From Tomocerus qinae (lineage: Eukaryota; Arthropoda; Collembola; Entomobryomorpha; Tomoceridae): 64,000 nucleotides of DNA. The notes under the pieces are model-generated. The model made no database searches, had not been told where the DNA came from, and worked only from the letters and a program-made list of their open reading frames with translations. Below are positions 1 through 64,000 of the stretch, in pieces (position 1 is the stretch's first letter; the number at the start of each line of letters is the position of its first letter). Made by a program: the position numbers and the translations under genes. The stretch covers positions 91,822,001 to 91,886,000 of the forward strand of contig CM034546.1 in assembly GCA_020055645.1 (NCBI GenBank), written 5' to 3'.

Positions 1-103
1 AATACCCTATTAATGCTTGTTATTTAAGAGCAGAAATTCATGTTTGAAAAGCATACAGTTTTATATTGGTCTGTGTTTTACAACCATTACAAATATTTCA
101 ACC

Positions 104-661
104 AGGGGCCAATTGCACCATAGCTACCCTTTTCACTTTTCACTTTTGCTTTTCATTTTGCGAAAGTTGCAAAGTAAAAAGTAAAATCGTTGCACCAAAA
201 TTTTGGCCTCACTAATCACTTTGCAACCTAAAAGTGAAAAGTAAAAAAGTTGAACATGTAAACTGTGCCCTGTTTCTTAGCAACATTGCTCTCGACTTCG
301 ACTTTCATGCTCATCGACATTTGCAAATTCAAAATTTTAATTCCGTAGCTGCGGTAACTCCGTAAAATCTCGAACATTTTAAGAAAATCCCTATTTGTAC
401 CCTATTGCTCATCTAGTATTATTATACTTGACAAGCCTCAGCACACCTTGCAAAAAAACCTGCAAAGTTGTTCAACTTTTTCTTTTCCACTTTTGCGATT
501 TGTTGTCCGTGCAACAGAGATTGCAAAGTAAGCGCTTTTTACTTGCAACTTTTACTTTTCACTTTTTACTTTTATTCCAATTTCGGTGCAACGACAATTT
601 TGCAAAATGGCCTATAAAAGTGCAAAGTAAAAAGCAAAAGTTGATGGTACAACTGACCCCT
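104..661. mobile_element. MITE-like element with terminal inverted repeats
   Basis: The first 18 bases (104-121, AGGGGCCAATTGCACCAT) match the reverse complement of the last 18 (644-661) at 15 positions. Inside the ends both arms are rich in the same CTTTTCACTTTT/AAAGTAAAAAGT words in opposite orientation, so the 558 bp can fold back over much of its length. There is no coding capacity. Flanking bases (acc and aac) do not give a clear target duplication, so the superfamily is undecided. The 103-codon ORF across it is composed of these repeat words and is not a gene. Confidence 0.6.
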
Positions 662-718
662 AACAACAGCGGCATTATGCCAATCAACAGTAACACCAAA
701 GATTAAATAACATATTTT

Positions 719-925
719 TTGGCTGTTGTTTGCGAACCGTTAGGCATATTTTGTCAACAATCAATAGGGATCGTCACAAGCCCATATACGACGTTTTTGC
801 CAAGTTTGGTCAAATTCCGTCATTTCTTTCGGGAGTTAACGTGGGGACGGACTTGGTGTAGTTTCATCGCGCGGACGGACAGACTGCGATTCTATATAGC
901 TCGTCAGGCCAGCTAAAAAGTGCCT
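719..925 (+). repeat. Dispersed repeat family R1, copy 1
   Basis: This copy shares with 4510-4725 and 7877-8030 an ordered set of words: CAATAGGGATCGTCAC, a CCATA(G)GC block, a TTGCCAAGTTGGTCAA-type block, a CGGACGGACAGACTG block and an ending GGCGAGCTAAAAA or similar. No ORF is conserved between copies. It is an ancient interspersed repeat of unknown class, about 150-210 bp per copy here. Confidence 0.6.
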
Positions 926-1101
926 CCCTAAAAGATCGAATCCTGTATACATTATACATAGAAGTATATATAATATAGTGATTTCGGTCCTACGTGTCGT
1001 AAAAACCTTTTTGTGGACAAAACAAATTAAATATGAATACGTATAACTTTCAGACAGAATATGTCCCCAAAGTTTTTCATACTAAAAATGTACCTATTTC
1101 C

Positions 1102-1320
1102 GGCTCATCCTATCTACCCGACACCAGACAGCCAACTACCCGACTCCTTTCCACCCGACGCCCGACAACGACCAAATCCTATCTACCCGACAGCCAACTA
1201 CCAGACACCCGATGCCTTCCCACCCGATGCCCGACAGCGGCCAAATCCTTCCCACCCGACGCCCGACAACTAACTACCGGACACCCGATGCCTAACCAAC
1301 CGACAACAGATTGCTTGGAA
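1102..1320 (+). repeat. CCCGACA-rich degenerate array, left arm of a fold-back
   Basis: Short degenerate tandem units of the type CCCGACACCCGACAAC and CCAACTACC. Bases 1102-1144 are the exact reverse complement of 4013-4055 (43 bp), and 1233-1267 are the exact reverse complement of 3508-3542 (35 bp). The block is therefore one arm of a large interrupted inverted repeat. The Pro/Thr/Arg-rich reading frames across it are translations of the repeat, not genes. Confidence 0.75.
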
Positions 1321-1777
1321 AATTAAAAATTTTTACCCGATGGATGTGCAAGTCATAGCATACCCGAAAGTTTGAAGGCATGGACTGTCATAAGCTAGAG
1401 ACATGAGCTTCCTCTATGCCAATACCAACACTGGTGTTGTAAGCAAAAAAAAAGAATAGAAAAACGGTTTAATAGAAAAGCGATTACTGCCACATGGGAT
1501 AACAGTGCAATACTGGAAATAGCAATACATGCGCGACAGAGCCGCAGGGAGGGGGGTATACGGCCTATGCATGGATAGGTATGCCCCTACAACTTATACA
1601 TGGATAGGTATGCACCTAAAGCTTGTGTGCATTTCTCCCTATGTACTCAGGCACACATGCAATCTCACCATGTTCTCAGGCACTACATGCACTCTCCCTT
1701 CATTCTCAGGCACACATGCCCCTTTCTTATGCATGGATGCAGGCATACAGCTAAAGCTTGCCTGTATTTGTCCCTAG

Positions 1778-2084
1778 TCCCTATGTACTCAGGCACATGC
1801 ATTATCCCTATGTACTCAGGCACATGCATTATCCCTATGTACTCAGGCACATGCATTATCCCTATGTACTCAGGCACATGCATTATCCCTATGTACTCAG
1901 GCACATGCATTATCCCTATGTACTCAGGCACATGCATTATCCCTATGTACTCAGGCACATGCATTATCCCTATGTACTCAGGCACATGCATTATCCCTAT
2001 GTACTCAGGCACATGCATTATCCCTATGTACTCAGGCACATGCATTATCCCTATGTACTCAGGCACATGCATTATCCCTATGTA
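1778..2084 (+). repeat. 27-bp minisatellite, left part (about 11 copies)
   Basis: Near-perfect head-to-tail copies of a 27-bp unit containing CCCTATGTACTCAGGCAC and ATGCATTAT. Diverged precursor-like units (CTCAGGCACACATGC and relatives) lie upstream at 1640-1750. The array is interrupted at 2084 by the element at 2085-3255 and resumes at 3256 in the same orientation. Since 27 is divisible by three, all frames stay open and give spurious 9-residue-periodic proteins. Confidence 0.95.
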
Positions 2085-3255
2085 TTATCAATTCGGACTA
2101 ACATCTAACACAAAGGATACAATGGAAACAATGAAACACCATCACTAATTAGATATTTTGTATTGTGTTGCTAATTGCTTTTTAATTGCCTTTCCTCGAC
2201 GCTCGGCGAAGCGAATGCAGTAGTGAATGTGTTGTAGACTGCAGCTCGATGGCGGGGGCAATAAAACTGGCGAAGTTGTATCTTCAATATACCGAACGTA
2301 GATTATAATACACAATCTCACACACAAAGTACCAATATAGTAATAAATAACATATTAAGAAGCTTACCACGCATGACTGCATAGTAACCACAACCACATA
2401 GACCTTGCTAAATGCATGTTAAGAGCCCAGTACCTTTAAATTTGGAAATCTCTGATGACTACCAAAATACATGTAAAAATTGTTTTACAACTCTTGGAAT
2501 TCTTTCTAAAGTTCTTACCCGGTTTTCTTGTGTGGCACATTTTTGGAATCTTGAATATATTGTCAACCACCCCATTGTACAAAATATACGATATGTTTAC
2601 TCATTAATATATCTTATTGCGATTATAATTTTGTAAACGACAAAATCTGCTAGAAAATTTAAATATAGATATAGAGGAACACACGAGGGTTGCTGGATTT
2701 TTTTATATCGTTGCTTTAAATGGTGCAAAAAGTGAACATTCTAAAGAAAACTGGTCCACTTTTTTTGGAATTTGACATTTTTTAAACATTTAAAACAATG
2801 GTATCAAAAATCTAGCAACCCTCGAGTGTTTCTCGATAGTTCAGGATTCCAAATATTTAAGTTCCATAAAATCGGACTTATCCTTCGGGAGGAATAAAGC
2901 CAGATGTAAAACATTATTTAGCATGCATTTAGCAAGGTCTTTGTGGTTGTGGTTACTATGCAGGTATGCGTGGTAAGCTTCTTAATATGTTATTTATTAC
3001 TATATTGGTACTTTGTGTGTGAGATTGTGTATTATAATCTACGTTCGGTATATTGAAGATACAACTTCGCCAGTTTTATTGCCCCCGCCATCGAGCTGCA
3101 GTCTACAACACATCCACTACTGCATTCGCTTCGCCGAGCGTCGAGGAAAGGCAATTAAAAAGCAATTAGCAACACAATACAAAATATCCAATTAGTGATG
3201 GTGTTTCATTGTTTCCATTGTATCCTTTGTGTTAGATGTTAGTCCGAATTGATAA
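2085..3255. mobile_element. Palindromic non-autonomous DNA transposon, 334-bp TIRs, TA target
   Basis: Arms 2085-2418 and 2922-3255 are inverted copies with about five mismatches in 334 bp. The element starts TTATCAATTCGGACT and ends with its reverse complement. It sits exactly inside the minisatellite unit: CCTATGTA to its left and TACTCAGG to its right, so the TA of CCTATGTACTCAGG is duplicated (2083-2084 and 3256-3257). TA duplication suggests mobilisation by an IS630/Tc1/mariner-type transposase, but there is no transposase inside. Matching 60-codon ORFs on opposite strands (2145-2327 and 3013-3195) are just the two arms. Confidence 0.9.
2674..2835. mobile_element. Small hairpin MITE nested in the palindromic element
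   Basis: Arms of about 30 bp (2674-2703 and 2806-2835), sharing GAGGGTTGCT(G/A)GATTTTT, face each other around a spacer of about 100 bp inside the unique centre of the 2085-3255 element. It is AT-rich and has no ORF. It may be an independent insertion or an original subterminal hairpin of the host element. Confidence 0.6.
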
Positions 3256-3495
3256 TACTCAGGCACATGCATTATCCCTATGTACACAGGCACATGCATT
3301 ATCCCTATGTACTCAGGCACATGCATTATCCCTATGTACTCAGGCACATGCATTATCCCTATGTACTCAGGCACATGCATTATCCCTATGTACTCAGGCA
3401 CATGCATTATCCCTATGTACTCAGGCACATGCATCATCCCTATGTTCTCAGGCACATGCATTGTACGTATGTACTCAGGCACATGCATTATTCCT
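3256..3495 (+). repeat. 27-bp minisatellite, right part (about 9 copies)
   Basis: Continuation of the 1778-2084 array in the same orientation after the inserted palindrome. The last three or so units are diverged (CATCATCCCTATGTTC, TTGTACGTATG). The first complete unit begins with TACTCAGGCACATG directly after the TA target duplication. Confidence 0.95.
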
Positions 3496-4509
3496 TTTTC
3501 ATTTTTTGTCGGGCGTCGGGTGGGAAGGATTTGGCCGCTGTCGCTGGCCAGCTAGTAGCAGTAGCTTGGTTAGTGGAGCGTTCGGAGCTCTAGGCCGTCG
3601 GGCTCTCGGGTTCGGTTCGTGCCATAGGGATTGCTAGCTGGGTGACATTTCGGCTCGATGAAAGTACGGGGATGTCATCCGTGGGAGGGGTGGATTAATT
3701 TCCATAAATGCTGTAAAAAGCTGCCTCATCCCTAAAAGTGCCACATAGTTATATCGTAACAGCGACACTCTACTGGCACGAGTGTCTATCCTTGGAAAGG
3801 CAGATTGGTAAGGCTTGACCCACTACAAATCTGTTAAAGCTGGATAGAAATCCACCTTTCCTTTATCTGCAAATGCAGAAGGAGCCAACAAGTCAAGGGA
3901 GGAAGAGCAGTGACAAGCTACAAAGGTTGCCAACTGATTCAGTACCGTGGTGTCTGGTGGTCCTTATGTTGACTATAAACCTGAACTTTAACTTTAACTT
4001 CGGGCATCGGGTGTCGGGTAGTTGGCTGTCTGGTGTCGGGTAGATAGGATGAGCCCCTACTTCCTGAGATATGGCAGTTGGGCATGCAGTGCACCTGCAA
4101 GAAATGGAAAACAAGCCCTATAAGGCCATGAAAAAGCCGAACAAAAAGCTTGAGCGCGTAGGCAGAAAGACTTATGGATGAGTGGATATTAAATTTGACG
4201 GCGTTTGACTGTTGTTTCGTTTGTGTCGCTTTGCCATACCGCGCCGGTTGGTGGCCTAGTCTAGTCTATTCTGCTCTAGCTAGGGTCTGCTGCAGGCAGT
4301 GATAGGACTTCAATTTCTGTTCTGCAATCTGCACTGCTGCAGATCATTGCAACTCTTGCAGATTAGGTGCAGTATGCTTTTTTTTCTCTTCTGTTGCAAT
4401 TCTGCTGCGTTATAAGGCTGCCTGGTACATCTCTACATTATAATCGTAGACTTTATAAAGCAGTAAATTTACCTGTCTATGTGTATATATGTATTATAAC
4501 ACTACGGTT
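3496..4509. other. Broken right arm of the outer fold-back plus unassigned sequence
   Basis: 3508-3542 and 4013-4055 are reverse complements of the left arm at 1233-1267 and 1102-1144, in the order expected of one right arm split by about 470 bp (3543-4012). That insert and 4056-4509 show no ORF, no obvious RNA gene and no recognised repeat, apart from GCTGCAG-rich words near 4330. Confidence 0.6.
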
Positions 4510-4725
4510 ATATCCCAGGTTCCGACAGAAGACAAAGTGAGCGCGCGGTATCTCAGTAACCTTTTTATCGATTTGAACACTTGGGTTCCTCACAGGTCCG
4601 TAGGCATTGCTTTTGGCAAGTTGGATCAATTTCCATGAATGCGTTCAAAAGTTAGTGTTGGCGGACGGACGTACGGACAGACTGTGTGGTTCTATAAGCT
4701 GCCTTATTCAGGCGAGCTAAAAATC
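4510..4725 (+). repeat. Dispersed repeat family R1, copy 2
   Basis: Begins GAAGACAAAGTGAGCGCG, contains GCGCGCGGTATCTCAG, GGTCCGTAGGCATTGC and GGCGGACGGACG, and ends TTCAGGCGAGCTAAAAA. It is the most complete of the three copies in the window. No coding capacity. Confidence 0.65.
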
Positions 4726-5299
4726 AAAATCGATTAATATTGAGATCAAAATAAACATAAAATCAAAATTGGTTGATATTGACTGTCATAATGAAAAGTA
4801 AATCGAAAAATGTAAATTTGACGGTCAATTTGAAAATAAATTCTAAATAGATTTATTTTCGTCCTACAATAGATATTTTCCGGTTTAATTTACTATATTA
4901 TAAAATCTTACATTTGGTCGAATCGGATTTAAATTTGTATACTACACCGTATTTAGAAGTCAATTTCGGAGGGAGCAATTACGCCATCAACTTATGTGTA
5001 TTAGGCATAATCGCGCGAAGCGCATCGAAGAAAAGAAAGGAATTTTTGCCTTAAAACCCAAAAAATTTTCAAGTATTATTTGTTGGGCCCCTCCCGAAAT
5101 TTTCTTCTGGCTGCGGCCCTGCTAAACTTAGGTCAACTTTTCTGCTATTAATATTGAAAATTTCAAAAAACGAAGCCTTACACGCCCTCGGTACTTACGT
5201 CAAGAATCGACGACTGAAAACCAAAAGCGGTTATCTTTTATTGTCATTATTGTTATCTTCTTTCTACTTCAATGTACAGGAGAGGATACGACCTATCTA
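4726..5299. other. AT-rich sequence without genes
   Basis: Apart from the MITE fragment near 5020-5120 there is only AT-rich sequence with short imperfect internal repeats (ATCAAAAT.GATTAATATTGA around 4725-4780). No gene is supported. Confidence 0.5.
5020..5120 (-). mobile_element. Fragment of the CAGGGCCGCAG hAT-like MITE family
   Basis: The right end is CTGGCTGCGGCCCTG (to about 5120), the reverse complement of the terminus CAGGGCCGCAGCCAG seen at 8109 and 8677. The interior shares GCGCGAAGCGC, AAAATTTTC and GGGCCCCTCCCGAAATTT-type words with those copies. The opposite terminus is not found, so the copy is truncated or diverged. Confidence 0.6.
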
Positions 5300-7157
5300 C
5301 AGTATGTATCAAAAGTGGGTATACATAGGAGTTTATGGGTATACATAGGAATTTAGTATCCATAGCACTTTCATTGTTAGTTCACTGCTCAATATGCAAT
5401 TTCCCTTTTATTATTTCACTAGTGAACCCAGCTAAGGGGGCAAATCTAGCACTCAAGAGAAATTCAGCAGGCCACCCATCACAGTAATAAAAACAATTTC
5501 GAAAACATCCCATTAGGTTGTTAACTTTGCAAATACAAAGTACATTTAAATTAATACACCTTTATTTTCTACAGTGGTTGGAAAAATTAGCTGCAGCCCC
5601 AACTTCCTGATAAAAAGGAATTTCCTACACCAAAATAATATCTGTAGATAGTAGCATCAAATATAGGGAACAATGAAAGACTATTTCCGAAAAAAAATCC
5701 CACAAAGTTACCAAAACTTTTAAAATCGAGAAAATAAGATTCCCTCTCGGATTTTGGAAAAACGTTCAAATCCCATGAGTAAAACTTACGAATAAATATT
5801 TTTAAAGAATAGTTAATTACCCAGTGCTGTTATTTAATTCTACAAAAAGATATCCCAACTGGCACAAAGGAATTAAGAGGGTAGTAAAAAGTAAACCTAG
5901 CTCTATTAAAAAATGTTGAATAAGTTTTTCGATATTATAGCAGAACCAATTTGGGTTAGAAGTTTTGAAATGCTATTTAATACGCACATTCAACATTACG
6001 ATCATTACGAAATGTTCCCTTTCGCTAATCATTTCCATTCGATCCCCAGTCACCATTCAACCTTCTTATGTAAACTATTATTATTTAGATGTTATAACAA
6101 TAATATGAAACAACTCATTTCGTTGGTTTAGAGGAATTGGGCTTGCGCATTTTACTTTTTTTGCTTTTAAGGAGCCTGCATATATTCCGTGTGCAGTTGA
6201 TGGGAGGAGGGGATACCCAAAAGTGTTGCAGTCAGCCCTTGCGTTACACATGTGGGAGGGGGTTTTGCTTTACGTAATATATGCAGGTTCCCTAGGTTCT
6301 CCCTACCACACGTACATACATATATATATATATATAAATATATATAGACAGGTAAATTTATCAAGTCTGCGATTATATATAGAGATTGTTCGTCTCTCTT
6401 TCCTTCTTTTCGCAATAAATAATGCGTTGCATCAATCTGAAGAACTCAATAAGGATAGACTGTCAATAAGTGAGCGAATTGAAATTGTAAAGATGCGGAC
6501 AACAATGTCGTTACGAAAGATGGCTGATAGAAGATATCCTGCAAAGACAGTTAGCATCAAAACAGTAGCAGTTACCACAGCTCGGTTTGATAGGACTGGT
6601 TCCGTCAAAAGCTTACCAAAAGTAGGAAGACCCACATCCACATCTGCTACAAACTCTGTCATGTCCTATTTTGCACAAACACCGTCCCGATGACCCTGGC
6701 CGTCGTATGATCTTCTGTTCGTGGGCTCATGATTCGATAGAAGCTAATCAGAATTTCACAAAAACAATCTTGTTTAGCGACGATGCAATATCCCACTTAA
6801 ATGGTACTGTGAATCAACAGACTTGTCGGTATTGGTCCAAAACCAACCCCGGTGAATGACTTGCTGAAGAAGCAAGGCTCTCCGAAAACTAAGGGAGTGG
6901 ATCCTCACAACATTTGGTTCCAGCAAGACGGAACTCCCCCACATTGACAGTTTACCATATTGAGTTCTTCAGATTCAAGCAACGCATTATTTATTGCGAA
7001 AAGAAGGAAAGAGAGACGAACAATGAAATAATAAAAGGGAAATCTGGCTGGTAAAAATTGCATATTGAGCTGTGAACTAATAATGAAAGTGCTATGGATA
7101 CTAAATTCCTATGTATACCCATAAACTCCTATGTATACCCACTTTTGATACATACTG
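5300..7157. mobile_element. Tc1/mariner-type transposon, inactive
   Basis: The ends are inverted copies of about 125 bp beginning CAGTATGTATCAAAAGTGGG (5300-5425 against 7024-7157), flanked by TA on both sides (5298-5299 and 7158-7159), the hallmark of the IS630/Tc1/mariner superfamily. The interior carries remnants of a transposase (separate entry). A further inverted pair of about 70 bp (about 6380-6448 and 6956-7028) brackets the coding remnant, the right copy abutting the right terminal repeat. Bases 5426-6378 hold nothing recognisable. Confidence 0.85.
6379..7005 (+). pseudogene. Degenerate Tc1/mariner-type transposase
   Basis: The open stretch ending at 6693 encodes a helix-turn-helix type N-terminal region (LSISERIEIVKM, then FDRTGSVKSLPKVGRPTS, the usual TGS-GRP linker). 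A second frame ending near 6859 encodes LFSDDAISHLNG and the RYWSKTNP block typical of the catalytic core region with FSDE.FHLNG. Further on, WFQQDGTPPH (about 6911-6940) is the QDG.P.H block. The blocks lie in different frames, the distance between them is much shorter than in an intact enzyme, and in-frame stops intervene. It is a deleted, frameshifted relic with no active product. Confidence 0.8.
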
Positions 7158-7876
7158 TATACTCACTGTAGAAAGTAAGGTAACTGTCGACTTTGTTAAC
7201 GGAGTGACTATGCCGGTAATCCCTTCCAAAGTAATTGAAATAACCCTGTGTTATTTTAGTTACTATGAAAGGGATAGCAACTATAGGTTCCCTATCTCTT
7301 CTGTACATTTAGGTTAACTGAATGTAACAATAAAATGAGCCCAGAAATAGGAAACGCGTTCTAGCTGAGGCAGCCTTAAATTTATTTCTGACTCGACTAA
7401 CACATAGCTTTGCAAGTTTGTCCATAGCATAGCACAACAGCCAGCAACTTTTTCCATGCATGCACATCACAGGTTGATTGCCTAGCACCACACACACTCA
7501 CACTACGATCACTATCACACTACGTTATACAGTTCATACTCAATACTCATACAGAAGTTTCAGTTTTTAGTGGTAGTGGTAGTATACATCGGACCACGTC
7601 TGCAGACACCAAGGAACCGTGCATATATTACGCACGCACATATTACGCCCGCTTCTGAAGGAAAAGGGGGCTGTAATAATTTATTAAAAACCTACATTAA
7701 AAATCACACTTTTTATTTTAGTCAAAATTCTAACTGTAATTGGGTCTGTTATTTTAATTAACCCAACTAATTTAATCGTCCTTGCTATTTGGTTTTAGTT
7801 TACACGTTACTTTAATTAACCGCGTTATTTTAATTACCCTCTCTATGTTAATTGACTTAATTATTAATTTTAAGTC
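7158..7876. other. Sequence without recognised genes
   Basis: Contains ATTAATTTTAATTAAC-type AT-rich sequence around 7740-7870 and scattered CACAC words. The ORFs here are short and show no composition or motif arguing for a gene. Confidence 0.4.
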
Positions 7877-8030
7877 ATGAAAGTGAGCGCGCGGTATCTC
7901 AGCAACCGATTTACCTCAAACTCAATAGGGATCGTCACCAGTCCATAGGCATTGTTTTGCCATGGTTGGTCAAAAGTTATCGTGGCGTTACTGTACGGTT
8001 CTAAGCTGTCTTATTCAGGCGAGCAAAAAA
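7877..8030 (+). repeat. Dispersed repeat family R1, copy 3
   Basis: GTGAGCGCGCGGTATCTCAG at the left, AATAGGGATCGTCACCAGTC in the middle and TTATTCAGGCGAGC at the right match copies 1 and 2. It is shorter, having lost most of the CGGACGGACGG block. Confidence 0.6.
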
Positions 8031-8108
8031 TCGTGAAATTCAAAAAATTTTAAAACGACTTTATGAAACCGAGCGTTATGGAAATAATCATTAATTTGAG
8101 TTTCTGAC

Positions 8109-8242
8109 CAGGGCCGCAGCCAGAAAAAAATTTCAGGGGGGCCCGACAAATAATAATTGGCGAAAATTTTTGGGTTTTAAGGCAAAAATTCCTTTCTTTT
8201 CATCGATTTCGGGGGGGCAGGGCCCCCCTCTCTGCGGCCCTG
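8109..8242. mobile_element. hAT-like MITE (CAGGGCCGCAG family) with 8-bp TSD
   Basis: Starts CAGGGCCGCAGCCAG and ends CTCTGCGGCCCTG. The eight bases TTTCTGAC occur immediately before (8101-8108) and after (8243-8250). Short CAGGG-type inverted ends with an 8-bp target duplication fit the hAT superfamily. It is 134 bp long with no coding capacity. The perfect duplication implies a fairly recent insertion. Confidence 0.85.
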
Positions 8243-8375
8243 TTTCTGACTATGAGACGCATTAGACCTGTTTTATACTTATCACTATGACTTCACTTTC
8301 ACTACAATTAATTTGTAATTAGCAAAAATATGTTTCCAATAAGCCCTTTTTTATTCCCGATCCTATCCCAACTCC

Positions 8376-8566
8376 CAAGGACGTATTTAGGGATGGGCTT
8401 TACGGGCTGAAGATAGCAAAAGCGATTATTTGCCATTTTAAGGCCGTTTTTGACTCATTTCCTTCAAAAAATGGCAAAAATTTTCGCGCTACGCGCGAAT
8501 ATATATACTTAAAATATCTATTGGAAATCTAGCCCCTTCCGAAACTCAGTTCTGCATACGCGCTTG
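8376..8566. mobile_element. hAT-like MITE, CAAGGACGTA family, copy A
   Basis: Begins CAAGGACGTATTTAGGG and ends GCGCTTG. The eight bases CCAACTCC flank it on both sides (8368-8375 and 8567-8574). It is closely similar to 19715-19950, including TTTCGCGCTACGCGCGAATA and CTTAAAATATCTATTGG. Eight-base duplication and short CA-starting inverted ends point to hAT. It interrupts the left arm of the palindromic element 8264-9103. Confidence 0.9.
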
Positions 8567-8676
8567 CCAACTCCTATGTACTACATTAATAATTTGAAAT
8601 TATTTTTTGGTGGGAACAGCGTCTCGGATTTAGTCTAACCGAGATGGTAGTAGAAGGGTGCAAGTTGTTTCCTACC

Positions 8677-8820
8677 CAGGGCCGCAGCCAGAAAAAAATT
8701 TCGGAAGGGGCACCAAGAAAAAATTAGCTAATTTTCGCGCGAAGCGCGAAAATTTTAGCGATTTTTTGCGATTTTAGACAAAAATTTCTTTATTTTTCTC
8801 GATTTCGGGGGGGGCACGTC
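8677..8820. mobile_element. CAGGGCCGCAG hAT-like MITE, right end degraded
   Basis: Starts CAGGGCCGCAGCCAG directly after TTTCCTACC. Contains TTCGCGCGAAGCGCGAA and ends in a G-run followed by GCACGTC and TACCAAAAATG. The flanking palindrome arm resumes with CTACCAAAAATGTAG, so the host sequence was split near CCTACC, but the right terminus and one copy of the duplication are damaged. Confidence 0.65.
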
Positions 8821-9276
8821 TACCAAAAATGTAGTTCAAACAAAGCCACTTCTTACAAGTACGGTCAATCATGCTTTGCTTGAACTACATTTTTGGTAGG
8901 AAACAACTTGCACCCTTCTACTACCACCTCGGTTAGACTACATCCGAGACGCTGTTCTCACCAAAAAATAATTTCAAATTATTCGTGTAGTTCATAGGAG
9001 TTGGGATATGATCGGGAATAAAAAAAGGGCTTATTTGGTTTCCAACGTAATGACGTCATTTTGACGTCACTAAACGTGAAAGTGAGAAGTATAAAGCAGG
9101 TCTGCAGAAGAATTCCTAAAACGATGGTAATATGCTGGACTGGAGTCCCGTGTTTCGTGCGTTTCTTGCGTCTGCGAGGGAGGGGGAGAGTCAATTAAAA
9201 GAGCAAATTATTGTAAGTAGGTTAAAACATCGAAAGCCATTTGTTCGAATGACGTTTTATGGGCAAAATAAGATAG

Positions 9277-9425
9277 AATACATAAAGATAGAATGCAAAA
9301 ACAAAATATCGAATACCGAATACCAAATGATAGAATGCAAAAACAAATGTTCGAATATCGAATACACAAAGATAGAATGCAAAAACAAATGTTCGAATAC
9401 CGAATACAAATTGGTAGAATTAATA
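9277..9425 (+). repeat. 42-bp tandem repeat, left of an inverted pair of arrays
   Basis: Three to four units of the form GATAGAATGCAAAAACAAA followed by TGTTCGAATACCGAATAC. The reverse complement array is at 10208-10390. The 112-codon ORF beginning upstream is largely a translation of this repeat. Confidence 0.8.
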
Positions 9426-10207
9426 CAATCTAGGCTATGTGGACTGGGAATGGTAGGTGTTTATGGATAGAAAGGTTGATGCTGTCCACTGTCCACACTG
9501 ATGTTGCTGTGAATGTTCTTATAATTTAGATCCTCTTAAAATGGAAGTTTGTGTTATTGTATTAGCCATAAAGTTTGTAAAATCGCAAAAAGGTAAGGAT
9601 AAATTAGCGCTGTGTAAATGTGGTCAGCTTGGGATACGGTAAAGCCAAAGTGGAAGCAATACTTTTTGGAGGGGTATCATTTACGAGTAGGTCTACATAT
9701 CAAAGTGCATACAGTCATACAGTAATTTTAAAAAAATTCTTCGAACCCCATTCTTCAGTAGTTATATTGAAAATTCCACATTTTGGGCTTTGACTTGAAG
9801 ATATAACTTCGTAATATATACTGCACAAAAAACACATTTTTCGATTTCAAACGATATCTTCAAGTCCAAAAATGGGAAATTTTCAATATAACTACTATAG
9901 AATAAGTTTCGATTAATTTTAAAAAAAATATTGTATGGGTATAGAACCAGTGGTCTCAGATCCTTAGGGAATTTCCAAAAAAATAGTATGAATTTTTCTG
10001 ATTCCCATTTACCCTCTATGATTATTTTTGCTGGTTACCCAGCAACATCCCCATTTGTGGCAAAAACAATCTGAGTCTTTTGAAACATGGACCATTACCT
10101 TAATTTGAATATATGTTACCATGACTGACTAATAATGTTATTATGATTATGACTAACTATATGACTACAAGTCTATTATTTATTATTTGTAATAAAACTA
10201 TCTGTCA
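9426..10207. repeat. Spacer with an imperfect palindrome at 9722-9932
   Basis: 9722-9804 and 9853-9932 pair as an imperfect hairpin (GTAGTTATATTGAAAATT and ACTTGAAGATAT in both arms). The rest of the interval between the two 42-bp arrays shows no ORF. The inverted arrays plus spacer may be one fold-back element of about 1.2 kb. Confidence 0.5.
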
Positions 10208-10390
10208 TTTTTAATTCGATATTCGAACATTTGGATGTCACATTCTATCATTTAGCATTCGGTATTCGATATTTTGTTTTTGCATTCTATCATTTGGTAT
10301 TCGGTATTCGATATTTTGTTTTTGCATTCTATCATTTGGTATTCGGTATTCGATCTTTTGTTTTTGCATTCTACCAATCATTCTACCAAA
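10208..10390 (-). repeat. 42-bp tandem repeat, right array
   Basis: Three to four units of the reverse complement of the 9277-9425 repeat (GTTTTTGCATTCTATCATTT, GGTATTCGGTATTCGATA). The units here resemble one another more than the left array, which suggests independent homogenisation after the inverted duplication. Confidence 0.8.
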
Positions 10391-10707
10391 TGACTTTCGA
10401 TATTTTGGTTCCACACCGTAATTTGTGCATGGTCCCCAATACCAACCTAACCGTAGTAGGCGTTGTGTAGACTTCTGTATTGTGTAGTAGGTAGAGTGTA
10501 GGGTACACTCAGTAAACTGTATTAGTTTTAGCGCTAGTGCTATGCTGGTGAATGTGCTGAACGTGAATAGCAGACGCAGACTCATACAACGAAAGAATGA
10601 CTCGTTTCGGATGCGTTCGTCCGTTGCAGTTGAAGCGAGAAGCGAAGGAGTTTGGGCAAGCAAGGGCAAGGCACATCCCACTAAATCTGCCTTTGGTAGC
10701 AATAGTT

Positions 10708-10741
10708 GATAAAAGCCGTCCGCTTCAACCGCCACTTCATT
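10708..10741 (+). promoter_or_regulatory. Putative alpha-tubulin core promoter
   Basis: A TATA-like GATAAAAG at 10708-10715 lies about 31 bases before a TCATT initiator (A at 10739) matching the arthropod TCA(G/T)T consensus. This would give a 5' leader of about 160 bases ending in the ATG at 10895. A second initiator-like TCAGT occurs at 10755. This rests on spacing and motif only. Confidence 0.35.
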
Positions 10742-10894
10742 CGCTTTGTGTCACTCAGTAAGATTGGAGTCAACGTAACTCGACTTTCGTCTTGCTAACC
10801 GACCGAACCTAAACCTACTCTTCTTCAACAAGAATCAAATTCACCAAATCTTTGTATTTTTTTGCAACTGATCTAGAAAAACACTACAGCCAAT

Positions 10895-17287
<6,393 letters not shown>

Positions 17288-17462
17288 ACTTCCCTCTGAC
17301 GACATGACCAGCATCTCTCCTGCAATGTAATACGTGACATTCTATCGCGTCAACTATTGTCGTAGCTATAAGCCTGAATGTATTTCCATTATTGATTAAG
17401 CTTTCCATTCAGACTAATTTTTCATAAACTTTTTGAAAATTTTTAATTTTTGTAGCATTGCT

Positions 17463-17468
17463 AATAAA
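17463..17468 (+). terminator. Polyadenylation signal of alpha-tubulin
   Basis: AATAAA lies 176 bases after the tubulin stop codon, followed by T-rich sequence. It is the first canonical signal downstream and gives a plausible 3' UTR of about 200 bases. Confidence 0.6.
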
Positions 17469-18134
17469 CAGCAGCTATATAATATTGCTATAATATATCT
17501 TTAGACATTTTTATTGGAAACTCCAATCAATTTGTTACTATTACAAACTCTGCTAATAAAATCTCGTAATCTATCTGATTGCAGCTGGAAAAGATTAACA
17601 TTGGCAGTTCGAAAAAGTTATTACTTCATTTCATATTATCTACTGCTCAAAAAATGCAAAAATTCATCCGTGTGTAGAAAGATTTATTTTGCATGTTAAG
17701 GTCTTAATTTAGGAGCATATTATGGCACACAATACTTAGCCTTGACATAGTACTCGGGAAACTTGGCATTTGACTTTGATTTGACTCAAAGAAATTATTA
17801 TAGTACCTTGCTCATGTGGCAAGTCAAGAATATGTTTCTATTAATCAGTAGCTTAGCTTTCCACTGCGAAACATTAATTTTGGAGATGAAAGGAACAGAA
17901 AGGCAATCGATGTAAAGAAAATTAGTTTTTCTCTTTTGAGAGCCCGACAGAAATTGGGTATGAATTCATTTTCACCCTGAGAGGTAGTTCTTTGTTCACT
18001 AGCTCAATAGGGGAAAAACATTGACAAGTAATTTTTAGGTTGCCTTCAGAGCAATAACGATAACTTTATGACGATCCGCCAGTATTGCTTTGGAATTCCA
18101 CTCGTTAGATTATCAAAAATATTTCTCCTCGCAA
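17469..18134. other. Tubulin-receptor intergenic region
   Basis: About 670 bases between the tubulin polyadenylation signal and the receptor start codon. AT-rich, with no ORF of note and no clear TATA/initiator pair. It should contain the 5' end and promoter of the downstream gene. Confidence 0.4.
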
Positions 18135-21100
18135 ATGAAATCGACTAAAACTAAGGTAGGAGTGGGGCATTTCCACGAAGAAGTTCCAATATTGTATGTT
18201 CAATATTCTGAAATTATTTCAGCAATTAAGCCATTTCTAAATATTACTAGAATTTTCGGAATTCCTAGTTTCACATTGATAGAAAATGTTGTCTCCAAAG
18301 GAGGGTTTTGGAGCTTCCTTACATTTCTGAACATTTTCTTAATGGTCAATCAAATTTTCCTCTTAATATTACGTTCAATTACGGGAGAAGATTTTGTTAA
18401 GAAATCTGGAACTGATATAATCATGAGATTGCATGTGATTTGTGTTCACGTATGGTCATTAATTTACTCGAGAAAACTAGCCAGTGCATTACGAAATTCT
18501 CCGTTAGTAGACAGTAGGATAAATAAAGTGTACACCGCAGCTAATGGTCTTTTGCCATCTTTATCTCTTCGTCGAAAATGTGTATTTTGGACAGTCGTTT
18601 ATGTTCTCGTTGGTATTGCATTAACATTAAAATCATTTTTTATTGAATTGTTTGTAAATGGGGCAAGTTTTGCTCAAGTTTGGGAAAATTACGGCAAAAC
18701 ATGCGGGTTGCAGAAAACGATATTCTTTCATCCTAGTATTACTTCTACGTACTGCCTTTTCATGGATGTAGCCACGAATTTTGTATGGATTTTTGGAGAT
18801 GTTCTCTTGATCGTTTTATCGACCGTGATGGGAGACATGTACAGAAGATTAAATAACTGGGGAATAAAAAGGATCCAGCCTAGTCAATATACCAATGGAG
18901 AAATTGATCTTGTTCGAGAACATCATGGAAGTGTTTCAAAACTTGTTTCTGTACGTGTCTTTCAACATCTAATATTGTAAGATATCTTGGTAATATGTGT
19001 CATAATATTTCTGAATTTTTTACAGGGTTTTGATGATGCTATAGCATTCCTCAATCTTATCAACATTGTCGGCAACACTGCGTTTTTGATCCTTGGATTT
19101 TATTCTATCCAAACCCTAAGAAGGAATGAGAGAAGGGCCCTGAAGTCATCAATCAACCAACTTTATTGCAAATTGGGTGTTGCTATTGCTAAACTAATTC
19201 TGGGGATGATTGCTGCTTCTGTACTTCATTATCGGGTAAAAATTGTCCCTATATCAAAACTGCTTGTAAAAACGATCTAAATCTAAGCTTAACTATATAC
19301 TTATTATGTTCACTCTGGCAGACTGAAAGGCCCCACCATCCTATGGTCACCAGACCACCCACCCCACCAAAAACCTCCTAAAAGAAGATGGAGCGGGTAG
19401 TGTCTTTTTTAAAGTAGAAAAAAACTCCCAAACAAATCTCGGGAAGTATCTCAGGGTTGGTTTTTAAAATATATTCCGTTTTGTATTGAATGTAATCCTT
19501 CGATCCCTTCTTATGAAAAATGCACATTGCATACTGTGGTCGGACAATTTGATTTTGTTTCAAATCCCTTCATTGCAAATGTTGTTTAATTTTGGATTCC
19601 TAAGAACATCGACCATGAATAAATAAATACCGGGAGCTAGCGTAGGCGGTTGCAGCAGATATGATAGTGAGCAAATGTATATAACGTATTCTTCAAATGC
19701 CTATGGCCTGATAGCAAGGACGTATTTAGGGATGGGCTTTACGGGCTGAAGCTCCCCCCGAAATCCAAGGAAAAGGGAATTTTTTTCTCAAAATAGCAAA
19801 AAATTTAGCGCTCCGCGCGATTATTTGCCATTTTTGACTCATTTCCTTCAAAAAACGCCAAAAATTTTCGCGCTACGCGCGAATATATATACTTAAAATA
19901 TCTATTGGAAATCTAGCCCCCTCCGAAACTCAGTTCTTCATACGTGCTTGCCTGATAGTGTTTGTAAAAACTTTAAAAAATTTTTAAATTAAAATAGTTT
20001 TACATACTATATATGCAAAACTGCTTATTTGATAAAGTTATATCGGATTTGCCTGTTTTTTTTTGATAAAATTATATCGGATTTGCTGTTTTATTTTTTG
20101 ATAAAATTATATCGGATTTGCCTGTTTTATTTTTTGATAAAATTATATCGGATTTGTCTGCTTTATTTTTTGATAAAATTATATCGGATTTGCCTGCTTT
20201 ATTTTTTGATAAAATTATATCGGATTTGCCTGTTTTATTTTTTGATAAAATTATATCGGATTTGCCTGTTTTATTTTTTGATAAAATTATATCGGATTAA
20301 CCTGTTTTATTTTTTGATAAAATTATATCGGATTTGCCTGTTTTATTTTTTGATAAAGTTATATCGGATTTGCCTGTTTTATTTTTTTATAAAGTTATAT
20401 CGGAGTTGCCTGTTTTATTTTTTTATAAAGTTATATCGGAGTTGCCTGTTTTATTTTTTGATAAAGTTATATCTGATTTGCTTGTTTTATTTTTCGATAA
20501 AGGTGTATCTGATTTGCCAGTATTATTTTTTGATAAAGTTATATCTGATTTGCCTGTTTTATTGCATTAGATGAACAAATAATTTATACAAACAAAAATC
20601 AGTCTGTATACCTATTTATTTTAGAACATTACATTTTTACATCGTGTTTGTTTAATACTGTGCGTATGTACATCTTGAACTTTTATTAAAGGAGACATTT
20701 AGAAAAACTTTCTGGTCATATCATATTGTGATATTGGTATTGTGTTGTATCTTTTATATGTAATGCTAATGTGTTCAACATTTTTATTATTCCATAAATG
20801 AAGGCTCATGAAACTATCTATGAAATCCGGTCGTGGCCAATGGCTCGTGAATTTCAGGACTACAATGTGTACAATGGTCGAGCCTCAGTTGTAAGTATTT
20901 CATCTCTTCAACTTAGTTTCAATTTTTACAAGTAATTTCATTTAGTTCAACCTCAACCATAACAATCGAGAAATGAATAGGAGAGCACAGGCATAGGACT
21001 AAAAATTTAACAATCCATTAACTGGTTTCATCTTACCACTTCAGTTTTGCAATTCATCTTTTTATGCAGTATTTGCGATTGAGTGGCAGATCAAGTGCCT

Positions 21101-21604
21101 TTCTATAATTAATGTAATATTACGTACCTATACCTATATACCTGCATTGGCACTTCCAATGTTGAAATAAATATACGTTAAAGTTAGGGATATTTGTTTT
21201 ACTCACTCGATTCGTGAAGTTAAGGTTATTTTATGAGGATTTCTCAGCTTTTGATGTTATGGACTCGCTATTGATGTATTCATTCAAGTTAACGTGCGAC
21301 GTGCATACAATTATATTATTGTACACTAAATAGTAAATAAATATTCGATGCAAGTAATAAGTATGTGATTCAATGAAATGTAATAATATTTGACAATCTT
21401 TTTATGTAGATTCAAGCTTTCCAAGCCCAACTTTCATATCCGAAAATTGGATTCACAATAGGAAAATTTGTAACGATCACAGCAAAACTGTTGGCCCTCA
21501 TTGCTTTGGGAGTTGGAATCTTCTTCATCTTTACAAGAATAACGATGTCATCTTGTTCTCGAGGATCATCTAGTAGAATTTCTTCTCTAACAGCATCCAC
21601 TTGA
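18135..21604 (+). CDS. Gustatory receptor-like seven-transmembrane protein
   Basis: Coding exons 18135-18950, 19026-19235, 20804-20890 and 21410-21604, all joined by phase-0 GT-AG introns, giving 435 codons. The first ATG in the open frame is at 18135; an earlier TTG is not used. Hydrophobic segments lie near residues 57-80, 94-111, 149-174, 205-232, 280-300, 323-340 and 391-412, typical in number and length for arthropod gustatory receptors, which are ligand-gated cation channels of chemosensory neurons with an intracellular N-terminus. Three phase-0 introns near the 3' end are the conserved gene structure of that family. The last helix is preceded by FQAQLSYPKIGFTIGKF, resembling the family's C-terminal region, but the usual TYhhhhhQF motif is not preserved (GIFFIFTRI instead). 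The ligand cannot be inferred. The acceptor of exon 3 is weak. Confidence 0.8.
19715..19950. mobile_element. hAT-like MITE, CAAGGACGTA family, copy B
   Basis: Begins CAAGGACGTATTTAGGG and ends TACGTGCTTG, with CCTGATAG directly repeated on both sides (19707-19714 and 19951-19958). It is longer than copy A at 8376-8566 and keeps the GCGCTCCGCGCGATT block that copy A lost. It lies in intron 2 of the gustatory receptor-like gene. Confidence 0.92.
20021..20570 (+). repeat. 36-bp satellite in receptor intron 2 (about 15 copies)
   Basis: Tandem units of about 36 bp with the core GATAAAATTATATCGGATTT and TGCCTGTTTTATTTTTT. Sequence drifts gradually at the right end (GTTATATCTGATTTG). Because the unit length is a multiple of three, long open frames rich in Leu, Ile, Phe and Tyr appear; they look like membrane proteins but are repeat translations. 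Confidence 0.93.
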
Positions 21605-24600
21605 ATTCTGCGAATTAAATACTACTAGACTATCAGACATAGTATATAACTTACAGTAATTTCTTCAATAAGAATTATTGGGTAATCAAATTATTAAGAG
21701 ATGAAGTAAGTGTATTGAACTTTAATGGGTTTTTAGGTTTAACTGTTACTCCATTGTCAGATAGCTATTACATTAGAAATGTTATGTTATGTTTTTTTGC
21801 ATTCTTCAAAAGAAACGAAAAGCATTAAGTAGTGAAAATGTGACTTGGCAATGTAAGTATGACCTGTAATTTTTTCCGAAATGAAAATACACCGTCCTTG
21901 GCCATCTGTTATGCTCGTTGTTACTAGCATTATTGGCTATTGTATTATAGATTATAGTGTAATTTTTTGTGACATATTTTATGATGATTACTTTGGAGTT
22001 TCTGACACCCCTGAGGGTATCTCCACATTTTGAGGTTTTACCACTGTTTTCTTTCTGAAGTGGTTTTCAATCATGCCGACTCTGCGGTTTATAAGTTGAT
22101 TTGCTAGACAAGTAGTATTTGTATAGCAAATGAAGATTAAAATATACTCTTTCTGGTGTTCCAAGACAAATAAACTCTGCGCTACTCAACAAAGTTATAG
22201 ACAAATTTTAGACAATAGAAAACAAGTACATACTTACCTACATATATACCGTGAAATATGGAATGGCTTTTAGAAAAAGGATAAGTCAGGACAAGTCATG
22301 TCAGGATTGTTTATACTAGAATACCTTTCCAAACACCATTCTATTCAAGATCACAACTCATTAGTATCAATCCTTGTTTTGTAGTGCAAAAGTTTTTGTT
22401 TACACATCGCCATATCTATTTCATTTGGTTAGTTTGGTAAAATGAGACTCATAGGCACACATTTTACAAGTGCCTCTGTCTACCTATCCTATATCGTAGC
22501 AGTATGTAAAGGTATCGCACGTATTGGAACATTATGAATCTTTTTGATAGTATTAGAACAGCTTTTGTTCCTTCCTTCTGTTTGTAAGGTATTGGTAAGA
22601 TGAGATCCCACTACTACTGCTAGTATATGCACACTGTTTACCAACCTAAAATGTACATGAATGGATATAATGTATACATACATAATTATCTATGATAGTT
22701 TTATGCACAATGCACTTCTCAATTTCCCTTTGATCTCAAATCAATAGAATAACTAGTGATTCAGAGACCGACTTACTTAGAATGTATATTAGCTTCAATC
22801 AAAGTTCTTATAATATCGATAATGCTTTACAATGAATGGTATTGTTTTAGTCCGTGCAGCGTACAGAAAACGGTGTCGTAAAAATATACATTGAAGTATG
22901 ATGGTACACTATATCCTTAGTATAAAGAGAGATGTATGTTCTCAATATTATATTGTAACTCCTTACGTGTCGGTGTAAGTAATTTAAAAAGTGTATATTA
23001 TCATATTACAGTAGTATATGTGCACTATTTTACAACTTCGTGTTCGTATCAATAAAATCACTTTTGTTTCGTGTATTTTTTAGCTCATTTCGGTTTGATG
23101 TCTCAGACAGAAGGTACTTTGCTTGCTACTAACCACAGATATAAAATAGAAATAATGTTATACGTCTTGGCTATAATAGATAAATACATTTCATGATATG
23201 ACAATACAGCCAATTCTCATAATTCCCAATTCACTTTTGATAGTGAATGTATATTAAAGGTCTAAGTTACATCGGTGAGTTGCAGTGTGCATTTAATAGG
23301 AAAAGGTAAGTAAATAGGAGAACAGTTCGTTATTTCTCTTCGTTTGGTACATAATGCGAGCAAAAAGGCGTAGAGTTCTATAGAGCTAATGAACAGAGAA
23401 GGAAGACGGAGCTGAGTGAAGAGGGACATGACATGTTATGTGATTCACTCAGGATACTTCACAATCAGCCTACATGTTTGGTGTATTGAATTTTGTTCGA
23501 TTCTACTCAGTTAGTTAGTTAGCTTCTTTCAGCATAAGTCTGGTATAGTCACAGCAAAACACTCATCGTCAGCTCATAAACCTTTTCGGCTGATGAGAAC
23601 GAAAGTAAAATAATAAATAAATAATAAACTAGCGCAGTTTTCTCCTGCGTGCAATCGATCATTCATGATTTGATTGTCTTATGGTACTTCACATTCATTG
23701 CTTGCTTATGACTACACTACTCTTATAGGTGTCAGGATTTTTGCAGTAAATTGTTGCTACCTACTACATTCATTAGTGTGCAAAATTTTATTATGATGTA
23801 TTATTGCAAACTATAAAAGGCAAACAATAAAGCAGGACTCTGTCGCTGGAACACATCGTTCTACTCTCAAATAGTTAGCAATGAGGAACACCTAACTTAG
23901 ATATCATGTCAGACAGGCCACACCGTTACTCTTGTGTCTTGTATGCGTAGATAGTAGCCCGTATGCTCTAATGTTAAGTTTATAGTGTGCTAAATGTTTC
24001 ATTACACTCTAATGCACATTCTCTGCCAGGTTGCTTTAATTTTACCTTCCCTCGCTTTCATGAGATCGTAAAATAAAATAATTAATCAGCCATTGAATTC
24101 AGGTAAGCTTAGGCCAGACCAGCGATTGTCTAGCCAGTCCTCAATAAGTATCCTTTACGCATGCTATTGCTAACTAATGATGATGAGATGAGTGAAAAAT
24201 TTTGTATTCAGCATGCCTGATTGACTGGAGTGGAGTTGAGTAGCTTTTAGCCTTTAGGTTCATTATTTCATTTCGTTTCACTTACATTGCATTTAGGTAC
24301 GTTACATTAACATCACATTATGTTCAGTTTAGCATTGGTGGTTTGCGAGCGTAAGATTTCCTCAGATGATACAATGCAATAACACAATGGAGCAAGAGAA
24401 TACAATCGACAGATTTTAATATCCTTTGATGGACTGACTTCTATTAAATTGCTTTACTATATACCTACTAAGCATCTAACATGAGCACTATTTTTCATTC
24501 AGCTGAATAAGCTTCGAGCTCCTGAATTGTCATGTCGTCAGCTTTGTGGATTATTGTAGAGGAGAGACTCGACTGGTACTGTATTTAGTGTGCTGCGACT

Positions 24601-27584
24601 GCGAGGTCGTGAGTGCCAAACTGGGCAAATCGTGAGTACATAGCTATTAGTGAAAATAATGGCTCATTTCTAATTTCTTAGTTACATTTTACACTACATT
24701 AGCAATGTGGTGTGAGGTTCAGGTCAAATTTGGTAGCATTCTATTGTACAGTGCAAAAAGTGTACCTACTTACTTAAATATCATAACTTATTGCTTCCTT
24801 AGAACTTTTTTAAGTCTCATGTAATTTTTAAACACAATTCCTTTTCCCCTTCTGCAAAACTGTACAAGCTTTTGTGTATAGTGTAAGGCAATGTGGAAAT
24901 GCCTTTTTAATGTCGATGTACGTTTGAGATTAACTTCCTTTTCTTGCGAATGCATGGCAATTGTGATTAGTCAGTGAGCACTCTAGATATAGGGTTATAC
25001 TGGACTCACTGTTTCTTAGTACAGATCTGCAAAAAGATGAGAGAACCTTTATAAGGTTGAGCTGATGTCCAAGCCAGTGACGCCTACAAATATTGATAAG
25101 CCTGAAAAGAAGTCACGCAATTCCGGCTGTTGTCAGCTTTTACTTGCTCTAATCGCAAGTCGAAATATAAGACACTGTTTTGTACTGCAGTAGGGTGATT
25201 AGATGACCTGGCGATGTAAAGCTCTAATATATCAAAAATTAATAGTTCAATTTCCTTAAGACAATTGTAATTGTCAAGAGATAAGGACAATGGATTGCAG
25301 TGGAGAGTTTCGTCTGGATGTTGTAGAATGGTGCGTGATGCCGGGTGTCTTTCAATCAGTCTTCAGGCATTGTGCATTTTCCTTCAACAGAGCCTCCGTT
25401 GGAATAAAACTGACTTATAGAGGAGGGTCTTTCCTATGCAAAAGTGAAATGAAGGCTAAGAAACAGATACATACTTGGCGTAAGTTAGTGTAAATCGATA
25501 ACTGAATTTCATGAGCTGTAAATCATTTCTGAGTACACGAAAATTCCTAGAAGGAAATAAGAATATTGAAAACACAGCACAAAAAGTGTAGTGCAGTCGC
25601 TTTGTCATTTTCTCTTTTAGCACGTAATGAACTTTTTCTGCTCATGCCGCAAAGGCAGAGGTACTGCACTCCTACTACTATAGCAGTATATTAGTATTGA
25701 CAAGTAAATGACACAAATAACTCGAAGGACATAACAAGACTCTATATAACGCTAGTATTTCTAGCAATACCAAGTCTGTAAACCCAGATATCGTTTTTCT
25801 ACATGTACTTACTTTCACTTCACCTTTACACCTTTACACAACGTTTGAATCAAAATCTACCCACACATGACACTTTGCAATTTACTAGCGAATATTGGCG
25901 ATTTGCAAGTGCATTTACGTTGCCAATACACTTTTTCAGGTGGTAAGTGTCTAAAATGTCATTTACAATATTACGTTATCTAGATAATCAATTTACATTT
26001 GCTTATTAAAAAGGATAGAGTAACAGAAAAGTAGAAATCATTTGCAGATATTAAAATCCTGGGTAGGTACTGCAATCAATTTTATTGAACTGCACAGACT
26101 ACAAAAGTGGAAATGCATTCTATATTACATTTCGATATGTAATATTCGAGTGTAATGACATTGTTATGATGATTATACTGCAATTACTGCATAACTGGAA
26201 AGTAGATAGGGACGAACAGTGCAATGACAAGCTACTATGCACAGTATGCACTACGAAGTAAATGAGCTTTGATTGCAATTCAATTCAAATCAATCTACCT
26301 TATATAATAATACAGGAACAATAATATTATATCCTATATAGTAGCCACTTTTATGTAAGTTTTCTTCCATGAGCTAAATTACTTAGCGTTATCCACTGAC
26401 TGTATGAGTCATGCTGTTCGGTGCATCGCCAATTTTATTATCGTTTTATCATTACAGAAATCACTTCAACTTTAATTATGTGTGATAAGTAATACTTGAT
26501 ACTAGTAATTAGACAATTGTATTTGTATAAAACATTTCCTTGTGTAAGTAATTATTATTGCCTTCTTGAACAGGATGTGATAGCATCTGAGATGTACGTA
26601 ACTCAATGAAACTTTAGGATAGGTTAAGAAATGGGCAATGATAAATTACAGTATAACTACATTTAAACATTTAAACAATATTATGACAAATTAAGGTCTT
26701 TGTTGACGTTGGTAATAGTATAATCTACTTTTTAATGAACAGGTAAGTATGGGTATGCTACCACTAAACTTGTAATGATATATTAAAACTGTGATATAAT
26801 ATCTGATTATATCTATGTAGTTCATAATGATATTCTATTTGATATACTAATAGTAACTAGTTCATAAGCAAAGTAAGTTTGTATGTAATAAAGACTGCAT
26901 CATACGGAATTTATGAAATACCACTTCTAATGATCCTATTTCCAACTCCCGTTTCTGGCACTACATTTTAATGTGGATTTACCCTGATAATCATTCAATG
27001 AAAATAATACAATTAAAAAATGTGGTCTACTCTACACATTTTTAGCCATTTTCATTTTCCAATTCTGAAACAAATTCTATGTAAGTTATTGTGCATTGTT
27101 GGTGTAATAGGGACATGATCTACAAATTAAAAATGCCCAATGAGGATAGTTTCATTTATTTGCAGCCTTTCTCATCATCACTTCAAATTCACAGTGTTGA
27201 GTAAATTAATATTAGATATGCGTATAGGAAAACTGTATAAGTGTTATACAGAGATTTATAACATGGAAAAGTTATTTTGCATTTAATAACTTTTTGGCAT
27301 AATATGTGTAGGTAATACTTAGTTCTGAAAATTGCACGCAAACGAATGGTAATTTTGGTCTATACTCAAAGTGACAGATATTTTGCCCACTAGTCGATTG
27401 GTCTCTGACAGGGCGCAGACACAACAGCAGCCAGACACTTGCAGATTTCTTTATTGCAATGAACAAACAAGCATCTGTTGTGTATTGTGCTAGAATTTTT
27501 CGCTCTTCTGCTCTTTGTTCAACGAGCAGAAGCATTAGATATTCAATAGTATAGGCACAGACTACATTTTCTGGAATACGTTGT
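21605..27584. other. About 6 kb with no gene detected
   Basis: Low-complexity AT-rich sequence (TACATTA-type words, many stop codons in all frames). A possible receptor polyadenylation signal, AATAAA, is at 22169-22174. A TATAAAAGG at 23812 has no convincing initiator or ORF after it. No tRNA or rRNA signature was recognised. The ORFs above 60 codons show no family motif. Confidence 0.5.
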
Positions 27585-28290
27585 AAAAGCTCCCGTTCCA
27601 TAAAAGCTCCCCTATTAGAAAAGCTCCCCGTTAGACAAGCTCCCTATTAGAAAAGCTCCCCGTTATACAAGCTCCCTATTAGACAAGCTCCCTATTAGAA
27701 AAGCTCCCGGTATGAGAAATAAGGAGAAACGGTTGAACGAAAATCGAAACTATAAAACTTTGTAACTTACGACGTAGACGTAGATGTGGATCGGACATGG
27801 GAAATGGGGATGATGAGACTATGAGATTCCAATAATATAATGGAAACTTTTGTCATCTGTACACTGTTTACCTGTACTTAAAGTAAATTGTTTGTCCATC
27901 TACTGTTTCAAAAACACTTACATCCAATTATTATTTTTATGTACTGCTAATAAATACTAAAAGTGAATAAATATTTGCTGTTATAGGCACCGCTCCAAAT
28001 TGTTAGTAAAGGAAAGAACTAGGATAAGGAAAAATGGTGTAAACGAGACGCTACTACTATTCGCTGTCGCGGTGGTCGCTACTATTAATTACTTGATAAT
28101 AATATGTACAGTATGTTTTATAGTTTCGATTTTCGTTCTGCCGTTTCTCCTTATTTCTCATACCGGGAGCTTTTCTAATAGGGAGCTTGTCTAATAGGGA
28201 GCTTGTCTAACGGGGAGCTTTTCTAATAGGGAGCTTGTCTAACGGGGAGCTTTTCTAATAGGGGAGCTTTTATGGAACGGGAGCTTTTTT
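27585..28290. mobile_element. Fold-back element with AAGCTCCC subrepeats
   Basis: The left arm (about 27585-27756) and right arm (about 28114-28290) are inverted copies. The outer part of each arm consists of short tandem units, GCTCCCTATTAGAAAA, alternating with GCTCCCCGTTAGACAA. The inner part (ATGAGAAATAAGGAGAAACG and CGAAAATCGAAACTATAAAA) is unique. About 350 bp separate the arms. Structured arms with internal direct repeats resemble Foldback-type elements. No clear target duplication and no ORF beyond repeat translations. Confidence 0.8.
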
Positions 28291-31200
28291 GTTGATACCC
28301 ATTTTCTGTAGAGAATGAGTGACAAAAAATGGCCCAAAACATTGATTACGATAGTAAATATTATGATTTGAGTCGTATGTGCCATGTTCTGTGGTAAAGT
28401 GCCTTTACCTTGCCTTCTAAGCATGTACCATCTGTATTCAATTTACAAAGGTGCATACATATGTCGTATGATCATTGTCTTTATTGTGTGTGTAACTTGT
28501 CTAAGCTTGTATATATCTGTTTTGAACGTTTTTTTCTCTTACTGCCGTATTTACTACGAGCCTAAGTAAAATGCAATAGTACGCTGTTGTAAAATACTTT
28601 GGTGTATAAGGTAAATGAAATATATATTGGTTGCTTACACCTACATAATGTGTATGTACATGTGAATTCTGTTTGCATTAGCACTGTGATATTATGTGCT
28701 GCATTGTAGTACTGCATTATGTCTACTGTATGCTATACGAAGGAGGTAAAAGGGAAGTTAGTTTGATTGTGTCTGGCAGCTTTGGCCGGGTCGGCTTCAT
28801 TTGTTTCTACTCAACGTTTATTCCGTGTATTTATGTGTAGTTAAGAACTGAGCGGTAGACAAGAGTATAGAGTCAGAACCAAGAGCAAACTCTGACTTGA
28901 CTTAAGTTGCACTGAGGAAACCCTCTTCTTATACATGGCTTATTAGCTCTATGATTGGGATAGCTAAAGCTCACCTATTCAGCGTGTCTCGCTCGTCTGG
29001 CATTGTGCTGTAAATACATAGGTGCACTTTAATACGCTTAAGCTTAGTCTGTTACACTGCATTACATTACACACACATGTAAGTTTAAATACGTAAATAA
29101 GTATGGACAAGAATTACAAACGAGTGAGTGAGCTACCCCGTCGGTCCTCTCTAAACAGATAGGGAGACAGGCAGCACAATGTTATGCATTCTATACCCTA
29201 ATACCTATGTGTGTGTAAGTAGCAAAGCAGCAGAGGATTTCATTCACAATCAGACAGATACACAATAGTCAGCAGCATATCGACGAAAAGCTTGGGTCGC
29301 AATACAAGTATCGTAGTAGTACAAATCCAGTACCTACTTTGTGTTGGTATTCGAATGTACTTCTTGCTCTCAGTTGGTACACATTGCATTGTGTAAGTGA
29401 ACGTGAACTGAACGAGTCTGATTGAGTCTCGGTCTCCTCTTGTCATTCTTGTGGCTTCCTAAAATGTTTACCTCCTATTAGTTCATCGTTTTTATGCAGT
29501 TTCCAATTTTCGGCGAAAGATATTCACTTTTAATGTGTAGAAGGGAGAGAAATAACGAGTGAGTGTCTCACTAAGGCTATACAATAATATTATTGCTCCA
29601 CAAAAACTGAGAAAATTGATAGGTGAATATGATACAAGGCTTAGCACATGCAGCACGTTTCACACCATTTGTTTCTTGTGAATAAGGAAATTTAAACTGG
29701 GAAAACTGTTTTTCAGTGGATTTTCCCGCGTTTTTACCAAAAGTTTTGCTTCTGACAATAAATTCCGCAGTTATAAGTTCTAACTCCAACTACAGTGTCC
29801 TTCGAAAAGTGAAAAGAGACAGTTGTCACTGCCGAAAATTCTACTTTGGATAACAGATTTTATTAATTACCTTTGCTTCGCTACTGAAAGCCGGAAAACC
29901 ATTATTATTCACAGTCGCTGATCGTACAGTTGAAAAAAGAGTTAAAGGGGGACATTTGCACACAGAGAAAATCAGCTTGGATTGAATATTATAGTAATTT
30001 CCGTCATGATCTTGGTAAGCAACTACTTTTACTTATTCGCATTAGTTTTTAATTGGGGTTGTTTACGTTTTATGACATTTTAACCCGTTTAAGTATACAT
30101 TTGCAATATGTATTTAGCAATATTTTTCTATTGCTTGTTGAAAAACTTTAGAAATAGATAGATGAAGCAGTTACCTTAAGTACCATCATGTAAACCGAGT
30201 AAACCCAAATCTCTTTTATTACATGTGAGTGGGTAAAGTCACTCCAATATAAAGATATAAGTGTTGTAACTGGTAATTTTATACGATATGGATACTATCT
30301 TCACACAATAATACATTTCTTTGCTGTTCTTCTACTAACTGCGCGTGGAAGGACTAGATTGCCATTAAGCAACACATAATAGCTGTTCGATTTCGATATT
30401 TTAATCATTTAGCCATATGTTGTTATAAGCACATTTTACATCGTTAGATAGACAACAGAAAATTGATGAAGAGTACAGTCACTTTTTGACAATCATTAAA
30501 CTACATTACTGTAATCGTAAGATTGAGAAAATAGGCAGATAGTATAAGAAATGGCTAAGAAAGAGATCTACACTCACAAACGGTTAGCATACATAGTGAA
30601 ACTTGTGTTACAGTTAAATACGACCTGCATGTCATTAGCTTGTTAATGCCACATTTGGTCGCATCATAATAACTATGATAGGTAGGTACATTATTTGATC
30701 TAAAACACAGTTTGCTACACGACTATTTACTTACAGCACAGTAAACTACACGGTACGATAGTTGATTAATGGATTGTAGTGCTTTGTAGCATTGTATTTA
30801 TGAAACCATAAAGAATATTTGCAAACACGCATCATAACTAAACGCTAAACCGGAATATTAAAGAACCTGCTATTGAAAATTTAGTGTAAATACATAGTTT
30901 CATATAAGTTAACTCTGCTATTTGCGTTATTTACTAAACAAGTAGGTTGATAGTAAGAGTACATGACATAAGTGGGGTGAAGGTGTCTATTGTTCCGACC
31001 TGTCAAACTCAAACTTGAGTTATTTTCATGTCCATGGTGAAAATACCCAAAGGAGAGTCGAGTCGACATTGAGTTTGATTGGACTGAAAGTTTGAAAACT
31101 AATTTCAAGTTTATGAAAACGCATTGCAGCTATACATCCATCTTATGCATTGACACACGTACATATAGCTCTTATAACTCAGAGTTATTATATAGGAAGA

Positions 31201-34200
31201 AACTGGAACCGTGCATGCATACTCTTTCAGAAACAGCGTTTCTGCTGAAATCAAGGTTAACATTTCGTTCAATAGTGAAATGGGCAGCTCTATATACATT
31301 GTCCGCGTCCGAATATTTTCATATACGACTACCTAATTATGTTCGCATTACCGGCCTGTTTGTGTCTAAAAGCCCAGAAGGTAATGTACCATCTGAATAA
31401 CTCAGTTGACATACTGACACTGACACAAATGTGCACTGGCATTCGATTTGATAACATTACTTGTACCGTACCTTGTGCATATTTTACTGGACGGACTGGA
31501 ATTGACGTGCCTATTACTTTAAGACTAGTTTTGGCGATATGATGATGAAAGAATATCCCAATTTCATTAATGTGAAATATATTTTGCAAAGCAGGATACA
31601 CTAACTCAGTATAAATGTATTCTACTGCCTTACCTACATAATTCATCACGTACAAAATAGAATTTGTGTTATATATGTCATCGCCTACTGATTGTGTCGG
31701 CTGCCTGTGTGTGGCATGTTTATGCACTTAAATGCGCAAGAGCCCATATTATTTTCATGATATTATTCGTTTCTTCGATGAAATAGAATTTATAGCCAAT
31801 TATCTAGAAGATTATGCTCGTATGTCTGATTGTCTGTTGACTCGCACCAATTACGTGAGGTGAGAGAGAAATATATATATCTTTTCACTACTATTTATTT
31901 CGATTAATTTTTTAGCAAGTGATTGTCATTTGTTCTAGATTTCAACTTGACTGTTCGTTAGTTCTGTCTAAAAACACCCTAATTGTGAGTGATAGTGATT
32001 TCCGCGTTTAAAATTGAATATAGGAATTTGGGTTGAGGTTAAATGAATATTTAATGATAATTAGAATTCAGAGTTTCGAAAATGTGCTATAAACGCTCCG
32101 ATACTTCTTAATTCATGACTGCCTCGTGTTTTCTTGCCAGTTCTTTGTTTTCACAATTAACTTAGTAACATTACCAAAAGCAGCCTTATATCCTAATACC
32201 TATTATGTGCACATACTTCTGCAGCTGGCAGCTTGAGTTTGCGTGTCCTTTACAATACTTAAAAGTTAAAACAAGAATTCATTTTGTGTTCAGCAATCGT
32301 ATGCCGGATAGTGAATGTCTAACAGTCCAGTTTAGACGCGAGTAATGCATTTAATTGTCCTTGAAAATCTGAAAAACAGCTTAGCTAGAAATTGATGGAT
32401 GACTCGACTTGTTAAAGGGGCCTTAAAGACTTGAAGTCATCAAGAGAAGCCAGTAGAAAATTCTCCCGTCTCTTGCCTACGGCAGAGTCCAGATTTTTCA
32501 CATCCTTACCTTCCCACCATCAAGGAATGTTGTGAAGACAAGTCTGTCAGATGCAACAGTCCATTCCAGTCAAGATTTGAGCTGCTTGCATGTCTGCAAG
32601 GGCTTCAACGTTTTTAAGTCTCAGTCACTCGGTTACCTAGTTCGACTACATTCACTCTAGTTGAACACTTGTGTTTGAAAAAAGAAAATAGTAAGTAGCA
32701 ATTAATATTTAGGGTTTCTTTTCTCTAGAAGGTCTACATAGTAGTTCTATCATAAGTAAATGCAAACAGTAGCCCATTTGGCCTAAGCTGACAGCAGGAA
32801 TACCTATAATATAAGTACGTTTATTTACTACTAAGTTGCGCTTGATATACTGTAATAACTAGTAATCAGCTCTTGCATGGGGCTCTTTGCTAAGAGGAAT
32901 TAAATCATGCTGCATCCCTTTTGCTAATTCTGAGCTCTAAACTTTAGCCATTTCTGTCATACAAGTCATAACCTTAATGGTCAAACCATAACTCATCTCA
33001 AATCTGCCTGGTTCATAATTTAACTGATGTAATGCATCGCCTCATCTAAAGTACATTGAATGTTAATTTATAGACAAATGCCAGCAAAGTTTCTTTTGCT
33101 TTCGTGTGTTTTTTGATAAGATAAGCAGTACGCAATATGAAATGCATGTGCATGCAGACTTCCAGACTGCAGACGTAATTTGTTTCGCTCTTTTTTAGCT
33201 CGCAGACAAAATAGTCCACGTGCATACGTTTTAAATGGGCAAAAGAATGAGAAAATAATGTATCACCAAAATAACGTTCTACTATGGTATATCTATAGGT
33301 CTTTCTGGACTCAGATTATTACTTCAGTTACATCCATGAAATTCGTGTTTGTCATGATGCAGACGTTTATTTTCTAACACAAACAGCTCCGTGCTATTGA
33401 GCTACACCATATCTACAAGTTTATTCCATTAGCTTTGCGATATTCTTATCTGAGACCAGATATTAGCTAACTTAAAAAATTCGGCAGTAATTTTTGTACT
33501 GGTATGTGACATGCTCTTGATTATCAACCAGTATGCTGTATACTTAATAGTTTGAATAGTATTCAGTAGCAGAGCCATTGAATTTTGGCGTCAAATAGAG
33601 TAAATCATTCTATTAAACATTTCCGTAATAAAACGTACATTACTGTAAGTGAAATATTTTTTACAATGAAGAAACCTTACTCATTCTAATGAAAACATTT
33701 GAAACTGGTCTTATAGTTCTTACTGTGAGTCACTACTGGAATTGACTTCTTGCAGACTGGAAGTGGGCGCAACAAGAATTTAAAATTGTCAAATTACGTT
33801 TAGCTTTATGACTTTATCGTTTGGGTCTAGGATCGTGCCATGATGATTCACCATGGGAGATTTCTTCCTCAGCGGTAGAACAGCATTGAAAAGCTAACAA
33901 CTCTGAGACAGAGTAGGAACTAATCGCCCAAAGGAATGTCATCATAAAGTAAAACACACGACAAGAATGTAAATGTCATTTTATAACAGTCGTCTACTTG
34001 GGTAGTTACAGATTCATCCTTATCTTTGAGTATCTGCTACACATGCTTAAGTGTACTCGTATGTACGTGCACATCGTTTCCTCTATAATCCTCACGAACA
34101 TGACACCTAATAGGAAAAGGATAAGGAGATTTTGGTCATAACCACAAAGTTGTATATCATACTAACTGTCAAAATATTCTAGGATGAATTGAGTAAGAAT

Positions 34201-37200
34201 TTATGAATCTGGAGATGCAAAACTGTGGGATTGAGCGAACACAGAAAAAAAGCATGATGTAGTTTCTAGGAAAAGAAGAGAAGCTTCATAAAGAATATTC
34301 TGGTTAACTCTCTTTAATGGAAAGTTGGCATTTCTTCAGAGTTTACCCTGGAGCTTATTAGAAAACAGATTGAAAGATGCGTTTTTCTGCCACATGCGTA
34401 TGAATGATAAGGCATTTTACATTCTGGACAAAAAACAAAGTAATGTTCACAGACATCCGTAAAAGTAAAAGATGTATCCGTTCAAGTAGATTGTTCGATA
34501 AAGTATTTCTTTTAAAATTCATGGCTTTTGGCTTTGTTCGTACCGTGAAATGGCAAGTCTTGTTTACATGTTTAGGCATAAATATCTTGGTAGCTGAACT
34601 TCAATTTGTAAGTAGTAGATGCATCGCACCGAACCTGATAATAAAACTGGTACCGCAGTGCATTTCGTCTTTCGTTAAATCAGAGCAAAAAATACGACCT
34701 TTGTGTTGAGGATTTTATTCGTAAAATCTTTCAAGTTACTCTACAAGATTAGAAATGTTATGGTTCATTGTTGACGCAGAAATGCGTACACACGGTCTAT
34801 CTGGGATGTATACCCCCATCAGATCTAATCACTCACACACAGACTCACACATTCACAAACACCAAAGCAAAACAGAAGGAAAGAAATGGCCTTAAGAGGA
34901 ACGGTAAGCACAGTTTTTCGTGTGACTTGAATGTGATTTGGGCAGGGATAGTGTTTTGTTACATGTTCCTCTGAAAGAATAGATTAGCTCATCAAGTCAA
35001 TAAATCCTCACTGTTTGAAGTCTGATGTGATGTTTCACGGTTCCAGTTTCATTTCCCCCTCTTCTTTCCCTCCTAAAATTTTTCTGTTCAATTTACTGTT
35101 CATTTTGCCTGCGAAAAAGGAATTTCTTTCGTTCTGAACAGATTTATAAGGCTGTACATACACACGCGTCCTTTGCAATCTTTACGTTCTGCTTTACTAC
35201 CTACACAATGCATGTGGCGATTGGATATATGATTCTTGTACTTTTTCAAAGGAGAGCAAACCGTCCATGAGACGCAAAACAGTAAAGAGTTGAGATATAG
35301 GGTAACAGAGTGACTTATGGTCCCATATGTATTTTTAGGGACTTTAAAAGCTCGAGCACTAAATTAATGACAGATGCCGAAGGGAGAGGCACTTTTGCTA
35401 TCACGTCCGCTTAGCAGAGCCATGTTAGGATAAAAAAGAGCATAAATAAGTGCTATATGTACATACTACATATTTTTACTTGGTCTTCAAGAACACATCT
35501 AGATCTAAATGCTTTCGTAGATAGGTGTAATGTAATTTAGGTAGTGTTGTTAGTATTTCTGCCGGAGATGAATTGACATTACATATTGCTCATTGCCACA
35601 GTCTTCATGTGCCAACTCGTTCCGAATTTATTAACACTTTAGAGCTTCGTTCGAGTTCGAGACAGAATAATTTACATCTGAATATTTAGTATTTACTTTC
35701 AGTTCACTGACTTGACTTACTTGACTTGGCATCAATAGTAAAGTCTATAGTAGCATAACGTTCACTTTTAACTCATCTTTCATTCAGAACAGAACTATTG
35801 GAGTACAGGAGAGGAAGAGTAAGTTAAACTCATGTCGGTTGTAAATTCTAATGGAAATGAATAGATAAATGGAAGAGGTAAATAATAAATAGCAACGTTG
35901 ATTAGATGTGAAATGGGCAACACGAGGAAGGAAGCCCCACAAACGCGGATCTCACGGTCCTTGTATATCTGGCTTCAAAAGCGACTCTTAATAGAAAACT
36001 CAACCTACTCATTCACAGCAAAGTCAATTATGTTTATACTAATTACTCCATTGCTACACAATGCACAGTAGGCTAAAGTAAAGCAAGGGCTTGTCTTCTC
36101 TTCTATTTCATTTTTATGTGTTCTATGTGTGTACGCTTCAAAAGTGCGTTTATGTGCGAGTTACTATGTACGCTACAATTGTCTTCGTCTGTTCTGATTG
36201 TTGTGATGGGTTTTATAGTGATGTGAGTGAATATATGTGTGTATTAAACATGATTAAAATTTTATGGCAATAATGTATGTACTATAATTCAAAACCAACC
36301 TAATCCAGTCGAGCCAACTCTCAGACCAGTCAGACAATGCATCATTGTACCATTATTCTTTTCGCTTTGGCTTGGTATGCTACATTTAATCATTTCATTT
36401 TTATTATACATGTAATGAAGGCCAATCAGTCATCTTATACTTGTCGAGAAAGAAGCTAAGTGTATAGAACCAAGAAGAATATAATATAGTCTATTGCCAT
36501 TCTCAAAGTACAATAATAATTACTTGATCAAAGTAAGGAGGATAAAGAGATAGTAAAGTTGTGGAAGTGTGTAGATCCGTGCGGTGCTTGCATTGATATT
36601 CACTCGGTGTGTTAAAGGTGATCTTGATATTCATTCATGAAATTACCTACCTGTTCAATTTAACTATCTCGTTTCATGCAAGTCATACATTATTTTAGAC
36701 ATATTTCAATTCAGTTACATCACACTGTAATAACATCATCCCACATCCAAATGATTCATCCCACTCATTCATCAATTAAATTTTTTCACACATATCGTAA
36801 AAGGGCCGCTATTACTATTTGACACTACATTAAAAACTAATATAATATGAGACTACTGTGCAATAACACATAGCACATGCATAAATATTGCAATCTAACT
36901 GATCACTTTAATATCTAGGAATTGGAATAGAAATTCATTCACATATGGCTTATGGTTGACTACATCGAATACTATTACTACTTTTATTAAACACGGAAAA
37001 CAATCAATAGTGCGATTAACAAGTGCTTCATTGATCTGTGAATGTAATATTTAAAATAACTGTTTTAGTTTAAACCATTGCAAAAGCTGTTTTGTTGTAG
37101 TAAAAAACTGATTGTCTATAATATGCATGCATCATATCCTGGTGACAACTTATACACATTAATTCGAATTAAACTGATTTAATCAATAGCGCAAGTTCAA

Positions 37201-37982
37201 GTGAAATAATATGATAGAATGGTGATGACCACCGTCCCTTGCGTTAAGGATATTTATTTCTTTGGAACGCAAGAACAAATAACTTGATTTTCCTTAATGG
37301 TATAATAATAAAGATCTTTAGCAATGGTTTAATGTATTTTATTCAGAAAAACACAACTCGCGAAGTGTTAGTCGTCCTAATACATAGATAAATTATATTA
37401 TCAGTAATGCTTGGCCATGGTCTTTCTGTTTCGACCACAATTAGCAACATTATTGAGCTATATAAGGTAGCATGGTTTGAAGGTACTTGTTCAAGCAACC
37501 GTAGAACTTCCAAGTTACATCAGTTCAATAAACTGTTTGCATTAAGTACTGACGGGGAACAAATACAATTATCCACCACTATGGGCTCGTCCTATCCTCC
37601 CTTTGATCTTCGCGTGTGCATGATGGTAGTTCAATTTAAACCGCCTGATCTATGCCCGAGTTGACTGATTAAATCGAATATTTATGAGTATCTTACTGGA
37701 ACGAGCAGGAGCTTTAATAAGGAATAAGTTTGTGTTTAACTTTGTTAGACCTTGGTTTAAGTTTTTTAATAGGATTGTCAGGTTTGTTTTATAAACCTCT
37801 TTCAGTATAAGTCAGTAGGGGAGGGTATGGGGTCCCTCTACAAAAAAACACCCTTTTTCACCCACTCCGGATATTAGAAGGGGGCGGCCCAGCCGACCCC
37901 CTAAGCATGTATAAGCAGTAAGCCATATCATCCCTATGCATAGCATTGCTGGTCCCTATCCTCCTACTAACCCCACCAACCC
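28291..37982. other. About 9.7 kb with no gene detected
   Basis: AT-rich unique sequence without recognised coding, RNA or mobile features. ORFs up to 132 codons occur on both strands (for example 31329-31727 minus) but overlap antisense ORFs of equal length, have no domain signature and no usable splice context. Short CA-rich tracts occur near 34830. It could contain regulatory sequence or introns of a gene outside the window; nothing here decides that. Confidence 0.5.
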
Positions 37983-38290
37983 CCAAGGAAGTGCATCAAA
38001 TCTTAAGAAAATTCCAAGACATCTCAAGGTTATCTCAAGGAAATCTCAAGAAAGTTTAAGAAATCTTAAGAAAGTTGTAAGAAAGCTTAAGAAAGTTATA
38101 AGAAATCTTAAGAAATCTCAAGAAAATCTCAAGAAAGTTGTAAGAAATCTCAAGAAATCTCAAGAAAATTATAACAAATCTCAAGAAAATTATAAGAAAG
38201 TGTAAGAAAACTCAAGAAAATTATAAGAAATCTCAAGAAAGTGTAAGAAATCTTGAGAAAGTGTAAGATAGAGTCAAGAAAGTTAAAAAA
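37983..38290 (+). repeat. AAG-rich degenerate tandem repeat
   Basis: Imperfect short units of the type AAGAAATCTC, AAGAAAGTTGT and AAGAAAATTAT continue for about 300 bases, preceded by C-rich sequence. The Lys/Asn/Ser-rich ORF across it is a repeat translation. It lies about 0.9 kb left of the first recognised gene of the Polinton and may be inside or just outside that element. Confidence 0.85.
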
Positions 38291-39166
38291 TGATTAAAAT
38301 CCACCCTGCAATCCCTAAAATGGGAAGCAGAGCGACGTGAACTGAGATGTGTTCGCTTCAAAGCCTGATGGCCGACTGAGGTCTCTCCCCTTGATGCATG
38401 AGTATAAGTAATGCAAGTCCCTTACCATCTCCCCTCTAACTAAGCCCGGCCTCCTCTCCCCCATTGGCTGATACATTTCCTCCTATTCTCCCACTGTTCC
38501 TAGCATGAAAAGTTTCCCTAGCTGCTCCATGTAAAGTTTCCTACACTTTATACATGAGAAAGTATGCTAAGGATTCATGCAAAACACATATAGGGTTATA
38601 TTATATACAACTTACTTTATTTCACACACACATCAAATACATATAGATGGAACTTATATACTCCTAACCTTATTTAGGGGAAGGAAGAGCAGATGTACAA
38701 AAGGACGCCGATCGATAACGTCAGGGATGACGTAATGTGAGGTAGGAAAACGTTTGGGTTGGGGGAACAGGAATAAACTTGTAGGAGATAGTTTATATGA
38801 CTACTTATAATGGAATGGTTTCTTATAGCTACATAATATTTTGTAAATTACTTTAGTAAATTCTAGGAAACATGTCAAATTTCTATGTACAAATGTTAAA
38901 AGATGTAGTTAATTTTAGTCATAAAGTTATGAATTCTTGTAAAATAATTGAATAATGTTAAAATATTTAGTAATTATCTAGTAAATCGTAGAGAATAAGT
39001 TAAAACATCTTGTAAAAAAGTTGAAAAAAGTTAAAATATCTTGTACAAAAGTTGTAAAATCTTATATAAAAGTAGTAAAAATCATCGAAAAACACACTAA
39101 AACAGTGAAAAACATGGAAAACATGTAGATCATGACATGGTGTGTAATTTTTTGACTAGCTTATAT
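38291..39166. other. Left flank of the Polinton gene block
   Basis: No ORF. Contains C/T-rich sequence (38400-38500), TTGTAAAA-rich sequence (38870-39100) and a minus-strand AATAAA equivalent at 38616-38621. The left terminal inverted repeat should lie here or somewhat upstream, but no stretch matched the reverse complement of the sequence right of 55029 by eye. Confidence 0.4.
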
Positions 39167-39971
39167 TTAGTATGGGAAAGTAAGCTTACGGGCTGCCTTA
39201 GTGTATCCTCGGCTATGACGGACAACATAACGTTGTCTTGTAGGGGCCTGTGGAATGGATACTTCTATCGGCTGTGGAGGGGTGACAGCAGATGGCTGGT
39301 GGCTCAGAGGGGAGTTAGGAGGTGATGGTGATGGAGACGCATTTCCAGGCCAAGTGTATTCTTTCCATTCTTTGTCGTCTAACATCAAAGGGGGGCCGAC
39401 AAGGTCTTCTGGGATATGCTGCATACGACCGTTCCTATATAGAGAAAATACGATTATATAGTCTACTATTACTACATTTATACACATACATACATTATTA
39501 CATATTACTTTATATATCAATTTGATATAAACTTACCAATCTTCTCTCATATTGTTGAGGCAGTATCCACAGGCTAGATTCCCTCCTTCAAAAACGTAGT
39601 ACTTAACGTATTTGGCTTTCATGAACGGAACTTTATTTAGTAGACAATATTTTGAATTGCAGACCTTTCTGTATGCAGGCATCCACTGTTTCATGTCTGT
39701 TGGGTCAGGGGTTACAGTCTTCATGTAGTTCTCCATCTTCATCTTGTTGAAGTGGCAACGGTAACATCTAGGGAGGCCATCTTCTCCGGTGTAGACAATG
39801 CCTTCATGCGTGTTCTCGACGTGGTCATGTTGACACACGTAACAGAAAAAGCTGAAATATATAGAATATATATATATAGTCCTAAGTATATATGCAGTGT
39901 ATATAACTTACATGAATTTAACAAAGTATAATGTAAACTTACGTATTTTTATGGTAGAAGGTTATGTTCAT
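39167..39971 (-). CDS. Cys-rich, Pro-rich Polinton accessory protein (gene E, three exons)
   Basis: Coding exons on the minus strand are 39971-39943, 39851-39537 and 39434-39167, with GTAAGT or GT donors and AG acceptors, giving 203 codons with the frame maintained across both junctions. The N-terminal half has four paired-cysteine motifs (CYVC at residues 13-16, CYRC, CNSKYC, CGYC), suggesting zinc binding. The middle is Ser/Pro-rich (SPSPSPPNSP, TPPQP). The C-terminus is basic, ending ARKLTFPY, which contains an RxLxF-like string. No family is recognised. Its ATG overlaps the stop of the upstream gene D as ATGA if D is spliced as proposed, so it would be the last member of the leftward gene series. 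Function unknown. Confidence 0.6.
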
Positions 39972-40620
39972 GGTGCCGAGTAGCAGAAGTGCGTTTCACT
40001 AACAGTTGGGATGTTTCTGTTGTTTTTCAGATAAGTCTCTACTTTCCTAAAGTCAAAACAAGAATGAATACCTGAAAATATTTAGAGAGAGAGAGAACAA
40101 CTTACTCTGTAGCGTAAACTTTCACTAGAAAGTCGAAGTACCAGTCCTGTTCTTCGGGGGGTTGGGTGAGGAGGCGTTTTAATTCGCCAAGCTGCAACCA
40201 GTGTTCGTTTTGCTTGATGGATAGGTAGTCGTCGCAGTTATTCAATCCCGTGTCTTCACAGTAGTTGCACTTTTCATGGATGGGATAGGAATTCCTATGT
40301 ATGATTCCTCCGGGAATCCAATCAACGTCTTTTTGAACGGAGCAAACTAAATGAGTTGGCAGTGCTGTACGTAGTACAGCTGCCGTTATTTTAAATACAC
40401 AAAGCACTACCGGATCCCGGCTAAAAAAACTCCACTCATCGTCTATAATTTTTTTAATACAAGCTTCTCTTGCCTTTTGCCCTCTCTTGCGTTCATCTAG
40501 AAAGGTTGATTGACAACGACAGCTTGCATAAAACTTACGTTTGTTTGGAGCACTGTCTCTGAAAATATGCATCCTATAAACATGGTCCTTCACTATTTGA
40601 AACTCGGTGATGATAGTCAT
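39968..40620 (-). CDS. Unrecognised Polinton accessory protein (gene D)
   Basis: Uninterrupted reading from the ATG at 40620 gives 172 codons, ending in TAA within GAGTAAGT. That sequence is also a good splice donor, and joining 40620-40106 to 40046-39968 (acceptor TTTAG) gives 197 codons ending CCATGA, which overlaps the ATG of gene E. The protein has Cys pairs (SCRC near residue 34, KCNYC near 138) and no family I recognise. Its start overlaps the stop of gene C as TAATG. The spliced form is preferred for the context but is unproven; an alternative acceptor at about 40074 leads quickly to a stop. Confidence 0.5.
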
Positions 40621-41048
40621 TATATATATACTATCTTAACGGCCTTTATGTTTCCTCTGCATATAAAACACTTTTCAAATTTATAGCAACACTGATCACA
40701 GGTGGCAAGGTGGCTGCATGGAAGAAATTCAAATATTACTTCCCTCGACACACATATATGACATCCATTTCTAGGTTCTTCAACTTCACTGGTTTTGATT
40801 AAATAACTCTTAGCATATAAGCACTGCTTCCTATGCAAATCGTATCGCTTGTCTATGTACGAAAGATTAAAGAAAGGTAGGTCACAATAGAAGCATGTCA
40901 TATACAAATCCGCTGTTATAAAGAAGCCTTCTTTTGCATACTGTTTCCAGTTGCTAAGTTCATTAGGCAAAAGAGAAAAAGAGTTCTTACGAATTTCAAT
41001 GTCGTCGTAATTAGGGTGTTGTATCTTACAAACATTAATTGTAGACAT
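40620..41048 (-). CDS. BIR-RING protein, divergent (gene C)
   Basis: 142 codons. Residues 20-80 resemble a baculovirus IAP repeat: RKNSF, GFFITAD, CFYC (Cys52, Cys55), then 16 residues to His72 and Cys76. The His-Cys spacing of three instead of about six is abnormal, so zinc binding by the BIR may be altered. Residues 96-130 are a C3HC4 RING with Cys96, Cys99, Cys111, His113, Cys117, Cys120, Cys127 and Cys130, the usual C-terminal IAP RING that acts as a ubiquitin ligase. It is the downstream neighbour of a better conserved BIR-RING gene with one base between stop and start, and is probably a diverged duplicate. Predicted role, from the family only: modulation of host cell death. Confidence 0.75.
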   Translation of the reverse strand: MSTINVCKIQHPNYDDIEIRKNSFSLLPNELSNWKQYAKEGFFITADLYMTCFYCDLPFFNLSYIDKRYDLHRKQCLYAKSYLIKTSEVEEPRNGCHICVSREVIFEFLPCSHLATCDQCCYKFEKCFICRGNIKAVKIVYI

Positions 41049-41049
41049 C

Positions 41050-41544
41050 CTAGATGTAAATTTTCAACATTGAGTCAACAGGGGCCCGACAAACTGGGCA
41101 CTTTGACTGGGAGCAAACACAGATGGGACAGCAAACTAGATGGGCACAGGGGAGATATACATAACGTGCTTCAAAAATTTTGCATACCTTGCAGATATTC
41201 TTGTCGTCGTCCGCTGGTTGCAATGTGTTTGGGTTCTTCACTTTATGTTTATTTAACACCAAATAAGAACAGCCATTGTAGGGAGTATTAATAGCATGCT
41301 CAAGGAAAGGACAGTCGTCTTTTTCCCAATTTCCTAGACAAAGTCCACAATAGAAGCACTGCACTGTATCTTTAGTTGGGATACGACTGTACAAGTTACT
41401 AGTAGTTAAATGATAAAATCCAGCGTGTGCCAAGTCTAGAGGTTTAATAAAATTCACTGGCCAATTGACGAAACTGTCGATACGTTTTTGCAGAGTGACG
41501 TACTCTTCCACTATTGGGCCATTGCACTGAATAGGATTAGGCAT
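41050..41544 (-). CDS. BIR-RING inhibitor of apoptosis-like protein (gene B)
   Basis: 164 codons. One BIR at residues 21-95: RIDSFVNWP, LAHAGFY, CFYC (Cys63, Cys66), 16 residues, His83 and Cys92, with the conserved W..DDCPFLEH context. A C-terminal RING is at residues 118-152 (Cys118, Cys121, Cys133, His135, Cys139, Cys142, Cys149, Cys152). This BIR plus RING arrangement is that of insect and baculovirus IAPs, which bind caspases or IAP antagonists through the BIR and ubiquitinate through the RING. The start overlaps the stop of gene A (TAATG), and the stop is one base from the start of gene C. It is intronless, unlike typical host IAP genes, which together with its position inside the element indicates it is element-borne. 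Confidence 0.85.
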   Translation of the reverse strand: MPNPIQCNGPIVEEYVTLQKRIDSFVNWPVNFIKPLDLAHAGFYHLTTSNLYSRIPTKDTVQCFYCGLCLGNWEKDDCPFLEHAINTPYNGCSYLVLNKHKVKNPNTLQPADDDKNICKVCKIFEARYVYLPCAHLVCCPICVCSQSKCPVCRAPVDSMLKIYI

Positions 41545-42032
41545 TATAAATGTAACTGGCCAAAATCCATTGATTCTAATTGTCTATCAACGAGAGTAGT
41601 AAGTTCCCTGCTCTCCTTTTTTCTTTCTTTAAGGATATCGGAAAGTGCACTTCCTATAGCTGCAATATTATACTCATTATTGAGTATATTGTTCTCAATC
41701 AATTGTTCAAATCTATGTTTAAGGGTATCTGGAGATCTCTCAGTTAAGCGCCAAATAGGATTTCCGTCTATCCGCACTGTTAGTTTTCGTTCGGCAGATA
41801 TGGCCTTATAGTTGTTTGCTCTAAGGTGAACAGAACTTAAATGATATAATGTAATGTACAAAGTAGATGAGAGGTGGTTACTACATAGTACATTTTGAAT
41901 ACATGGTACATGTGTTGACTTTACGCAACTACACGTAAACTCCCTTCTCAAAAGTGGGTGGCAAAGGTCTGAGTACCATAGGCTTATAACATGCCCGTTG
42001 GGGTGAAGGGAGAACTCAACAACCCCTACCAT
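41544..42032 (-). CDS. Unrecognised protein opening the leftward cluster (gene A)
   Basis: 162 codons from the ATG at 42032. The N-terminal third is Cys/His-rich; FTCSCVKSTHVPCIQ has the CxC...C spacing of a SWIM-type zinc module, but Gln replaces the last His, so this is only a resemblance. The C-terminal half is charged and probably helical (RHRFEQLIENN-like region, then ILKERKKESREL). The gene starts 50 bases from the divergent integrase start and shares its stop with the start of gene B (TAATG). No homolog recognised. Confidence 0.6.
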   Translation of the reverse strand: MVGVVEFSLHPNGHVISLWYSDLCHPLLRREFTCSCVKSTHVPCIQNVLCSNHLSSTLYITLYHLSSVHLRANNYKAISAERKLTVRIDGNPIWRLTERSPDTLKHRFEQLIENNILNNEYNIAAIGSALSDILKERKKESRELTTLVDRQLESMDFGQLHL

Positions 42033-42082
42033 CCTGCTTGACTTTTATCATTAGACTGCCCTCAGTTATATTCCATCCCTCA
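42033..42082. promoter_or_regulatory. 50-bp divergent start region of the Polinton
   Basis: The leftward gene A ATG (42032) and the rightward integrase ATG (42083) are separated by only 50 bases, containing ATTAGACTGCCCTCAGTTAT; the TCAGT in it is a possible initiator. Either one bidirectional promoter sits here or the two transcription units start inside each other's coding region and overlap. Confidence 0.4.
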
Positions 42083-43045
42083 ATGATGGCGGTTAACATA
42101 AAGCGTCAGTATCTCAACCCCCTATTTGCTGGATCTTTCTCAGGGGCTGAAGCTTTTATTAAAAATAGAAAACTAAAGGACAAAAAGTTTGTTATATCCG
42201 AGTTGAATAAGCTTAAGCCTTATGTTTTACACAAGCCTGCAAGGTCTAGGTTCCCCCGGCGCAAATTTATGGTTCACTTTAGGGGAGACCAAATACAAAT
42301 AGATCTACTGGATTTATCCAAGTATAGCAAAGAGAACAATGGCTATAAATATCTACTTACTGCTATAGATGTGTTTAGTAAAAAGGCTCATATAGTTCCA
42401 ATAAAGACAAAGAAGACAGCTGAAGCTGTTAGGGGAATCAAACTTATCATAAAAGCATTGGGGAAGCCAAGAACAATAGTTAGTGATCGTGGAAAAGAAT
42501 TTGTTGGACAGATGATGAAAAAGTATTTAGACAATGAAGGCATCATGCTGATGCATGTCTATTCAGAAATAAAAGCTAGTGTAGTTGAAAGGTTTCATCG
42601 AACTATAATGTCCCGTATATCTAGATACTGGACTCATAGAGGGAATAGAAAATATATAAAAGCTCTCCCCCTTCTTTTGAAAGGATACAACAATACAAAA
42701 CATAGCACAACCAAGTTTGCCCCTAATGATGTGAACGACAATAATGAACATCTGGTTTGGAAGAATACGTTTGAACATCTGGTGAAGCAACCCAAACGTA
42801 AACCTAAATATGCTGTAGGGGACATTGTGCTTATTTCTAGAACAAAGGCCCTTTTTTCAAAAGGATATGAACAAAACTTTGTGGATATTCCCTATAAAAT
42901 ATCTAAAGTACGTACTACACAACCCCCGACGTATGAGTTAGTAGAGACTGTGCATCGTACGTCGAAAAGGGGAAAGGAATTACCGTTAGAATATTTGTTG
43001 GGAGGTTTCTACGAGGCTGAACTAGCTCGCTACATTCCCTCTTAG
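42083..43045 (+). CDS. Polinton integrase (DDE, retroviral type)
   Basis: 320 codons from the first ATG; the open frame extends back to a TTG that is unlikely to be used. The N-terminal region ends in RSRFPRRKF. The catalytic core has IQIDLLDL (Asp74), TIVSDRGKEF (Asp135) and SVVERFHR (Glu169), a DDE triad of the rve family, with YLLTAIDVFSKKAH in between. The C-terminal region has YAVGDIVLIS, FSKGYEQNF and GGFYEAEL, the conserved Polinton integrase SH3/chromo-like tail. It would insert the linear element DNA into the host genome, generating a 6-bp duplication. The frame is intact. The next ORF begins nine bases after the stop. Confidence 0.95.
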   Translation: MMAVNIKRQYLNPLFAGSFSGAEAFIKNRKLKDKKFVISELNKLKPYVLHKPARSRFPRRKFMVHFRGDQIQIDLLDLSKYSKENNGYKYLLTAIDVFSKKAHIVPIKTKKTAEAVRGIKLIIKALGKPRTIVSDRGKEFVGQMMKKYLDNEGIMLMHVYSEIKASVVERFHRTIMSRISRYWTHRGNRKYIKALPLLLKGYNNTKHSTTKFAPNDVNDNNEHLVWKNTFEHLVKQPKRKPKYAVGDIVLISRTKALFSKGYEQNFVDIPYKISKVRTTQPPTYELVETVHRTSKRGKELPLEYLLGGFYEAELARYIPS

Positions 43046-43054
43046 CTATTGGTC

Positions 43055-43441
43055 ATGGCAACATCCAAGATTGCTATTCTTAAAAACAATACTAAAGTTT
43101 TGATTACTAATCCTAAAGAAAAATCTGAGAAAGTTTGGATACAAAATACGTCAGGAACTATATGTTTCAATGTTGACGAACTAAGGAATATAAAGAACAG
43201 TATAAAATTATTGCTAAAGAAACGAAAACCGTATGCTGCTGAAAAAGTTTGTTCACTTTCTCGATCAACTTGGGTTAAATTAGGAAAACATAAACTGATT
43301 GGAAACGAGGAAGACATTTATCGATTATCTAACGGTGTTAATGGTTACAAGCTTATGAGTAGATTTGGAAAAGACATTCCAGGAAGCTATTTTGATAGTG
43401 ACATTCTTATAGACAAAGAATGCGTCGCTTTTATAAACTAA
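43055..43441 (+). CDS. Small Polinton ORF F
   Basis: 128 codons from the first ATG in frame. No family is recognised with confidence. The stretch KVWIQNTSGTICF followed by a Lys-rich helix parallels, in predicted beta-strand then helix layout, the next ORF (IHIREPDGSITG, then LKELGDLIKKL), hinting that F and G are related small DNA-binding proteins. It lies between integrase and the minor capsid gene and overlaps ORF G by 22 bases. Confidence 0.55.
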   Translation: MATSKIAILKNNTKVLITNPKEKSEKVWIQNTSGTICFNVDELRNIKNSIKLLLKKRKPYAAEKVCSLSRSTWVKLGKHKLIGNEEDIYRLSNGVNGYKLMSRFGKDIPGSYFDSDILIDKECVAFIN

Positions 43442-43617
43442 AGTGTGGCTATAACATTTGGACTACCGAGAATCATATCCATATTAGAGAACCTGACGGA
43501 AGTATAACTGGAAGAGGAAGCACTATACCTTTAAAAGAACTTGGAGATCTTATTAAAAAATTACAAATTGTGCAAAATGGACGGCTACACGGTTCACGTC
43601 GACAGCAGACAGTGTAA
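43420..43617 (+). CDS. Small Polinton ORF G
   Basis: 65 codons, ATG at 43420, overlapping the end of ORF F and, by 41 bases, the start of the minor capsid gene. The string HIHIREPDGS, then GRGSTIPLKELGDLIKKL, is reminiscent of the strand-turn-helix end of PC4-type single-stranded DNA-binding coactivators. The resemblance is weak and was not searched. Its double overlap makes it either a genuine compact gene or a chance frame; the ordered composition favours a gene. Confidence 0.4.
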   Translation: MRRFYKLKCGYNIWTTENHIHIREPDGSITGRGSTIPLKELGDLIKKLQIVQNGRLHGSRRQQTV

Positions 43618-44704
43618 GACTCTATTTTCAGAAAATAGAGGATCGAGTTTTACTAATGACTTATATGATACTATTAAAGTGTCAAAGCATCACTACGAGT
43701 GCGGCTTGGTTAGGGCATCCTTTACCTCAAAACCAAGATCTGTTTTTGGTATCTACCCTGGGGACAATGAAATTGAAATTTTTGTTGGAAAACATAGAGC
43801 AATAAAGCATTTTCTAACTCTGAAACACAAAACAGTGAATCTTTTTATCTTCTTCTTTGAATTTGATGTAAGACAATTTGGAGTTAATGTGAAATTGGTT
43901 GAAGTAAGTGATGGATCGGGGGCAGTGAGAACAAAATTAATTAACAATGATGATTCCGATTTCATATTTGACAAATTTTTAGCTCGTGCGATTGGTTTTG
44001 GTGAAAAAGTTAGTTTTGCAAAAGGAGAACATACAAGTGATGGTTTTATTGACAAAGCAAAGTTTGCCGACATCCCTCAAAACTATATGATGAGATATGA
44101 AGTTCAATTTCCTTTCCATCACCAAGTGTTTGCAATTAAGGAACCTAAGAGATTTAATTTTGGAGCTTTGATTACAAATATAAATATTGCTTTGCAGTCA
44201 TATGAATCTACTGCGGCGGTTGAGTTCTATCTTCATGATAAAAATGTTGAAATAGAAGCCGACAAGGAAGACGTTACAGTATGTTTCCGAGGACCTATCC
44301 TACATAGGCTATTTGGGATTACGGAGATATCCTTAGGATCCCTAAAACAAATTGAGGAAAAAGATGAAAATGGAGTTGTACATACGTTTACAAAAGCCCA
44401 GGTGAAACTAGAAAACTGTGACACAAGCTATTTTGAAAGTTTAAGGCGTGGCTTCATTCTCACTGATCTAATAAAAAATACTTACTACGGGAGAAGATGT
44501 ATGCCTATTGTTGGAGTTATAGACACAGTAGAGAACAATAGCAAGTATGTTCATGTTGAGTTCCCTACAATACAATATGTTCCCCTAAATGTAAATGAAT
44601 TCAATACAGTCAATGTACAAATACTTGATGACTCCCTGTGTGAGCTGGCAGTATTAAACCAACCTTCATTCGTGACGCTTCACATTCGTCCGAGAAAATA
44701 CTAA
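43577..44704 (+). CDS. Polinton minor capsid (penton-type) protein
   Basis: 375 codons from the ATG at 43577; an upstream TTG in the same open frame is not needed. Position before the core-like peptide and major capsid gene, length, and the C-terminal pattern (YVHVEFPTIQYVPLN, then VQILDD and FVTLHIRPRKY) match the single-jelly-roll minor capsid proteins of Polintons and adintoviruses, which form the vertex pentamers. The frame is intact. Two bases separate its stop from the next ATG. Identification rests on context and the C-terminal signature rather than on a structural comparison. Confidence 0.75.
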   Translation: MDGYTVHVDSRQCKTLFSENRGSSFTNDLYDTIKVSKHHYECGLVRASFTSKPRSVFGIYPGDNEIEIFVGKHRAIKHFLTLKHKTVNLFIFFFEFDVRQFGVNVKLVEVSDGSGAVRTKLINNDDSDFIFDKFLARAIGFGEKVSFAKGEHTSDGFIDKAKFADIPQNYMMRYEVQFPFHHQVFAIKEPKRFNFGALITNINIALQSYESTAAVEFYLHDKNVEIEADKEDVTVCFRGPILHRLFGITEISLGSLKQIEEKDENGVVHTFTKAQVKLENCDTSYFESLRRGFILTDLIKNTYYGRRCMPIVGVIDTVENNSKYVHVEFPTIQYVPLNVNEFNTVNVQILDDSLCELAVLNQPSFVTLHIRPRKY

Positions 44705-44706
44705 CA

Positions 44707-44976
44707 ATGGATGTTCAAATCGGTGGTGGTCTAGGCCTAAAACCCGTGTCGTATACAATACCTTTCATTGGAAAAGAAACTATTGAAAAGAAGAAAAAGA
44801 GAGCCAAACGTGCCATTAAGCAAGTAGGAGGGGGACAGAAAAGATCTAAAACTCAGACAAAGGCAAAGAAGAGGAAAAACAGCCAACTCTCAACCAGTTT
44901 GGATTTGGAAAAAGAAAAAAGTAACAAAAAGAAGTGTGCGAAGGGAAAAAGAACAAAAAATCAAAATGAGTTTTGA
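44707..44976 (+). CDS. Basic core-like peptide with a GG-rich N-terminus
   Basis: 89 codons, extremely Lys/Arg-rich after residue 28. Near the start IGGGLG fits the adenain cleavage consensus (M/I/L)xGG|x, and QVGGGQ near residue 42 is a second Gly-rich site. Small basic virion proteins trimmed by the viral protease occur in adenoviruses (pX, pVII), and adintoviruses carry comparable ORFs, so a DNA-condensing or membrane-active virion precursor is plausible. This is inference. It overlaps the major capsid start by 11 bases. Confidence 0.6.
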   Translation: MDVQIGGGLGLKPVSYTIPFIGKETIEKKKKRAKRAIKQVGGGQKRSKTQTKAKKRKNSQLSTSLDLEKEKSNKKKCAKGKRTKNQNEF

Positions 44977-46278
44977 AATAACAAAGGGCAGCTCTTTGTC
45001 TGTCCGTAGTGAAGTAGATTTGTTTAGCATCCCACCAACTGATGTTGGCGTTTGCTACTCTACTACCCAGGAAGTCTACCCTCTCAATAGCACAAAAGAA
45101 AAATATTCTAGTATTCAGTTTCTTATTGAAGGCAACTCTACATTTATAGATTTAGCAAACAGTTTGTTACGAGTTTTGGTTCAAGTTACTAAACATGATG
45201 AATCAACTGAACTTACTGATGCAGATGATGTCTCCACTGTAAATAATTTTTTCCATTCATTGTTCCAGTCAGCGGAACTACAGTTGGGCGATTACCTTAT
45301 TACGACTGCGTCTAATAATTATGCCTTTAAAGCATTTTACACTACTGTTCTTGGAAAGGGAGCTCCTTACAAACAAACTGCTGGGCAGGCGGAAATGTAT
45401 TACCAAGATACAAAGGGAGGTGATTACACTACCGCTAACACAGGGATGGTTGCAAGGAAAAATAAAATAGCTAAAAAGTCAAATATTTGAAATGGTTGGT
45501 CCGCTATTACTGGATTTGGCAGAACAAAATAGATACATACTAAGCAATTTAGATGTGAGGATCAAGTTGACAAGAAATTCCTGATGACTTTGTTTTATGG
45601 AGTCCAACCCCAAGAACGGAAAATTCGAATGTTTGCCCTTATACTGTAAAAATAATAAGCGCAGTATATAATGTTCGGCGACATGTAATGACAACAAAGT
45701 ATTTAAACTACTTCCACAAAAAAATTGAACAAGAACCGGCCCGTTATACTTATGACAAAGATGAAGCAAAAACATTTAATGTAAATAAGGGACTTACGAG
45801 TGGATCCTCGGATAATCTATTCATGGGACAAATCCCCCAACTGGTTGTTATAGCTATGGGAAAAAGTGGGGACGTAGCAGGGAAGCTAGCTACAAATCCT
45901 TTCAACTTTCAACACTTTAATGTGAAGAGGATAGCAGTTTCAGTTGATAACGATCCTACTCTTTATCGTGCATTGGATTTCAATATAGAAGCAAACCAGT
46001 ACCTAACTGGGTATATGAGCTTGTTTACAGCTGCCTGCAACCGGGACCTAGGGAACAACCTAACAATAGAGGACTACTTGAATGGCTATTTCTTCAATGT
46101 GTTTGAACTTGTTTCCCCTAGTACTGGAGACGACCTCCTGCCGGAGAGACGTGGTCGTCTGAAAATTGAATTGGATTTTCAAAAAGCCCTGGAGGAGCCT
46201 ATTACTTGTATTGTATATGCTCAGTATCAGGCTTCTCTTACTATTGATAAAAATAGAGTTGTAAAATCTTCTACATGA
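44966..46278 (+). pseudogene. Polinton major capsid protein gene, frame disrupted twice
   Basis: Starts MSFEITKGSS, with the typical EVDLFSIPPT motif of Polinton double-jelly-roll major capsid proteins a little downstream. Coding signal continues across about 1.3 kb, roughly 436 codons, the expected size for hexon-type trimers. The first frame stops at 45488-45490. Coding continues in a second frame until about 45583, and in a third frame from about 45585 to the TGA at 46276-46278. Thus two small indels lie near 45470-45485 and 45580-45586. Either the gene is dead or the assembly has errors. The final frame ends DKNRVVKSST and its TGA overlaps the protease ATG (ATGA). Confidence 0.85.
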
Positions 46279-46705
46279 ATACATTAGAGTTAAAAAAGAA
46301 GTTAAATGTTATAAAGGGGAAATGGGACTTGCAGCATAGTGATGTTGTCCCTAGAGATATGCTTGATATATCTCTATGCCGAGCTGCTACATTGTCAACT
46401 CGCAGAAATCGGGCTTTGAAGGTTTGCATTGGCTTGCGTATGCAGCCTTTTCCCCTAGACGCATTTACTTTTTTGATTCGCTTGGAAAAAGACCTGAGTA
46501 TTATGGGTTTACTATTCCTTATACTGTTAGCGTTAACGACCAACAACTTCAAAGTGACTATGCTAATACGTGTGGAGAATTTTGCCTATACTATCTGTAC
46601 TATACGTTTCAAGGCATGCCTAGCGATGTTATCCTCAAAGCCTTTACATGTAATAATAAAAGAAATGATTCCATTGTAAAAATGTTTGTCAGAAGATTGA
46701 AATAA
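46275..46705 (+). pseudogene. Adenain-type cysteine protease gene, one frame disruption
   Basis: The main ORF (from 46376) has GLHWLAY with catalytic His18, FFDSLGK with the acidic partner Asp34, and QSDYANTCGEFC with Gln59 and nucleophile Cys66. The seven-residue Gln-Cys spacing equals that of adenovirus protease (Gln115, Cys122). The N-terminal part (MNTLELKKKL through VVPRDMLDI) starts at 46275 in another frame, so a one- or two-base indel lies near 46360-46380. An internal start at 46376 would lack the beginning of the fold. Its role in the family is to cleave capsid precursors during virion maturation. Confidence 0.85.
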
Positions 46706-46706
46706 A
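46701..46706 (+). terminator. Polyadenylation signal at the end of the protease gene
   Basis: AATAAA overlaps the protease stop codon (46703-46705) and is the only canonical signal lying in an intergenic gap between integrase and polymerase. It would end a transcript covering integrase to protease. Confidence 0.45.
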
Positions 46707-46708
46707 TG

Positions 46709-46827
46709 TATAAAACACATGTACTGTTGTTCTTATTGAATAGGGTATATTGAGAGGTTAGGGTAGGGATAGCGTCATTCGAGCTTTAGCTCTCATTGCG
46801 TGCACACTACTTTATCAAGCAGTCAAA
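46709..46827 (+). promoter_or_regulatory. Putative polymerase promoter in the only large gap
   Basis: TATAAAA at 46709-46715 starts three bases after the AATAAA of the preceding gene. The 122-bp gap is the largest in the rightward block, where other genes abut or overlap. It gives room for a start site about 30 bases downstream and a short leader before the polymerase ATG at 46828. Confidence 0.45.
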
Positions 46828-49800
46828 ATGCCTAGACCAAGGTGGAGTGTTGATCCAGGGAACTTTCGAGTAAGGATTTTTAGAACTTTTGCATTTTGTC
46901 ATATTATATCCATATTTAAGCATAGCATATTTTTAGTGTGCCTGCGAAGTAGAAGGATGCACACATACCGCTGCCATCGTCAAAGCCAGCTTAACGCACA
47001 TAGGTTTCGTATCCATCTCTGCCCTACGTGCCATGGCCTGTTCCTATATAGAAGATTGCACCAACCATGCAATGCACCGCATGTTAATCCCGCCCCACAG
47101 CAAGGAGGAGGACCGTTTCAACTCACAGCAGATGCACACCATTCTAGACTTTTAGTCTACAGACATCATCAAGTGCAGGGTATGACTGATTTAAATGTCT
47201 TATTTGAATTTGTAAGGCCAGCAGCAGTGGAACTGATAGGCGAAATTCTTCGTAGAGATAAAGGAGTTAGAATTGATTTTACAACTCACGTAAGATTAGA
47301 AAGAGACGGTATCACTGCCGATGTTTTTCTAAGAGCATCTTCTATGGCACTACTTCATGAAAATTTAATAGAAATGATTTATCGTACAGCATTGTTACAG
47401 CAAGAAAACAAATTAGAAAGATTTACTCAAAACGGTAGCGGTTGGAGGGTTCAAGAATTTCTTTATTTTGAAATGTCCTTTGGAAGGTACAGACCGATAA
47501 GAGGTAGTGGATATATTCCTACTCCTCCTGAAGTTGGTAGGTATGGTCTCTTAAACATTGAGAACCATGACAATTATTGCTTTCTATATTGCATTTATGC
47601 ACATCTTTACCCTATTCAAGGAAGATCGCCTTCAAGGACAAACCCTAAATCTTATTTTCCTAAGATAATGAATGACAGTTGTCGTTTAGATACAACCATG
47701 TTTATGAGTTATCCAATCGCTATTCAAGACTTTAGTAGATTTGAAAGAGCAAATAACATATCCATAAATGTTTATGCTTATAATGCAGAAAAAGGGTATA
47801 AACGTAGACAGAGGGAAACAATGGAAATATTGTTGTATATCCCATCGTTCTTACAAAACAATATAATGTACCAAGAGAACGTCACATAAATTTACTGCTA
47901 TTAGAAGAGGATAACAAATTTCATTATGTCCTCATTACTAATCTGTCATCGTTTATTGGGAATGATGACAATAAGTACGATCTTTGTAGATTCTGTTTAA
48001 CAAAACGTTACATAAGACGAACAGTTAGAGATCCTTTAGATTCTAGTCAAATGGCTACAATAAATGATACAGATACTATTGAAAACCATGAGAAGATATG
48101 TAGGAGTGTTAGAAAGCCAAGAATTGTTTTTCCTGAACAAGGATGTATTGAGTTCAAGGATCTTAAACAAACGTTAGCAGTTCCTTACATCTGTTTCGCA
48201 GACCTGGAAGCTTTCATGACACAGATACATAGAAATGGAATAGATCTGCACGATCCTTCATCCTATGCATACATTATATGCAGTGAGGATAGAGTAGAAA
48301 CATTTAGGCTCTATGATGGAGAAAATCCTATAAATGATTTGCTAGAACATTTACTTTTAGAAGCTGACGAGTATTTAAATCGAATTAAACAGTTTCAACC
48401 TCTTCAAATGACTGATGAAGATTTAATAGATTATGTACGTTCAGTAAAGTGTAAATTCTGTGAGGAATACTATGACGAAGATAATGACAAAGTAAGGCAT
48501 CATGCACACGTAGACTGCATTTACTTAGGAAAACGGTATAATGCTGGGCAGTATATTTGCACTTTGTGCAATAATTGTAATTTACAAATTAAATTCAAAA
48601 ACGAATTCTATGTAATGTTCCATAATGGACAACGCTACGACTTGAAAATGTTAGTTAGTAGTATGGGTCCTGAATATGCAAACAGAGTTGAAATACTTGC
48701 AAAGACGAAAGAAAATTTTATCAGTATTAGAATTGATAAAAAGTTGAGAATTACAGATTCCATTCAGCATTTAAGAGGCGGCCTAGCTGACTTAGTTGAA
48801 AGTCTTTACGGAGATTCTATCGATAAATTTCGTTGTACCAAGTCCGTATTTCATGGTTTTGAAAGTATACTACACAAGTTAGTTCGAAAGCAACCTTTTC
48901 CATATAAATATTGTAGAGGTCCTGAAGTATGGGAAGAAACATCTCTGCCTCCTAGAGAAGCATTTTATAATGACTTACGAGATGAGAATATTACTGAGGA
49001 AGAATATGAACATGCACAGGAAATATGGAATGATTTAGGATGCCAAACGTTTAGAGATTATTGCAGGATCTACCTAACATTAGATGTTACTTTATTGGCA
49101 GATGTCTATCTGGATTATAGAGCAAGTTGCATGAATGAGTTAATAATAGATCCAACTTATTCTATTACGTCTAGTGGATACTCATTTCAAGCATTTTTAT
49201 ATTTATCTAAAGTCGAGATAGATTATATAAGAGATATCGACATATACTTAATGTTGTGCAAAGGACTAAAAGGAGGGGTGACTCAGGCTGCAACACGATT
49301 TGTGAAAACTAACTTGCCTGAGTTAGAAGGGTACGAAGAAAGTAAACCGAGATCCGAGATCATGTTTACAGATTGTAATGCAATGTACCCTAGCGCAATG
49401 CTTCAGCCTATGCCTGTGTCAGGTTTTAGAATGTTACAACCTTTGGAGCTAGAGTCTTTCGACTTGATGAATATTGACGATTCTTTAGGCAAAGGTTATA
49501 TCATAGAGTGTGATGTAGAGTATCCTGACGCCTTACATACAGCACATGCAATGTTTCCTATGATGCCTGAAAAGTATAGTGTTGGTATGATGGAGTTGTC
49601 AGATTATCAAAAGGACTTACTGGTAGAAATAAATCAGGGAAAATCTTATGCTGCAGAGAAGTTATTACTTACATTGTTTGATAAAGATAATTACATCTGC
49701 TATCATAAACTTATGAGATTTTATGTCTCTAAAGGAATTGTTATTAAAAAGTACCACAGAATAATAGAATTTAATGAAACTGCATATATGGCTGACTACG

Positions 49801-50684
49801 TTGAAAAAATTAGTGAGCTTCGTAAAAATGCAAACAGTGAGATTCTGGCTTTATACTATAAAATCATTCTGAACTCCATTTATGGCTACTGTCTTAGAAA
49901 TAAAGCGAATGATATTGACTGCAAGCTCTGCTTTGATGCAGAAACTTGTGAACGGTTTTTGGCAATGCACAATTATCACAGTAATACTGTAGTTAACGAC
50001 GACTTAAGTGTTTTTCAGTTCAAGCAAAATAGTATTAAGTTTACTCAACCATATGCGACAGGATTCTGTATAACAGAACTAGCCCGTCTAGAGTTATATT
50101 CATTCTACTATGACGTGCTGTCACCGCATTTCAATAATAGGCTCAGTGTTTGTATGATGGATACAGATAGTGTAATGGTGAATATTGAGTTAAAAGAAGG
50201 TAGGACATTAACTGATGAGTTGGAAGAGATTAAGGAACATTTTGATTTTAGTAATCTAAGTGAAAAGAGTCCACATTTTAGATTAAAATCAAATGAGAAT
50301 GCTAGTAAACCTGGAAAGTGGAAGCTGGAAAAGAATGGCTTGAGATTTCTTGAGGCATGTGCATTGAAAGTTAAAATGTATAGCTACCTACTAGAGGAAA
50401 TGAAAGACGGTAAACTAGTGGAAGTAAAAAAAGGAAAGGGCGTGGCGAGGGCGGTACTCAAGAGATTAACTCACGGGTTGTATAAAGACGTATTGTTTAA
50501 TAGAAAGACCGTCAGACGGTCTGCGAAGTTCATTGCGAGCAAGAGATTGCAGTTGCTTACTGTTGCTGTTGATAAACTTACACTACATCCCTTTACTGCA
50601 TCCAGATACATTTTGGAAGACGGGATAAATACATTACCTTTTGGGCATAAAGACATTAGGGAAGTCTCTGTAGTAAATATTTAA
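46828..50684 (+). pseudogene. Polinton family B DNA polymerase, one frame disruption
   Basis: Codes for about 1,285 residues, the normal size. The N-terminal ORF (46828-47889) has a Cys/His-rich start and the Polinton-specific GLLNIENHDNYCFLYC region. A frame change near 47824-47835 leads into the long ORF continuing to 50684. Counting from Met at 48051: exonuclease motifs are FADLEAF (Asp51, Glu53), FHNGQRYD (Asn192, Asp197) and YLTLDV (Tyr341, Asp345); polymerase motif A is DCNAMYP (441-447), motif B is KIILNSIYG (604-612), motif C is MDTDS (Asp704, Asp706), followed by the KxY-type KMYSY. A Cys-rich CKFC...CTLCNNC block precedes exo II as in the family. All catalytic residues survive, so the single indel is the only visible defect. 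Confidence 0.92.
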
Positions 50685-50685
50685 A

Positions 50686-51312
50686 ATGGATAATAGACTA
50701 GACATAAACCTGCAATTTCCTTTCAGTATGATAGTAACTGCACCTAGCATGGCTGGAAAAACCACTTTTGTATTTGATTTACTAAAGAGAAGAAATGAAA
50801 TTTTGCCTGAGCCGGTAGAAAAAGTATTTTACTATTATAAGCATTGGCAGCCTGTGTTTGAAAACTATAGTGATATTATATTTACGAAATCAATAGAGGA
50901 TTTAGAGTCAATGATGTGTGACAGCTGCATTGTTGTATATGATGATTGCATGAATGACTTTGAGGGGCGACTTAATACTTATATCAAAACAGTCTTTACC
51001 CAAAACGTGAACCACGGAAGACGAGGGGTAATTGTATTGTTACAGAATGCCTTTTGTAAAAACTTAGTGTCTATTACTAGAAATGTGACTTATCTAGTTG
51101 TAGGAAAGTTTGCCTATGATCAGGGTATTATATGTAATATAGCAAGAAAAGTTTCTCCTAGGAATATAACTTATATTATTGATGCCTATAACTCAGTGAA
51201 TAGTAATGGGTATGGCTTTATCATATTTGATTTTGCTATGAAGACCCCCGACCGGTATAAAGTTAGGAGTAGCCTTTTTCCCGACAACATGAAAATATTT
51301 AGACCATTATGA
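50686..51312 (+). CDS. Polinton genome-packaging ATPase (A32/FtsK type)
   Basis: 208 codons, ATG one base after the polymerase stop. Walker A is APSMAGKTT (Lys25), Walker B is CIVVYDD (Asp86, Asp87), and a polar sensor LLQN (Gln120, Asn121) follows. These are the hallmarks of the A32-like packaging ATPases that pump DNA into the capsid. The first Gly of the usual GxxxxGK is Ala. Length is normal for the family and the frame is intact. The last codons overlap the next start (ATGA). Confidence 0.92.
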   Translation: MDNRLDINLQFPFSMIVTAPSMAGKTTFVFDLLKRRNEILPEPVEKVFYYYKHWQPVFENYSDIIFTKSIEDLESMMCDSCIVVYDDCMNDFEGRLNTYIKTVFTQNVNHGRRGVIVLLQNAFCKNLVSITRNVTYLVVGKFAYDQGIICNIARKVSPRNITYIIDAYNSVNSNGYGFIIFDFAMKTPDRYKVRSSLFPDNMKIFRPL

Positions 51313-51647
51313 TGGAGGGGGTCGAGCAGGAAGCATCTTTCTTAAACAAGCTCGTTGTTAGTAAGACTACGAAAAGGAAAACTCTCATAATAAAAGCAAA
51401 GCAAGAACAGCTTACTGCAGTTGCCGAGTGCCTTTTGAATATAGAAAGTCTTGAACTAACAACTGAGGAGAAAAAGTGTTTGAAAAAATATAAAAGTATA
51501 TTGAAAAAGTTTAACAAGTCCAAGTTTACATTACTTAAGTTGAAAAAATTTCTTGTCAAAAACTTACTATTTGTTGTTAAAGTCATTGCGACTGTACTTA
51601 CAAAAGTTATAGAGCAAAGTGTAATTAACGTCTGCAACCATGGCTAG
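51309..51647 (+). CDS. Conserved-type Polinton ORF I
   Basis: 112 codons, start overlapping the ATPase stop. AVAECLLNIESLELT, then KCLKKYKSILKKF and a hydrophobic C-terminus resemble, from memory of the family, a short ORF recurrent in animal Polintons with the pattern ECxLNhhxGxhxLxxxxKxxLxKYK. The function of that ORF is not established to my knowledge. The strongly basic middle and hydrophobic tail would suit a virion or membrane-associated role. It overlaps ORF J by eight bases. Confidence 0.6.
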   Translation: MMEGVEQEASFLNKLVVSKTTKRKTLIIKAKQEQLTAVAECLLNIESLELTTEEKKCLKKYKSILKKFNKSKFTLLKLKKFLVKNLLFVVKVIATVLTKVIEQSVINVCNHG

Positions 51648-52113
51648 GGTGTACAGAGTCATTTCGGAGGATGAGTACAATGCATGTATGAGAAAAGAAA
51701 CAAAACAGAAAGAGGAGGTTAACAAAATTGATGCAATGGTAAAATATCTAAATCCCAACCTAAAAGCTAAGGGGGAACGACTCCTGCAAGCTTTAGCATT
51801 GACTTCAGATGTAAACTGGAAGCCTAATGGACAATTTATCTATAAAGGTAAAGTTGTCGAAAATGCTAATATTGTGGATTTGGTATCTTTTGTAACCAAA
51901 CGACTATTGCCACACCATGTAAAAAAAGTTAACCTCCCAGGTCTGCAATACTTTTTGCAGGCGATTAAAGAAAATTTTTTACCTAGAGAGTTAGTTTCCT
52001 CTCATATACATGCAATGCTTTCCGAAACTAATGGCGATGATGATGTAGAACCTCCTCAAAAAATTAAGAAAATAAATAAAAACAATGTATGGAAAAAGTT
52101 TAGGTTTGAATAA
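51640..52113 (+). CDS. Conserved-type Polinton ORF J
   Basis: 157 codons. DVNWKPNGQFIYKGKVVENANIVDL-type layout (a short beta region with an N-I-x-D-L string), followed by LPGLQYFLQAIKENFLP, is the pattern of another ORF that recurs next to the ATPase in Polintons. The C-terminus is acidic then basic (NGDDDVEPPQKIKKINKNN). Function unknown. It is the last rightward gene; a polyadenylation signal follows at 52257. Confidence 0.6.
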   Translation: MARVYRVISEDEYNACMRKETKQKEEVNKIDAMVKYLNPNLKAKGERLLQALALTSDVNWKPNGQFIYKGKVVENANIVDLVSFVTKRLLPHHVKKVNLPGLQYFLQAIKENFLPRELVSSHIHAMLSETNGDDDVEPPQKIKKINKNNVWKKFRFE

Positions 52114-52256
52114 AAAGCTGGGGCATTGTTTGTGTACTACTCTACAATACTCAGTGACTAAGATGTAAGAAACTTAAAATGTATAGAGACAAGACCTAAG
52201 CTCTCATGTGAGTAGATTAGGCAATGATAAGTTAATGTGTAAAGTATTTGTGAGAA

Positions 52257-52262
52257 AATAAA
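52257..52262 (+). terminator. Polyadenylation signal after ORF J
   Basis: AATAAA 144 bases after the ORF J stop, the natural end of the rightward polymerase-to-J transcript. The opposing gene on the minus strand has its own AATAAA equivalent at 52826-52831. Confidence 0.55.
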
Positions 52263-52481
52263 TTGATCTGGCCTTGTAATTTGATTTTGTTGATTCATTA
52301 TTTGTAGTAAAGTCATATTTCAGTGTCATATATCATTATTGTAGCATGTATTATGGAAGCAAAATACATTTGATTAGATTTTATGTTCACCAAGGTGATT
52401 TCCATGATTTCCATGTTTTTCACTGTTTTATCTATGATTTAGTTGATATTCTATCTAAATTTTATGAATCGTCGCATATTA

Positions 52482-52770
52482 ATCTGCATATTTACTTATT
52501 TGTCTTAATCTACATATGTAACATATTTGTCTTAATCTGCATATGTAACCTATTTGTCTTAATCTGCATATGTAACCTATTTGTCTTAATCTGCATATGT
52601 AACATATTTGTCTTAATCTGCATATGTAACATATTTGTCTTAATCTACATATGTAACATATTTGTCTTAATCTGCATATGTAACCTATTTGTCTTAATCT
52701 GCATATGTAACATATTTGTCTTAATCTGCATATGTAACATATTTGTCTTAATATTTACTTATTTGTCTAC
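52482..52770 (+). repeat. 27-bp minisatellite between converging Polinton genes
   Basis: About ten units of ATTTGTCTTAATCTGCATATGTAAC(A/C)T in the gap between the end of ORF J and the end of the five-exon minus-strand gene. It is unrelated in sequence to the 27-bp array at 1.8-3.5 kb. The open frame across it (FVLICICN repeats) is not a gene. Confidence 0.93.
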
Positions 52771-52825
52771 ATGCTAGTATATGAAATTATCTTGAAATAC
52801 AAAGTAGTTGAAAGAAAAAAAAGTA

Positions 52826-52831
52826 TTTATT
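52826..52831 (-). terminator. Polyadenylation signal of the right-end minus gene
   Basis: TTTATT on the plus strand, that is AATAAA on the minus strand, 134-139 bases after the stop codon at 52965. Confidence 0.55.
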
Positions 52832-52964
52832 GAAAGTGATCGTGGAATTATACAAAATCATTAAATGGAATAGAATTTGGCAAGACAAAAAGAATTTGAA
52901 ACAGTAATTGAAATAAAAGACTAGGTGGAATGACCTTAATGGCAGTGGTTGCATGTAGTAGACC

Positions 52965-55029
52965 TTAGTCCAACGTTTCGACGCCTTCGTTCATATCCAG
53001 CTGTAAATATAAATAAAAATAGTGTCAAATAAAACAATGATTGAAGATTATGTGCTAAATGAAGTTTAAATTCTTACAGCTGCTTTCATTTGTTGAAGTA
53101 GCCCCTTTTTCATCTTTAAATGCTGTTCCTCTTGTCGTAGGTTGTTTTCTCTTAATCTTTTGGAAGTTGCAGTTTCTACTTCCAACTTTTGACGTAGAAA
53201 TTTTCTTTGATCCGTCAAGTGGGCGATCATATCGGACATTGACTGCACGACCGTCTCCCTCAACTTGCATTCTTGGCAGTCTCCTTCCCGTTCCTGAATA
53301 AGAAAAAAAAATGAAATAAGTTATCTATGATTTATACTATTCCTACAAATTAACTTAAAAATTTAAACTTACGTTATAACTTTCTCGTACTGCTCTTGGC
53401 AAAATGACCGTATCCACTGATGCATTTGACAGTGGCGAAAGATGAATAGTGGAAACAGGGGAAGTTGGTGTATATCCATTTTCTAAGTGACGGCGGATTT
53501 CGGGGGAAAAGGTTGGCGGAGTTCCAGTGTAATCGGTGTAAAATTCCCCCGAAGACTCAGGTGTGCAGTTTGGTGGCTGTACTATCGGGGAGAGGACAAC
53601 ACTAAGCTCACGCTCAGTGTTGTTGGCCAGCCTTGACGGTCCCGGTTGAGGAGAGAAAGTTCTCTTCCTTTTTGATTCCTGTAATAATTAAAACAGATTT
53701 AGTCAAATAAATTTTGTTGGATTAAACTTGCAAATTTAAAAAATATACGAACCTCCTCGTCCGACGAATAAGACAGTCTCTTTGTCTTGACTTTCTTTTT
53801 CAATGGAGTTGGCGGTGCTGATTCTTCTGTTTCATCGTTGAGGAAATCGTCGTCCGAAGAATGTTCCGAGTAGTACTCGGACGCACACTACAAAACATAA
53901 TTTTACTAAATCAGTAAATAGTTAAAAAAAACCAAATATGAAAATATGATTCTACATAAGTTAATTATCTACATAATATGCAAATAACATGCTACATAAT
54001 TTTAATTATGAAACTATGTACCTACATAATTTTAATTATGATAATAAGTACCTACATAAGTTAATTATGATAATAAGTACCTACATAAGTTAATTATGAT
54101 AATATGTATCTAGATAAGTTAAATAATGAAAATATGTACCTATATAAGTTTAATTATGATAATAAGTGCCTATATAAGTTTAATTATGATAATAAGTACC
54201 TACATAAGTTAATTATGATAATAAGTACCTATATAAGTTTAATTATGATAGTAAGTACCTACATAAGTTAATTATGATAATATGTACCTACATAAGTTTA
54301 ATTATGATAATATGTACCTACATAAGTTTAATTAATGAAATATGTACCTATATAAGTTAATTATCTACATAATATGCAAATAACATCCTACATAATTTTA
54401 ATTATGAAACTATGTACCTACATAATTTTAATTATGATAATAAGTACCTACATAAGTTAATTATGATAATAAGTACCTATATAAGTTTAATTATGATAGT
54501 AAGTACCTACATAAGTTAATTATGAATATATGTACCTACATAAGTTTAATTATGATAATATGTACCTATATAAGTTTAATTATGATAATAAGTACCTACA
54601 TAAGTTAATTATGATAATATGTATGTATGTAGTATGAAAATATTTTTATATTCTAATATGCATCTACAATATATATATATAGCTAGATAGAAGTTTAAAT
54701 ACTTCATTAACTACAACTTGTAAAGTATTATATTAATTTTTGAAGGAATGTTGCTGTCAAAGTATCGGTACTAATCCTATAACGAAGCAATAATTTTATA
54801 ATTGAATTGTTTCTATTTAAATAGTGTTGCATTATTCTGCCGTCACTAAATGAATTACTAATTAAGTAAATAGAACGGAAACTAAGAAAACATATTGTAG
54901 GTATGCAAGTTAAAAGATTATGATTAAATTAGTAAATAAAAATTAGTAAAAAATGTTGGTTCTTACGTTTCCGACGTCATCCTCAGCTTCGTTAAGTACA
55001 AAAAGCTGTCTTCGAACGGATTTCTTCAT
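52965..55029 (-). CDS. Five-exon RxLF, SP/TP-rich coiled-coil protein at the Polinton right end
   Basis: Minus-strand coding exons 55029-54967, 53887-53753, 53678-53373, 53293-53078 and 53000-52965, all with GT-AG boundaries and all phase 0, give 251 codons. The N-terminus MKKSVRRQLF contains RQLF, matching the RxLF cyclin-docking consensus. Exon 2 is acidic (HSSDDD, DETEE) and then basic, with TPLKKK, a CDK-type S/T-P-x-K site within a nuclear-localisation-like stretch. Exon 3 has a second basic cluster (SKRKR) and eight SP or TP dipeptides. Exon 4 (residues 169-240) is a charged heptad-like helix, probably a coiled coil. No family recognised. Inference: a nuclear, cyclin/CDK-regulated or CDK-interfering accessory protein. 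Intron 1 (1.1 kb) is mostly a minisatellite. Confidence 0.7.
53935..54635 (+). repeat. 29-30-bp minisatellite in intron 1 of the right-end gene
   Basis: About 22 imperfect units of TAATTATGATAATAAGTACC followed by TACATAAGT. Two larger blocks (53955-54060 and 54361-54440) repeat each other, indicating a later block duplication. It is AT-rich and non-coding. Confidence 0.92.
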
Positions 55030-55234
55030 TTTGACGGCGCACAAATCAAAGTTTTAATTGAAGATTTATTTTATTTTTTTATTTGAACAGTGGTTAAATT
55101 TTATTTGGAAACAGTGAACAGTTTAACATTAGAATGTTGACTGATTTGAAATTAAAGAGCTGGGACAAAATTGGCGGATCGGCAAGGGTAGTGGGGTTGG
55201 GAAGTGCATAGCTGTATAAAGTACCTAAGGGTCA
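55030..55234. promoter_or_regulatory. Upstream region of the right-end gene
   Basis: About 200 bases between the first coding exon of the five-exon gene and the first of the four 31-bp repeats. AT-rich next to the gene, then GC-richer (GGCGGATCGGCAAGGGTAGT). It should hold the promoter; no TATA in the minus orientation was seen. Confidence 0.3.
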
Positions 55235-55465
55235 CCTTTCCCCGTTTTCTCCGCCTAAAGGACGTGTATTTAAGTAGTAGCACACTGAAGTGACCTCCGC
55301 CTGTCCCCATTTTCAGCATGTAAACAACGTGTGTGTGTGTGTGAGCAAAGGTAGGAGTCGTACTATAACTATAGATCCCTTAACCTTTCCCCATTTTCAG
55401 CATGTAAACAACGTAAGAGTTACACTATAGATCCCTTCCCCTATTTTCTGCACGCGAACAACGCG
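55235..55465 (+). repeat. Four diverged 31-bp repeats at the Polinton right end
   Basis: Copies at 55235-55265, 55300-55330, 55384-55414 and about 55433-55465 share CCTTTCCCCATTTTCAGCAT and a TAAACAACGT end. Copies 3 and 4 are both preceded by ACTATAGATCCCTT. A (GT)n tract follows copy 2. Their location upstream of the outermost gene suggests regulatory or terminal sequence of the element. No inverted counterpart was found at the left end. Confidence 0.7.
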
Positions 55466-55726
55466 TCTCTGGCAGACGCTCCGCTATGAATAGCTCTGTG
55501 GGATGCTAATTTTATGCTTACTCGTAAATAAATAATTTAGGGAGCATTATGGATGAAAAGAACCCTTCAGGCTTTGTGTGATATTCGACAAAATAGTTTT
55601 ACCGCAGGTATTCATTGAGCTTTTCTATACAATTTCAGTTCTGCAACTGTCCTATCTGTCATCATTTACATTATTTATCTGTAAATGAAGTACGGATTCA
55701 TTCTTTTATTATTTTTTAAAAAGCAT

Positions 55727-55952
55727 AATGAGTTGCATTAACAAACTAAAGCCAATAGGAAATAGACTCCTTTTGTGATTATTTTCCATTTATTATGTAA
55801 ATAATGAGTTGCATTAACAAACTAAAGCCGATAGGAAATAGACTCCTTTTGTGATTATTTTCCATTTATTATGTAAATAATGAGTTGCATTAACAAACTA
55901 AAGCCGATAGGAAATAGACTCCTTTTGTGATTATTTTCCATTTATTATGTAA
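55727..55952 (+). repeat. 76-bp tandem repeat, three copies
   Basis: Three almost identical units starting AATGAGTTGCATTAACAAAC, containing TAGGAAATAGACTCC and ending ATTTATTATGTAAAT. One substitution distinguishes the first unit (CCAATAGG against CCGATAGG). Outside any gene. Confidence 0.95.
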
Positions 55953-58900
55953 ACCTTTGTAATAATTCATTTTACAGTGCCTACTGTGTACTGCAATTTC
56001 TGGTGACACAATTTTTATTATTACTTTTATTTTCGTTCGATAAACAACTACATCGAACTATTGTTCTCACTTTAATTCTTCATACAAAATTTCCTGGCAT
56101 CGTGCTGCGCACCAATGCTCACCAAATTTTGCACGAAGAAAGGTTCTTACTTTATTTCCGTTTGATACAATACTATTCAGTCTTGTATCAAACTATTGTA
56201 CTTACTTTAATTCATACAAAATCGACGGCATCGTGCTGTGCACCAATGCTACGCAGAGTTTGTATGAACGAGTGCGTAATACTCTATATCAATGATATAT
56301 TCAGATTAATTACTTATAATTACATTAGACCGATCCGACAGAAACCAGAAGGCCCCACCTTGACTCAGAGCGGGGGAAATTGAGACAGACCGATCTTAGG
56401 AAGTTTTATTTACTCCTTTACCGAACCTAAGAAGTTTTATTAACTCCTTAACCTGCCCGCGAAATAGATCCGCCCATCGTCGCGCCCCCTATGATCGATA
56501 AAATCGTTATTCGATGTCCAGGACCACCCCCTACACCTCTACTTAAGTCAATCTTTAACAGAACGAAGCCTTTGAAATTCTGAAATCTACTTGCTAGAAG
56601 CAACAGTGGAAATGTGAGCAATTAAAGTATACGAGAAAACCCGTAGTAACTTCCAAGTAGATTTACCGAAAATGAAATTCATATCGGCTGAGCAATCCCC
56701 AAGAGTGTGACCAGTAAAATTTGAGAGGTTTAAAAATAGCGAAAAAGTATAATGGGTTGCACATTTATTATATAAAGTAAGGACAACTTTCCCCTTTTCA
56801 CATGCCTAGATCTTTCGTTCTGCTCCTTCGAGATGTTATCTCCATCATTGACTCAGTCAGCCTGGTATGGTTTGTTAGGACTAGAATAATGTACGCTCTG
56901 CTTTACTTTAGTTACGGAATAATCCATTCATATTGGAAAACCTAGGCAGTCAGTCAAATCGTTCAGCCACTACACAGCAGCCTTATCTTAACTAACTTAG
57001 GAGGAGAAAGGAAGTAGAGTGCTGCTGCGGTACGTGTGCTCCAAATGATGTTAGTAAATGGAACTATGTAGATATTATGGCAAGGAATGACGGAGAGGAA
57101 GTGAGTGGTGCAGACGCACGTACACAGATCCATTCTTAAGAGCAATTGTGCATGTACATGTGAAAATCTAAAGTGAAGATGCATGTGCACATATGGCCAA
57201 AATATAAATAAATGTCTAAATATGGCCATATGCACCCAAAGCATTAGCCTTCAACTCTTCACTACTCACGCACACAAATGCAAAGTGAAGCTCGTAGACG
57301 AATCTAACGGCTGCAGTAACTAAATTAAAGAAAATTGAAGTCTATTAGCGATGCATGAGGAAGGAAAAGCAGAATATTCTTTCTCCTATGTCCTGAATAC
57401 TTATGGCTATTAAATAAAAACGTAAATAAACACACAGGTAGTACTTTCAGGTTTAATGCCCAACCAAAGTCATTCGAGTAATCACATTATGAACAGTGCA
57501 CCGAATAGAGTCGACTTTGTGTAGTCAGTATTATGATTCCAGCAATAATTCGGTGATGTCATGCGGAGCAAAGCTATGCCACGAGGCAGTGTTTTTATGA
57601 ACATGCATAAAGGTGCACTGTTTAAAGCGGTAATGAAGCGATGCAGTAACGATCATTATTGGATTATCTACTGCTGACTGCTCCAAGCTAAATATTATTA
57701 TTATCCTTTCTTCGTCTAATCTATGCATAATTATTTCTTCTCTATCCTATAGCTAAATTTTCGTGGATGTCTGCAAATACTGCAATTTCCCGTAGACATT
57801 GTTGTAGGGAGTACGAGTGCGTCTGCTGTACATTGCACTGGTATCTTCATTGTAGATAATTTGTGACCCTGTATAGAAATGTTTTACATTGTGCAAAGTA
57901 ATTTCAAAATATTATGTCTAAACATAATATGGTCGGCAGCATAAATTACTTTGAACATTCTACACCATGTAGTAGGAGAGGCTTGTAATAAACCAAGCCC
58001 AAGGGAGTTTTTGTTCAAGGTGTATTAACGTCTTTCTATTCTGTCACATAAATTATCGCTTACGTTATACAATAGAAGGCCCAATTCTCACCGATCCGAA
58101 AGAGTATCAACCTGAATGAAATTGAATAAAGGAGCATTGATGAAACGTAATAAAAAAGAGTCCATGATTATAGTATGTCATAATAGAATTGAGCAAAATA
58201 TTTGTGACTGTTTTGTTGACGTTCTTGTTGAGTAGAGTAGACTCTAACTGTGCACTTCTTACTTTTGGCTTATTAGTCACTCGAATCAATTCAATTTGTT
58301 TGCTTCATCTACATGTGGCTGGGAATTTTTAAGGGAGACAATAGAAAAGTGTTGATACCTGCGACAATGGGCTACTGCTTACATTTTGCGTGCAATCTTG
58401 CAATGAGTTGAAGAACGGTCATTTTAGTGCTTTACAATTGAAATGGTCAGGCAATGCCATGCCATGTCATGCTAAAAGATAAATTCAGTTCCCAAATGCG
58501 GATATTTCATCATTCCTCATTCATTATTACATAAGTAGACACACACAGGTTAGTCTGTCTTGTTTGCAGAGACTGAATGTGCAAATAATTTAGGTACAGA
58601 GTTTGTAAAACTGTTATGTTGCCTAATCCAAGACGGCTACCTATATCTGTAGTATGTGTAAATAAGTGTATACTGCGTATAGCCAAGATTCGGTTACTTA
58701 AATACTTTGACTGTTTTGGTTTTAGCATACTCTGAACCAGACGACAGAAGGGCAAAGCAATGAATATGAAAAAAGTAAATAAGTTCTTACGAACAAAGTA
58801 CAAGTGAGTCTCTGTTGTGAGAATTGGTCTTTGTACGAGAGTGATTATGCATGCAGTCACAAAGAGCATGTTAAATATACTAAAGGTGTTTCTGCTATAG

Positions 58901-61900
58901 TACTTGGTTATTCTGACTTAGTGTTAAAAGATTATGGATGAAAGTAGGATATTATATTTATTATACGTTCGCCTCTCGGGTCCATTATCTTTTCTCTTCT
59001 CCAATGAAGTGAAGTGTTTCTGACGTTTACTTTACAGTTTACACTATATCCCTAGCTCTGTGGTGCAATTTCGAGGTTTTGTATTGTTGCAGCATCTTCT
59101 CTTGCATCTCTTAGTTATAGTGTACACCTTTACATTGAACATTCGTCTTTCTTGAATCGAAAAGAAGGAAATAAAACTTGACTGCTCTCAGTGTTGTGTT
59201 TTGTACTTACGTGAAGATAGACTTAAAAAGATGGGAAGACTTTGGTGTTACCTTTGTATACTTTGCTATGGATTGAATTGGAGTGTAAGTTGGCTCTGTC
59301 TGCAAAGCCATTTCCCTAAGTAATGAATTGTAGGATTGTATATCCCATTATCAACCAGTCAGCTCACTCACAATTAGAAAAGTACAGAGAGAGAAGAGGG
59401 TAGATGACCCGCCTTGCCTTAATTCATAGGTACCTACTCTAGGAACATACTTATTTCCTTAGTCAACAGATCATGATTGTAGTATACCCGCATTGTTGCT
59501 TATTTAGTGAGCAGTCGAGCCAAGAGAGAAGTGTGTGTTTCTCTGTAGCACTACTATAGGAATCTAAAAGTCATCTTCCTACTCAGGATGCCGACTTTAC
59601 CACAAAAGGACTTAAATACGCGGACGTGTGCATCTTCTGTTTTCTATAGACATTATAGATACAGAAGGTGACCGAGATTAATTTCTTCCATTAGCTGTTG
59701 AGAGTAGGTGAGAAGTCAGCGGGAATTTGACAGTGGGCAGTTTACACTTGGCACTACAGTATAACGTAACACTATTTATTTATCTAGTAGGTTGGCAGAG
59801 GCACAAATTATCAGATTTTCATTACAGGCAGATAAATGTTTTTCGTAGGAAGGAGTATCACATTAGTTATACTTATCAATTGCAGACCGTTTCGAATTGG
59901 AGTTCATACATATAAAGCCCTCCATGACTGCAGTCAGTGTAACGTTAGGCTTCTCATTATACATTTGCATAATGATGAATAATTACTCTTCTCACAACTA
60001 TCAACATCAATTTATATTTTCTGCTCATATGCACACTACTTGTATTTAGTTAGTTAAGCCTTTTCTAAACTTCCACTACCAGCTGGGCTTGCTATCGTTA
60101 AGAAAAACAATTAGATTTGCTTGTACATCCATTTTACATGCAATCGTGAATTAAAAGGCCTCTGTAGAACAGTTAAATAAATGTACAGGTGACAGAGCTC
60201 CGCTGCTGTGCGTGCCGTGTAGGTGAAATCAGAAAAAGAGTAATGGCTCAGTTGCATTATGCAGAACATAGAAAGGAAAATAATATTCACATAAATCAAT
60301 ACACGATTTAGATTTCTAAGATTCTCTGTGTTTCTGTGTCTCTCTTTGTGCAGAATCTTAATTCAGAGATTTATTTTCCTTCTCCACTATCGATAACATC
60401 TATTTAATAGTATGACTAAGTCTTGCTTGTAGGTGTAGTGAAGCATGTAACTATGTAAATCAATGAATAATGAAACAGAGAGAATGTAAGTATATGTAAT
60501 TTGTTAAAAGCACGTATGAAATGTTCTCATATTGATTATGATTGCTTTGCTGACATGATCGACGATGACATTACGTGCATTATCACAAAACAAATGCATG
60601 CACACATCTCTGTTGGCAGAAGACTGCTTTTGTGAGTGTAGAGATTTAGATTTAAGAGTGACTGACATGACATGACAGGAAAATTCAGGTTTGACTTTTG
60701 GTTGGGTGATCTCGTCTGGTCTCTTCTGATCGTGCATCCACTCACGGGCCATCCGGCTAAACAAGCAGGCCGACGTGATTTTGTCCATACAGGAATTATC
60801 ATCAAGTCAAACTCAACACACACAGCAATGATAAATAATAAGACCCACTGAATGCACTTTTGGCTCTGTTCTAATGAACATGATGTATCGAGTAGTCTTT
60901 TATATATATCTGCATTGACTGCGAAGAACAATCACATCTCTTTCTCTTTTCCTGATAGCAAGGTTTGGAGAATGAAGTCCATTTTGTTAAGCAAATATTG
61001 TGTGCAGAGGGGTATTATCTTTTATTCCTTTAATCTCATGTTGTTCTACACTTCACTTCGTGAAGTAAATGGTGTTTACCTTCATGTGATAAGAAGTAGA
61101 GTTAAAAAGTGGGACCGTAGTAACATTACTTTTCAGTGGATGTAATTATTGGAGAGGAGATAGTGGAATACCAAAAAGTATTGTAAGTGCAAGGGAAGAC
61201 GAAGTCAACAGTCAAGTAATACACAATAGTAAGAAAGGACACGACTATAGATCATCTTCTTCTCTGAGTCTTCTGCCTTTTCATCAGTCGCCCATTCCGA
61301 TGTCTTCCAGTTCCATGCAGAGCTCCTCTTTTGTTTCTTTAATGTGATGTTTCCTTTCGGCTTGCTTTCTTTTGAGAGATTAGATGGATTGAGTTGAGAC
61401 CAACCTGACGAGTGTATTTTGTTGTCTTCGCTCATTCTTTAGTGTCTCATGTATCATGTGTCTTACTGCAAGGACACTTAAATTCCTATTCTTTGACGTT
61501 CCCGAAGGCGTAAGCACGTTTTTCTTTACTGCATTTCACTGTTTGTGCGTCGCCTACTTCGAATGGGATGGTTGTATAGTTATGTTGTGTAAGCTCTTGT
61601 TACATTACCAACTTTTACAAAATAATGCCGCAGACAGTGCTGTTCGTCTGTAGTACAATATCATTTCATGTTAATTTAGTTTTTTCTTCAACTTTATTTA
61701 TATGAATGTACTTGCCATGTAGCTTAAGAGAACATGGATAAAACAAGCTATAAGAAACGCTCTGCTGTATGGAGCACAACAAAATTAAATAATGCACAAA
61801 ATAGATGAAAGGATATAGCCAGACGATAATGTGCAATAATGGACAAAGTACAAGCCAACACAAGATAATAGTAATGGATTTAACAAGAATTGAGTATAGA

Positions 61901-63392
61901 CACTTGCAGACTTATTATAGTGGATGTACAGACAGACAGAAAGATACTAACACAACTCACTCGAAAGCGTGGGAACATTGACTAGGTTAGGTATGGCTAC
62001 ATTTGGTGTTTAATGATTTCATTAAGCAAGATCTGTCTTAAAGTCGTCGTTCCTTATTCTTGTTAACGTTTTCTGAGAGGAGTTGATGATTACAAAACTA
62101 CAAGACATAATTTATCCGCACTAACCGATAAAATTCAAAGTTTCCCATTCCACTATATAATTATCACAAAGCTTAACCATTATACTATTATGCATAATAC
62201 TTGGGTTACATACTCTAGTTCATGAATGCAAACCTAAACTACATTAAAAAGAGTAGGTAATGATCTAAGATAAAGTCCTGTTTTCATTTCTTCCTGTTTT
62301 GGTTCGGTCGGTTGGGTGAGACGATAGTCTATGAATCACTCTGATGATCCCCATGTCAAATTAAACTAATAATTAATGGGCTCGTTTTCCTCCCAAAAAC
62401 ACGTTTCCTCTATCCAGATGGTGTCATGTCATCACATTTTCCTATGTTGGGGCTCATTATGTTTCATTGGTTTATTGGTCGAGTCTTTACGTGATTAGCT
62501 AATGCTTATAAAACTGGATAAGAAGTTTGCGTGGCCAGCGTGAAGACTTTATTTGCATAAATAAATGCTTAAACAAATTATTGGTATTGGCTTAGTTGAG
62601 ATCAAAGATCTGTGAAGGGTTAAAGGCTATTTCATCATCCTCTTACATATTAAGCGATCAATATTGTAAAATCAATACACCTTGTTTGGTTTTCAAAATG
62701 CCTACATCTGAGGATTGGAGAAAAGTCAACCAATATCAACTTGATTATGTTTATGTAACACCGTCAATACTGGTTATAAAGCTTATTTAGGTTTTTATGA
62801 GAACAACAAACACATTTTATTACACATATACAGTTTCTGTTGGCTGATGTTAAGTTTGAAGGCATTATTTGTTAACAAGCTTGTAATAAATTCTTTCTAG
62901 CTTAATTGTACGAAAATAGTTTATGAGTGTTGTAATAAATGCTACATTGTATTTTGCTAACAAGTACAGATAGATATGCTAATCCTAATCTCCAATATAA
63001 AAGAAGTTGTTCTTATACATAAGTACACGAAAATAGCTCAGATACTCACGCCTACAGAATTGGGTAGTTAGTAAATCTAGCAAAGATAGTGTTATACAAA
63101 GGAATGAACATCATAATGTGCTAACTATAGTGGACTTGAGTAAGTTAAAATTGTTACGAGACAAGTGAAAGTTTTCGTTTAATTTTTCTGGGCTTCGTAG
63201 GCAAGGCACGGCTTGGCATGGTGTCCTGTGATTTCATTTGTTCACCTGTCAATCAATTCTGAGCTTGGAGGATTTCTGTACAGCTCTCAGTGTGCAGTGC
63301 TCTCAAATATCCGGTGATGTCCATTTAAACCAAGGAATAGAGAATATCTAAATGTATGACTTGGGTAGGTACTATATGTTAAGAAGACAATT
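55953..63392. other. About 7.4 kb with no gene detected
   Basis: AT-rich unique sequence. 56040-56280 contains two diverged copies of a segment with ACTATTGT.CTTACTTTAATTC and CATCGTGCTG.GCACCAATGCT about 130 bp apart. A TATAAA at 59911 followed 25 bases later by TCAGTG (A at 59936) looks like a core promoter but is followed only by an 18-codon ORF. Other ORFs, up to 131 codons on the minus strand, lack motifs and splice support. Confidence 0.45.
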
Positions 63393-63671
63393 ATGAAACT
63401 TATGCACTTATTGATACTTGGCTATTTACATTCTCAACTGCCCCTTGCCCATCCTTATAGATGTCTACTTAACAAAAGATTGAAAAGCTGTCGAAACGAG
63501 AAGAAAGTGAGCTGTGAACAGAGAGGATTAAACACTAAATGTTTGGATGTAGAACACGATTTTAATAACTATTTCGTACAGGTAGATAGTCAATGCTTTC
63601 GACTCGTTTCCTTTCCATTGTGTCGAAATCTAAACACAATCGGGTGGGCAGGGAAGGTTCTAATTATATAA
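63393..63671 (+). CDS. Possible small cysteine-rich secreted protein
   Basis: 92 codons from an ATG. The N-terminus MKLMHLLILGYLHSQLPLAH is signal-peptide-like. The rest has six cysteines spaced C-x8-C-x7-C-x8-C-x17-C-x8-C, consistent with three disulphides. No toxin, hormone or antimicrobial family is recognised from this spacing. It may be a single-exon gene, an exon of a longer gene or a chance ORF; the absence of a clear promoter or polyadenylation signal keeps confidence low. Confidence 0.25.
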   Translation: MKLMHLLILGYLHSQLPLAHPYRCLLNKRLKSCRNEKKVSCEQRGLNTKCLDVEHDFNNYFVQVDSQCFRLVSFPLCRNLNTIGWAGKVLII

Positions 63672-64000
63672 TCCCATCTGCTGCTCAAGTATTGAGGTAG
63701 GTACTTTTATTGAATGCGGCATTGTGGTGCAATATGTACAGTTAACATCCCAGCAGTCAAAATAGTCATTAAATAATCTAGTGCTCTACAAGAATGTGTT
63801 GAGAGTGAATTCGCATGAACGCATTTAAATGTTATGTTAAATGAATCTGAAATCCGGAAATTAAAATCACTGGTCAAGGAAGAGCTGAAAGAAAGATGTC
63901 AAATTGACTTGAGAAGAGTTGCTTCCAAAATATAAACTAATAAGGAAGCAAGAAATAATGCTATTGTCCTCCATTTTAAAGCTTGGATTCAATGGAATTG

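Follow-up and report, generated by a model that had tools for sequence, protein, structure and literature searches.

Tandem BIR-RING genes within a Polinton-type element of Tomocerus qinae as probable IAP-type accessory genes

IAP genes are known from large DNA viruses of arthropods. Baculovirus IAP-2 and IAP-3, iridovirus 193R, and the IAPs of nudivirus and Leptopilina boulardi filamentous virus are BIR proteins with a C-terminal RING. As for the host side, the genome considered here has a host-like IAP at C4:12.52 Mb, which we take to be DIAP1-like and which comprises two BIR frames and one RING frame, all separate. Anti-apoptotic genes are also mentioned in a report on adintoviruses (PMC11071296); those viruses, however, are mammal-associated, and the main text of that report contains neither the term IAP nor inhibitor of apoptosis. 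According to another report, Burro giant retroelements of planarians possess BIR and BCL2-like domains and perhaps meddle with host apoptosis and ubiquitination (PMC6431247). In Burro these domains belong to an LTR retroelement polyprotein, whereas the BIR-RING genes described below each stand on their own within a DNA element. For Polinton-borne IAP arrays no report was found among sources seen mostly as titles and beginnings of abstracts, with the original adintovirus paper outside this scope, and such arrays add to the known arthropod-virus IAPs, adintovirus anti-apoptotic genes, and planarian BIR retroelement.

The window, i.e., the whole stretch of DNA analysed, spans 64,000 nucleotides (C1:91822001-91886000 of the 334-Mb genome). 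The first-pass annotation had placed two tandem BIR-RING genes, B and C, at 40620..41544. Both ORFs were recovered there with a single base (41049) between them, and the range runs exactly from the last base of C to the first base of B.

41050..41544, minus strand: gene B, BIR-RING (IAP-type), 164 aa; ORF, Pfam, and solved-structure matches
41260..41484, minus strand: BIR of B, residues 21-95; PF00653, 1.5e-16, 61.1 bits, cut-off 22.9
41068..41202, minus strand: RING of B, residues 115-159; PF13920, 4.1e-9, 36.6 bits, cut-off 27
40620..41048, minus strand: gene C, BIR-RING with degenerate BIR, 142 aa; ORF, Pfam, profile, and fold
40824..40991, minus strand: BIR of C, residues 20-75; Pfam E 0.0022, 18.9 bits, under the 22.9 cut-off
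40641..40769, minus strand: RING of C, residues 94-136; PF13920, 3.1e-9, 36.9 bits, cut-off 27

According to the family profiles, B thus has the BIR of the IAP family, and a C-terminal RING is found in both B and C. The annotation had assigned both domains to both proteins, which holds for B and for the RING of C; the BIR of C stays under the cut-off and is supported by profile and fold comparisons. Among solved IAPs, the BIR of B has its best match in NAIP/BIRC1 (E 1.9e-19) and its RING matches BIRC2 (3t6p) over two stretches, and C matches by sequence over the RING only. At the profile level, the C and B families align over 129 columns (probability 99.2, E 1.9e-19). The BIR-RING identity of the two genes is well beyond chance, with the degenerate BIR of C as a reservation. 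The possibility that B and C are chance frames was ruled out by the Pfam E-values and by selection.

Structure models were built from three-row alignments, and fold comparison is restricted to C, the model of B being too poor. Of the 18 viral models matching the fold of C at E <= 0.001, 14 are named IAPs or apoptosis inhibitors, and most of the best viral matches bear the names of the viral IAPs listed above; TM-scores are low, and the matches cover the BIR half, and pLDDT of the RING half is mostly under 50. In comparison with the viral IAPs, to which the likeness is by fold comparison only, the window genes are single-BIR, short (142-164 aa), and arranged in tandem, overlapping by one base or lying one base apart, and they reside on an integrating Polinton with many paralogues whose BIRs are degenerate. 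The host-like IAP at C4:12.52 Mb likewise has BIR and RING, but with two BIRs and in separate pieces, unlike the uninterrupted single-BIR frames of B and C.

A search of a 5.8-billion-protein set returned nothing for B; for C it returned a single protein, P0001 (73% identity over 134 residues, from a 1,167-bp contig), which was again the sole hit when the 28-row family alignment served as the query. In IMG/VR no confirmed relative was found for B, integrase, ATPase, the C family, or the B family. Within the 28-row alignment, the invariant positions include the Arg, the Gly-Phe, three Cys of the BIR, and seven Cys of the RING, and the His of BIR and RING vary. Trp73 and Asp77 of B, presumably the residues lining the peptide groove by XIAP numbering, are invariant in 9/9 B rows (two of which are identical). 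As for C, Leu replaces the groove Trp in all eight C rows, P0001 included.

Alignment of sister copies (n=4) delimits a Polinton-type element of 18,730 bp at 37814-56543.

37808..37813, no strand: left target-site duplication, TAAGTC; identical six bases at both ends, flanks differing among copies
37814..37893, no strand: element left end, AGTAGGGG...; the alignment with the C1:41.49 Mb copy begins here
56464..56543, no strand: element right end, AGTAGAGG... read inward; sister-copy comparison
56544..56549, no strand: right target-site duplication, TAAGTC; perfect match to the left one

The duplications of the sister copies are GCCATT, GCAATA, CGCATC, and TTAATG (C1:41.49, 60.53, 132.5, and 66.49 Mb, respectively). 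Both ends of the window copy start with AGTAG, which is all that they have in common; three sister copies start with AGTAGT or AGTAGA and have inverted repeats of ~15-23 bp, as judged by eye. In vertebrate Mavericks the ends bear an AGT-AGT motif, and the terminal inverted repeats, at 46-1,447 bp (PMC8097293), are longer than those of this element. A 35-bp inverted repeat (39098-39132 / 52396-52430) was rejected as the element ends because the sister copies align well past it on both sides. A sixth near-identical copy at C1:68.70 Mb, with an ATPase 99% identical, was excluded from the copy comparisons; it has no B match, and the stretch on its other side (L042) matches no part of the element, so that this copy looks truncated. 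Minisatellite arrays occur within the element at 52479-52752 (27 bp x 10), 53992-54623 (30 bp x 21), and 55725-55953 (76 bp x 3), and a further one with units of 10-52 bp lies near the left end (37998-38281). At the right end, the minus strand (52975-53900) holds a coding stretch that by eye is Ser/Pro-rich and coiled-coil-like; it is broken into several pieces, and their borders look splice-like.

The other genes of the element are as follows.

39167..39520, minus strand: accessory ORF, 117 aa, function not assigned; no Pfam match
39533..39838, minus strand: accessory Cys-rich ORF, 101 aa; no Pfam match above cut-off
40102..40620, minus strand: gene D, conserved accessory ORF, 172 aa; start overlaps the C stop by one base (TAATG)
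41544..42032, minus strand: gene A, conserved accessory ORF, 162 aa; stop overlaps the B start by one base (TAATG)
42038..43045, plus strand: integrase (rve core); PF00665, 6.1e-12
43541..44704, plus strand: ORF in the minor-capsid place, 387 aa, named by position; relatives in L066, L071
44936..45490, plus strand: presumed major capsid protein, open piece 1; relatives in L069, L071
45688..46278, plus strand: presumed major capsid protein, open piece 2, other frame; relatives in L068, L069, L071
46376..46705, plus strand: adenovirus-type endoprotease, open piece; PF00770, 2.7e-6, 27.6 bits, cut-off 21.3
48051..50684, plus strand: putative polymerase ORF, 877 aa; polymerase-like motifs by eye; relatives in L068, L070, L071, L072
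50686..51312, plus strand: packaging-type ATPase; PF04665, E 0.072, under cut-off

Three hallmarks of Polinton/Maverick elements are therefore present in the window copy: a retroviral-type integrase (the PF00665 match), an adenovirus-type protease, and a 6-bp target-site duplication. The polymerase-, ATPase-, and capsid-place ORFs have no library match above the cut-off, and their relatives lie near integrase elsewhere in the genome. Specifically, the ORF in the minor-capsid place has no family match, the presumed capsid pieces have no Pfam match above the cut-off and have relatives in other Polinton loci, and the 877-aa ORF has neither a Pfam match above the cut-off nor a PDB match, with relatives near both integrase and ATPase at other loci. 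The ATPase has 122 matches genome-wide. Because the ends and the duplication enclose B and C together with a Polinton-type gene set, the two genes are inside a Polinton-type element, as the annotation had claimed; the alternative that it had allowed for, a breakpoint separating them from the element, is refuted by the same ends and duplication. Its proviso that the element still forms virions is doubtful for the window copy, which may itself form no particles because the presumed capsid reading frame is interrupted, its two open pieces lying in different frames. The protease frame (46275-46705) is possibly interrupted in this copy as well, and the C1:41.49 Mb copy carries two stops in its integrase.

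A total of 25 loci were compared for conservation of B and C. C follows B in all 18 loci where B has at least 51% identity, and, judged by the best alignment piece, 17 of these loci have an uninterrupted B and 14 an uninterrupted C. In the remaining seven loci (L024-L030), B is at <= 42% or has no match at >= 35%, and C likewise has no match at the latter level. Comparing the window with L002, L004, and L005 yields dN/dS of 0.022-0.049 for B, 0.117-0.154 for C, and 0.061-0.066 for D; integrase values are 0.075-0.102 (window vs L004 and L005). Fisher tests for fewer non-synonymous changes give 1.9e-7 to 4.6e-6 for B and 7.8e-11 to 3.3e-7 for C, these tests being non-independent because the copies share history. 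B and C are under purifying selection between diverged copies. In the youngest pair (window vs C1:41.49 Mb) there are two non-synonymous changes in B, three in C, and no synonymous ones, and the L021-L022 pair has a dN/dS of 0.82 for B, from two changes. Since constraint is seen between diverged copies and not in the youngest pair, it presumably acts during propagation rather than after insertion. Genes A and D, which flank the pair, are also conserved and under purifying selection, and neither has a Pfam family above the cut-off.

Spacing among the four neighbours was considered in the same 18 loci. The A>B junction is -1 (TAATG or TGATG) in 14/14 measurable loci and the B>C junction is +1, exactly one base, in 15/15, the loci without a measurement mostly belonging to the L021 subfamily; C>D is -1 in 15/18, with a two-base gap in the remaining three. 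The ORF layout of L021 differs: A and B overlap by ~46 bases, and B and C are 3 bases apart. Between the window and the L006/L007 subfamilies the spacing is retained, with synonymous sites near saturation. We infer from this that selection favours coupled translation, with the genes on one polycistronic message. The accessory genes also look as if shuffled among Polinton subfamilies: identity to the window is 81% for D and 53% for B in L021, and 46% and 68%, respectively, in L012, and the synonymous distance between the window and L002 equals 0.07, 0.12, 0.37, and 0.04 for A, B, C, and D, respectively.

A PF00653 search of the genome gives 56 BIR places, 49 of which are within 15 kb of an integrase or ATPase match, such zones making up 1.30% of the genome; for ATPase alone the values are 44/56 and 1.02%. 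These places are not independent because many are copies of few families. After merging B matches with PF00653 places there are 66 loci, some of them RING-only matches, with 57 linked and nine unlinked. Among the linked loci, 38 are within 2.5 kb of integrase, 10 within 2.5 kb of ATPase, and nine are placed otherwise. Thus, the position beside integrase, which the annotation had proposed to look for in other Polintons, does recur in those of this genome. Conversely, 55 of the 128 integrase/ATPase clusters have a B-like or PF00653 match within 14 kb, as do 46 of the 95 that hold both integrase and ATPase. All these linkage counts are lower bounds because the searches score best candidates only, and the distance thresholds were chosen by the analyst. 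As for the seven unlinked PF00653 places, two belong to the host-like IAP at C4:12.52 Mb (L047), two are degraded copies of Polinton-type genes (L056, L057), and the remaining ones are at C1:67.21, C1:67.27, and C2:58.76 Mb. At C1:63.08 Mb (L064) there is an open BIR-RING frame of the C-type, which resembles the linked L063 although no integrase or ATPase match lies within 15 kb of it; it is possibly a solo remnant or a domesticated copy.

Related elements differ in the number and type of their BIR genes. Those with a B-type gene of 38-42% identity have tandem BIR-RING-like frames, three in L024 and four each in L025 and L028. In the latter two, the BIR of the first paralogue is above the Pfam cut-off; two further paralogues were scanned in each, and both their BIR and their RING score under it. 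According to custom profiles, L066 has four divergent BIR-RING paralogues. L061, L062, L063, L065, and L066, all Polinton-linked, have C-type frames with no B-type frame in 3.5-4.5 kb and no PF00653 place. In L049-L052 the BIR near ATPase is of another type, with two BIRs and a RING over two frames; this gene adjoins both ATPase and integrase, and an intron is likely. L053 and L054, which likewise have a BIR near ATPase, have BIR and RING in separate frames. Relatives of integrase, polymerase, and ATPase are found beside L049, L053, L066, and L062, and those of capsid and protease beside the first three.

The tree of 39 BIR domains (83 columns) is based on short sequences, with an arbitrary root and a long branch for L063. 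A split with 96/98 support sets 19 C-type BIRs, each of them at a locus with linkage to integrase or ATPase, apart from 20 others, among which are host BIR1, host BIR2, and the B-type BIRs. For the two-BIR Polinton genes, BIR1 falls together with host BIR1 and L060 (99/96), but BIR2 shows no such grouping with host BIR2; the B-type BIR has no resolved place among host BIRs in this tree. The pattern may be read as at least two captures, an old one giving rise to the B and C types and another of a two-BIR gene.

The explanation favoured here is that B and C, as accessory genes carried by a Polinton/Maverick (adintovirus-like) element, encode small IAP-type RING ubiquitin ligases that restrain host cell death, with the C-type retargeted; it appears probable, with substantial doubt attached. 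The anti-death function itself is predicted from family membership alone. The two genes would be translated together from one polycistronic message via termination-reinitiation. B, which keeps the groove Trp and the acidic residue, would bind proteins with an IAP-binding motif, such as caspases or their activators, and would either ubiquitinate the bound targets or shield the host IAP; as a result, the cell might survive during replication and packaging of the element. C and the other C-type paralogues retain the RING and much the greater part of the zinc-binding frame but have lost the groove Trp, for which reason they are read as possible retargeted ligases directed at other host factors or as possible partners of B through the RING. 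The presence of one to four IAP-like genes per related element suggests that blocking host death or immune signalling is part of the element lifestyle.

A wider version of this explanation is tentative, and we hold it possible rather than probable. The Polintons of this genome may have evolved a BIR-RING ligase family of their own, whose C-type branch, with the groove dismantled and the RING varied, occurs in several families and in arrays of up to four. A single message with stop-start coupling would then let each element deliver a constant set of ligases that differ in their targets, amounting to a counter-defence arsenal that outnumbers the host BIR genes.

Alternatively, the ligases might act mainly against immune signalling or replication-restriction factors rather than the death pathway, their IAP likeness reflecting origin, which we consider rather unlikely. 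Insect IAP2-type proteins act in immune signalling, and such targets would fit the RING being the best-kept part of C, as well as the C-type paralogues falling on one side of the tree split and lacking the groove Trp in the C rows. However, the groove residues are kept in every B row, and the viral fold matches of C are mostly named IAPs or apoptosis inhibitors.

A division of labour, in which the B-type alone inhibits apoptosis and the C-type are structural or regulatory zinc proteins, e.g., RING partners controlling B turnover, is improbable. It would agree with C adjoining B at fixed spacing in the subfamilies of the window, but the five Polinton-linked loci with C-type and no B-type frame speak against it, and the C-type therefore seems not to need B. 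Even less credence is due to the idea that the element caught copies of host IAP genes as passengers and has no use for them. The two-BIR type of other Polintons does resemble the host IAP, and the youngest window pair differs non-synonymously only; across diverged copies, however, selection is purifying and dN/dS near 1 is not seen, the genes recur in several divergent families, and the pair with its spacing is kept between subfamilies with near-saturated synonymous sites. Finally, that these are host genes domesticated from Polintons and under host selection, for which the nine loci away from integrase and ATPase, including L064, could be cited, is scarcely credible and already contradicted for the window copy, where the pair belongs to a recent insertion (no synonymous differences in B and C from the C1:41.49 Mb copy, both copies having target duplications).

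Taking the two genes as probable cell-death-restraining ligases, the results bear on the question of whether Polintons are viruses that must manage the host cell. Anti-death genes under purifying selection would be a requirement of a virus-like life, and the arrays offer concrete proteins to test. The position of most Pfam BIR places beside Polinton genes matters for counts of "expanded IAP gene families" in animals, and the association of BIR with Polintons suggests a route for IAP gene movement between viruses and hosts.

Outside the element, the window has a match to a trehalose/sugar gustatory receptor at 18090-18980 (PF06151, 1.4e-8), a family that speaks for an arthropod host, and, by eye, alpha-tubulin-like open stretches at 16025-17314.
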